64,000 nt of DNA, taken from positions 20,311,143 to 20,375,142 of the forward strand of contig OZ025265.1 in the NCBI GenBank assembly GCA_964019135.1, written 5' to 3'. Shown in pieces: positions 1 to 64,000 of this stretch (positions within the stretch are counted from its first letter, which is position 1; each line of letters starts with the position of its first letter). The position numbers were made by a program, and so were the translations under genes. The DNA comes from Arenicola marina (lineage: Eukaryota; Annelida; Polychaeta; Arenicolidae). The notes under the pieces are model-generated. The model saw nothing but the letters and a program-made list of their open reading frames with translations, was not told the DNA's origin and did no database searches.

Positions 1-20
1 GAAGCACTTGACCTGGAGGT

Positions 21-250
21 TAGAGGGCTTGCATTGAATGCTCCGGCCGCCTGAGAGCCTAACAGCACGTGAATCGGTGGTTCGAGCCCCGCTGTGGCTA
101 TGTCTGTGTGGTCGCAGGATAAAGATCCCATATCCTACCTCGCAAAGAGTAGGGGGTTACCCCAGGGACACAGCTCTACTCTTCGCTTCCTTCTCCCATT
201 GATACAATATGACCAGAATTGGTTAAAGGATCGTGAATATGCAACCGACC
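21..250 (+). mobile_element. tRNA-derived SINE (family A), diverged
   Basis: A tRNA-like head with a B-box-like GGTTCGAGCCCC is followed by a body shared with seven other copies: CTGAGAGCCTAAC, AAAGATCCCAT, GAGTAGGGGGTTACC, CTTCTCCCATTGA, ATATGACCA and GTTAAAG. It sits in the intron upstream of the first visible beta-catenin exon. Confidence 0.88.
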
Positions 251-269
251 GAGTCTAAACTCTGAACTC

Positions 270-327
270 ATGGTATGCTATTTGGATTGTGAAATATATT
301 GGGATCCATGTCGTGAAAGGCTCTTTA
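270..327 (+). repeat. Direct repeat flanking a beta-catenin exon, left copy
   Basis: About 57 bp starting CATGGTATGCTATTTGGAT and running to GTGAAAGGCTCTTT. It recurs with few changes at 955-1011, on the other side of exon 501-631. It may be an interspersed repeat or the trace of a local duplication. Confidence 0.85.
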
Positions 328-500
328 AACCTGTGAGTTGGACTTAAGTCCATCTTTAGTTGTGAAATGCCTTCATTTTATTGCACAATAATAATGATTG
401 CAAAAAAAATTGGAATTGTCTAGTTAGGTAATTGGGATTGTGGGGAAATATTAAATCTTTGAATCTTCAGAGAGATAACATTAGTGTTTGTTTGCTTCAG

Positions 501-631
501 TGGCGTCCAACAGCGGCAACCAGATGGAATTCAACGACATGCCTCAAATGGACAGCAAGCAGCAGACAATGATGTGGCAGCAGAACCAGTACCTGGGGGA
601 CTCTGGTATCCACTCTGGAGCCACCACTCAG
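501..631 (+). CDS. CTNNB1: Beta-catenin degron exon, first part
   Basis: Encodes [20 protein letters not shown] at its 3' end. DSGIHSG is the beta-TrCP phosphodegron (equivalents of human S33 and S37), and the following T is the T41 equivalent. The exon opens in phase 1 (last base of a split codon missing) and closes in phase 0. As I recall the human gene, the degron including S45 lies in a single exon; here an intron follows directly after the TT pair. Confidence 0.96.
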
Positions 632-3600
632 GTCAGTGAGCGCAACACACTTTTTTTCCATCTGCTTGCTGGTACCAGTTTAAGTTTCGAAAACTATTCG
701 TTGGAAGCAATTGAAACCTTTTAATTTGAATTGGTGGTCTTTACACACCCCTCACAAGAAAACCAACAAAGCTAAGTTACATTCTGAAGTTTGATTTCTG
801 TAGCGGAGGCTGCAAAATTATTTCTAAGTTATATTGTTTTAGTAGATCTCCGAATCTTACTAAACTGCAAGATTCATATTGTATTGCCTATTCATAGCTG
901 TTGAAGTAATAATCCCCGTAAAAAAGACGTGCATGCCCAAAGTTAAACAACATCATGGTATGCTATTTGGATGGTGAAATATTTGGGATCCATATCGTGA
1001 AAGGCTCTTTCACGATATACCCTTCCAGCCTCCTCCCCCCCCCCCCCCCCCCCCAAAAGTATTTACAATGATGCCATGTATTTTGTGCTGCTGCAGGCGC
1101 CGTCAGTGAGCAGCAAGCACAACCTGGATGAGATGGAGGCGGAGGACATGGACCAGTCACGCGCCATGTTCGATTTCGACCAAGGTTTCGCCACACCAGG
1201 CTTCACACAGGAGCAGGTCGATGGTAAGTCTGCTATCTCGCCTGTACAAAGTTATATTTTTGTTCGAGCCAATCCATTAGCATCCTACTCTCTAAAAAAA
1301 ATTTGTTTATGGTTTGAATTATAAGATTGCCTTAATTTTATATTCACGGAATGAGATAATGTAAAGTCGGCTTTCCATTTTATGAATTCTATGTTGAGTA
1401 TAACTGGTTTAACAATTGACAATGACTGCAGCTTAGTGTAAACCAATGTTGACAAAGTTTACTTATTCCGACTCTGCAGAGATGAACCAGCAGTTGAACA
1501 TGACTCGTCACAACCGTGTGCGGCAGGCCATGTTTCCGGAGACTCTGGAGGAGGGCATTCAGATTCCCTCCACCCAGATTCGTCCGGATCAACCAACAGC
1601 GGTCCAGAGATTGGCGGAGCCTTCGCAGATGTTGAAGCATGCTGTGGTTAACCTCATCAATTACCAGGTACGTAAAACCCACCGGCCTGCCATCCTTGTA
1701 GATCACCAAAGTGTGATAATTTCGTATTTTTATTGTAGGTACTCAATTATGTTACGTCTTTCATTTCTGCCAAATGTTTCATATATTTGCATATACCCGA
1801 TACTCCACTGCCCCATTATATATCCCATGTGAGTCTGATACTATCAGAAGTACCAATCCGCTATCCGTACCGTTATATACACCATGACACTTGGGCTACT
1901 GCTTTAGGATGGGATTTGCTCACAGGTCTCGTTGCTTTGGCAGTAAGAAGTACGACATCAAGTAAGACCCGATTGGGTCTTAATGGGATTCCCCCGATCC
2001 ATTTCAAAAATACGGGATGTGTATTAATTTGTGAAATTGATCAAATAAAAGATGATATGGACTCGCTCACATGTCTCGTTATATCCATGGGTACCACCAT
2101 CAGGATGACGCTGACCTGGCCACGCGGGCCATCCCCGAGCTGACCAAGCTGCTGAATGACGAGGACCAGGTGGTGGTCAGCCAGGCGGCCATGATGGTCC
2201 ACCAGCTGTCCAAGAAGGAGGCGAGCCGCCACGCCATCATGAACTCCCCGCAGATGGTCGCTGCGCTCGTGCGCGCCATGAGCAACACGGCCGACTTGGA
2301 GACAACGCGCTGCGCGGCCGGCACGCTACATAACCTGTCGCACCATCGCCAGGGGCTGCTCGCCATCTTCAAGTCAGGGGGAATCCCCGCCTTGGTCAAA
2401 TTGCTCAGGTAATTAAATAATTAGTTAAGTGCCTGACAGTTGGCACCAGTTTTGTTCGTCTCAAGTAAAACCGGCCACTGTAATTACCTAGTGGCGTATT
2501 CATAACCCATACTTGCGCTACGCGAGTCTACTTAGTAGAACATCTGGTTCACAATGGAAAAGTATTCACCCAAAAGGTGGATTTTCTGAATTAAGAAGTG
2601 CTAAAATTATTTGGCATCGGCTCCTGGGCCTTGTGGCTTTAGACTAAAGTTTGTTTATTAACCGGAAATGTCGGTCTGTCTGGATGCATGCAACAGCAAG
2701 CTAGAATCCTCCCCAACGCAACTGTCTAGTTTCTGTGGTCAGACGTTGCCTTTTTAAAAGTTAAAGTATCAATGTCTGTTTGGTCGGGGCCGGCCCGGTG
2801 TCTCAGTTGGTTAGAGCACTCGCATTGAGTGCTCTGGCCACCTGAGAGCCTAACGGCACGTGGATCAGTAGTTCGAGCCCTTTCTTCGTCCTTCGCAAAG
2901 ACTAGGGGGTTACCCCCGTGGACATGGCTACACTCTCCCTACCTTCTCCCAATGACGCGATATGACCAAAAGTCGTTAAAGCGTGCTGAATATACAACCC
3001 GCGACCCGCTGTTTGCAGCTCCCCCAACGAGTCGGTGCTGTTCTATGCCGTGACGACGCTGCACAACCTGCTGCTGCACCAGGAGGGATCCAAGATGGCG
3101 GTGCGACTGGCCGGCGGGCTCCAGAAGATGGTAGCCCTGCTCGCCAGGAATAACGTCAAGTTCCTGGCCATCACAACCGACTGCCTCCAGATTCTGGCCT
3201 ATGGCAACCAGGAGAGCAAGGTGTGTATGATCAAGGGCTGGAAGTCAAGTAATATCGCCTGCAATTATAGTTTTTTTGTGTGTGAATTATTGGCAGTATC
3301 AAGGTAATTTATGAGGATACCTTAGACCATATTATGAAATGGCTGCGTAAGTAAGCAGTTTTTGAATGCAAATTAAATTAGATCTTTCGGGTTCTAAACG
3401 TTGCTTAACCTTACATTTATTTATCCTGTTTAATACCCATGTACATGGAACACAAATATGTAGGTCTACATGTATTGTAATCACCATTTAATTAATAAAC
3501 TTTGTTGTTGACAGCTGATCATCCTGGCCAGTGGCGGTCCGGGCGAGCTGGTCCGCATCATGAGGTCCTACACTTATGAGAAGCTGCTGTGGACCACATC

Positions 3601-6600
3601 CAGGGTGCTCAAAGTGCTCTCAGTGTGCTCTAGCAACAAGCCAGCCATCGTCGAGGCCGGTAAGTCGCTTGTCTATGGCAGGACATGCTAAGAAACAAGG
3701 AAAATCACCGACTCGTTGACTAGGGGCCGGCTCGCTAGCTCAATGGGTTACAGCGCTCGCATTGAGTGCTCTGGTCACCTGAGAGCTTAATGGCACGTGG
3801 ATCGGTGGTTTGAGCCCAGCTGTGGTCATATCTATGTGGTCGCAGGATAATGATTCCATGTCCTTCTTCGCGAAGAGTAGGGGTTGCCCCCGAGGACATG
3901 GCCCCACTCTCTGTCCCTTCTCCCATTGACGCGATATGACCAAAAGTGGTTAAAGCGTCCTGTATATACAAGCAACCAAATCGTTGACACGATTGACGCT
4001 CCTTTCCTTCGCCTTCCCCAGAGCTGTAACGGCGATTGGCTGTTCTCGTGGGGGTCATCCTCGATGTCCTTCCACTAATCCACCCGTGTAGAGTCCGAAT
4101 TTCCTGTGGATATCGTCTAATCCCATATATATATTAAGTTATCTTTGATAGTGAAAGTGGCGCCTAGGAAAATACCGATTTTTTTTTAAGAATTAGTGAC
4201 GAAAATGATGACATAGTAAGATTTTTGGTTTGGCTAATTTAAAGCTGTAACGCTTCGCCGCGAACATTCTACAAACAAATTTCAGACATTGGTCATTGTT
4301 AGTTGTGTACTCTCTCATTCTCTCACCTAAGCGTTATCATTACGAGATACGGTGTGTCTTTATGTTTCTTTTACAATTTTTTCGGTTTAAAAATGTTTTA
4401 ATTATTTAACCCCGAGGCCGTGAGTACACAGCGGAAAGTAAATCTAGTTTGTCATCATCCTCGGGAGATATCTTTGGCTCGGTTTGGGCCGATGGTGGCC
4501 AGAGGTAGTCGAACACACCAGTTCATTACTTATTGTCTCTGTTTTTCAGGTGGTATGCATTCGCTGGCCATGCACCTTGGCCACCAGAGCCAGAGATTGG
4601 TCCAAAATTGTCTCTGGACGCTTAGGAACTTGTCAGACGCTGCCACCAAATGCGTAAGTGGTTACTTTAATGGTCTATTACTCTATTTGTGTGACATTTA
4701 TGATGTCCGATGATTAGAGCAAAGTACACAAATGCTTGAACTTGTACATACGAAAAAACAGAAAAGAAATGTTTGTATATGGAACAAAAGATTGGACTGA
4801 ACAATGACTGGTGAAGAAACACTTTTAACCCACGTGATGTCATAACGAATTATGTTCCTAAGGTGCATGTTATAATTAACATTTAAAGACTTCCATTCTG
4901 AAATATTGAAAGATAACGTGTGCTATGTAGTCTCACTCCAGTCATAGAAGCATCCCTTCAGCTTCGCTGCAAGCGGGCTGACTGATGGTTTCTTACCAAC
5001 TTTAACCTTCATGGAATCTTCACAATAGTGGCCTTAAAGCCCGACATTTTAATTTCTTCTTCCCCACAGGAGAGCATGGAGAACCTGCTACAGAGCCTGA
5101 GTCAACTGCTGGCTTCCAACGACATCAACATCGTGACCTGCGCGGCCGGCATCGTCTCTAACTTGACCTGCAATAACCAGCGCAACAAGGTGATCGTATG
5201 CCAGGTGGGCGGCATCGAGGCTCTGGTGCGCACCATCCTGCAGGCCGGCGACAGGGAGGACATCACTGAACCAGCGGTAAGCTCACCATGCTACACACGC
5301 TACCACCTGGGGTCGTATTCATAATCGCCATTACCACCTAGGGCCGTATTCATAATCGACACTAACACCTGGGGCCGTATTCATAATCGCCACTACCACC
5401 TGGGGCCGTATTCATAATCGGCACTACCACCTAGGGCCGTATTCATAATCGGCACTAACACCTGGGGCCGTATTCATAATGGCCACTTAGGCTTTCCTCA
5501 CTAGTCTTAGTGGACGCTAAGTTCAAGATTTGTCAAGCGATTATCGGGGTGATAGCGCCATCTTGCTTGTCGAGTGTGTAAACCTGGTGCATACCCATAG
5601 AATACACTTTTTTTTTAAAAGCTCATTTATGGATTGAAATCACTAGCCAGAGGGTAATATTGCTGCATAATCTGCTGAAGCAGTTATGATCAGATATATG
5701 ACGTCTGTTGAAATCAACTACTGAGTTATTTCATTATGTGACGACTAATCACTGTCCGCGTTTGATTCTTTGTTCTCTTGGAAAATAGTTGTCTAAAATG
5801 TCACCGCCTTGATTTCACTCTTCAAGATTTGCGCACTGCGCCACCTGACGAGTCGCCACCCGGAAGCGGAAATGGCCCAGAATGCCGTGCGCCTGCACTA
5901 CGGTCTGCCGGTGCTAGTGAAGCTGCTGCATCCGCCGAGTCGCTGGCCGCTCATCAAGGCTGTGGTGGGGTTGATCCGCAACCTGGCCCTGTGCCCCGCC
6001 AACCACGCCCCTCTGCGCGAGCACGGCGCCATCCCGCGCATCGTCCAGCTGCTGTTCCGGGCCCACCAGGACGTTCAGAGGGTGCGTAGCTTACAATGTG
6101 TTCCGATCGCTAGCTGCGGGGTTCTTATAGAAGTCTTTCCTTCGTTTATGCTTTCCTAGCCCATACTTCTGGGGCATTCCTCCAGCCATTTCGTTGTCCC
6201 AGGATATGGTTTGAACCGGTTTAGCCTTTACAAAACACCATACATTTCATGTAATTCTTGAGGGATGGTGTGGTGTAGGAAGATCTAACTTTACGCTGAG
6301 ATCATCTGATCGACAGTTGACTGGCGAGTTCGGACGAGAATATTTTTATCTACCTTTGGTTTCTACTGTAAATTACAATTCCTTTCTGAGATGATGGGTT
6401 GCAGGTTACGTTATTGAATTTCTATCAAACCCTATTTCGTTGTCCCATGGGGGTTATTTGGCTCACTTCATAACCTTCATGTGCCCAGCAAAAGTTACTA
6501 AAATAACTACATTTATATTCCAGTGGAGCAATATTTTACAGTGCTAAACAACAAAGCCCTCCCGCAAACCCCCTTAAAACTGTCCGGACCTTGTAGCGGT

Positions 6601-9600
6601 TGACCTTGTAACCCTTGACCTTGTGTTGACCTTGTAACCCTTGACCTTGCAGAGGACGACGCTAGGCAACAACAACCAAGGTGTCTACGTGGACGGCGTG
6701 CGCATGGAAGAGATTGTCGAGGGCACTGTGGGGGCGCTGCACATCCTGGCCCGCGAGGCCAACAACAGGGCGGTCATCCGGGGCCTCAACTGCATCCCGC
6801 TTTTCGTCCAGGTGAGCGAGCTGGTGTCGCGTGAAATAATATTCCCTCATTGATAGTGCCCTCGCAGCGTGAAGTTCGTGCAGTCCACCACTGGTGTAGC
6901 GTGGTGGCGCTGAAATAATCTCTCATTGATATAGCTTAAGATATTAATTTACACAGATATTTCGTACGTAAGTTGGAAGCTACGTGTACTCCGTCACGGA
7001 TTTGTGTGTAGTGCATCATTTTGGGGGTGCTGGCCTAGTTTGGGTTTTAATGTGAAGAGTTCCTTAGGGCAGATGCTTGCATGTGACCAGTGTAAATATA
7101 TATTAACAGCCGCGTGTTAGCATGTAACCGATGTGAAGATCTCTTTACATCCAATTATCGTGTAGCCGATGTGAAGATCTCTTTACATCCAATTATCGTG
7201 TAGCCGATGTGAAGATCTCTTTACATCCAATTATCGTGTAGCCGATGTGAAGATCTCTTTACATCCAATTATCGTGCAACTGATGTGAAAATCTCGTTAT
7301 GGCGAGTGGTTACCATGGGCCCCACGTGACCGTGAGTTTGTCGCACCCCTGCCTCCAGTTGCTGTACAACCCTAACGAGAACATCCAGCGCGTGGCGGCT
7401 GGCGTGCTGTGTGAACTGGCTGCCGACAAGGAGGGGGCCGAGATTATTGAGCAGGAGGGGGCCACCGCCCCCCTCACGGAGCTCCTCCACTCCAGGAACG
7501 AGGGTGTCGGTGAGTGACCAACCAACGGTAACCTGTACATCCGGGTGGGGGAGGGAGGAGGGGGGACGGGACGGGGACGGGGGGGGGAGGACTGCGCCGC
7601 TAAAGTCCGGGGCTGGTGTTTTGGGAGCCTTATTTATTTTGAGTTATTTCAATATCGCTTGGGTACTGGAGGGTTAAACTAGGCCAAGGAACCTGATGCG
7701 ACAATGAATTATTTGGATTAAATATGCCTAGGACTGGTTTCGAACCGAGGACGTCTCGATCTGGAGCCGTATGCACAAAACCACATGTAGCTTACAGACG
7801 TGATGGTCTGAATGTTGAACATAGTATTGTACGAAACGTCGAGATATGGTCCTGACGGTTCAATGTTTCGTATTAATCCGCGTGAGTATGTGTCCTCAAC
7901 GTAGCCTTGGTAATATTTAAAAAAATCTCTAGAAAAACGTAATATATGGTACAAACATATCTTCCCAGAAATCGATGCGCCATACTTCCCAGAAATCCAT
8001 GCGCCAAGGATGTTTTTTTTTTTTCTTTAATGTGGCTGATATTTAGGAGGCCGTATGTCCAACGTTTCAAACGTGTCTGTGTGATTTCAGCTACTTACGC
8101 GGCTGCCGTTCTCTTCCGGATGAGCGAAGACAAGCCCCAGGATTACAAGAAGCGACTTTCTGTGGAGCTGACCAGCTCCCTCTTCAGGGGCGAGAATGTC
8201 CCGTGGTCTGAGGTGAGAGAAACGACGTTTATCCCATGAACACAAGTTGATGTGTTCTCTATGTTGGTAAAGATTTGTTTTAATGTTATCAAATTGCTTT
8301 CGTGCGCGCATGATATAACTTGGCGATTCACAGTTATTTAATATTAAAAAATCCCAATTTACAATTAATGAAAATCCTTCGATGCCAGTGAATTGGTTTG
8401 ACCCAAATAATTGACGGTTACAACCGATGCGATAATCTATTAATTGACTGATTGAGTTTACCCAGATCGATCGACATTTATGGAATTCACGATATAAGTC
8501 AAAAGTTTGACCGTAGGTGATTTTGCTTGGGTTTCATTTGTTTATGGTTTGTAATTCTTATCGTATTGTGCGTGCAGTCGGGTCTCCATATGGTAGTGTG
8601 AACGGGCCTCCCTGAGGTTGTGTGGTCAACGCACTTGACCGCTGATCAACGGGTCGTTGGTTCGAAGCTGGGCCCGAGCACTTAACATGGGACGTGTTCC
8701 ATGATCCAGTGTCGCCCATGGATGCACATAATCTGCCTGAAACACCAATTCATTTCATGGTTGCGCATGTCTTTCAGCCCCCGGGCCTTGACGACATGGC
8801 TCTTCCTGACGACAACTACCGTGGCGACACCGCTGTGAACTACCAGCAGCCCCCTAGCAACCAAGGAAGCGTATCCGGTAATGACATGGGACGACCCGGT
8901 GGGTGGATGGGTCTCTTGCAACCCACAGTAGTAGCTTGAACATGGCGAATTGAGAGTGTATTATAGGAAAATTATTGCACTAAAAGGCCTCTGGCCCATG
9001 ATACGAAACATATATACAAAAGCGCCTTTGCGTTTTTTTTTTCTTTCTTGACCTTCCATATACACTAGTCTAAATTATATTATTTCTTTAAATCTCCCTG
9101 TTTTGGATATAAAATTGAAGTGGTAGTAGTTGTGAAAGGATGCATATAGATATATTTAAGCGAAAGAAATTACATGTTAAAATGTGGTAAATACGTGGGA
9201 GTATTCATAAAGACTTAATTTTGGTTAAAGCTATTTTTCCTACTCAAACCCAAATTTGTGGCATATATGGGCTAATTAGTGCAATAAAAAGCTAGTCTCG
9301 TTACTAAACTGCATTAATTGGGGCCTGCTTAGCATCCCAATTTCTGCAAAATTACTAAACTGCATTAATTGTGGCCTGCTTAGCATCCCAATTTCTGCAA
9401 AATTACTAAACTGCATTAATTGTGGCCTGCTTAGCATCCCAATATCTGCAGAATTAACCGGTTTACTACGACCAAACGGTAACGTAGCACACATACATTC
9501 TAACTACTGATAAGTGTCCTACGCACAAAACCGTGACGTACCAGTCTCAATTTAACATTACCGTTCAAGCACCACTTTTAAATGTGAATGTAGTAGTTTC

Positions 9601-9998
9601 ATTTCAGATATTTTTGGCCGGAAATTTTACAAATTGGCGGTAATTTTAATATAATTAACTTTAAAAGTCTTATTGGTGTTTCTTATCGTCATCTAGGATT
9701 GTGAACCGATAAACAGGATAACCAACACACGAGTGATGTTTTCTATATATCGAAGTCTGATAATGACATTGTCTGTGGTCCTTTGTTTCCGTTAGGTTTC
9801 GACCCCCAGGCGCCCGTGGAATCCATGCAGGGTCTGGAGATTGGCAGCCACCAAGGCTCAAACTTCGGCCCAATGGACTCCATGCCCGATCTCGGCCCGG
9901 ACATGCACTTCTCCGCGGACGGCACCCCCCATGGCCAGGGCCCCCCCTCCCATAGCGACTCGAGCCAAATGGCCGCCTGGTTCGATACGGACTTGTAA
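501..9998 (+). CDS. CTNNB1: Beta-catenin (armadillo), 14 exons, lacks only the extreme N-terminal exon
   Basis: Exons, all with AG/GT borders and matching phases: 501-631, 1097-1223, 1480-1667, 2104-2408, 3019-3220, 3515-3659, 4550-4653, 5070-5276, 5827-6081, 6653-6811, 7359-7509, 8091-8212, 8778-8877, 9796-9998 (TAA at 9996-9998). They encode about 799 residues; human beta-catenin has 781. The order is GSK3/CK1 degron, alpha-catenin-binding segment ([20 protein letters not shown], keeping the Tyr equivalent to human Y142), twelve armadillo repeats from about residue 145 to 680, then an acidic tail ending WFDTDL, the PDZ-binding end. The protein links cadherins to actin at junctions and is the TCF co-activator of Wnt signalling. 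The Lys residues matching human K312 (NQESK) and K435 (QRNK) are present. The first visible codon is split (x|TG GCG), so a short upstream exon ending in A would place ATG exactly there; that exon was not found. Five exons (202, 145, 104, 151, 122 bp) match the human exon sizes as I recall them. Confidence 0.98.
955..1011 (+). repeat. Direct repeat flanking a beta-catenin exon, right copy
   Basis: Near-identical partner of 270-327. It lies in the intron between the two degron exons and is followed within 20 bp by a long poly-C run. Confidence 0.85.
1097..1223 (+). CDS. CTNNB1: Beta-catenin degron exon, second part (CK1 priming serine)
   Basis: Starts [20 protein letters not shown]. The first Ser stands where human S45, the CK1 priming site, stands, four residues after the T41 equivalent. 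The exon ends with the conserved FDFDQG...GFTQEQVD stretch in phase 1. A run of about 20 C lies some 45 bp upstream of its acceptor. Confidence 0.96.
2785..3000 (+). mobile_element. tRNA-derived SINE (family A), ends next to a splice acceptor
   Basis: Begins GGGGCCGGCCCGGTGTCTCAG (A-box region), then TTCGAGCCC (B box) and the shared body, ending AATATACAACCC. It lacks about 40 bp of the middle (GCTGTGGCCATG... part) seen in other copies. Its 3' end is about 18 bp before the beta-catenin exon at 3019, so the branch point and pyrimidine tract probably lie in or next to SINE sequence. Confidence 0.92.
3724..3977 (+). mobile_element. tRNA-derived SINE (family A), full length
   Basis: Full-length copy with GGGCCGGCTCGCTAGCTCAA head, GTGGTTTGAGCCC B box, the shared body and a TATACAAGCAACC tail. 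It lies in the intron after beta-catenin exon 3515-3659. Confidence 0.92.
5311..5485. repeat. ~30-bp tandem repeat (x6) in a beta-catenin intron
   Basis: About six units of consensus GGGCCGTATTCATAATCG plus C(C/G)ACTACCACCT. The GGGGCCGTATTCAT start resembles ends of TIR elements seen nearby (for example GTGGCGTATTCATAACC at 2492). The last unit runs into CACTTAGG...CTTAGTGGACGCTAAG. Confidence 0.9.
7122..7297. repeat. 38-bp tandem repeat (x4-5) just upstream of a beta-catenin exon
   Basis: Four nearly perfect units of TGTAGCCGATGTGAAGATCT followed by CTTTACATCCAATTATCG, plus a diverged last one. It ends about 60 bp before the acceptor of exon 7359-7509. Confidence 0.93.
8597..8688 (+). mobile_element. 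tRNA-like SINE fragment
   Basis: GGTTGTGTGGTCAACGCAC resembles an A-box/D-arm region and GTTGGTTCGAAGCTGGG resembles a B box. The middle (GCACTTGACCGCTGATCAA) resembles the complement of the 54-bp satellite unit at 54-62 kb, so both may come from the same tRNA-like ancestor. Confidence 0.5.
9295..9460. repeat. 51-bp tandem repeat (x3) in the last beta-catenin intron
   Basis: Three units containing TTACTAAACTGCATTAATTG and GGCCTGCTTAGCATCCCAAT. The unit is a multiple of three, which creates a short periodic open frame on the - strand that is not a gene. Confidence 0.92.
9796..9998 (+). CDS. CTNNB1: Beta-catenin last coding exon (transactivation tail and PDZ ligand)
   Basis: Opens in phase 1 after a TTCCGTTAG acceptor. 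It encodes a Met/Gly/Pro/Asp-rich tail with [10 protein letters not shown] and ends [12 protein letters not shown] then TAA. The acidic tail and WFDTDL end match the vertebrate transactivation tail and PDZ ligand. It is separated from the previous exon by a ~920 bp intron that holds a 51-bp repeat. Confidence 0.97.
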
Positions 9999-12014
9999 AC
10001 TGAGTCCCCGTGAGGCGCAGTGAAAGTGCCCCTCGGAAGGCCACGAGTCGCGGCGTTCGATCCTCCCTGCTATCTGCAGACCGGAGCTTTCCCGCTGGAT
10101 GTGCCATGTGGGACATGCCTTGTGGGGCGTCACCTCGTCACGGATTAATAGAATGCCACGCAGAGCGCTCGCGGGGCGTACGTCGCGTGGATACCGTCTT
10201 GGGATTCATTGGAATGCGCCAATAGTCAAGAGACTCTGACGCGGGCAGTCTGCCCGGTTTGAGGCGAGGATGGTGCTACGTAGGTGCCACATCGGGCGTC
10301 TGTGGCCGAAGATCCCGCGTGCCGTTTACAACCTGTCATCTGGGGACCGAAGAAGGAGGTGGTAAAGAAATACGCTCTGAGCCCTCCATCATAATAACTC
10401 AGTACATTTTCTATCTGTGGAGCGTCATATTTTTAAACACATTTTTTTCCCACATATTTAGGCCATCCATTCATAATTCAAAGACTTTCATGGCTACGTA
10501 ACGTCACTTCACAGGGCTTTCTACCAGGAATATGACGGGCCAACGAGCAGAATTCAAACTTCTGTCCTGGTCAAACTATTAGGCGCAGTTTGTGTATTAG
10601 GCTCGATGGAGTTTGTACTGCTGTATATGTTGTAAATACCACACGATTTGGGTGAAGGGCTTAAAATCAGCGAAGCCGGTGTTCACAAATCAAACTGTCG
10701 AACGTGTTGAAGAGTCAAGGCTATTGCCGTAACGTTCAAACTAGTTGATACTGCAACTTATCCCCCCAGCAAACTGGAAATGTGGTTGCTTTTATCTCTA
10801 ATTACGTGGTGTTTTGTCGCAAAATGTGTAATCTACTATTAGATATAAAGAAAGTGACGTATTGTTTTTAGCATACTATATATATTTTTTAAGGTTATAT
10901 GTGTTTGAAAATGGTCAGTGTAATTGTGTTCTTTTGATCCGCGTAAGATTCTTTTAAAACTGGTATTCACCTATATCGTATGTAAGTGAGTTAACATGAT
11001 TTTTCTACTCCGTATATATATATATATTACAACCATTATTAATAATAGGTTTGCATGTCGGAGTGTGGAAGATTGTTGGTCGTACGTTTGGCATGGCTAT
11101 GAAACTAGATAATATCTGATCGGGTTTCTGTACCGTACTTACAATTTAAACGAGTGTAGAGCTAGCAGCGCAATAGGGAGTAGATATTCACCCGTAAATT
11201 GGAAATATATTGAGCGATACAGTTGAGTCATATAATTCATTTATTATCACACATTCTGGTTACATTCACTTTCACTTCTTCGGTTCCCTCTATGCCGATT
11301 CTGCAATTAATTTGCAGTCGTAATGTTTTTGTTTCGGCCGGTAATTCGTTCAAATTTGAGTTGGAGCATGAACGAATTGTACAGGCTGCATCTTGTTCTA
11401 ATGTCTTTTCTCTTGCGCTCTTCTAAACTTTTCACCTTTGTCTACATTTTTGATACAAAGTAACTTTTCCTGATTTTTTTTGGGTTCCGTCATTCACAAC
11501 TTTAATTTGCAGAAACAACTTCAATTCAGTGATATTCGCATACTTTTCAAGCACTACATTAATTAACTTATTCATATTGAAACCAATGTCAAAGTGTGAG
11601 AAATCATTCCCATTTTTGTCATAGTTCATATTATATACTCGAGGTCCAATGGTAGTACTGATTCCATTATAAATATTTTGCATGTATTCTCCAGAAGCAA
11701 TGACGTTGAGATTTTGTGGCGTCGAAATGGTTTAGATTACAAACAGCTGTAATGCAAATACCAAGTTACTATTCCAGTTTTCGAAAGATTACTGTCTGCA
11801 TTTACCGTGGCGTATTTTTTGTTTTTGTTTTACCACTCTTCGCCATAGGATATAAAATGAATGACGACTTTAGATAATGCAGTCACCAGCAAAGTACAAA
11901 GTGTTTCCAATAATATATATATATATGTATATATATATCTATATATACAATATCACCCAATTGGAACTCCATCTGGTGTAGCGTAATATATAGTTCTGAT
12001 TTTATAGCAATAAA
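9999..12014 (+). other. Probable 3' UTR of beta-catenin and its poly(A) signal
   Basis: After the TAA there is no further supported coding. The stretch is AT-rich beyond 10400 and carries TA dinucleotide runs at about 11020-11035 and 11910-11950. The first clear AATAAA on the + strand is at 12009-12014, giving a plausible UTR of about 2 kb. An earlier non-canonical signal is possible. Confidence 0.45.
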
Positions 12015-12220
12015 TGTAGACTGGCATGGCAACCTAACTTTTTGTCTTCATCTTTTCTGGCATCCTGCAGTTTTCTTCGGACAGTGGGATGAACCTATCC
12101 CGCACACAAATTCCTAGTAATGTCTATACTGTCTGGAGGAAATAGCTCTGGTTCTTGCGAGAACCTGTATATAGCATTTCATCTCTGGTCCGATGGGTTT
12201 ATGAGTCGTGTATTTGAGAT

Positions 12221-12292
12221 TAACTATTTGCGGACGATGACTACATATTCATGTTTCACAAATTATAGCGAGTCATCGTCCGCAAATAGTTA
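12221..12292. repeat. Perfect 22-bp inverted repeat with 28-bp loop
   Basis: TAACTATTTGCGGACGATGA plus CT at 12221-12242 is the exact reverse complement of 12271-12292, with a 28-bp AT-rich loop. It lies about 200 bp after the likely beta-catenin poly(A) signal and directly before a tRNA-like sequence on the - strand. Confidence 0.95.
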
Positions 12293-12294
12293 GA

Positions 12295-12386
12295 CCTGCA
12301 CAGGTAAGATTCGTACCGCGCACCGGTCGCTTGGGGACCCTATAAAAAAGCCGAACGTGCTACCTACTGAGCCATGGGGTGACCCT
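12295..12386 (-). mobile_element. tRNA-like head of a second SINE family (family B)
   Basis: On the - strand, ATGGCTCAGTAGGTAGCACG is an A-box/D-arm match and GCGGTACGAATCTTACCTG a B-box match, spaced as in a tRNA with a long variable region. It resembles the head of the element at 49250-49504. No clear acceptor stem is seen, so a functional tRNA gene is unlikely. Confidence 0.55.
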
Positions 12387-12410
12387 CAGCGGGTGAAGGT
12401 CCCAGTGATT

Positions 12411-12665
12411 GGTTGTAGGTTGTATATTCAGGACGCTTTAACCACTTCTGGTCATATCTCGTCAATGGGAGAAAGGAAGAGTGGAGCCATATCCCGGGGG
12501 TAACCCCCTACTCTCTACGAAGAAGGACATGGGATCTTTATCCTACGACCACACAGACCTGGCCACAGCAGGGCTCGAACCACCGATCCACGTGCCGTTA
12601 GGCTCTCAGGTGGCCAGAGCACTCAATGCGAGCGCTCTAACCCACTGAGCTACCGGGCCGGCCCC
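12411..12665 (-). mobile_element. tRNA-derived SINE (family A), reverse orientation
   Basis: Full-length copy read on the - strand: GGGGCCGGCCCGGTAGCTCA head, GGTTCGAGCCCTG B box, GAGAGTAGGGGGTTACC body, and AATATACAACC tail at 12411. It directly follows the family B fragment. Confidence 0.93.
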
Positions 12666-12709
12666 GAAGGTCACTCGCTGAAACTCTAGAAAACCTGGTT
12701 CATAACTAG

Positions 12710-12906
12710 GGGTCTGGAAGAGGGTGTCCAGTGTTTTTCAAAAGTATAATTGTCGTATGTGGATTTTTCACGACGTTCCGTGTTTTTTTCAAAAATCTGT
12801 GTCTGTCGCTTTTTCAGATCCTCAGTGTCGGAATTTGGGGTCCATGTCGAATGTCGATATTTCTAATCTGCCGGCGTCACGTGTCGCCATTTACCCCTTC
12901 CAGACC
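12710..12906. mobile_element. GTGTCG-rich short TIR element, copy a
   Basis: Bounded by GGGTCTGGAAG at the left and CCCCTTCCAGACC at the right, which are inverted repeats of each other. The interior is made of repeated TGTCG motifs with T-rich spacers (ATGTCGATATTTC, GTGTCGCCATTTACCCC). The same element recurs at 28377-28581 (opposite orientation), 50522-50710 and, diverged, 53636-53812. It is too short for a transposase, hence a non-autonomous (MITE-like) element. Confidence 0.8.
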
Positions 12907-14034
12907 GCCTATCACTTCATCAGACTTCCCCAGCTAGATTTCGCCCGTTTCCAGGTCCAAGGAGGGGGGGGGGGGGAGGGGTAGGGTATTATGTAATTTA
13001 GTGTTACAAATGCAAACAAATGATACTCTTAAGTGTAGTGTAAATTGTTGCTTATCATAATGTCCTGTTTGAGCATCGGTTTTGTTTTGTTCCGTCTGAA
13101 CAAGTCAGTCGTCACAATGGGTGAGAGGAAACCTCGGTGGCCATCGACTGCAGATGCAGAATGGCAATAGATTTCTGGGTCCACTCATTCAAATTACACC
13201 CGGCTTTGGCGTTTTGTTCATATTAAGTGACTGTTACAATGACAGCCGTGCCACAAAGTAAACGAGGTGTGCGTGTACGAGACAGTCCAGGGTGCTACAC
13301 ATTCACCTAAACTGCATTCATCGAATGTCCATAACAATCATGCGACATCGTAATGCGAGTTATAAGACGGTTTGATTCCTTTAATTTAGTTTTAAAATTG
13401 TCCGGAGTTGAAAGTTAAATGCAAGAAACAAGAACATCGAATATTATACCACTCGAAGCTGCATGCTTTTGCCTGTGATCTATAAATTTCTTATCTGGTA
13501 AATCTGATTCTAGCCAAATTAAGTATTGACGAGAAATAATCGTCAGAACGTGATTATACATTTTCAGATCTTTCCACGCAAACTGTTTCCTCTTTTTAAG
13601 CAAATGGAGCTCTTGCAGACCTTACGTAGGTTAGCCTCTGGATATCGGTAGTCTGGGTGCTGTCCAAGTAGACCTCCATGTCGAAAGGCCTGCATCTGGC
13701 CGTGCAGTCCGGATTTCTGGGCCTTTATCCAGATGATCTCATGGGTGTCCCGCGATCCACGTACTAAATGGAGTTTATGGATTCGCATGGATTGAGGGCG
13801 GTCTCGGCTTATAGGACATCGGATACCCCGAGATCGTCGACCAATGCCAATAATGTTCGCTTACCGTTTGTATCTACTCCTTGAAAAAAGAGATACTGAT
13901 ATTTACTTTCATCATGGCCTTAATACAAATGAGTGTACAAGGGTCCCACATGTCAAGTTTTACTTTAAACCCCTAGCCAACTACTTTCGTTTTTCAGAAT
14001 CTGGCAATTTGGTTTTCTCCGCGGGTTCGTCATC
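12907..14034. other. Intergenic stretch, no gene seen
   Basis: A poly-G run lies at 12961-12976. No exon with matching splice signals or protein similarity was recognised on either strand. The right end leads directly into the 29-bp array. Confidence 0.5.
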
Positions 14035-15640
14035 TGGGGTTGCACTCCCACCCTCTGAGCATCTGGCGTTGCACTCCCACCTTCCGAGCATCTGGCGTTG
14101 CATTCCCACCCTCAGAGCATCTGGCGTTGCACTCCTACCCTCCAAGCATCTGGCGTTGCATTCCCACCCTCCGAGCATCTGGCGTTGCACTCCTACCCTC
14201 AGAACATCTGGCAATGCCCTCCCCCCCTCCAAGCATCTAGCGTTGCCCTCCCACCCTCCAAGCATCTGGCGGTGCACTCCCACCCTCTGACCATCTGGCG
14301 TTGCACTCCCACCCTCCGAGCATCTGGCGGTGCACTCCCACCCTCCAAGCATCTGGCGGTGCACTCCCACCCTCCAAGAATCTGGCGTTGCACTCCCACC
14401 CTCTGACCATCTGGCGGTGCACTCCCACCCTCCAAGCATCTGGCGGTGCACTCCCACCCTCCAAGCATCTGGCGGTGCACTCCCACCCTCCAAGCATCTG
14501 GCGGTGCACTCCCACCCTCCAAGCATCTGGCGGTGCACTCCCACCGTCCAAGCATCTGGCGGTGCACTCCCACCCTCCAAGCATCTGGCGGTGCACTCCC
14601 ACCCTCCGAGCATCTGGCGGTGCATTCCCACCCTCAAAGCATCTGGCGTTGCACTCCCACCCTCTGAGCATCTGGCGGTGCACTCCCACCCTCCGAGCAT
14701 CTAGCGTTGCCCTCCCACTCTCCATGCATCTGGCGTTGCACTCCCACCCTCTGACCATCTGGCGGTGCACTCCCACCCTCCAAGCATCTGGCGGTGCACT
14801 CTCACCCTTCAAGCATCTGGCGGTGCACTCCCACCCTCCAAGCATCTGGCGGTGCACTCCCACCCTCCAAGCATCTGGCGGTGCACTCCCACCCTCCAAG
14901 CATCTGGCGGTGCACTCCCACCCTCCAAGCATCTGACGGTGCACTCCCACCCTCCAAGCATTTGGCGTTGCACTCCCACCCTCTGAGCATCTGGCGGTGC
15001 ACTCCCACCCTCCGAGCATCTGGCGGTGCACTCCCACCCTCCGAGCATCTAGCGTTGCCCTCCCACCCTCCAAGCATCTGGCGTTGCACTCCCACTCTCC
15101 GAGCATCTGGCGGTGCACTCCCACCCTCCAAGCATCTGGCGGTGCACTCCCACCCTCCAAGCATCTGGCGGTGCACTCCCACCCTCCAAGCATCTGGCGG
15201 TGCACTCCCACCCTCCGAGCATCTGGCGGTGCATTCCCACCCTCCAAGCATCTGGCGTTGCACTCCCACCCCCCAAGCATCTGGCGTTGCACTCCCACCC
15301 TCCAAGCATCTGGCGTTGCACTCCCACCCTCAGAGCATCTGGCGGTGCACTCCCACCCTCCAAGCACCTGGCGTTGCATTCCCACCCTCCAAGCATCTGG
15401 CGTTGCATTCCCACCCTCCAAGCATCTGGCGTTGCATTCCTACCCTCAGAGCATCTGGCGTTCTACTCTCTACCCTCAGAGCATCTGGCGTTCTACTCCC
15501 ATCCTCTGAGCATCTGGCGTTCCACTCCCGCGCTCCGAGCATCTGGCGTTGCACGCACTCCACTCTCAGAGCATCTGGCGTTGCCCTCCCACCCTCCAAG
15601 TATCTGGCGTTGCACTCCCACCCTCTGAGCGTTACACCCT
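14035..15640. repeat. 29-bp minisatellite array A, copy 1 (~55 units)
   Basis: Consensus unit GCATCTGGCGGTGCACTCCC followed by ACCCTCCAA, 29 bp. Variants alternate GGCGG/GGCGT, GCACTC/GCATTC/GCCCTC and CTCCAA/CTCCGA/CTCTGA. Because 29 is not a multiple of 3, the frame rotates each unit, giving many overlapping open frames on both strands. Confidence 0.98.
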
Positions 15641-16434
15641 TGCTAGGGACATCTGGTGTACGTACCCTGGTCCTGGGGACATCTGGTGTGCGTACCCTGG
15701 TCCTGGGGACATCTGGTGCACGTACCCTGGTCCTGGGGACATGGTGTACGTACCCTTGTCCTGGGGACATCTGGTGTACGTACCCTGGTCCTGGGGACAT
15801 GGTGTACGTACCCTTGTCCTGGTGACAACTGGTGTATGTACCCTGGTCCTGGGGACAACTGGTGTACGTACCCTGGTCCTGGGGACATCTGGTGTACGTA
15901 CCCTGGTCCTGGGGACATCTGGTGTGCGTACCCTGGTCCTGGGGACATCTGGTGTGCGTACCCTGGTCCTGGGGACATCTGGTGTGCGTACCCTGGTCCT
16001 GGGGACATCTGGTGTACGTACCCTGGTCCTGGGGACATGGTGTACGTACCCTGGTCCTGAGGACATGGTGTACGTACCCTGGTCCTGGGGACATCTGGTG
16101 TACGTACCCTGGTCCTGGGGACATGGTGTACGTACCCTGGTCCTGGGGACATCTGGTGTACGTACCCTGGTCCTGGGGACATCTGGTGTGCGTACCCTGG
16201 TCCTGGGGACATCTGGTGTGCGTACCCTGGTCCTGGGGACATCTGGTGTACGTACCCTGGTCCTGGGGACATGGTGTACGTACCCTGGTCCTGGGGACAT
16301 GGTGTACGTACCCTGGTCCTGGGGACATGGTGTACGTACCCTGGTCCATGGGACACCGGGTGTACGTACCCTGGTCCTGGGGACATCTGGTGTACGTACC
16401 CTGGTCCTGGGGACATGGTGTAGTACCCTGGTCA
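15641..16434. repeat. 30/26-bp minisatellite array B, copy 1 (~27 units)
   Basis: Consensus unit TGTACGTACCCTGGTCCTGG followed by GGACATCTGG (30 bp). A 26-bp form lacks CTGG in CATCTGG. The block starts directly where array A ends (GAGCGTTACACCCTTGCTAGG). CATCTGGYGT is common to both units, suggesting shared ancestry. Confidence 0.97.
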
Positions 16435-17018
16435 AGAGGATATTTGGTGTACAGCAGCAACTTAGCCAATAGTGGCCAACACACATTGGCCCGTGTGAAG
16501 TGAAAATGGGTCCAAATACTAATCATACACTCAGTTATAACGAAAGCTATTCAATGCAAACTTATCAAACATACTTCTTTGTGCTCTCCGTTTGAAAGAC
16601 CGGTTAATCTGACAAAGTTTGCGATGCGCCTGCATGATTACAAAATTCAAACACTTCTGGCGATTAGAGAACCGCATTTTCGTTTCTGCGTATAGTATCC
16701 GTACAGGCAGTTAGCAAAATATAACACTTATTTCAGTGTTAAGTTGTTAACTGCTCCCAAGATGGAGGTGGCGATTTCTGGTAATCTACCTTTAGCGGTG
16801 TACTTGACTAAACTTTCTTGGACATTTCGGGTGGGATGAAGAGTATGGGGAGGCAAAGGAGATTTAAAGGTCAGCACCCATCGAACGCACAGTTATGGAC
16901 GATAATAGCGTTTTTTTTTTTATAAAGTCTTCATTCTGCATATTGTTTTTCTTCGAGAGTTAGTCCTTATTTTTTTTTGGTCTTTTAGGAAACGTATCCT
17001 TAGGTTACATGGTCTCAT
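16435..17018. repeat. Unique flank of the duplicated block, copy 1, left part
   Basis: Matches 21062 onward almost base for base, with a few substitutions and a 38-bp inversion (16611-16648 against 21239-21276). No coding sequence recognised. Confidence 0.93.
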
Positions 17019-17978
17019 AGGGCTATACAGTTCTCGCGATCGGGCTGCGAGACTTCAGTTTTGGGGACAAACAAACACACGTGCTCCATGTTGAAGTATA
17101 GGCAGCTATAAGTCACTTTCTTTCCAGGTTTATTCTAAAGACTATGAGTACCATTTCACTAAACATAGCTATGAGAGATATACGTTAAAATATTTGGAGG
17201 CGATGAAGCGCAGAACTTTGGGAATATACAAGGAAAAATCCGCCTTCAAAACACTCGAAAGCTAAAAATAACGTTCTAAATTTAGCCTTGCACCCGGGCT
17301 TTCGCAAGTTCACCAAACAGCGAGTGACGTCACAGGGTTTCGCGTGCCTCCGCGGTAACAAAAATGGCGAGAGCAAGTGATCGACTTAACCATTCCGCTG
17401 TCAAATTATGCAGTACATGGAGTAACAACACACGGGTGCGTCATTAAACCACATGGTAAAGATAAAATAAGACCAGTTGGATGTTTTCGTATCACTTTTG
17501 GATCACGAAAAAACCAAGTTTCTTAATTTTTGTAAGTTTTCTGTTTGAAGCGTTGCCCCAACGTTGTCACCGGAGAGAATCCGTGTGACGTCATAATGTC
17601 TCGTTTTCGCAGGAAATGCAAAGAAACGTTAGTTTCTCAGTCGTATTGTCCCGTCGTAACAAATATTAGTCATTGTGATGGCGCAAACGAACAAAAAATA
17701 TGTCATCTATCCGTTTTGTAAAGCTATATTTCTTAAATATTTTTAATCATAGCGCTAGGTCTTCCGCAATATACCCACCCCTTGGCGCCTGGCTTTTGCG
17801 CAGGTAGTCTGGTTCCCAGTCTCTCTCTTTGCGTAACATACACGTCACGCCTACGTCACAGATAGTCAGGATACCAGTGTGCGCAGAGATTCTAAACTCG
17901 TTCCGAACACGTGCTTCGTTTGTTTGTCCCCAAAATGAGTAAACCGGAAGTCTAAGCGAACGAGACTTTATAGCCCTA
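17019..17978. mobile_element. ~960-bp TIR DNA element, present only in copy 1 of the duplication
   Basis: Ends are inverted: AGGGCTATACAGT at the left and, reversed, AGGGCTATAAAGT at the right. Further matching blocks inside (GACTTC, TTTTGGGGACAAACAAAC, CACGTG) give about 70 bp of imperfect TIR. The paralogous site in copy 2 (about 21647-21653) reads straight through GGTCTCATTGCG, so the empty site is visible and the target duplication would be AT. No transposase is seen, so it is a non-autonomous DNA transposon. It carries two perfect TGACGTCA palindromes (17325-17332, 17586-17593). Confidence 0.88.
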
Positions 17979-18835
17979 TTGCGAGCGCACGTTAGGCAGG
18001 ACTGAGCATTCGCTTTATAGAAGATTTCTGTAGGTAAAATCACGAAAACGTGAAGGGTCCAGGATCTTGCACAAACAATAATATCGCAGAATCAATTAAA
18101 CAGACGGACGAAATGCCACACAGCAGTCTGTTTTATCTGAAGTGAACCAGATTTATCTATACCGGTCTCACAGATCTTTACCCAGGCTAATGGTATAATA
18201 TATAATGCCTTTGGCCATAGCTCAAGAAATTTGAACTACACGAAATGGTTGCCAGCAGCCGTGCCATAAAGAAAAAAACTTCAGATATTATCGTACAAAC
18301 AGAGTCGCTCACATTCCAACTGATCCGTTCCGATAACCTCACTATGTACCTCATAATAGTGTAACATTCATAATAGTAATGAAAGACAAATGCTTGGCGG
18401 ATGTATATGAAACAATTCTCATAAATAATCCTGTCATTACTTTGCAATAGAGGGCTCTGTTCGCCAGCTTTATTAGTGTACTGGGATGACAATGATTGGC
18501 TCTATACACACACTTTATTCAGCTCACACGCTGCATCAAAGACGTTTATTTCACACAAGCCGTTCTCACTTTTAAAACACGAAGGTTGGCTCGGGACGAG
18601 GTCAGAATCCTCATCCTCAGTCGTTATTGCATGCGAATACAATCAATTTGCTGTGGTCCGGTTTTTCTCCTTTGACAAACAGTTAAATCTTTCAAGTCAA
18701 AAGCCTTCGTCCGGCGAATCGTAGACTTCGTCAAGTCTTCGTCTTAAAAGTATATCCGAAATGCCATTCTAGGCCTCATGCCGGTCGACATGGCTTAAAT
18801 AACTTGTCCTCGTTAATGGCAGTGATCTGGTCATC
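17979..18835. repeat. Unique flank of the duplicated block, copy 1, right part
   Basis: Nearly identical to 21648-22500. An open frame of 101 codons on the - strand (18187-18492) is the same in both copies simply because the DNA is. It has no recognisable similarity or start context, so I do not call it a gene. Confidence 0.92.
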
Positions 18836-20383
18836 TCGCGTTGCACTCCCACCCTCTGAGCATCTGGCGTTGCACTCCCACCTTCCGAGCATCTGGCGTT
18901 GCATTCCCACCCTCAGAGCATCTGGCGTTGCACTCCCACCCTCCAGGCATCTGGCGGTGCACTCCCACCCTCAGAGCATCTGGCGTTGCACTCCCACCCT
19001 CCAAGCATCTGGCGTTGCATTCCCACCCTCCGAGCATCTGGCGTTGCACTCCTACCCTCAGAAAATCTGGCAATGCCCTCCCACCCTCCAAGCATCTAGC
19101 GTTGCCCTCCCACCCTCCAAGCATCTGGCGGTGCACTCCCACCCTCTGACCATCTGGCGTTGCACTCCCACCCTCCGAGCATCTGGCGGTGCACTCCCAC
19201 CCTCCAAGCATCTGGCGGTGCACTCCCACCCTCCAAGAATCTGGCGTTGCACTCCCACCCTCTGACCATCTGGCGGTGCACTCCCACCCTCCAAGCATCT
19301 GGCGGTGCACTCCCACCCTCCAAGCATCTGGCGGTGCACTCCCACCCTCCAAGCATCTGGCGGTGCACTCCCACCGTCCAAGCATCTGGCGGTGCACTCC
19401 CACCCTCCAAGCATCTGGCGGTGCACTCTCACCCTCCGAGCATCTGGCGGTGCATTCCCACCCTCAAAGCATCTGGCGTTCCACTCCCACCCTCCGAGCA
19501 TCTAGCGTTGCCCTCCCACTCTACAAGCATCTGGCGTTGCACTCCCACCCTTTGACCATCTGGCGGTGCACTCCCACCCTCCAAGCATCTGGCGGTGCAC
19601 TCCCACCCTCCAAGCATCTGGCGGTGCACTCCCACCCTCCAAGCATCTGGCGGTGCACTCCCACCCTCCAAGCATCTTGCGGTGCACTCCCACCCTCCAA
19701 GCATTTGGCGTTGCACTCCCACCCTCTGAGCATCTGGCGGTGCACTCCCACCCTCCGAGCATCAAGCGTTGCCCTCCCACCCTCCAAGCATCTGGCGTTG
19801 CACTCCCACTCTCCGAGCATCTGGCGGTGCACTCCCACCCTCCAAGCATCTGGCGGTGCACTCCCACCCTCCAAGCATCTGGCGGTGCACTCCCACCCTC
19901 CAAGCATCTGGCGGTGCACTCTCACCCTCCGAGCATCTGGCGGTGCATTCCCACCCTCAAAGCATCTGGCGTTCCACTCCCACCCTCCAAGCATCTGGCG
20001 TTGCACTCCCACCCCCCCCACAAGCATCAGGCGTTGCACTCCCACCCTCCAAGCATCTGGCGTTGCACTCCCACCCTCCGAGCATCTGGCGGTGCACTCC
20101 CACCCTCCAAGCACCTCGCGTTGCATTCCCACCCTCCAAGCATCTGGCGTTGCATTCCCACCCTCCAAGCATCTGGCGTTGCACTCCCACCCTCCAAGCA
20201 TCTGGCGTTGCATTCCTACCCTCAGAGCATCTGGCGTTCTACTCCCTACCCTCAGAGCATCTGGCGTTCCACTCCCACGCTCCGAGCATCTGGCGTTGCA
20301 CGCACTCCACTCTCAGAGCATCTGGCGTTGCCCTCCCACCCTCCAAGTATCTGGCGTTGCACTCCCACCCTCTGAGCGTTACA
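18836..20383. repeat. 29-bp minisatellite array A, copy 2 (~53 units)
   Basis: Same 29-bp unit and similar variant order to array A copy 1. One irregular unit near 20012-20035 has an expanded C run. It begins at the duplication junction GTCATCTCGCGTTGCACTCC. Confidence 0.98.
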
Positions 20384-21061
20384 CCCTTGCTAGGGACATC
20401 TGGTGTACGTACCCTGGTCCTGGGGACATCTGGTGAACGTACCCTGGTCCTGGGGACATCTGGTGAACGTACCCTGGTCCTGGGGACATGGTGTACGTAC
20501 CCTTGTCCTGGGGACATCTGGTGTACGTACCCTGGTCCTGGGGACATCTGGTGTACGTACCCTTGTCCTGGGGACAACTGGTGTACGTACCCTTGTCATG
20601 GGGACAACTGGTGTACGTACCCTGGTCCTGGGGACAACTGGTGTACGTACCCTTGTCCTGGGGACAACTGGTGTACGTACCCTGGTCCTGGGGACATCTG
20701 GTGTGCGTACCCTGGTCCTGGGGACATCTGGTGTGCGTACCCTGGTCCTGGGGACATCTGGTGTACGTACCCTGGTCCTGGGGACATGGTGTACGTACCC
20801 TGGTCCTGGGGACATGGTGTACGTACCCTGGTCCTGGGGACATCTGCTGTACGTACCCTGGTCCTGGGGACATCTGCTGTACGTACCCTGGTCCTGGGGA
20901 CATGGTGTGCGTACCCTGGTCCTGGGGACATCTGGTGTGCGTACCCTGGTCCATGGGACACCGGGTGTACGTATCCTGGTCCTGGGGACATGGTGTACGT
21001 ACCCTGGTCCTGGGGACATCTGGTGTACGTACCCTGGTCCATGGGTGTACGCACCCTGGTC
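20384..21061. repeat. 30/26-bp minisatellite array B, copy 2 (~23 units)
   Basis: Same unit as array B copy 1, with copy-specific variants (GTGAACGTACC, ATCTGCTGTACG, more GACAACTGG units) and slightly fewer units. Confidence 0.97.
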
Positions 21062-22505
21062 AAGAGGATATTTGGTGTATAGCAGCAACTTAGCCAATAG
21101 TGGCCAACACACATTGGCCCGCGAGAAGTGAAAATGGGTCCAAATACTAATCATACACTCAGTTATAACGAAAGCTATTCAATGCAAACTTATCAAACAT
21201 ACTTCTTTGTGCTCTCCGTTTGAAAGACCGGTTAATCTGAATTTTGTAATCATGCAGGCGCATCGCAAACTTTGTCAAACACTTCTGGCGATTAGAGAAC
21301 CGCATTTTCGTTTCTGCGTATAGTATCCGTACAGGCAGTTAGCAAAATATAACACTTATTTCAGTGTTAAGTTGTTAACTGCTCCCAAGATAGAGGTGGC
21401 GATTTCTGGTAATCTACCTTTAGCGGTGTACTTTACTAAACTTTCTTGGACATTTCGTTTGGGTTGAAGAGTATGGGGAGGCAAAGGGGATTTAAAGGTC
21501 AGCACCCATAGAATGCACAGTTATGGACGATAATAGCGTTTTTTTTGGTCTAAAGTCTTCATCCTGCATATTGTTTTTCTTCGAGAGTTCGTCCTTATTT
21601 TTTTTTTGTCTTTTAGGAAACGTATCCTTAGGTTACATGGTCTCATTGCGAGCGCACGTTAGGCAGGACTGAGCATTCGCTTTATAGAAGATTTCTGTAG
21701 GTAAAATCACGAAAACGTGAAGGGTCCAGGATCTTGCACAAACAATAATATCGCAGAATCAATTAAACAGACGGACGAAATGCCACACAGCAGTCTGTTT
21801 TATCTGAAGTGAACCAGATTTATCTATACCGGTCTCACAGATCTTTACCCAGGCTAATGGTATAATATATAATGCCTTTGGCCATAGCTCAAGAAATTTG
21901 AACTACACGAAATGGTTGCCAGCAGCCGTGCCATAAAGAAAAAAACTTCAGATATTATCGTACAAACAGAGTCGCTCACATTCCAACTGATCCGTTCCGA
22001 TAACCTCACTATGTACCTCATAATAGTGTAACATTCATAATAGTAATGAAAGACAAATGCTTGGCGGATGTATATGAAACAATTCTCATAAATAATCCTG
22101 TCATTACTTTGCAATAGAGGGCTCTGTTCGCCAGCTTTATTAGTGTACTGGGATGACAATGATTGGCTCTATACACACACTTTATTCAGCTCACACGCTG
22201 CATCAAAGACGTTTATTTCACACAAGCCGTTCTCACTTTTAAAACACGAAGGTTGGCTCGGGACGAGGTCAGAATCCTCATCCTCAGTCGTTATTGCATG
22301 CGAATACAATCAATTTGCTGTGGTCCGGTTTTTCTCCTTCGACAAACAGTTAAATCTTCAAAGTCAAAAGCCTTCGTCCGGCGAATCGTAGACTTCGTCA
22401 AGTCTTCGTCTTAAAAGTATATCCGAAGTGCCATTCTAGGCCTCATGCCGGTCGACATGGCTTAAATAACTTGTCCTCGTTAATGGCAGTGATCTGGTCA
22501 TCTCG
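21062..22505. repeat. Unique flank of the duplicated block, copy 2
   Basis: Second copy of 16435-18835 without the ~960-bp TIR element and with the 38-bp segment 21239-21276 inverted. Similarity to copy 1 stops at GGTCATCTCGC (about 22505), where unique DNA begins. Confidence 0.93.
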
Positions 22506-23239
22506 CCAGTCCAGCCAATATCGCCGAGTTGGATTTGTGCGATTGCCAAGACCGGTCGCTACCTTGGCTTTCTCGCGGCCTGACCTCATAAAATAATCAG
22601 TTACGGTGGACTCCTTATTCAATCAGCCACTGGACTGAGATATATATCCCTAAACCGAGTGGTTTTGTTTCCCATATATGCTCCTTCATCTGTTTTGCAA
22701 TGCACAATATTTTCATGGATATAGCCCTTCGATACAAAGGATAACTGATTCGTGTTGTCTTCATGCACGTGAAGACCCATGGCACGTCATAACCTATACA
22801 AAGTCGGCTTTCGAGGGGACTTCACTTGGCATATCATTTCATTTATATGATGTATGAATGACGCATTCACGCTTTGGTTTTTTCTCACTCTATGATGACA
22901 ATGAAATATTCATCACCAAAAAGCCCATCACACACAACATTTTCAAGTATACAATCGAATACTTAGTTATAGCGCTGCATCCAAACATACGCAAAGCCCA
23001 ATATTGAGTCCATTTCCTCACATTCTAGCAGATCACAACTGCGCTCTTCTCATTCACTCGGCGTGCAACCAGTCGGCGTCTCATATAACAACTCACCAGT
23101 CACTCCATTTATACGCGATACAAAAGACAAATGAAAAGGGAGCGGCACCAGCATTCACCGACCCACAATTCAACATCACATGTGATCGACAATTCATAAA
23201 CCATTCACACGGGAATCTCACGGTGCCCCTGTGGTTCCG
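22506..23239 (-). other. Probable 3' UTR / downstream flank of NABP
   Basis: Unique DNA between the NABP stop and the duplicated satellite block. No gene was recognised and no clean AATAAA on the - strand was found close to the stop. Confidence 0.4.
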
Positions 23240-26784
<3,545 letters not shown>

Positions 26785-26845
26785 AGTCGAACAGAAAAGC
26801 CACCTTCAAAGGGAAACGCAACGAACAATGGCGTCAAGACAGCCT

Positions 26846-26857
26846 CGCCATCTTGGA
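26846..26857 (-). promoter_or_regulatory. YY1-type motif upstream of the NABP start
   Basis: On the - strand the sequence reads CCAAGATGGCG, the YY1 consensus, about 62 bp upstream of the NABP ATG. In animals this motif often sits just downstream of transcription starts of housekeeping genes, so it may mark the start region or 5' UTR. Confidence 0.4.
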
Positions 26858-28376
26858 ACTGAAATGAAACTTGTGGAGAGCCTAGCTTTGCGCCCCTCTG
26901 TCCCCGAAAAATTGCTATTTCTCTCTAAAATTAACTCCAACAAATAGACAAAAGAGTCTTTTGTCAAAATGTCAGCGTTTGACTTTGAACAAATGCAACA
27001 CAGGTCTACCGCGGGGTCACAATATATGATCTATATATTCTGTACGTCTACCAGCACAGTCTACCAGCCAACCCACTGATATCTGCGGAGAGCTGTCAAG
27101 CGGTGCAAACCTTCCCATGAGTCAATCGCATCATGAGTTGTCAATAGATGGCGACACTTGCTTGGCGCCTCCACATTAGTCCACCAGGGAGCAGCACCTC
27201 CCGATCCGCTATTTCGCGCTTCTTGCGACTTGCCTTCCTGTGATAGACTAAATGCAACTAAATGAGTTTTGATGTATCTTTGAGGGGTCGGGGGATGGGG
27301 CGGAGGGAGGGAGGGGGGGGGGGTATCTCAAGGTAATTCACTGCTGGGAACGTGCGCTGGAAAGAGTGTCTTTTCCGTGAACTTTGGTACCGGCCCCAAT
27401 GGCTCCTAAATTAAGAACTTTTGGGCCGCACAATCTGCAGACCATAGACTGGTTGGCATTCGTCCGTCTACGAAAGACGATGGATTTTGCAGCTTTGTTA
27501 GATTTTAAGTAATACGATTTGCGTCGCGGGATTTGCGCTTATGACTGAACAAGCCTATCTGTGACCGACAGAGCTTCCCGCAGTCCTCGCATCGATGACC
27601 CGTCGACAGGTCCTGGTTTGTACTCACGCCTAGTGAGTACAGACCATAGACAGATCTAATTATCAATGACGTCATGTCTTACAGCAATTCTCCATTTCTT
27701 GACACCTGGATATCTTGAACAGTGACCTACATCACCTAATTACCGTCTTAACTGACGGAAGGTCAACAGAGACAGGCGCCAAGCCAGTTTCTTGTATACA
27801 GTAAAACCTCTCTAAGTCGATCGACGATGGGATATGCAATCCTAAGGATTTTCGTCATAGAAGATTTAGCCAAAGTCGTCCAACTTCCTCATCTGGTACG
27901 TGAATCTACTTTTACACAGATGGATGGGTAAAATTTTGGAGCTCTCAGAGGCACCTCGTTATAAAAAGTATTGAACTAATTACCCCCCCCCCCCCCGCGG
28001 GGGGTATGGAAGGACGATTGCAGTATCCAATGTGGATTTTCAAAATTCCAGTCGAACTTTCGAGGCATGTGGATGCCAATGTAGGGGGTCAATGTTTCAA
28101 GAACCATCTGGTCATTTACCCCTTCCAAATCCCTAATTTTTAGACCATGCAACTATTGGGCCGTGAAACCTCCCGGGAGAATGGACAGAATGGGGTTGGA
28201 TGAAATATGCCTTAGTTGCAGGTGCCAGTGTTTGAACTGTTGAAATTAAAGGCAACCGTATTTAGACCTTTTTACGGCGTTGCTGCTAGTCAATCTTTCA
28301 AGTTTTTGCTCACGAAACTATTACTAATTATTGTCGAAATGTCTTAGCACGAAGCTCGGCTTACAGTATAAAGTGC
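26858..28376. other. NABP upstream region, no further gene seen
   Basis: Contains poly-G (27314-27326) and poly-C/G (27984-28003) runs and a fragment of the GTGTCG element ending CATTTACCCCTTCCAAATCC near 28130. No exon was supported. Confidence 0.45.
27667..27674. promoter_or_regulatory. CRE palindrome TGACGTCA upstream of NABP
   Basis: A perfect 8-bp CREB/ATF palindrome about 880 bp upstream of the NABP ATG. An 8-mer can arise by chance in 64 kb, so function is only a possibility. Confidence 0.25.
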
Positions 28377-28581
28377 TTGGAAGGGGTAAATGGCGACACG
28401 CGACACAGGTTTATTTGAAAAATCGACATTCGTCATTGACCCCCAAATTCCGACACTGAGGATATGAAAAAGCGACATCGACACAGATTTTTGAAAAAAA
28501 AGCGACACGGAACGTCGTGAAAAATCGACATTCGACACTCAGAATTTTGAAAAATGGACACTAGACGCCCCTTCCAGACCC
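28377..28581. mobile_element. GTGTCG-rich short TIR element, copy b (opposite orientation)
   Basis: Starts TTGGAAGGGGTAAATGGCGA and ends CGCCCCTTCCAGACCC. The interior reads as the complement of copy a (CGACACGGAACGTCGTGAAA, ATCGACATTCG). Termini are inverted repeats of GGGTCTGGAAGGGG. Confidence 0.82.
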
Positions 28582-29314
28582 ATAGTATACAGGTATAGGC
28601 CTATATAATAGTAGTCGGAAGTGACAAACGAGAGCACCCACGTAAGCCGTCAAGGGTTACTGTAGGCCCTACTCAGTAACACGTTATCTCTTGTTATGTA
28701 ATGATTCATATACATTTGACATTGTGTTCTCTTGTCATCAACGCAGCAAGCTTATTTCTTCTTTCTAAAAGTAACCGAATCGTATCCTTTCATACGTCTG
28801 CTTCCAAGCGCTCCCCTACCCCTCACTCCCCTATCGTTGACTTTCGAGCAGTCAAACCACTCACCAGTGTACGTCCCCACCCACACTGCTGAAACCTCCA
28901 TATTATTATCTTGCAAGACCGAAGCGGGTCTCAAATGTCAAGCAATGGTTATAAAGACAGTTTTGAGTTTGCGTGGTTATCTCAGGGCGTTGGATATGCA
29001 GATAATTTCGTCAGAGAAATAAAGCAGCGTTTTTAAGAATATTACTTCCAAAACTTGTATGCTAACACTACATAGCGAACCATTACATAACCGGAGATTT
29101 ATATATTGTATTCCTTCCGTTTTTCCTGTAAGCCGTTGCTTGCAACGGTGTAAAGACTTTTTACTTCCATTCTAAACATGTAATGCGTTCAAGCTTTAAT
29201 GCAACTTTGTACCCCCAGTGAAAAGTGCAACTAAAAATACATGAATATAGAATGAACATAATTTACTCGAAATCAACACATATTCCTTCATGACAACGTA
29301 GTTTATTTTTTCTT
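28582..29314. other. Spacer between NABP and COA1
   Basis: About 0.7 kb, AT-rich, containing the AATAAA (- strand) at 29302-29307 that could end COA1 transcripts. No other exon seen. Confidence 0.4.
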
Positions 29315-32300
29315 CTATTTTATATTGATATATAAAAGTCTTTCATCTTTTTTTTCGATATTGCCTGCTTCAAGTGCATTATTTTGCATATCCTGTGAGT
29401 TTGTCGACGGAGATTGTAATGAAGCCTCGGGTGACGCAGTACTATTTTCCTGCCCTGTTGGCGTGACAAATTGTCTCGACAAAGGATTGATGAAGAATGT
29501 CCATTGCTTCTCATCCACCTCCAAGTCCAGCTTGTCCACAATCCAACTGCGAAGAAAGATACATAAAAATGTATGTGTCTATTATGATTGAAATTGATTT
29601 TGGCAACCATTAAAAAAAAGAGACAAGGCAATTGTGAAGCACGAAAATTTCGAGGCCAAAAGAAGTGTTCATTTCTTTCGGCTGAATGGTTGTATTTGTG
29701 GGCTGTGAATAATCTCAATATGAATTGCAATGACAGGTCAGAGCCCCTGGAAGAAAACTGTATCAGTAAGAGTGAAAACCAAAATAGGAATAATATAGAT
29801 GCAAACCATGCTTTCTAGAGACAAAAAAAGTTTGATAAAGTACTAAACTACTTTTCACTAAAGAACAAAAAGAGAGGGAGGTTCGGATCCCCTGGAGCCC
29901 CCTCCTTGCCCTGGATATGCCATATTCCTAAGGTGCTCCATATATCAGTGAACATGTCTCTGTGCTTTCTCAACTACAGCCAATATTTAGTAATATTATA
30001 TTCTTTCCACATGCAACATTAATAAAAAAGCAAGGTCGCATTTGCGTGACTACATGTATACCTTTCTTGAAGACTCTCACGATGAGACCAACTGTGCAAG
30101 TTTCCTTTCTTTCTTGGTCCTTTCAGTGGCAACGTTATCTGCACCAAATACATATATATATGATATAAGACGATGTGTATAAAAGTTGCTTGGAACCTAA
30201 ATACCAAAGTTGTGCATGAGTCAATAGGAAAAATGAAGTAAGAAGAGTTATGGCTTCAGGAGAAGCGACTGCCAAGGAATATATAGAATTTAGGCCCACC
30301 CCTCACCCTCCATTATTAAGAATAATGAAGACTACCTGTAATGTAGTATAAATACAGATAAATATGTCAGGCTAAAACCAGATATCTTTTGTATGAGATT
30401 TAAGAAGAACATTGGTCATGTGACAACTGTCAGCGCACCTTTTTTGCTAAGCAATTGTAACTGAACGAGAACACACCTAATAAAGTTATCAAGCCAACCA
30501 CAGCAGGCTTAGTTTCTCTTCCCAAGAGAACATAAGACTACTGTAATTTCCGGTGTATAATTCACACCTCTTGTCCTCGTGGCCGAGTGGGCTGCGACTT
30601 ATACACCAGTGCAACTTATAATATATGGCTCAAGTCTAAATATTTCTCAAAATCAGCTGCTGCAACTTATACACGAGTCCGCCAAATCCCCTGGAAAATA
30701 GTTACATACTCTGGCAGTGAGTCCATCTGTGTGATTTTTAGCTGTATCACCAAGGTCCAACCTCTTGATTATCAGTGGCTCGCCAAAGAGTTTCGTGCCC
30801 CGTGGGTAACCGTGAAGCAACTCCACAGATTTCTTGTAGTATTCTTGGCTTCGAAAATTGTCTGTAATGAAACAAAGATAATCGTTACACTAGTGTTTCC
30901 ATTTAATCACCTATAGCCAATGCAACAGTAAATCAATGGTGGGAAGGGGACAAGCTCCATCTCTGTATCCATAACACAGATATAGAGATGATGAGAAGAT
31001 CTAACCATGACCATGTGTTGATGAATGTAGTTGCTATTCGTACATGCCTGCATGATTAAACTGTATGACTATAAATCTGTACTACACATGGTCACGTGAC
31101 CAACAGGGGCCCAGTCACAAAACTAAGGCGCTATTTAGTCATGCAGCAGTTCATCCTTAATTTTACACAAAATACAATAAAAGCTTTTAGTTAACCAGAT
31201 AATTTGCTGCAATAACCAATGCCAAAGGGGCAAATTTCTTTGATAATCTTTGGCACCGGTACTTGGTTCATGGGACAGAATTCCTACCACTTGCATATAT
31301 GCTATATACAAAAAGTTTGACCGAAAGATCTTTGATTGTTGAATAATGGCATATAAAGTCAAAGTCATAAATGCAGTAAATACATGTTTCAGCCCATATT
31401 TTCCATGAATTTGCCTCGATCACTCTCAAAATCACTGATGTGAGAAAGGAATATGAGACCATTTTAATGATACTAAACCGCAGACCAAACCGGCCGCTGT
31501 CCGAAACCAGACAGTGGGAGGGGGTGGGTGAGGGGGGGGGGGCATTGTCTCGTCTCGGCGGTGTCTGGCTGCCGGATTAGTGGGGGGTGGGGTGGGGGGG
31601 GGGGGGGTCTGCCAATAGCTAATAACAATTAGTCTTTGTCTTGGAGGTGCCAGATTAGCGTTCTATGGCTGAGTGCCCCGGGACCACCACTATCGACCAC
31701 TACCTACATATAGATATATTAACATCAGCAAGGGCTGAAATAGGCTTTTGGGTTGGGTTTCGCATATTTTTGCGTTTTACATGTAATAAAGTGATGAGAT
31801 CGCCATTCAACGGTAATTGGTCGGATTTCGCGTATTTTTGCATCTAAGAAAGTGATGAGATCGCCATTCAACGGTAATTGGTCGGATTTCGCGTATTTTT
31901 GCGTCTTACATCAAATAAAGTGATGAGATTGCCATTCAGCGGCTTTCGCGTATTTTGCGCCATTTGGCAATTAACGGCATTTTTCACTTGAAATGACTTA
32001 GATTTTCATTTCATTGCAGGCCAACTTCCCTTTTACCTCCTGTGCACCTTACTGCACAGGGAGGCGCAACTGGTGTCGGTTACGGCGCAGTTCATTTCGC
32101 GTGAGGATATGGTGCATCGGCTATGAGCAGGTTCGAAGGCATGCAACGCTCAGCTCGTTACCTACTGGGAGGAGTACCGAGCCGGGTGTCGCAGTCCTCG
32201 GTACCTGCTCGCCGCTGGCAGCAGGCTCATTTGTCCCCGCCCCGAGGGACAACCCGCATAGGCCCCTACACCGCTGCGCCGCACACTCGTCACGGGAGGA

Positions 32301-32877
32301 GTCGCCGTCAGAACAACCCGCCTAGGCCCCTACACCGCTGCACCGCACACTCGTCACGGGAGGAGTCGCCGTCAGAACAACCCGCCTAGGCCCCTACACC
32401 GCTGCGCCGCACACTCGTCACGGGAGGAGTCGCCGTCAGAACAACCCGCCTAGGCCCCTACACCGCCGCGCCACAGGAGGAGTCGGGAGGAGAAAACTGG
32501 GAGGAGCTTATGGCTAGCCATCTAGGCTGGTTCCATTGGCATTGCCCCTAAATAATGTACAGGACAGGACCTGTGTGAACATTTCATTGACATTCGGCGT
32601 AGCCCTACCGACAGGTCGGGATCAGTAGAGTATACCGTATTACCTGGCGGCCTACCCAGCTACCGGTCCTGGCCCAAAAAAATGCCCCCAGTCCAATGTC
32701 AGAATGCGAGGTCAGGCCCTATACTATAGGTGGGCGATAATGCGAACACATGCACGATTAAAGGTTTATATTACCTTGAATCCGCCACGTAAAGTATCCT
32801 GCGCCTCCTAAAGCTAATACTCCGCCATAAATAGCTACATACTTTAACGTCTTAATTGATTGACTAGCAGCTGCCAT
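29315..32877 (-). CDS. COA1: COA1-like cytochrome c oxidase assembly factor, 4 exons
   Basis: Exons on the - strand: 32877-32775 (ATG at 32877-32875), 30861-30710, 30138-30062, 29546-29315 (stop). AG/GT borders and phases join; total 564 bp, 187 residues. The N-terminus has a single membrane segment (about residues 12-29: VAIYGGVLALGGAGYF), then DNFRSQEYYKKSVELLHGYP, LFGEPLIIKRLDLGD, a basic turn (LPLKGPRKKGNL), SWSHRES and WIVDKLDLEVDEKQWTFF. This order (TM, YY-x-A/S-x-E-L, P-L-x-I, K-I-P-V/L-x-G, short strand, W-x-[LV]-D, L-E-[LV]) matches human COA1/MITRAC15, an inner-membrane protein in cytochrome oxidase and complex I assembly. The related TIM21 fold is the main alternative. A Ser/Asn-rich tail of about 45 residues extends beyond the human length (146). 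An AATAAA on the - strand (29307-29302) lies just past the stop. Confidence 0.85.
31790..31965. repeat. ~60-bp tandem repeat (x3) in COA1 intron 1
   Basis: Three units with AAAGTGATGAGATCGCCATT, CAACGGTAATTGGTCGGATT and TTCGCGTATTTTTGCG. The third is truncated. Confidence 0.88.
32250..32487. repeat. 64-bp GC-rich tandem repeat (x3-4) in COA1 intron 1
   Basis: Unit contains CCCCTACACCGCTGCGCCGC, ACTCGTCACGGGAGGAGTCG and CCGTCAGAACAACCCGCCTA. Units are nearly identical, so expansion is recent. Confidence 0.93.
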
Positions 32878-32974
32878 TTCGAATAACTGAAGTTCTGTTT
32901 AGAACCAGAGGTTTATGTGTTTTGGGTTGTTTTTGCCCGAGGTGATCTGCCGCCAGGTGGCGGTACGGCTAATT

Positions 32975-33143
32975 ACCGAAGGGGGCTGGAGGGGGCTGGA
33001 GGGGGCTGGGATTTACCGAAGGGGGCTGGAGGGGGCCGATTAGATGGAAGTGGCTTACGGGCTTAGATTAAAAATTAATGGCAAATCATTCATTTAGTTA
33101 TTCCTTCAATTTACCGATGGGGGCTGGAGGGGGCCGGGATTTC
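32975..33143 (+). repeat. GGGGGCTGGA repeat block, left arm of a large inverted repeat
   Basis: Units with GGGGGCTGGAGGGGGCCGG, GATTTACCGAAG, GATGGAAGTGGCTTACGGGC and TTAGTTATTCCTTCAATTTA. Its reverse complement recurs, three times in tandem, at 33339-33782. Confidence 0.9.
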
Positions 33144-33338
33144 TCAACTTCTCAGGACGAGGTGTCGACGGGGAGAAGTCCAGACGCCGGCGTCTCTTTT
33201 TCAGCGGCTTCTCTGCCTTTGCAGCTGTCTATAGGCCTACTGTGGGTTGCGAAGACTCCAGGAGTGGCACAAAATGGTTGGGTACCCATGTGCCGCTGAT
33301 TTCGCGTGATGACGAGCTAGGCCACATGATGTATCTCA

Positions 33339-33782
33339 TCCCCCTCCAGCCCCCTTCGGTAATTTGAAGGAATAACTAAATGAATACTTTGCCATTTATT
33401 TTTAATCCAAGATGCCCGTAAGCCACTTCCATTTAATCATCAACCCTCTCCATCCAGCCCCCTTGGGTAAATCCCGGCCCCTCCAGCCCCCTTCGGTAAA
33501 TTGAAGGAATAACTAAATGAATGCTTTGCCATTTATTTTTAATCCAAGATGCCCGTAAGCCACTTCCATTTAATCATCAACCCCCTCCATCGAGCCCCCT
33601 TCGGTAAATCCCGGCCCCCTCCAGCCCCCTTCGGTAATTTGAAGGAATAACTAAATAAATGGTTTGCCATTTATTTTTAATCCAAGATGCCCCTAATTAG
33701 CCACTTCCATTTAATCATCAACCCCCTCCATCGAGCCCCCTTCGGTAAATCTCGGCCCCCTCCAGCCCCCTCCAGCCCCCTC
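33339..33782 (-). repeat. ~135-bp tandem repeat (x3), right arm of the inverted repeat
   Basis: Three tandem units of CCCCCTTCGGTAA, TTTGAAGGAATAACTAAATG, TGCCATTTATTTTTAATCCA and GCCACTTCCATTTAATCATC, complementary to 32975-33143. The ~195-bp centre (33144-33338) is single-copy. Confidence 0.92.
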
Positions 33783-34101
33783 CGTAACAGCAGAAGTAAG
33801 CTTACAACGGACTACATATTTATGGCAAGCCCTTTCAATTTAATTACATTACTCCAATGTGGTGGCTCTTTAACCGGGCCGATTTCCTGTGGCGGATCCA
33901 GAAGACAACCATATGGGAGTCATAAGCAGGCGCGAATCAAGGAATTTGAAAAAAAAATTGCTGTGGGGGTGGGGGGGGGTTGGATACGTTATATTTTAAA
34001 TTCATATGACGCGGGACGCTCCATGGATTCCCACCAAGGAGGGGGGGGGGCATTGCTATACGAATCTGGGGGGGGGGGGGGGGGGCGAGTGCCGATTGAT
34101 G

Positions 34102-34157
34102 CCTGAGAGAAAAGACATTTATGATGAAAAAGATGCCCCTATAAAGCGGATACATGT
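34102..34157. repeat. Left copy of an inverted repeat around the 31-bp array
   Basis: CCTGAGAGAAAAGAC...GATGAAAAAGATGCCCCTAT is complementary to about 35402-35462 and similar in direct orientation to 35498-35560. Confidence 0.7.
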
Positions 34158-34880
34158 ATTTGTAAACTTGTGACTGAAACTATATCCAAGCAAAGATATT
34201 AGTACTAATATCTTTGATCCAAGGTAGCCATATTCCACAACGAAGGAGATCTCATTCAGTAGTTCATAATTGCGTAGGTTGGACATTGTAGTAGGTAGTG
34301 GATTGTGTCTTCAGGTGTTTAAGTGCAATCGTTTTGACAGTAGTTGGTGGGGATGAAACCATATAGTGTACATATGAGCTACTGAGGCCAAGACGCAGTC
34401 TGCAATGATGGACGGCTGCATAACCCGTACGCATGTCATACAGAAAATTCCACGAGCTGAAAAAAAATCGGGCACCATTGCAGTAATGTAATGCCCCCCC
34501 CCCCCCGCCTTCCCTGGTACTGTAGACAGGATACGGGCAGTCACACTATTACGAAATGAACCTATCGAACACCTACTGGTGACCTCCTTTCTCAAATATA
34601 TATACCAGTTCATCTCAGCATTTACATAAACCCTTCAACCCATAAACCCGTTTAAGCTCAATATTCATTAGTGTAATGATAATACGTTCATTGATACGAA
34701 TAATACGCGTTATTCACATTTTATACTATGATTTACTCCGTCCTATGGCCTATATCCTACATATATACCCCTGCCAAACTGTGATGACGCGATAGCACCT
34801 CTAAACCCGGTGGGGTACTTGATACATTGCTGGGTTTGGGGGGGGGGGGGGGGTCTGCGGTAAAGCCCCCCCCCTTTTCC

Positions 34881-35352
34881 GCGCCAAAATCCGCTTAGTC
34901 AGGGCGTTTTACTACAAAAATCCGCTCGGTCGGACCGTTTTACCACAAAAATCCGCTCGGTCGGGGCGTTTTACCGCCAAATGCCGCTTTGTCGGGCCGT
35001 TTTACCACAAAAATCCGCTCGGTCCGGCCGTTTTACCGCCAAATGCCGCTCGGTCGGGCCGTTTTACCACAAAAATCCGCTCGGTCGGGCCGTTTTACCA
35101 CATAGATCCGCTCAGTCGGGGCGTTTTACCGCCAAATGCCGCTCGGTCGGGCCGTTTTACCACAAAAATCCGCTCGGTCGGGCCGTTTTACCACAAAAAT
35201 CCGCTCGGTCGGGCCGTTTTACCACATAAATCCGCTCGGTCGGGGCGTTTTACCGCCAAATGCCGCTCGGTCGGGGCGTTTTACCATCAAAATCCGCTCA
35301 GTCGGGGGCTTTTTACCGCCAAAATCCGCTTGGAAGGGTTATTTTTCGCGGC
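34881..35352. repeat. 31-bp tandem array (~15 units)
   Basis: Units alternate between two forms, AAAATCCGCTCGGTCGGGCC then GTTTTACCACA, and AAATGCCGCTCGGTCGGGCC then GTTTTACCGCC. More diverged CCGCTC units continue to about 35465, and inverted ones (GAGCGGATTT, GAGCGAATTTT) follow to about 35705. Confidence 0.93.
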
Positions 35353-36540
35353 AATCCGCTCCATGAACGCACATTTTCGAGCCCTCCGATCGCAAGTTTT
35401 AAAATATCCGCTCTATAGGGGTATCTTTTTCATCACAAGTCTCCGCTCTCTCAGGCATGTATCAAGGTATCCTTAGGTTCGGGTACCCCTGATCATGTTG
35501 ATGGCTGAGAAAGCGGACATTTGAGATGACAATACAGAGCCGATATTTTAATTTGTGACCGGAGGGTTGACTCTGAGAATGGCCGGGTAGATAGAGCGGA
35601 TTTGCCGTAAAAAAGCATGAAACTGCGATATAGAGCGGGTCAAGGGAAAAAAAATACCCCTTTCGAGCGAATTTTGGAGGTGAAACGCCCCTTTCGAGCG
35701 AATTTTTGAACTACGATGGTGACTCAAAGGTGTGTTTTTTGAGCAACACAAACCAGTGTGTTGCTAGCCTACGTTTCTTCCCAAAAGGGTTCCTAGGACC
35801 AGGCTACGTACAGTAGAGAACGGGTCTTCTCGGGATGTCCATCAAGTCGTAGACATATAGCATCTAGATGCAGACTTGAATGAAATTGATGGAAAAGAAA
35901 TGGCGGTACGTCTATAGTCGAATAAACTGATCAGTTATTCATGCACATCAGGAGGGAGGGAGAGTGGCATTTATAGGCATATACAGCGAATGTGAACATC
36001 ACCTACAGTTTATAGTAATATACTTGTGCAAACCGTTTTGTTGGGACACAAACAACTAAGTTGGTTTCACCCAATTGTCTACTGGTTGCTGAATTAGTAT
36101 TTTATATGATTAAAAGGCATGTATTTGAATGGGTTGGTCTATATCCCATATGACATTGAATAAACATCGGGTGTTACGAATGGAGTGTTTGCACTTCTGC
36201 CGAAATTACTCTTTGTGAAGGGTTTAAATTTGAGATATATAACTTTATAATTACTTATCAAACCGCAAGTATGTAAATTCTAATTCATGCAGAGGGTGAT
36301 CACTGTCCCGTATTTTTTCAACAACAAATAATTCAGGCATAGGCAACTGCACTGGAACTGCGTGAGCCAGGCAGATATACATGTATAAACATAAATAAAG
36401 ATATCAGTTGTATACAAACATCAGTTATGATGACTAATCATGGGAAGTCCATGCCCCCCCTCCACCTCCAAGTGGGGCATATGGGGTCTACACCTTCGGC
36501 TGCGTCGAGGTGGCTCAAAGCGATACGTAGGATAGAGTAC

Positions 36541-37270
36541 GTGGGGCAAAACGCCTACCTTAAGCAAGATGCGCCATCTTTATTTTTAGTATGATGCGTG
36601 CAAATCTAGATATCGTCAGAGACCTTCATCCTGCATGGCTCTACGTTAATGAGACATGGATTTCTTTGTAAATATTAACCGTACGGCGTGGGAAAAGAAA
36701 AGGTAATATTCTATCTATAGCTGGGGGCGTTTTGCCCCACACCGCCCCATGTCATGATATAGGTGAAAAATATATGGATGAGCAGCTCTAAGAATTTCTA
36801 TTATGTTCTATTATGATGAACATTAATAAAGTAGCCGAATTTTCGTTTTAGGCGTCTAACAAGAAAATATTTTTATTGAGAGAATTGATAATGGGGCAAA
36901 ACGCCTACTAGTGGGCGTTTTACCCCATCAGACAACAGTAAAGTGCTTTAGCCTAGCCCGCCTTTATGTAATTATCGCCCAATTTCACAGACACGTCGTT
37001 ACAGCTGATAATCCTGGTAATCAGACCTGATTCATGATAAGTCAGCTATGGCGAGCCAATAAATCTCGAGCAATTTTACAAAAAAGGAGGTCATAATGGG
37101 AAATTGCCGATGTTATACTTATTTTTGCATATTCGACTCCACGCTTCCAGAAGACGTTCGGCTATGATCAGGTGACACGTATGCGTCACTCATAGTCGTC
37201 CGGAACATGCGCGACTGGGCTATTTGGGGCATGGGTGTATTACCCCGCCATGGGCGTCTTGCCCCACCCT
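36541..37270. mobile_element. Palindromic TIR element with GTGGGGCAAAACGCC ends
   Basis: GTGGGGCAAAACGCCTACC at 36541 faces GGGCGTCTTGCCCCACCC at 37252-37269. Two more inverted pairs lie inside (36725-36740 and 36891-36935, the latter a near-perfect palindrome around CTACTAGTGG). About 730 bp, no coding, so a non-autonomous element or nested MITEs. Confidence 0.7.
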
Positions 37271-38950
37271 ACCCGGCCTACGTACGGCAGCAGCTATAGA
37301 ACACCTGCTTCAGTTACCTGAAGAAAATTCTAAACAAATTGTTGCGCAAGGAAGCCGGTTCATCTAACGACGTCACGAATCAATGAAAAAATTGCCCCGT
37401 ATGCCTTTTATTTTTTTTACGGTAGGTCATATATATACTAGTAATATTGGTGACGAATAACTATAATTTAGTGATTATGGAATTTCGTTAATGAAGTGCA
37501 AATGGATCAAATATTTAGAAAGTAAGGACCTAGGACCCCCTTCCTCCAACGCTGAATCCGCCAGTGAGATGTAAATGTAATTTCGACTGATATAATGAAT
37601 GATGTAAGGCGATTGCATAAAGTCCATTTACTCGATTGTGACAGTGTTGTTCAAATTAAAATACATGCAGCGTCGCGCATGGCAGGTTAAGTAGTAAAAA
37701 GTTAGTGGTAGCAATAAAAACTAAGTGGTAAAATGTTAGGGAGAGCAAAAAAAACTGAGAATGTGGAAAACTGCATGGGTGTACGAATATGTGGAATATG
37801 GAAGGTGGGAAATATATAGGGACTATAATATATCCTAGATCGATCGCGCTGCAGGGTTTTGATACAAGCGTCGTGAAAAATAACCGCTTTGGCCAGTCGA
37901 AATAATTTAGATTATGGCTAATTGCACAACAAATAGTGCCTGATATATTTGTTTCAGCAATTAAAAGCTCTTTGGGAAAGATATGATCCATAAATATAGC
38001 CCGAGTGAAAGCCGTATTAAAAAGCCAGGGCGCCAAATCGTGAGTCATTGGTAATTGTCACAGCACTTTGCATCACTTATATTTGGTTATTTACCCTGAC
38101 TTTACTCGCAGGCTTTCATTCTTGCAAATTGACAATAGACTTCTATTTGTAGATATAGGTGACATTTTCCTTACATGCACATTTATAGATATCCGAAAGT
38201 ATCTAAAATTATGAGCGTCATTCTTGCAGAAAGCCAGAGAAGCCCAAATTAATGCAAGTCGTCAGAGGGGGGGAAATTGTCACGAGCATTAAACGGAACA
38301 GCCGTCGTTGACACACTTGACACAGTTCGGTGAACGCGCCAGCAGCCGACAGTTTCGGACCAACGTCTGTGACAGTCGGTGTCTTTAGGATTAAACCTGT
38401 CAAGTTTCGAGCTCATGACGGATTACCGGAATGCATTATTATTTAGTTAGAGGTACAGGACTGCTCTAAAGCCAGGTAAAATAAGTTGATTATATGTCGT
38501 GGACTTTGTAGCGGGCGAGATGTGTCGTGTTACCTGCTGATGTTGACTAACGTACCGACCGCCTACTTTCCCTACCTGCGTCCTGATGCAAAAACAAGTT
38601 TTCAGGTGTGATTTATTTGTAGTGACTTTTAGTCGGCAGATAATAATTAGATAGGGCCTACTGGATAGCCCAACTATATTTTACACATTCTCATAACGTT
38701 ACATTGACATAGATCTAGGCCTACTGCACTTTGCAAATTTGTAAATAGCCCAGTTGTTTGTGTTTGAAGATCTTTCTGAGTCTGACTCTAGAATGCAGAT
38801 ACCTGCATAACCATAACTTATAAGTCATAACGCTGATTAACCCTTTGATGCCGAGGTTACCGGTGAGCAATTTCGAACCTATTTTCACTCACATAGTACA
38901 CATGCTATTGACAGCAACAAAATCTAACATGGTTCTTCAGTTGAACTATA
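37271..38950. other. Intergenic stretch, no gene seen
   Basis: Between the palindromic element and the hAT-like MITE. GCTGAATCCGCCAGTGAG near 37550 resembles a hAT terminal fragment. Any promoter or first exon of the SEC14 gene could be here, but none could be supported. Confidence 0.35.
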
Positions 38951-38955
38951 GATCT

Positions 38956-39241
38956 CAGGGGCAGATCTAAGGGGGGGGGGGGGGGGTTACAGGGGTTGCA
39001 CCCCCCCACTTGGCAACCTCAAAAGTTTTTCAGAGAGCACCCCTCCCCCCCCATGGTTGCAAGTTTTTGGACAGGGACCCCCCCCTTGGGAACCTGAACA
39101 TACACTGTTAGTCTGCTTCTTCGAACAACCCCCCCCCCCCCCCACCTGGTTGCATGTCCTTCAGAGAGCACACTCCATACCCCCGGTTAGAAGTTTTCAG
39201 AGAGCAACCTCCCCCTTGGCAAATTCCTAGATCTGCCCCTG
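38956..39241. mobile_element. hAT-like MITE, 286 bp
   Basis: Begins CAGGGGCAGATCTAAG and ends CTAGATCTGCCCCTG, near-perfect inverted repeats with the CAGGGG...CCCCTG ends common to non-autonomous hAT elements. GATCT flanks both sides (38951-38955, 39242-39246), shorter than the usual 8-bp hAT target duplication. The interior is dominated by poly-G/poly-C runs and repeated TTGCA and CAGAGAGCA motifs. Confidence 0.82.
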
Positions 39242-39840
39242 GATCTAAGTTTTTACTTACAGTGTCATCCATCAAGTAGGCCTAAATATATATCAATTAA
39301 AATTTGATACCAATTTAAAAATAATAATGAAAAATCCTAAGCTTAAATCTACATTCTAGGCATATTAAAATGTGATATTAAGCCCTTGAGCATGCTGATG
39401 TTTATACATATAACTATTAAGCATTTTAAGTAAGGTAATATATCTAATAAGCTTATTTGATATAATGTTTTGATCTTTTTTTTAATTTTATCAACTTTTT
39501 TATCACATGTTTGAAGTTATTTATAATAAAAAGTTGGATTAAATTAAAGATGATTAAGACTTATAGGCTAAATTTATTACAAAGTTATCAAATAGTTGTA
39601 GATTTATATTTTGTCAGTTACATAGTAATCTGATTGCATTATTTATATTTATCATTTAAAATTAAATCTAGACTATAGTTTGAATTTATTTATAAATAAA
39701 TTGAGCTGTAACAAGGTACAATACAATAAACAGGAGATTTCTAGTTTGTATAATAGATATAGTATATTTTAATTATGTAATGGGCAAGTAATTTTGCAAT
39801 TTGATCTTCAAGGAAATTTTACTCTCTTTTTTTTTTGCAG

Positions 39841-40792
39841 GAGATGGCTTCTATGAGGAGTAACTACTCTTCCAAAGGGCCAGAAAGCCCTTATGGAAGC
39901 ATGCAAAGACAAGCACCTCAATCAGGATATAACACATATGATGGGAGAGGCTCATACCCCAGTGAGAATTCAAATGCAGGCAGATATCAAGATTCCAACA
40001 CTGGATACTACTCGGCAGGTGCAACAAGGGAAAATCCTTATCCTGAGAAGAGAGCTCATGATCCTGAACCAGTGAAGCATACTGGCACAGATTATGGTGT
40101 CCCTGAATATGCCACAGTGCGGAGAGTAAGGCAGGATAGGGATCAAGCATCCAAAGGGCAGGTGGAATATTCAAGTGAAACAGAGAAGAAGGCTCGTTAT
40201 TCCATAGAGAGCAATCCATATGCTACAGTCCAAAAGGTTAATCAGGATAGAAGAGATCATTCCACAAAGCAGCCATATTATTCTGATAATCGGGATACCA
40301 GTGGTAACTCTCAAGATAGAGGTGATACAAGGCAGCAGCGGCAGCCTGCAGCAGGTGGCACCTTGTCCAGTCACTTTTCAGGGGGTGACACTTGGAAGCA
40401 ATTTCCAGATAACAACAAATCTGGTGGACAATATTCTGCAGAGTCACTAGAACGTTCATATGCGGACAGCCAGCATGGATACCAAAGGAAGCCAGACACC
40501 AGTGCACATCCATCCAGGAATTCTGCCCGATATTCAGATGACAGGAGCAGCTCTCGTTCAAGCAGCCAGCGTGGCACAAGTGCTGAGATGCGACCCATGG
40601 AAGGAAAGGCTCCGAATCGGGAATCAAGTTCGTTCTTGGCTCCAAGAACCCCTGGCCCCCAGCCAAGCCCCCTACGCCCGCCACAAGTTCAAGGGGGTTG
40701 GGGTTGGAATGACCAACGACCGGCATCTCCCCTGCCTGACAGGCATACTGGGAAACAAAGCTCCAATGGATATATCCAGCCAGCAAAGAAAG
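39841..40792 (+). CDS. Large Tyr/Ser-rich disordered exon with paired YATV motifs
   Basis: Strong acceptor (T-rich tract then TTTGCAG) at 39840 and donor AAAG|GTGAGA at 40792. The first in-frame ATG is at 39844, one codon into the exon, so translation may start here or further upstream. Two copies of a motif are 45 codons apart: EYATVRRVRQDRDQ and PYATVQKVNQDRRD. Both contain Y-A-T-V-x-x-V-x-Q-D-R and look like SH2-docking tyrosines. The 3' part has PxxP runs (PRTPGPQPSPLRPPQ) that could bind SH3 domains. Confidence 0.88.
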
Positions 40793-43700
40793 GTGAGAGC
40801 TGGTAATAGGATACTCCCAGTTTGACAATGAATTGGCTCATCCTACCAACATGACCAAGTGTTTACATGTTAAAAATGTTTAGGCTTCAAGTTAGGGTAA
40901 ATCTGTAATGAACAGATGAAGTCCAGGGGACCGTTTCACTAAGAGTTACGAGCTCGTAACCGTATCTTTTACATGCTAATTTAACGACAGATCGGAATTT
41001 TACGAGCCACTGAATTGAGGGTTATACTGCGATTATTGGGGTGCAGCCATCTTCGTGCAATTTATTTTCCCCCAATATTATTCAAAATCATGTTTGCCAT
41101 ATATTTATGATGAATTCAACATATTTGATGTCTCTCCGGGCCGGCAATCCAATGTTTTAATTTTACGAGCAAAAGTTGCGAGATCTTAGTGAAATGATCC
41201 CCAGATTCTTAAATCTTGTCATTTTATCTATTAGTTATATTATATTGTACATCATAGCTGACATATATGCCAAAGATCTTTTTTTGTAAGATGTAAATGT
41301 AACAATCAGTTAAGAATACTTAAAATGGGTAAGAATGTGATAATATGTGATATAACAGGAAAAGGTTGATGAATTTATTTGCTTCTTGTTTTATTGCATG
41401 GTATACTCCCATGAATGTTATATTTAGTCACTGGCCTTAAAATTCTTTAAAAAGAAAATTTAAAATTAGCATTTCGAATATAGATTAAAAACTGGAACAA
41501 TATGCTGTACTCTTTACTTTGACATAAAGTACTTTATTTTGTATCACAAGATGGAGCCAAGGAAGCCATTCAGGTCCTGAACATCTTGAGGAAAAGGATT
41601 GTATTATTAACAGGTAGGTGTATACAAAGGCTATGTACAACTTAATTTAGTTCCTCCTTATTACCTATATTCCCTTTTCTCCTTTCTCTTTGCTGTAAAA
41701 CCATCCTTCCTTGTCTCCTAACGGCAGGTGGATCGGTGGCCATGTCTGTGTGGTCTCAGGATAAAGATCCCATGTCCTTCTTTGCAAAGAGTAGGGGGTT
41801 ATCCCAGGGACATGGCTCCGCTCTTCCCTTCCTTCTCCCATTGACGCGAAATCACCAGAATTGGTTAAAGCGTCCTGAATACACAACCAAATAACCAAAT
41901 CTTACCTGATCCTTACCGGATACGCGATAGCTGGGCCCTTAAATTCTCATTGTCGTGCCCCTAGTACCGGTACTGGAGAGAGATGGTGCATACAGTCCCA
42001 CTGTACAGACACATGTCCCTAGTACGGGTACAGACACGTGCCCCTAGTACCGACTGGAGAGAGATGGTGCATACAGTCCCACTGTACAGACACATGTCCC
42101 TAGTACTGGTACTGGAGAGAGATGGTGCATACTGTCCCACTATACAGAGACGTGCCCCTAGGAGAGAGATGGTGTATACAGTCTACAGACCCTGTCCCCT
42201 AGTACCGACTGGAGAAAGATGGTGCATACAGTCCCACTGTACAGACCCTGTCCCCTAGTACCGGTACTGGAGAGAGATGGTACATACAGTCTCACTGTAC
42301 AGACACGTGCCCCTAGTACCGACTGGAGAGAGATGGTGCATACAGTCCCACTGTACAGACACGTGCCCCTAGTACCGACTGGAGAGAGATGGTACATACA
42401 GTCTCACTGTACAGACACGTGCCCCTAGTACCGACTGGAGAGAGATGGTGCATACAGTCCCACTGTACAGACACGTGCCCCTAGTACCGACTGGAGAGAG
42501 ATGGTGCATACAGTCCCACTGTACAGACACGTGCCCCTAGTACCGACTGGAGAGAGATGGTGCATACAGTCCCACTGTACAGACACGTGCCCCTAGTACC
42601 GACTGGAGAGAGATGGTGCATACAGTCCCACTGTACAGACACGTGCCCCTAGTACCGACTGGAGAGAGATGGTGCATACAGTCCCACTGTACAGACACGT
42701 GCCCCTAGTACCGACTGGAGAGAGATGGTGCATACAGTCCCACTGTACAGACACATGTCCCTAGTACCGACTGGAGAGAGATGGTGCATACAGTCCCACT
42801 GTACAGACACGTGCCCCTAGTACCGACTGGAGAGAGATGGTGCATACAGTCCCACTGTACAGACACATGCCCCTAGTACCGACTGGAGAGAGATGGTGCA
42901 TACAGTCCCACTGTACAGACACGTGCCCCTAGTACCGACTGGAGAGAGATGGTGCATACAGTCCCACTGTACAGACACGTGCCCCTAGTACCGACTGGAG
43001 AGAGAGGGTGCATACAGTCCCACTGTACAGACACGTGCCCCTAGTACTGGTACTGGAGAGAGATGGTGCATACAGTCCCACTGTACAGACACGTGCCCCT
43101 AGTACCGGTACTGGAGAGAGATGGTGCATACAGTCCCACTGTACAGACACGTGCCCCTAGTACCGACTGGAGAGAGATGGTGCATACAGTCCCACTGTAC
43201 AGACACGTGCCCCTAGTACCGACTGGAGAGAGATGGTGCATACAGTCCCACTGTACAGACACGTGCCCCTGGTACCGACTGGAGAGAGATGGTGCATACA
43301 GTCCCACTGTACAGACACGTGCCCCTAGTACCGACTGGAGAGAGATGGTGCATACAGTCCCACTGTACAGACACGTGCCCCTAGTACCGACTGGAGAGAG
43401 ATGGTGCATACAGTCCCACTGTACAGACACGTGCCCCCAGTACCGACTGGAGAGAGATGGTGTATACAGTCCCACTGTACAGACACGTGCCCCGAGTACC
43501 GACTGGAGAGAGATGGTGCATACAGTCCCACTGTACAGACACGTGCCCCTAGGAGAGAGATGGTGCATACAGTCCCACTGTACAGACACGTGCCCCTAGT
43601 ACCGACTGGAGAGAGATGGTGCATACAGTCCCACTGTACAGACACATGCCCCTAGTACCGACTGGAGAGAGATGGTGCATACAGTCCCACTGTACAGACA

Positions 43701-46700
43701 CGTGCCCCTAGGAGAGAGATGGTGTATACAGTCTATAGACACGGTCCCCTAGTATCTGTACTGGAGAGAGATGGTGCATATACCACTGATCAACCAGTTA
43801 TCAACTAGCGTGATATGACCTTGCGGTTTAAAGTGTTAAGGTACATTGTCATACCAACTAACAATAAATTTTATCTCTGCCATTTAAAGACGAAGACAAA
43901 GTACTTTTCAGCCTGATTTTAAGGTTTTAATCGATTGGCGGATTATTTTACTAACTCTAATCTCGTTGGTGGTATTAAAAGAAGGCTGGTGGTAATGCTT
44001 GGGTAAGAAGGTTGTCAGAAACACTGGGAGAAGATATGGGGGTAAAATGAGGGGGTAAAACCAACCGCTGAAAGGGAAGGAAGCCGAGGCTGCATTCCTC
44101 CAGTACCAATCTTTGTATATATGCCTCTTTGAGGTAATTAACGCCGGCGGTATATCTCCAGGCGGAATTCATTATTAAGGAAACTTTGTACCAAGATTCA
44201 AAGCGACTTTATGGGGAAAAAAATGGACACGTTAAGCATAGAGGCTTGCCTGCCTGGTGGCGCATTCCTTTATCTCATTGCAAAACTCAGGGCCCAGTTT
44301 TGCGGTGTTAGCGGTCGGTTAGACATGAAGTACATGTAGTTTAGTTCATCGAGTCGATTACGTCAGTGAAGTGGGTAAAAATAGTGGACAGATGTCCAAG
44401 CGCCGAGTCTTTAGTTATTCCGTCTTGAGCGGACCGTAAAATACAAGACTCGTGACATCGCCGGCGTGCTTTAGTTTTTCGTTGATGGTGTATAGTGGTG
44501 ATGTATTACCTACATGTGTGTTCACTGTATGGAACGAGAACTTTTACGTGGGTGTTAAGCGGCAATATGTATGTTAAAGGTGTGCAGTGAATCATCCGCA
44601 ATCTGCACGTTAATCTCGTACGTTACGCTGGTACAGTAGGCCTACTGGTTTTGTTATCTGGGAAGACGGTGGCCGAACAGTTGTGTGAGCTGTTCTCGGT
44701 CTTGCCGAGTCGTAGTTTACCCGAAAACTATCCTACATTTATCGTGTTTATGACCTATAAACCGGCGAATGCGAACCGTTTACCATATTAAACGCTATGC
44801 TGTCGTAGCAAGCTAAAATCTTTTTAACGAGGGGACCTGTGTTAATTTTTCGAAAGGGTACAAGATGTGTTTTGCTGTATTAAATACGTAAAGCTCGTTA
44901 TTTTTATGTTTGATTGTTGAAAACTATAATGTTGCAAGAAATTGCAGCTGATTTGACCGTTTTTCAAGAATCTTGAAATTTGCCCCCGGCCGACAGCAGC
45001 GGTAAAAGCGGACCTTGCGTAGCGCCACCGGGCGGGGAGCTTGCAAGTTTAGAAGAAATCTGCGGGAGCAGCGCTGTACATGTCTGCTGTAGCTCGGCGA
45101 GCAATCGACTCTAGGTTATTTTGGCGGTTCGTTGTAAAGATCACTGCAACAAATCAAAACCTTTCGACCATCTGTGCAACTAGGAGGCCGCTTTTTTCTA
45201 ATTTCGATGCGTTGTAAGTTTGGCGCATGTTCTAAAATTGAGATCAACTTTGCGATGTCGAAACTGTCAACCAATCAACGTCGAGTATTTTGTTGGCCAA
45301 TTAGCGTCGAGACGAACTAATGGTTTTTGTCGTGATCCAGGTGGCTTGCTCAGGCCCCGCCCGTTTGTAAGTCGGTTGGTACGCAATCTCAGGCTTATCT
45401 CTTCAGAAAAAGCTTTCTTCGGCTTCACCGTGATTGGGACCCTGAAGTGTTTGCCTTGGCCGTGATAGCTGGCTATCCAGCGGTATGTTTACACATTTAG
45501 GTGTTTTTGCCGCTTCGAGATCCAGCTAATTGTTTTCAACGAGATTGAGAAAGGGATGTAATATCAAAGGTCAAGGTGGGACGTATTTAGTAGCTATCAA
45601 GTTCTAGGATTCAGTATAGAAGAAGTTGAAATGATGCATTGGACAAATCCTCAGTTCCCGATCCGCCCCTCGATCTCGGGGTCGCATTATGAAAACGAAT
45701 GATTCCCAACTTGCTATGTGAAGTACGCAACTACCGCGGCCGTTTCTTCTGTTCTGCATGAACTTTTGAAAACCTTGGCGGTCCAGTGTTCAGACTTTCC
45801 ATTTGTTCATTTACACTTTACCGTTACTCACACTCAGTATATATGTATATATACATGTATGATATATAGATGTTGTGCCTCGCGGACAAAGCTTTCACGG
45901 TCCAGTTCCCGGCAGGAAGGTGACGCGCGCTGTACTAAAACACGGCGCAGACGCGGTTTGAAATGACTCTCTGTTTACCCGCCAGGTATTCCATGGCCAA
46001 CCTGGGCCTGGACCAGGTGGAGGGACAAGGGGTGGGGAGGCGGGAGCGGACGGGTGGGGGGGGGGGGTAGGTGGCGGTGGTGATGTGAGGGGTTGAGGGG
46101 GAGCTAGGTGTGCATGTAGTGTCGGTGTTGTATTCCGATACAAGGAACCGCCACTGCGTCGTCACCGCCATTAGAAACGCCACCCAACCCCGACCCCAAC
46201 CGCCACTATATCGCTACCAGCACCCCCCCACTGTCCGCACCCCCCCCCCCCCCCCGCCGTCACCGCTGCCGCAGCCGCCACAACCGGCGTTATAGCGCAT
46301 TGTGATGCATTATACGTCGGGTTCGTGTTTACGATCGCTTGGGTCCGGAACCTGCTTCGGCATAACTTGCGCCGCGACGCTCACAACTCTCGACTTGTCC
46401 AAAGGGCCTGGAATTGGTTGAGGCCAGTGTTGATTTCCGTTCGGCAGATCGGTTTGGTTTGTACGAGGAATTAAAGGTCGTTAGCTTGACGGTAGCCTTT
46501 ATGGGAGAATTTAGAAGGCAATGGGCGGATCCGGGGCTTGCGGGAGGGAGGTGGTGATCAGGGCGGGGTTGGGGGTGGTGGTGGTGGTGGGGGGGGTGGG
46601 GGTGGCTGGGGTTATAGTACATGAGGACGCCCTGCACTAACACCGATAAAGGGAAACCTGAAGCTGAATATCACCCCCCATACAGTTTGTGGACCTGATA

Positions 46701-49700
46701 TATTTGTTACCCCAAACCCCACGAAAGACGTACTTTCTTAGTTGCTGAACTATTTAAACCATCTCCAGTCCATAATTTATAACCCACTAGCAAGGACCGG
46801 TTTGTGCTTCGAGCGCCGGAGACATGGCTCCGCTCTACCTTGGCCGTTCCCATTGTCACAGGTTAACAGTAGGTTAAAGAGCCCTGCTTTAACCAACCAA
46901 CCAACCATTCATTCATACAAATGCAAACAAAAGTCTATGCTTCCTTTGGCGGGTCGCGTCTCTTGACTGAGATGAATGCCCCCCCTCCCACCACCTCAAA
47001 TTATTAAGGCACTCGCTGCATGCGGTCAACTGATATTGATTAGTTCACGCCCCCCCCCCCCCCGCCCGCCACCACCACCCAGGTGAGAGCTCCTGCGTCT
47101 CGCTAAGGGTTGAATACTGTGAGGGGGAGTTGGCATGACGCCATTGGTCCGACAGCAAAAACTGTCTAGCTATGTGCTTTGCATGAAGATTGGGGACTTC
47201 GATTGGGCTCGAACCAACCAGTGCTACTAATCAAACCGTTAAAATCCATTTACACCGGGACTTGATCAAGATTAACATTATACGTCATGAAGTTGGGGCT
47301 TCGATACCAGGGAGGGTACACCTTTCCGAAGTTTACATTATACAATTCGTGACTTTACCCCGTGTCCTGAGATACACAAACAACTGTACTTTTACAGGTA
47401 ATGATACATTACCGTTTAGGCCGGTATTTAATCAGAATTAATGTTGTAAATAATGACGTTTACGCTTCTATACATGGAGAGAGGGGGGAGGGGGGGGGGG
47501 TCCACCTTTCCGTAGTTTACATTGTAAAATACGTGACCTTACCCGGTGTCCTAAAATACACACAAACAAACTGTACTCATACAGGTAATAATACAACAAG
47601 CCCTGCGCGTTATAAAAAACCCTGCGTAGAGCTAGATCACGTTGCGTGTATACCTGCCCATTATGAGCGATACTGATCGGTCTCTTTAAATCTGTCCGTG
47701 CGATGGTCGTCTATTTATATGCCTGGCATATAAAGTGTGAGGCGCATACATCTGATGTTGTGAATTAGTAGCCACAGAAGTCGCCGTAAGGGTATTAGGC
47801 TTTTGATTTGCGCGGCCTACACATGTACATGTATGGGAGCGCACTTGATCTTTGGCCGGACGCCAACACCGATCTTTGTTCACCTCCACCCCCTCCCCCC
47901 TCCCTCCCACCGTCACATCCTACGCCTCCTCCTGAGACAGTCATAGGGCAGTCCCCATGGTTCTTCCACGCCACGCCATTAACGGTGTGGTCGTGGCGTC
48001 GCATCGCCACCCCTCTGTCTAGGCGGCCACCCTCCTACCCCCCCACCCCCCTTTTCTCACCCCACCCCGCCGCGCCCCCGTCATGTCCTTATCGCACGTA
48101 CATTCCTGTCCTATCTCGAGGCGCGTGTATGCAACTGCTTTGATTGCTAACTCATTTAGTTATGTTCAACGCTACATATGGTTTGTAGCTGTGACCCCTA
48201 TCTCCGCTCTCGCCCACTCCATCCTACGTCACCCCACCTCCCTCCCATTCCATCACCCGCCTGTTCCCTCCCCCGCACCCCGTCGAAGCTGCTATGGTAA
48301 CCACAGCGCCTGGACCCGCCCCACACTCGCTCCCTCCCCCCCCCATCCCCCCGCCCCCCCCCCTTTACCACCCTCCATGTGTCAGGGTCATCACTGGTCT
48401 CTTACGGCAGCTTATCGGTGGGCGGCCACATTGGTAGCCAATGTATGTAATAAATGTCAATAATAAATGTCAATGTATATAATTTTTTGCACATTAATGA
48501 ATAATAAACGCCTTCTTCTGTGGAGCATCTGTTCTCGAAAAAAGTGCGTGCATTATAGCAATTCCTGACGTGTAAAAGTCGTCGTATGACAGATTAAGGG
48601 AAATATTCTGAACTAATTAGTGACGTACCCTACCTTTGTGTACCCGTGGACCAGGGGTCGGCCCGGTAGCTCAGTGGGTTACAGCGTTCGCCTTGAGTGC
48701 TTTGGCCACCTGAGAGCCTAACGGCTCGTGGATCGATAGTTCGAGCCCCGCTGTATCTGTGTGGTTCCATGTCCTTCTTCCCAAAAAGTAGGGGGTTACC
48801 CCCGGGGACATGGCTCCACCCTCCCTTTCTTCTTCCATTGAACCGATATGACCAAAAATGGTTAAAGCGTCCTGAATATAAAACCAACCCGTGGGCCAAA
48901 ACGATCAAATGAACCTCTTGATATGTGCAAATACGTATAATGTCAAATATTTATTCACCGTTTGTCGTTCAGAAAGCATATGGCCACATCGACTGCGATA
49001 TGGATGCTAACTGGGAGGGGTAAGTGAGGGAGGGAAGTGGGGGTGGGAACTTTCACTAATTAATAACCCTACATCCAGGAATCCGGCGTTTGGGGAATGG
49101 AGCACCTGCTTGTAGATGTACTACTTCATTTTATGCTGGGACGATCGCGTAGCTTCAGCAAGCGCCTGATTGTTATCCGGATTATGAATATGGCTGCGAT
49201 TTATTGATGCGCTGAATTAATACCCTACATGAGGGGGTAAGTCACCCCCCCCCCAGTGGGCCAGTAGGTAGCTCGTTTGGCGATAATTTACGATATATGC
49301 TGTGCTACGTCTGCCTAAACGGTCGGTCGGTGCGTGGTTCGAATCCCACCTTTGCAGATATCTGTTTGTTGCAGGATGGATGATGGCTTTCCTCATAAAG
49401 AATAGGGAGTTACTCCCGGAGACTTGGCTCACCTCTACCATTGGCGCGATATGACGTACAGAGGTTAAAGCGTCTTACTTGAATCAATCAATCAATCAAT
49501 CAATAAATCAAACCTGTTTCCTGATGTATTCGCCAGGTGGCCGCGATCGCCGCAAGGGTCCGGTGCTGACCTTCCCTGACCAGCCCAACTTCGACGACTT
49601 CCCAGCAGAGGATGTCCTAAAGTGTCTCGCATATCTCGCCATCATTCCCAGGTAACTATTCAATTTCAATTTCAATCGACCTAATTGTAAATTGTGCATC

Positions 49701-52700
49701 AAGAAACGTTACCACGCTAAGACGAAGGAAAAAACTATGACAGTTTAAAGTTATGCATCATCATTTAACATCAATATGTTAAGCCACCGCATTAATCATA
49801 ACGGTTTTGTAGGATACTAAAGATACAGAAAAGTGCATTAGATCATTGTCGTTTTTTTTATTTTTCTAGCGATGAATCCATGAGAAATGGCTTTACAATC
49901 CTTATCGACAACCGCCACAACGCCTACAAGAATTCAAAGGCATTATTCAAGCTCCTTCAGGTAAGCTATCGATGCTGGTGTGATGTCTCCTCTCTCTATT
50001 AGCAGCGGTACCGTTTAAACGTCTTTGACGCTGGCTGTGTCTCAAGCCTAGATAAAAGGTCCTATCCCGATCCGGGGCCGGCGCGACAGCTCAGTGGGCT
50101 AGAGCGCTCGCATTGAGTGCTCTGGTCACATGAGAGCCCAACGGCACGTGGATCGGTGGTTCGAGCCCCGCTGTGGCCATGTCTGTGTGGTCGCAAGATA
50201 AAGATCCCATGTCTTTCTTCGTATAGAGTAGGGGGTTACCCTCGGGGACATGGCTCCACTCTCGTTTCCTTCTCCCATTGACGCGATATGACCAAAAGTG
50301 GTTAAAGCGTCCTGAATAACCAAGCAACCTATCCCGACCCTGTTCAACATGGTTCTCGGTCTGGGGCATCATAGGCCACGGATGTAACGCTACACATGGA
50401 ACCTCCTCAGTTGGTAGACAGGTGCCGCTGCCGATCACACTTGAGAACTTTGCCGGAAGCTCGAACAAATTTATACATGTATCATAATGGTGTCCCTTGT
50501 AACACATTCGCCCTTGAAATTCTCAGTGTCGAATGTCGATTTTTCAAGACGTTCCGTGTCGCTTTTTTGGCTAAGTTCTGTGTCGTTTCTTCAAAAATCT
50601 GTGTCGATGTCGCTTTTTCAGATCCTGTGTCGAAATTGGTGGGTCAATGTCGAATGTCGATTTTTCCAATATGCCGGTATCGCGTGTCGCCATTTACCCC
50701 TTCCAGACCCCTTTTGGTAATAATTTGTACAAATTGGGATCGCTCTCGTGTGATTTGTTACTATTGTATACAAGTTTAACTCGGTATGTCTTCAGTGAAG
50801 ATGTCTACACGATGCCGGTGATAAACAGCTGGTGAACGTCTGCATTTATTTACGTTTTACCGTCGCTGCGCAGAAATATGTCCCGTTTTTGTTTTTTAAG
50901 ACAGCTCCATCGTCAAATAAACATTTACAGGAGGGCAAGGTCACACGCTGGTCGAGTCCTATAGATATACTAAAACTCTAGGGTGGCGTCTGGTACGGCC
51001 GGTGTTGGGCATTTGGGAGGGGGGGGGGGGTGCTGGCTGGCTGCAAGTGTCTTTTATTGTTAACACGTTTTTAATGTAGGACTATTATGAAAACATACCC
51101 TTGACATGATACTGGGGCATTAAAAACGAAATCCCTCCAATGTTCCAAGTCTTAGACGATTGCCTGCTGGTCCTGGGGCAACGAGGTCCCTCTGCCTGCT
51201 GATCGAGGGAGTGAAAGTGTACCCAGTGTTTACTTGGGTCGCCCTGGTATTTGATGCCACGTGTACCGGGCTCGGTGCCGTATTGCTGTCTTTGAGGCGT
51301 CAACTGTCTCCAGTCACCACTCGCAGATGGCCTTACTTACCTGACCCTTTGACCTATAACATCTGGCGCACGTGATTAGATGATTATATCTTATGCGGCG
51401 ACAGTGAAATTGTAGTGTCATTGGGGAATTATTAGGCGTTTTTAATTACTTGCAATGATGGACGGACGCCGTCGTGGTGAGGCAGGTGGTTGCGGTGTGG
51501 GTGTTGGTGGGGTGGGGGGGGGGTGTGAAGGTATGGAAAATTCTTTGTGTTAGTGATAGTAACCGTGGTAATACCGCATGCCAATGTATCTGGCTCCATG
51601 CATAAAACTTTGCTGTTGTATCCAAAACTGGATATCGTTTATGGATTCAGTGGTGGAAAATACTGCAAAATACTGGTAACAGGGACTGCCTAACGACCTG
51701 GAACCGTGTCTGTTGCCACTTATATGATTGTGGTATCTAATTGGATATCCACTATCTCATAGCACGTATACACCGCAATCCGATGGTGAGTAACAATTAA
51801 TATGTTTTGATTCACATAAAGATGTTGCGTAAGCTACGAACAAATTAATGCGGCCCCTGACTTCTTTCTTTCGTTATCATTCTATATAGCTGCAATGTAT
51901 ACCGTTGTATCCAAGTCGTATATTTACAACTTGCTATTGTGGACTGCGACTAGATCAGTTTATAGGAAAAACAAGACTTGTGCCAGTGCTTACGTAGTCG
52001 GGTATAGATAGTTGCCATGGCGAATTTCAAGCACTCAGAAAACCACGTTAAACTCACTGTATTACCAAAAGAAGCACTGTTTCAATCATTACTCTGCCCC
52101 CCTCCCCCCTCCGCGCCACGGCCGTCTAGTTTTTCTCTAAGGCCGGACACGCCCCCCCCCCCCCACCAATATCCTGGCCCGGGCATAGCGGGTGTGTGCT
52201 GGGTGCAGATGCAACCTCGCATCTCCCTGGCTTCGGCGCAACCAGCCCCAAGCCATTGGTCTTCACCTCATCACACTCGTGACGCCTAAGCGACAGTTTT
52301 AAGGTGTGTATAAAAACTAAAAACCGAGGTCGCCTGCCAGCTGTACAGCTATACACGGCCCCATCAGACACACTTAAGACATTCCCGCTCGTGCCTAGGG
52401 GCGGGCGTGGCCCCGGGCGTATCCCGGGACAGACCTACAGACAGAGCCAGAGGCAGGACTCCAGCCATGACGCGTGCGGGGCCTCCTACCGCTAGGTGTC
52501 ACCACGGGCTGTTATAGCGCCACCTAGCGAATGTGGACTTGCCTACGCTCTTCCCCCTGCGAATGTCGCCTTGCGCGCGAGGTCGCATTGGGGTTAAACG
52601 CGTGAAACCTGAGCACTGTGGGATGGGTGGGTGTCGGTAGACGTCAAATGGTGTGACGATATCTATGTTGACGCCACGGGGGAAGGCTCGATTTTATTTG

Positions 52701-55700
52701 ATTGAGGATTAACGGCACTGTAATGCTGTATCGTACCATACCGGTTGGGTTCTGTCGAAATTGCTTTAGAAGGCTACATGAAAAACAGTTGCAAAAAAGA
52801 GTCAAGTAGCGAGTAGATATCAATAAAATCATGCAAGTCGTTAATTGTGACACGATAAATTATAAACGGTATTACAACCGTGAATCAGTAATAATCCAAG
52901 TAGTGTGGAGTCAATGGATGGCTTTAAAACCCTGAAAGTGTCCTATCTTCCGTGTTCAAATTGATTATTGCATTAAATGCTAGGCGTGAGTAATACGTGA
53001 GGTATTTCTGAAGCGCTTGCATGAACGACCAGAGGGGAGATTTAATGTGGACAAGCGTCGTTGAATCTCCTAGTGTCTCCATCAAGTGTATGTGTGTTGT
53101 GATGATATGTTGTTTGGGGTAGGAAGACTGGTTTGGTTTATTTGCGGCAGTTGGCGTGGAGTATAGGCCACGACCAGACCATGATGACAATCCCACAATT
53201 GATTACATTACATTCTGGGAAGTGGGATAAAATACTTCATATTGTATATTCGAAACCTCCTAATTTTCGATTACCAGCATATTCAGCTTGGCTATGATGG
53301 ATTTATTTCACAGTTTCAGCTTCTTATTTACGTTGTCTACTGTGGAAGTTCTGAAATGCATGTGCACGCAAAGGGAACAAAACTAACGGCAGGCACGAAA
53401 GACGCCTTGGCTCTATGATTTGTTTGTCTCATCTCTGACAGCGAACTGTCGACGTTGTGGTGTTAGTACAGTGTGTACTATAAGAATAAACTAGTTCCCG
53501 GTGTGAGTGAAACTTACTTTGTGGAATGTGAGCGGGTCGCTACGTACAGACAACGTGAATACACACCAGATGTGGAGCCTCTGAGGCTAGCCTCTGAGGC
53601 CGGAGGGGTGGTGGTGGTGGTGGTGGGGGGGGGGGGGGGGGTAGCCATTTCGCATGTCGATTTTGAAAAAAACGTCCTTGTCATGAACATGTGGATTATA
53701 AGAAGAGGTTTATGTCGCGTGTCGCAAAGTCTTATGTCGCCTGTCGATGCCCCAATGTGTCGATTTTTCACATCGCTGTATCGCCGTGTCGAAAATGGCC
53801 CTCGGGGGCACTAGATATGCTCGCACCGCAAGTCGCTACATGGCTGCCAATGTCCACATGTCTATCCTTCTGGATATTTTTACACTGAGAAAGGCTGGGA
53901 GGATGGAACGCGCCTGTCAGAACATAATCTGTCTACCTAATAATCTACAAGTTGTGATTGGTTTACTGTTAATAGTCAGAAATGGAATACAATTGAGTTT
54001 AGACTAAATTGGGCCAAGAAACCTTCCGGGACGGTGAAGAATGAATGCAGGAAACATGCCACAGAATAGGTGCCAGGGCTGGGGTTCGAACCCAGGACCT
54101 TTTGATCTGCTGTCTAGTGCGCTAACCACTGCACCAGGGAGGCCCCCAGGACCTTTTGATCCGAGGTCTAGTGCGCTAACCACTGCACCAGGGAGACCCC
54201 CAGGACCTACTGATCTGCTGTCTAGTGCGCTAACCACTACACCAGGGAGGTCCCCAGGACCTGTTGATCTGCGGTCTAGTGCGCTAACCACTACACCAGA
54301 GAGGCCCCCAGGACCTATTGATCCGAGGTCTAGTGCGCTAACCACTACACCAGGGAGGTCCCCAGGACCTGTTGATCTGCGGTCTAGTGCGCTAACCACT
54401 ACACCAGGGAGGCCCCCAGGACCTATTGATCCGAGGTCTAGTGCGCTAACCACTACACCAGGGAGGTCCCCAGGACCTACTGATCTGTTGTCTAGTGCGC
54501 TAACCACTACACCAGGAAGGCCCCCAGGACCTACTGATCTGCGGTCTAGTGCGCTAACCATTACACCAGGAAGGCCCCCAGGACCTACTGATCTGCGGTC
54601 CAGTCCATTACACCAGGGAGGCTCCCAGGACCTATTGATCTGAGGTCTAGTGCGCTGATCACTACACCAGGAAGGCCCCCAGGACCTACTGATCTGCTGT
54701 CTAGTGCGCTAACCACTACATCAGGGAGACCCCCAGGACCTATTGATCTGAGGTCTAGTGCGCTGATCACTACACCAGGAAGACCTCCAGGATCTATTGA
54801 TCTGCTGTCTAGTGCGCTAACCACTGCACCAGGAAGGCCCCCAGGACCTATTGATCTGAGGTCTAGTGCGCTAACCACTACACCAGGAAGGCCCCCAGGA
54901 CCTACTGATCTGAGGTCTAGTGCGCTAACCACTACACCAGGAAGGCCCCCAGGACCTATTGATCTGAGGTCTAGTGCGCTGATCACTACACCAGGAAGGC
55001 CCCCAGGACCTATTGATCTGAGGTCTAGTGCGCTGATCACTACATCAGGAAGGCCCCCAGGACCTATTGATCTGAGGTCTAGTGCGCTGATCACTACACC
55101 AGGAAGGCCCCCAGGACCTACTGATCTGCTGTCTAGTGCGCTAACCACTACACCAGGAAGGCCCCCAGGACCTATTGATCTGAGGTCTAGTGCGCTGATC
55201 ACTACACCAGGAAGGCCCCCAGGACCTATTGATCTGAGGTCTAGTGCGCTGATCACTACACCAGGAAGGCCCCCAGGACCTACTGATCTGCTGTCTAGTG
55301 CGCTAACCACTACATCAGGGAGACCCCCAGGACCTATTGATCTAAGGGTCTAGTGCGCTGATCACTACACCAGGAAGGCCTCCAGGATCTATTGATCTGC
55401 TGTCTAGTGCGCTAACCACTGCACCAGGAAGGCCCCCAGGACCTATTGATCTGAGGTCTAGTGCGCTAACCACTACACCAGGAAGGCCCCCAGGACCTAC
55501 TGATCTGAGGTCTAGTGCGCTAACCACTACACCAGGAAGGCCCCCAGGACCTACTGATCTGAGGTCTAGTGCGCTAACCACTACACCAGGAAGGCCCCCA
55601 GGACCTTTTGATCCGAGGTCTAGTGCGCTAACCACTACACCAGAGAGGCCCCCAGGACCTTTTGATCCGAGGTCTAGTGCGCTAACCACTACACCAGGAA

Positions 55701-58700
55701 GGCCCCCAGGACCTTTTGATCCGAGGTCTAGTGCGCTAACCACTGCACCAGTAAGGCCCCCAGGACCTATTGATCTGAGGTCTAGTGCGCTGATCACTAC
55801 ACCAGGAAGGCCCCCAGGACCTATTGATCTGAGGTAGAGTGCGCTAACCACTACACCAGGGAGACCCCCAGGACCTACTGATCTGAGGTCTAGTGCGCTA
55901 ACCATTACACCAGGAAGGCCCCCAGGACCTATTGATCTGAGGTCTAGTGCGCTAACCACTACACCAGGAAGGCCCCCAGGACCTATTGATCTGCGGTCCA
56001 GTCCATTACACCAGGGAGGCTCCCAGGACCTATTGATCTGCGGTCTAGTGAACTGACCACTACACCAGGGAAGCCCCAGGACCTACTGATCTGCGGTCTA
56101 GTGCGCTAACCATTACACCAGGGAGACCCCCAGGACCTACTGATCTGAGGTCTAGTGCGCTAACCATTACACCAGGAAGGCCCCCAGGACCTATTGATCT
56201 TGAGGTCTAGTGCGCTGATCACTACACCAGGAAGGCCTCCAGGATCTATTTATCTGCGGTCTAGTGCGCTAACCACTACACCAGATAGGCCCCCAGGACA
56301 TACTGATCTGCTGTCTAGTGCGCTAACCACTACACCAGGAAGGCCCCCAGGACCTATTGATCTGAGGTGTAGTGCGCTAACCACTGCACCAGGGAGGCCC
56401 CCAGGACCTTTTGATCCGAGGTCTAGTGCGCTAACCACTGCACCAGGGAGACCCCCAGGACCTACTGATCTGCTGTCTAGTGCGCTAACCACTACACCAG
56501 GGAGGTCCCCAGGACCTGTTGATCTGCGGTCTAGTGCGCTAACCACTACACCAGAGAGGCCCCCAGGACCTATTGATCCGAGGTCTAGTGCGCTAACCAC
56601 TACACCAGATAGGCCCCCAGGACCTGTTGATCTGCGGTCTAGTGCGCTAACCACTACACCAGGGAGGCCCCCAGGACCTACTGATCTGCGGTCTAGTGCG
56701 CTAACCATTACACCAGGAAGGCCCCCAGGACCTACTGATCTGCGGTCCAGTCCATTACACCAGGGAGGCTCCCAGGACCTATTGATCTGAGGTCTAGTGC
56801 GCTGATCACTACACCAGGAAGGCCCCCAGGACCTACTGATCTGCTGTCTAGTGCGCTAACCACTACATCAGGGAGACCCCCAGGACCTATTGATCTGAGG
56901 TCTAGTGCGCTGATCACTACACCAGGAAGACCTCCAGGATCTATTGATCTGCTGTCTAGTGCGCTAACCACTGCACCAGGAAGGCCCCCAGGACCTATTG
57001 ATCTGAGGTCTAGTGCGCTAACCACTACACCAGGAAGGCCCCCAGGACCTACTGATCTGAGGTCTAGTGCGCTAACCACTACACCAGGAAGGCCCCCAGG
57101 ACCTATTGATCTGAGGTCTAGTGCGCTGATCACTACACCAGGAAGGCCCCCAGGACCTATTGATCTGAGGTCTAGTGCGCTGATCACTACACCAGGAAGG
57201 CCCCCAGGACCTATTGATCTGAGGTCTAGTGCGCTGATCACTACACCAGGAAGGCCCCCAGGACCTACTGATCTGCTGTCTAGTGCGCTAACCACTACAC
57301 CAGGAAGGCCCCCAGGACCTATTGATCTGAGGTCTAGTGCGCTGATCACTACACCAGGAAGGCCCCCAGGACCTATTGATCTGAGGTCTAGTGCGCTGAT
57401 CACTACACCAGGAAGGCCCCCAGGACCTACTGATCTGCTGTCTAGTGCGCTAACCACTACATCAGGGAGACCCCCAGGACCTATTGATCTGAGGTCTAGT
57501 GCGCTGATCACTACACCAGGAAGGCCTCCAGGATCTATTGATCTGCTGTCTAGTGCGCTAACCACTGCACCAGGAAGGCCCCCAGGACCTATTGATCTGA
57601 GGTCTAGTGCGCTAACCACTACACCAGGAAGGCCCCCAGGACCTACTGATCTGAGGTCTAGTGCGCTAACCACTACACCAGGAAGGCCCCCAGGACCTAC
57701 TGATCTGAGGTCTAGTGCGCTAACCACTACACCAGGAAGGCCCCCAGGACCTTTTGATCCGAGGTCTAGTGCGCTAACCACTACACCAGAGAGGCCCCCA
57801 GGACCTTTTGATCCGAGGTCTAGTGCGCTAACCACTACACCAGGAAGGCCCCCAGGACCTTTTGATCCGAGGTCTAGTGCGCTAACCACTGCACCAGTAA
57901 GGCCCCCAGGACCTATTGATCTGAGGTCTAGTGCGCTGATCACTACACCAGGAAGGCCCCCAGGACCTATTGATCTGAGGTAGAGTGCGCTAACCACTAC
58001 ACCAGGGAGACCCCCAGGACCTACTGATCTGAGGTCTAGTGCGCTAACCATTACACCAGGAAGGCCCCCAGGACCTATTGATCTGAGGTCTAGTGCGCTA
58101 ACCACTACACCAGGAAGGCCCCCAGGACCTATTGATCTGCGGTCCAGTCCATTACACCAGGGAGGCTCCCAGGACCTATTGATCTGCGGTCTAGTGAACT
58201 GACCACTACACCAGGGAAGCCCCAGGACCTACTGATCTGCGGTCTAGTGCGCTAACCATTACACCAGGGAGACCCCCAGGACCTACTGATCTGAGGTCTA
58301 GTGCGCTAACCATTACACCAGGAAGGCCCCCAGGACCTATTGATCTTGAGGTCTAGTGCGCTGATCACTACACCAGGAAGGCCTCCAGGATCTATTTATC
58401 TGCGGTCTAGTGCGCTAACCACTACACCAGATAGGCCCCCAGGACATACTGATCTGCTGTCTAGTGCGCTAACCACTACACCAGGAAGGCCCCCAGGACC
58501 TATTGATCTGAGGTGTAGTGCGCTAACCACTGCACCAGGGAGGCCCCCAGGACCTTTTGATCCGAGGTCTAGTGCGCTAACCACTGCACCAGGGAGACCC
58601 CCAGGACCTACCGATCTGCTGTCTAGTGCGCTAACCACTACACCAGGGAGGTCCCCAGGACCTGTTGATCTGCGGTCTAGTGCGCTAACCACTACACCAG

Positions 58701-61700
58701 AGAGGCCCCCAGGACCTATTGATCCGAGGTCTAGTGCGCTAACCACTACACCAGATAGGCCCCCAGGACCTGTTGATCTGCGGTCTAGTGCGCTAACCAC
58801 TACACCAGGGAGGCCCCCAGGACCTATTGATCCGAGGTCTAGTGCGCTAACCACTACACCAGGGAGGTCCCCAGGACCTACTGATCTGTTGTCTAGTGCG
58901 CTAACCACTACACCAGGAAGGCCCCCAGGACCTACTGATCTGCGGTCTAGTGCGCTAACCATTACACCAGGAAGGCCCCTAGGACCTACTGATCTGCGGT
59001 CCAGTCCATTACACCAGGGAGGCTCCCAGGACCTATTGATCCGAGGTCTAGTGCGCTAACCACTACACCAGGAAGGCCCCCAGGACCTACTGATCTGAGG
59101 TCTAGTGCGCTAACCACTACACCAGGAAGGCCCCCAGGACCTATTGATCTGAGGTCTAGTGCGCTGATCACTACACCAGGAAGGCCCCCAGGACCTATTG
59201 ATCTGAGGTCTAGTGCGCTGATCACTACACCAGGAAGGCCCCCAGGACCTATTGATCTGAGGTCTAGTGCGCTGATCACTACACCAGGAAGGCCCCCAGG
59301 ACCTACTGATCTGCTGTCTAGTGCGCTAACCACTACACCAGGAAGGCCCCCAGGACCTATTGATCTGAGGTCTAGTGCGCTGATCACTACACCAGGAAGG
59401 CCCCCAGGACCTATTGATCTGAAGTCTAGTGCGCTGATCACTACACCAGGAAGGCCCCCAGGACCTACTGATCTGCTGTCTAGTGCGCTAACCACTACAT
59501 CAGGGAGACCCCCAGGACCTATTGATCTGAGGTCTAGTGCGCTGATCACTACACCAGGAAGGCCTCCAGGATCTATTGATCTGCTGTCTAGTGCGCTAAC
59601 CACTGCACCAGGAAGGCCCCCAGGACCTATTGATCTGAGGTCTAGTGCGCTAACCACTACACCAGGAAGGCCCCCAGGACCTACTGATCTGAGGTCTAGT
59701 GCGCTAACCACTACACCAGGAAGGCCCCCAGGACCTACTGATCTGAGGTCTAGTGCGCTAACCACTACACCAGGAAGGCCCCCAGGACCTTTTGATCCGA
59801 GGTCTAGTGCGCTAACCACTACACCAGAGAGGCCCCCAGGACTTTTGATCCGAGGTCTAGTGCGCTAACCACTACACCAGGAAGGCCCCCAGGACCTTTT
59901 GATCTGAGGTCTAGTGCGCTGATCACTACACCAGGAAGGCCCCCAGGACCTATTGATCTGAGGTCTAGTGCGCTAACCACTACACCAGGGAGACCCCCAG
60001 GACCTACTGATCTGAGGTCTAGTGCGCTAACCATTACACCAGGAAGGCCCCCAGGACCTATTGATCTGAGGTCTAGTGCGCTAACCACTACACCAGGAAG
60101 GCCCCCAGGACCTATTGATCTGCGGTCCAGTCCATTACACCAGGGAGGCTCCCAGGACCTATTGATCTGCGGTCTAGTGAACTGACCACTACACCAGGGA
60201 AGCCCCAGGACCTACTGATCTGCGGTCTAGTGCGCTAACCATTACACCAGGGAGACCCCCAGGACCTACTGATCTGAGGTCTAGTGCGCTAACCATTACA
60301 CCAGGAAGGCCCCCAGGACCTATTGATCTTGAGGTCTAGTGCGCTGATCACTACACCAGGAAGGCCTCCAGGATCTATTTATCTGCGGTCTAGTGCGCTA
60401 ACCACTACACCAGAGAGGCCCCCAGGACCTACTGATCTGCTGTCTAGTGCGCTAACCACTACACCAGGAAGGCCCCCAGGACCTATTGATCTGAGGTGTA
60501 GTGCGCTAATCACTACACCAGAGAGGCCCCCAGGACCTACTGATCTGCTGTCTAGTGCGCTAACCACTACATCAGGAAGGCCTCCAGGATCTGTTGATCT
60601 GCGGTCTAGCGGGCTAACCACTACACCAGAGAGGCCCCCAGGACCTATTGATCTGAGGTCTAGTGCGCTAACCACTGCGCCAGGAAGGCCCCCATGATCT
60701 ATTGATCTGAGGTCTAGTGCGCTAACCACTACACCAGATAGGCCCCCAGGACCTACTGATCTGTTGTCTAGTGCGCTAACCACTACACCAGGAAGGCCCC
60801 CAGGACCTATTGATCTGAGGTGTAGTGCGCTAACCACTACACCAGAGAGGCCTCCAGGACCTACTGATCTGCTGTCTAGTGCGCTAACCACTACATCAGG
60901 AAGGCCTCCAGGATCTGTTGATCTGCGGTCTAGTGGGCTAACCACTACACCAGAGAGGCCCCCAGGACCTATTGATCTGAGGTCTAGTGCGCTAACCACT
61001 ACATCAGGAAGGCCTCCAGGATCTGTTGATCTGCGGTCTAGTGGGCTAACCACTACACCAGAGAGGCCCCCAGGACCTATTGATCTGAGGTCTAGTGCGC
61101 TAACCACTACATCTGGAAGGCCTCCAGGATCTGTTGATCTGCGGTCTAGTGGGCTAACCACTACACCAGAGAGGCCCCCAGGACCTACTGATCTGCTGTC
61201 TAGTGCGCTAACTACTACACCAGGAAGGCCCCCAGGACCTATTGATCTGAGGTCTAGTGCGCTAACCACTACACAAGAGAGGCCCCCAGGACCTACTGAT
61301 CTGCTGTCTAGTGCGCTAACCACTACATCAGGAAGGCCTCCAGGATCTGTTGATCTGCGGTCTAGTGGGCTAACCACTACACCAGAGAGGCCCCCAGGAC
61401 CTATTGATCTGAGGTCTAGTGCGCTAACCACTACATCAGGAAGGCCTCCAGGATCTATTGATCTGCGGTCTAGTGCGCTAACCACTGCGCCAGGAAGGCA
61501 TCCAGGACCTATTGATCTGCGGTCTAGTGCGCTAACCACTACACCAGAGAGGCCCCCAGGACCTATTGATCTGCGGTCTAGTGTACTGACCACTACACCA
61601 GGGAAGCCCCAGGACCTACTGATCTGCGGTCTAGTGCGCTAACCATTACACCAGGGAGACCCCAGGACCTACTGATCTGCTGTCTAGTGCGCTAACCATT

Positions 61701-64000
61701 ACACCAGGAAGGCCCCCAGGACCTATTGATCTGAGGTCTAGTGCGCTGATCACTACACCAGGAAGGCCTCCAGGATCTATTGATCTGCGGTCTAGTGCGC
61801 TAACCACTACACCAGATAGGCCCCCAGGACCTACTGATCTGCTGTCTAGTGCGCTAACCACTACACCAGGAAGGCCCCCAGGACCTATTGATCTGAGGTG
61901 TAGTGCGCTAACCACTACACCAGGAAGGCCCCCAGGACCTATTGATCTGAGGTCTAGTGCGCTAACCACTACACCAGATAGGCGCTCGTTGCCAGTGAAC
62001 GCCACTCATTTCCGAATGATATAAAATTCCGGGGAATCCAGACCAGATGGAGAGCCATTTGAGACAAAACATCCTCTCATTATTACAGTTAATGGTTTTT
62101 TTCCGGCTTCACACAAAATATCCCACAAAATGCCCCCTATTTTCTTATGGTTTATATATGTTATTATGACATCAGTCTGGTAATAGTTTACGATAAAACT
62201 GCAAACGCTTTCATCTCTTCATATCGATTAATATACGGACCAGGCTGTAAGGCCTTTTCGCATTTATCCTGGAGCGACCTGCGTGTGCTATATACACTGT
62301 AACGCTTAACCCTTATGTTGCCAGTGTATGACACTTTGCATGGTCTCCGTGTTAACGTCGCATAGATGAGACATGGAGGCGATCTGTTGTCGCGGCCCGT
62401 GTGCTGGTGTAGCTATCTGATGCCTTCCGCTCTATGGAAGTTATATGCTGTATAGCATCACCTTGCTGTGGGTGCACTGTGGATATGATACTGTGATACA
62501 GTTCAATGGGCCGCGATGTATGGGGAGTCTGATGGAAGCGCTTAAGACCTGGATTTGTAGATTATCGATCGGGGTGTTTGTGTTGTATTATGCCGTTATC
62601 ATGGTTATTATTAGCAGTAGGGTTAACTAACTATTTATGTCGTTCTCCTAGGGGTTGGGAATGCTAAAAAAACCTGGTGACTAGAGCGCGGGGCTTTGTT
62701 GATTATCGAAATGCCAGCCAGGCCATCCAAATGGTCGAGTGGTTAGCTCGCTAGGGTGGATTGAATGAAATCTGCAATACCTGTGCCATGTTTGGTCTCC
62801 AAATTTTAAAACGCGGCGAAATGCTGCAAAAGTGTGCTTATCGCTTGTATTGTTACAAAATTCAATAGTCTGAGGCATTGGTTTTTGCGTCATGATATAT
62901 CTTTAAAATCGACACTGGCCTCTGTCAATTTCCACTAAGCACGATATAAAAAGTGTTCTACACGAGTATTTTCTCAATATTAAAATCATAACATTTTGCT
63001 TTTCGTTTATCCAGTATGAGCATTAAGAATGCTCTACATTTGCTGTTTGAGTCTTCCTACTTTTGTCTTACCTTTTGCTTATATTTTCCTACCTTTGTCC
63101 TACCATTTGCTTATATTTTCCTACTTTTGTCCTACTTTCTATTTTTTTCATTGCTACTTTTATCCTACTATTTGTATGTTGGACAGCTTGAATATGGTGT
63201 GTCTACTTGTTTCAGCACGCGTTGGAAGGCAGCATACATGCCGTGTACGTCATCCAGGGTGACAAACAGAAGTTTAACCTTTCAAGCTTTCGACGAGAGA
63301 AACACACCTACGGCTTTGAGGTAAGTACCTCTTTTATGTTTGCGATCGAACAACCTGCACTGTTCCTTAAAGGTGTAGTTACTTCTCCGGTGCAAGGTTA
63401 TGGCAGATAGTCCTTATTATTACTACCATTATTAAGTACATGTCATACTGTTCGCGTTACCCAGCCCTCCACCCCCCCACCCCCTCACCCCCCCCCCCCA
63501 AAAATAAAGAAAAAAGGTTCATCTGGCTTTAAATATGTTTGTTTAACTATTGAAAGTGGATATCTCAAAAAAAAGACGATCAAGTTATCCCTGTTCTGTT
63601 CTGTGTGGGATTGCTACAGTGTGGGCCATGTGTAAGCTAGTTAATATCTAAGTTTTTTAGCTAGAATAAATAATGGTGAACATTAAACATAAGTATTTTT
63701 CATTTGTGCAATCGTACAGCGTACACTATTCCCAAAAAGTACAGTTACATTTCCGGTCTAAGGTTATGCTAGATAATCCCCTTAAGGACATGTGTAAGGT
63801 AGTTGTTTTGTAAGTTTTTTTAGTTAAATCAATCTTGGTGACAATTTAATGTAAATTAATGTTAATCGTTTTCAGCCGCAGTTCGTCGCACTTTCCAAAC
63901 TGGATTCCGTTGTGAGTCAGAACCAGCTGACAGCGGACTTTGGGGGAACATTGCCGTATAATCACGAGATATGGCTGGAAAACAGAGTGGTAGGGACTGT
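39841..64000 (+). CDS. SEC14 (CRAL-TRIO) domain protein, Trio/Kalirin/MCF2L/SESTD1 group, partial at the 3' end
   Basis: Exons: 39841-40792, 41551-41613, 49537-49651, 49870-49960, 63216-63320 and 63876 to about 63989 (GTG|GTAGGG looks like a donor). Phases join throughout. The first is a ~317-codon Ser/Tyr/Gln/Arg-rich disordered segment. The others encode a SEC14 lipid-binding domain: KEAIQVLNILRKRIVLLTGG, RDRRKGPVLTFPDQPNFDDF, AYLAIIPSDESMRNGFTILI, DNRHNAYKNSKALFKLLQ, SIHAVYVIQGDKQKF, QNQLTADFGGTLPYNH, EIWLENRV. GG[RK]D[RK]RxGP[IV]LTFP, PSxxxxxxGFT[VI][IL][IV]D and QLTxDFGGxLxYxHxxWLxxR are hallmarks of the SEC14 domain that precedes spectrin repeats in Trio, Kalirin, MCF2L and SESTD1. In those proteins it binds phosphoinositides and targets the protein to membranes. 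Downstream domains (spectrin, RhoGEF) are beyond the window, so the exact family member is unresolved; a PLEKHG4/quattro-type RhoGEF is also possible. Confidence 0.86.
40926..41202. mobile_element. MITE with GTTTCACTAAG ends
   Basis: GGGGACCGTTTCACTAAG at the left pairs with CTTAGTGAAATGATCCCC at the right, and inner TTACGAGC/GCTCGTAA blocks extend the match. About 277 bp with no coding, placed 130 bp after the donor of the Tyr-rich exon. Confidence 0.8.
41700..41896 (+). mobile_element. tRNA-derived SINE (family A), 5'-truncated
   Basis: Starts inside the element at CTAACGGCAGGTGGATCGGT (B box and tRNA head absent) and continues with the shared body to AATACACAACC. Confidence 0.88.
41957..43786. 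repeat. 56-bp minisatellite array (~32 units) in a SEC14-gene intron
   Basis: Unit is CCCTAGTACCGACTGGAGAG, AGATGGTGCATACAGTCCCA, CTGTACAGACACGTGC. Central units (42420-43480) are almost identical. Edge units are diverged or partly deleted (for example GTGCCCCTAGGAGAGAG), as expected when turnover is strongest in the middle. Short frames on both strands follow the 56-bp period and are not genes. Confidence 0.97.
43787..46800. other. Intron sequence, no exon seen
   Basis: Includes GC-richer DNA around 44.3-45.5 kb and G-rich/C-rich runs at 46000-46110 and 46230-46260. A SINE-tail-like GCGTGATATGACC stretch lies at 43809. No splice-bounded exon fitting the SEC14 protein was found, as expected because the flanking exons join in phase. 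Confidence 0.45.
46805..46912 (+). mobile_element. SINE 3' fragment with (ACCA)n tail
   Basis: GGAGACATGGCTCCGCTCTA matches the family A/B body, then GGTTAAAGAGCCCTGCTTTA and ACCAACCAACCAACC. The head is missing. Confidence 0.6.
47230..47600. repeat. ~185-bp tandem duplication
   Basis: Two diverged direct copies sharing CACCTTTCCG(A/T)AGTTTACATT, CGTGACNTTACCCNGTGTCCT and ACTGTACTNNTACAGGTAAT. They start near 47230 and 47405; the second contains an inserted poly-G run. Confidence 0.75.
48654..48893 (+). mobile_element. tRNA-derived SINE (family A)
   Basis: GGTCGGCCCGGTAGCTCAGT head, GTTCGAGCCCCGCTGT B box, then the shared body with a ~15-bp deletion (GGTTCCATGTCC) and an AATATAAAACCAACC tail. 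Confidence 0.92.
49250..49504 (+). mobile_element. tRNA-derived SINE (family B) with (AATC)n tail, next to an exon
   Basis: The head CCAGTAGGTAGCTCGTTTGG and B box GTGGTTCGAATCCCACC differ from family A, but the body (GGGAGTTACTCCCGGAGACT, GGCGCGATATGACG, GGTTAAAGCGTC) is related. It ends AATCAATCAATCAATCAAT about 33 bp before the SEC14 exon at 49537. Confidence 0.85.
50074..50333 (+). mobile_element. tRNA-derived SINE (family A), full length
   Basis: GGGGCCGGCGCGACAGCTCA head, GGTTCGAGCCCCGCTG B box, complete body and AATAACCAAGCAACC tail. One of the best-preserved copies. Confidence 0.93.
50522..50710. mobile_element. GTGTCG-rich short TIR element, copy c
   Basis: Same body and right end as copy a (GTGTCGCCATTTACCCCTTC then CAGACCC), with duplicated inner motifs (ATGTCGATTTTTC). 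The left terminus is not clear. Confidence 0.72.
50711..53635. other. Intron sequence, no exon seen
   Basis: Contains G runs near 51018 and 51520, C runs near 52100 and 52150, and otherwise single-copy DNA. No supported exon, RNA gene or recognisable element. Confidence 0.4.
53636..53812. mobile_element. GTGTCG-rich element, diverged copy d
   Basis: Repeated TGTCG motifs with similar spacing (GCATGTCGATTTTGAAAA, ATGTCGCGTGTCGCAAAG, GTGTCGATTTTTCACATCG) but termini not recognisable. Confidence 0.5.
54071..54143 (-). other. tRNA-like sequence at the edge of the 54-bp array
   Basis: Read on the - strand: CCTCCCTGGTGCAGTGGTTA (A-box match TGGTGCAGTGG), then GCGCACTAGACAGCAGATCA, then AGGTCCTGGGTTCGAACCCC (B-box match). 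Box spacing fits a tRNA or SINE head, but the anticodon stem pairs poorly and no acceptor stem is clear, so a pseudo-tRNA or SINE head is more likely than a working gene. Confidence 0.6.
54075..61985. repeat. ~8-kb, 54-bp tRNA-derived satellite array (~146 units) with higher-order repeats
   Basis: Unit on the + strand: ACCAGGAAGGCCCCCAGGAC, CTATTGATCTGAGGTCTAGT, GCGCTAACCACTAC, 54 bp. On the - strand each unit keeps an A-box-like TGGTGTAGTGG. Only the left edge keeps a B box (54081-54093). Because 54 is a multiple of 3, 18-residue periodic open frames run for over 1 kb on both strands. Shared variant units define blocks repeated every 2.0-2.26 kb, and from about 60400 a 108-bp dimer (CTCCAGGATCTGTTGATCTG unit alternating with a CCCCCAGGACCTATTGATCT unit) dominates. 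It lies in the 13-kb intron between SEC14 exons 49870-49960 and 63216-63320. Confidence 0.97.
61986..63052. other. Intron sequence after the 54-bp array
   Basis: Single-copy DNA with no supported exon. A tRNA-like stretch (ATGGTCGAGTGGTTAGCTCG) lies near 62731, possibly another SINE-head remnant. Confidence 0.4.
63053..63178. repeat. Pyrimidine-rich tandem repeat just before a SEC14 exon
   Basis: About four units of CCTACTTTTGTCCTACC followed by (T)TTTGCTTATATTTT. It ends about 40 bp before the acceptor at 63215 and could extend its pyrimidine tract. Confidence 0.85.

What the first reader, a model, noticed from the sequence alone, without database searches (positions are those of the whole stretch)
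54075..61985. 8-kb intronic megasatellite built from a decapitated tRNA/SINE head
Each 54-bp unit, read on the - strand, has an A-box (TGGTGTAGTGG), a D-arm-like GTTAGCGC and an anticodon-arm-like segment, then stops at GGTCCTGG where the TpsiC arm would start and jumps back to the acceptor side. Only the outermost unit (54071-54143) continues into a B box, GGGTTCGAACCCC. The simplest reading is that a tRNA-like element duplicated between two CCTGG/CTGGG sites and the internal piece expanded to about 146 copies. A tandem of A-boxes with a single B-box is an unusual layout; it might bind TFIIIC/Pol III weakly or act as an insulator, but that is speculation.
Basis: partly seen in the sequence, partly recalled or inferred. 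Interest (0 to 1): 0.8.

Follow-up and report, generated by a model that had tools for sequence, protein, structure and literature searches.

The report
Satellite array grown from SINE heads
An 8-kb array of 54-bp repeats is the multiplied front end of a small jumping element (a SINE), and the same genome holds younger copies of that element with 2 to 45 front ends, so it shows stages of how a jumping gene can turn into satellite DNA.

Summary
The array is real: 147 head-to-tail ~54-bp units at 54094-61987, minus strand, with one B box at its 3' end. The unit is nucleotides 1-54 of a dispersed tRNA-type SINE of about 190 nt (2,319 exact head/B-box 25-mers). It is not unique: 3,734 exact tandem-head junctions occur genome-wide. 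Of 38 loci that I classified (6 chosen for consensus-like heads), 19 carry two or more heads on a near-pristine SINE body. In 17 of the 18 whose far end was reached, one target-site duplication encloses all heads plus the SINE. These 17 carry 2 to 45 heads. Arrays therefore start at single SINE insertions, at or after retroposition, and grow in place. Two young copies carry head variants otherwise found only in distant arrays. How the first extra head forms is open: reverse-transcriptase template jumping, array-templated repair, or multi-headed source RNA. I found no sign of a Pol III or insulator role: the A box is hardly more conserved than the rest. SINE-derived satellites are known in squamates (PMC10702118). 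This is a new variant of that kind, unusually clear about its birth.

The parts
54094..61987 (-). 147 tandem SINE-head units of about 54 bp (array consensus differs from the SINE consensus at 2 of 54 positions; mean 3.7 edits per 54-bp unit)
54094..54147 (-). H0, the head that runs on into the SINE body
54082..54092 (-). the only B box (GGTTCGAACCC)
53979..54093 (-). diverged (old) SINE body and tail remnant; no target-site duplication at the two ends of the element (score 4; true ones score 10 or more)
   Evidence: scale
61934..61987 (-). outermost, degraded head (GAGCGCCTATC...), 5' end of the array

Best explanation
The array is a SINE-derived satellite. A tRNA-type SINE (about 190 nt: GGGGG-led head with A and B boxes, body, ATTCC/ATTTC tail) inserted here by target-primed reverse transcription. 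At or after insertion its first 54 nt were duplicated in front of it, nucleotide 54 joined to the SINE's 5' end, giving a multi-headed SINE inside one target-site duplication. The heads then multiplied in place by ordinary tandem-repeat turnover to 147 units, while body and insertion ends decayed. Shown: unit = SINE head; dispersed SINE; many arrays; multi-headed near-pristine copies bounded by target-site duplications; one dominant junction; private head variants shared between distant arrays and young copies. Inferred: that the window's own array went through these stages (its ends are too old to show a duplication), and the step that makes the first extra head. My split for that step: reverse-transcriptase template jumping about 40%; repair templated by existing arrays about 30%; transcription of an already multi-headed source about 20%; simple slippage about 10%. 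No function is needed; I think it most likely has none.
For: Head 54040-54150(-) matches dispersed places over ~100-111 bp at 84-90% (40 of 805 first-look candidates scored), with the same body, tail and, where inspected, flanking duplications. Counts: 2,319 exact SINE 25-mers, 1,468 exact 65-nt pristine head/B-box strings, 3,734 tandem junctions. Of 38 loci classified, 19 are multi-headed with a body within 4 edits of consensus; 17 of the 18 with the 5' end reached have a duplication of 11-17 bp (0-1 mismatch) within 2 nt of the outermost head; cross-pairing control 0 of 306 at that score. Head numbers of the 18: 2 (seven), 3 (four), 6, 9, 9, 10, 13, 14, 45. Junction register, from a pattern that leaves it free: 54-bp form in 54 of 59 rows, 53 in 5, 52 in 0 (the script put two of the 54 rows elsewhere because their heads carry a 4-nt insertion). 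L095 (C20): one head's 41-mer recurs only in a C7 array of 11 exact units. L081: a three-variant head recurs only in an array 2.8 Mb away.
Against: The window's own array shows no duplication and its body is old, so its history is by analogy. One young locus (L067, 14 heads, body 0 edits) has no recognisable duplication. At the 17 older multi-headed loci none was recognised (3 were open-ended, and for several the body was too diverged for a fair test). Six of the 38 loci were picked for consensus-like heads, which favours young ones, and the loci were selected with a GGGGG join. Multi-headed rows are rarer among pristine heads (17 of 1,468) than among non-pristine ones (21 of 851 rows; Fisher p = 0.026), so some doubling may happen well after insertion. 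A second junction exists (59-bp units that include a B box, L061, L064, L066), so the 54-bp join is dominant, not unique.
Confidence: 0.8

Rival explanations
1. First extra heads are made by the reverse transcriptase: at the 5' end of the SINE RNA it jumps to nucleotide ~54-57 of the same or another head-bearing RNA, copies a head again, and so on.
For: The unit begins at the element's own first nucleotide and the register is nearly constant (54 of 59 rows, none at 52), as expected if the cDNA 3' end sets the join; slippage across GGG/GGGGG would also allow 52 and 53. Of the 11 young two- and three-headed loci, 6 have all heads identical to consensus. L095 and L081 carry array-type heads on bodies with 0 edits. 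The exact L095 head pair was found nowhere else. LINE template switching is established (PMC4476161, passages seen).
Against: No joins at other GGG runs up to 30 nt past the B box when the GGCCT start is intact (0 matches). No 5'-truncated outermost head in the 17 duplication-bounded loci. The multi-headed fraction is lower in the youngest class. The join falls inside a predicted T-arm helix, with nothing that marks it as a jump site.
Confidence: 0.4
2. Existing arrays serve as repair templates: a break in the head of a single-headed SINE is repaired by copying from an array (gene conversion / SDSA), importing one or more heads in register.
For: Explains the near-constant register, the array variants in L081 and L095, and the complete outermost heads.
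Against: 6 of 11 young two- or three-headed loci have only consensus heads, although even in the young array L069 only 9 of 45 heads are consensus. In the C8 array the L081 variant never sits next to itself, whereas L081 has it twice in a row. The first array still needs another origin.
Confidence: 0.3
3. Source SINEs are themselves multi-headed, and Pol III starting at different A boxes yields RNAs with different numbers of heads, which retropose as such.
For: Near-constant junction, complete outermost heads, variable head number.
Against: For L095 and L081 no source with those exact heads plus a young body was found in the assembly; the C7 array has an old body. Four body types (T, C and deletion forms of both) would each need a multi-headed source.
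Confidence: 0.2
4. The array is a functional Pol III/TFIIIC or insulator element.
For: A-box string exact in 69 of 147 units.
Against: One B box for 147 units; A box hardly more conserved than other positions; similar arrays are scattered over many loci and vary from 2 to 147 heads.
Confidence: 0.03

Closest known systems
SINE-derived satellites (sSat1-3) of squamate reptiles, PMC10702118 (parts 1-4 of 5 of the text read)
   Same: Tandem units taken from part of a tRNA-type SINE; from a few to hundreds of units; an end unit that runs on into the SINE terminus; alternating sub-variants in some loci.
   Different: Here the unit is the extreme 5' 54 nt with A box but no B box (snake unit: positions 42-108 with B box). 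The window's array lies inside its chromosome (C20, 20.4 of 33.0 Mb), while sSats are reported to prefer subtelomeres. Here target-site duplications enclose the heads on near-pristine bodies; the parts I read name unequal recombination for the first duplication and do not report such duplications.
PcH-sat of limpets, from a Nin-SINE (PMC11121367, passages seen)
   Same: Satellite DNA sharing a segment with a SINE in an invertebrate.
   Different: 179-bp unit from the SINE's 3' part without A and B boxes, mainly pericentromeric, about 10% of the P. caerulea genome.
[quoted passage not shown] 1998; known to me only through its citation in passages of PMC9659126)
   Same: Tandem array grown out of a SINE.
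   Different: Very short unit (GGCAGA) inside B1, not the element's whole 5' end.
LINE template-switch chimeras such as U6/L1 (PMC4476161, passages seen)
   Same: Chimeric retrocopies bounded by one target-site duplication, from reverse transcriptase changing template.
   Different: Those join different RNAs once or twice; here the same head is repeated. That template switching acts here is not shown.

Membership tests
SINE-derived satellite | unit equals part of a dispersed SINE of the same genome | tested here: met
SINE-derived satellite | at least four tandem units, terminal unit running on into the SINE end | tested here: met
   147 units, one continuing into B box and body
SINE-derived satellite | subtelomeric preference (reported for squamates; a property rather than a definition) | tested here: inconclusive
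   The window's array is at 20.4 of 33.0 Mb of C20. Of the first 100 places, on C1-C3 only, those at C2 60.3 (of 61.5) and C3 2.3 Mb lie near an end, the others do not; no statistics made.
tRNA-type SINE (parent element) | A and B boxes in a tRNA-like 5' head | tested here: met
   Rfam tRNA 22.6 bits for young copy L075 and 24.8 for the window head, both below the gathering score of 29; box motifs recalled and read by eye
tRNA-type SINE (parent element) | dispersed copies with target-site duplications and a short repeat tail | tested here: met
tRNA-type SINE (parent element) | 3' end shared with a partner LINE | not tested
   no LINE search was made
functional tRNA gene | complete tRNA fold recognised | tested here: not met
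   ARAGORN none in the window and 7 loci (bacterial-code setting); Rfam nothing at gathering in the window and 4 loci
Pol III / TFIIIC insulator | occupancy by TFIIIC or Pol III | not testable with these tools
   no ChIP or RNA data

The most novel reading that the evidence does not exclude
The SINE's retroposition machinery stutters on its own 5' head: during reverse transcription the enzyme repeatedly jumps from the RNA's 5' end back to nucleotide ~54 of the same RNA or of RNAs transcribed from existing arrays, so about 1-2.5% of insertions are born with several heads, each a seed for a satellite, and old arrays reseed new ones in trans.
Probability: 0.35. Interest if true: 0.75.

Novelty: new variant of a known kind. 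Interest (0 to 1): 0.5.

Why it matters
How a satellite starts is usually invisible because the first steps are erased. Here one genome holds copies with 2, 3, 6, 9, 10, 13 and 45 heads on near-pristine SINE bodies inside target-site duplications, plus an old array of 147. That makes the birth of a satellite from a retroposon directly testable, and it points to sequence passing between distant arrays and new insertions.

Tried and rejected
Rejected: a lone local oddity (one search shows many junctions at many places); a tRNA gene; plain slippage between GGG runs as the main route (the 52-bp form is absent from 59 rows; no joins at other GGG runs, which covers only joins with an intact GGCCT start within 30 nt of the B box). 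A higher-order repeat in the window array was looked for and not seen (mean unit differences 5.6-6.5 at every lag from 1 to 20). My first reading that L088 lacked a target-site duplication was an error of display; searches show it. My idea that L086's shared variant points to one template failed: the variant is widespread (64 places including 6 in L086). I first counted '17 of 17 pristine rows at 54 bp' as evidence; that is circular, because the pristine string itself demands five Gs. A free tally by eye of the rows that are consensus from CCTCCC on gives 20 of 21 at 54 and 1 at 53 (written down, not computed). Host identity was not established. Searching papers for stretches of the SINE sequence gave 0 papers. 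'Not in print' is not claimed beyond the searches.

Full report
What is there. On the minus strand, 54094-61987 consists of 147 units: 131 of 54 bp, 7 of 55, 6 of 46 and 3 of 53 (TRF 54091-61977). The unit consensus is GGGGGCCTTCCTGGTGTAGTGGTTAGCGCACTAGACCTCAGATCAATAGGTCCT, two positions away from the SINE head consensus; 54-bp units differ from the SINE consensus by 3.7 edits on average. Only the unit at 54094-54147 runs on into a B box and a diverged SINE body (53979-54093). Neighbouring units are no more alike than distant ones. The two ends of the element show no target-site duplication (score 4).

The parent element. A search of the window's own genome (867 Mb, 762 contigs, unnamed) with the 111-bp head found dispersed matches, 40 of 805 first-look candidates being scored. 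The fetched copies share a head, a body of about 130 bp and a tail of ATTCC or ATTTC units, with flanking duplications in those that I inspected. Exact counts: 2,319 for a 25-mer across the head/B-box border and 1,468 for a 65-mer pristine head and B box. The tRNA model of Rfam sees the head at 22.6-24.8 bits, under its gathering score.

Many arrays. The pattern GGTCCTGG-N(0-25)-CCTSCCTGGTGYARTGGTTAGC has 3,734 exact matches, with 0 for the reversed control (the first 100 places were listed). One array, on C7, lies just upstream of a stretch that I recognise from memory as dynein-heavy-chain-like; that was not tested (L098).

Stages of growth. I classified 38 loci: 3, 29 of the 30 loci given (one duplicates a locus), and 6 chosen from the remaining 24 matches because they looked consensus-like. 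The pattern demands a five-G join, so these loci say nothing about the register. Two (L062, L072) are single-headed, their target-site duplication happening to end in TCCT. Nineteen multi-headed loci have bodies within 4 edits of consensus; 17 are older. Among the 19, one (L092) was not followed to its far end. Of the other 18, 17 have a duplication within 0-2 nt of the outermost head that matches the sequence after the tail; cross-pairing the ends of different loci gave 0 of 306 at that score (maximum 9; the true ones score 10-15). Head numbers run 2 (seven loci), 3 (four), 6, 9, 9, 10, 13, 14 and 45. L069 has 45 heads (2,430 bp), a perfect 14-bp duplication and no body edit, yet 23 distinct substitution variants among its 54-bp heads, so growth to dozens of units can be fast. 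L067 (14 heads) has no recognisable duplication.

The junction. A pattern that leaves the join free gave 59 head-head-B-box matches: two bases between CCTGGG and CCT (54-bp form) in 54 rows, one (53) in 5, none (52) in 0. The script printed 52, 5 and 2, because two rows with a 4-nt insertion in the head were parsed otherwise; by eye both have the 54 form at the join. Slippage between GGG and GGGGG would allow all three. No join was found at other GGG runs up to 30 nt past the B box when the GGCCT start is intact. A different 59-bp unit that includes the B box is present in L061, L064 and L066, so other joins do occur. Independence of the rows is not claimed; three rows are one locus on C17, and C19 and C7 hold near-identical pairs.

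Exchange between loci. L095 on C20 (three heads, 11-bp duplication, body 0 edits) has a head whose 41-mer recurs only in an array on C7 (11 units). That array ends in an old body, and the exact L095 pair of heads was found nowhere else. L081 on C8 has two heads with three shared variants found otherwise only in an array 2.8 Mb away, where that variant is never next to itself in the stretch fetched. By contrast L088's variant heads are nearly private: five of six matches lie in L088 itself and one on C11. I read this as head sequence passing between distant loci, by RNA or by DNA repair; these data do not say which.

Timing. Of pristine heads 17 of 1,468 rows (1.2%) have a second head in front; of non-pristine ones matching the 25-mer, 21 of 851 rows (2.5%; Fisher p = 0.026). 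Multi-heading is thus present in the youngest copies but may also accrue later.

Function. The A box is not singled out by conservation (0.934 against 0.922 elsewhere; rank 17 of 54), and there is one B box. Nothing here points to a role; experiments alone could settle it.

Known kinds. SINE-derived satellites were described in squamates (PMC10702118, parts 1-4 of 5 read). Its authors see longer end units and invoke unequal recombination; they were unsure whether such satellites occur outside squamates. A limpet satellite carries part of a Nin-SINE (PMC11121367, passages). Template switching or jumping by LINE reverse transcriptases is established (PMC4476161 and PMC2881922, passages). The present case adds a 5'-terminal unit, target-site duplications around multi-headed copies, and signs of array-to-copy exchange.

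Noticed in passing
window 14031-16452 and 18832-21045: The same pair of minisatellites (29 bp then 30 bp) occurs twice, and ORFs at 18190-18501 and 21857-22168 start identically: probably a local duplication.
   Followed up: no
L061, L064, L066: Arrays or mixed arrays with a 59-bp unit that includes both A and B boxes (in L066 ...GGGTTCGAATC|TTCCTTGGTG...), a different join from the 54-bp unit.
   Followed up: partly
L021-L024 (C17:53741-73242) and L017-L018 (C12:9.27 Mb): The SINE sits inside other, larger tandem repeats and seems to have been copied along with them.
   Followed up: no
C3:6550041-6561548: Head-variant hits recur three times with about 5.54-kb spacing, suggesting arrays inside a larger tandem duplication.
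   Followed up: no
L099 (C8:5785501-5787000): A pristine single-headed SINE is nested in the old SINE body at the end of the C8 array, with TAATCTGGGG on both sides.
   Followed up: no
window 62728-62759 (+): A second tRNA-like string (CAAATGGTCGAGTGGTTAGCTCGCTAGGGTGG), perhaps the head of another SINE family.
   Followed up: no
window 2056-2409 and 5797-6156 (+): Armadillo-repeat (beta-catenin-like) coding exons.
   Followed up: partly
window 42028-43711: 56-bp minisatellite, 30 copies, 93% matches.
   Followed up: no
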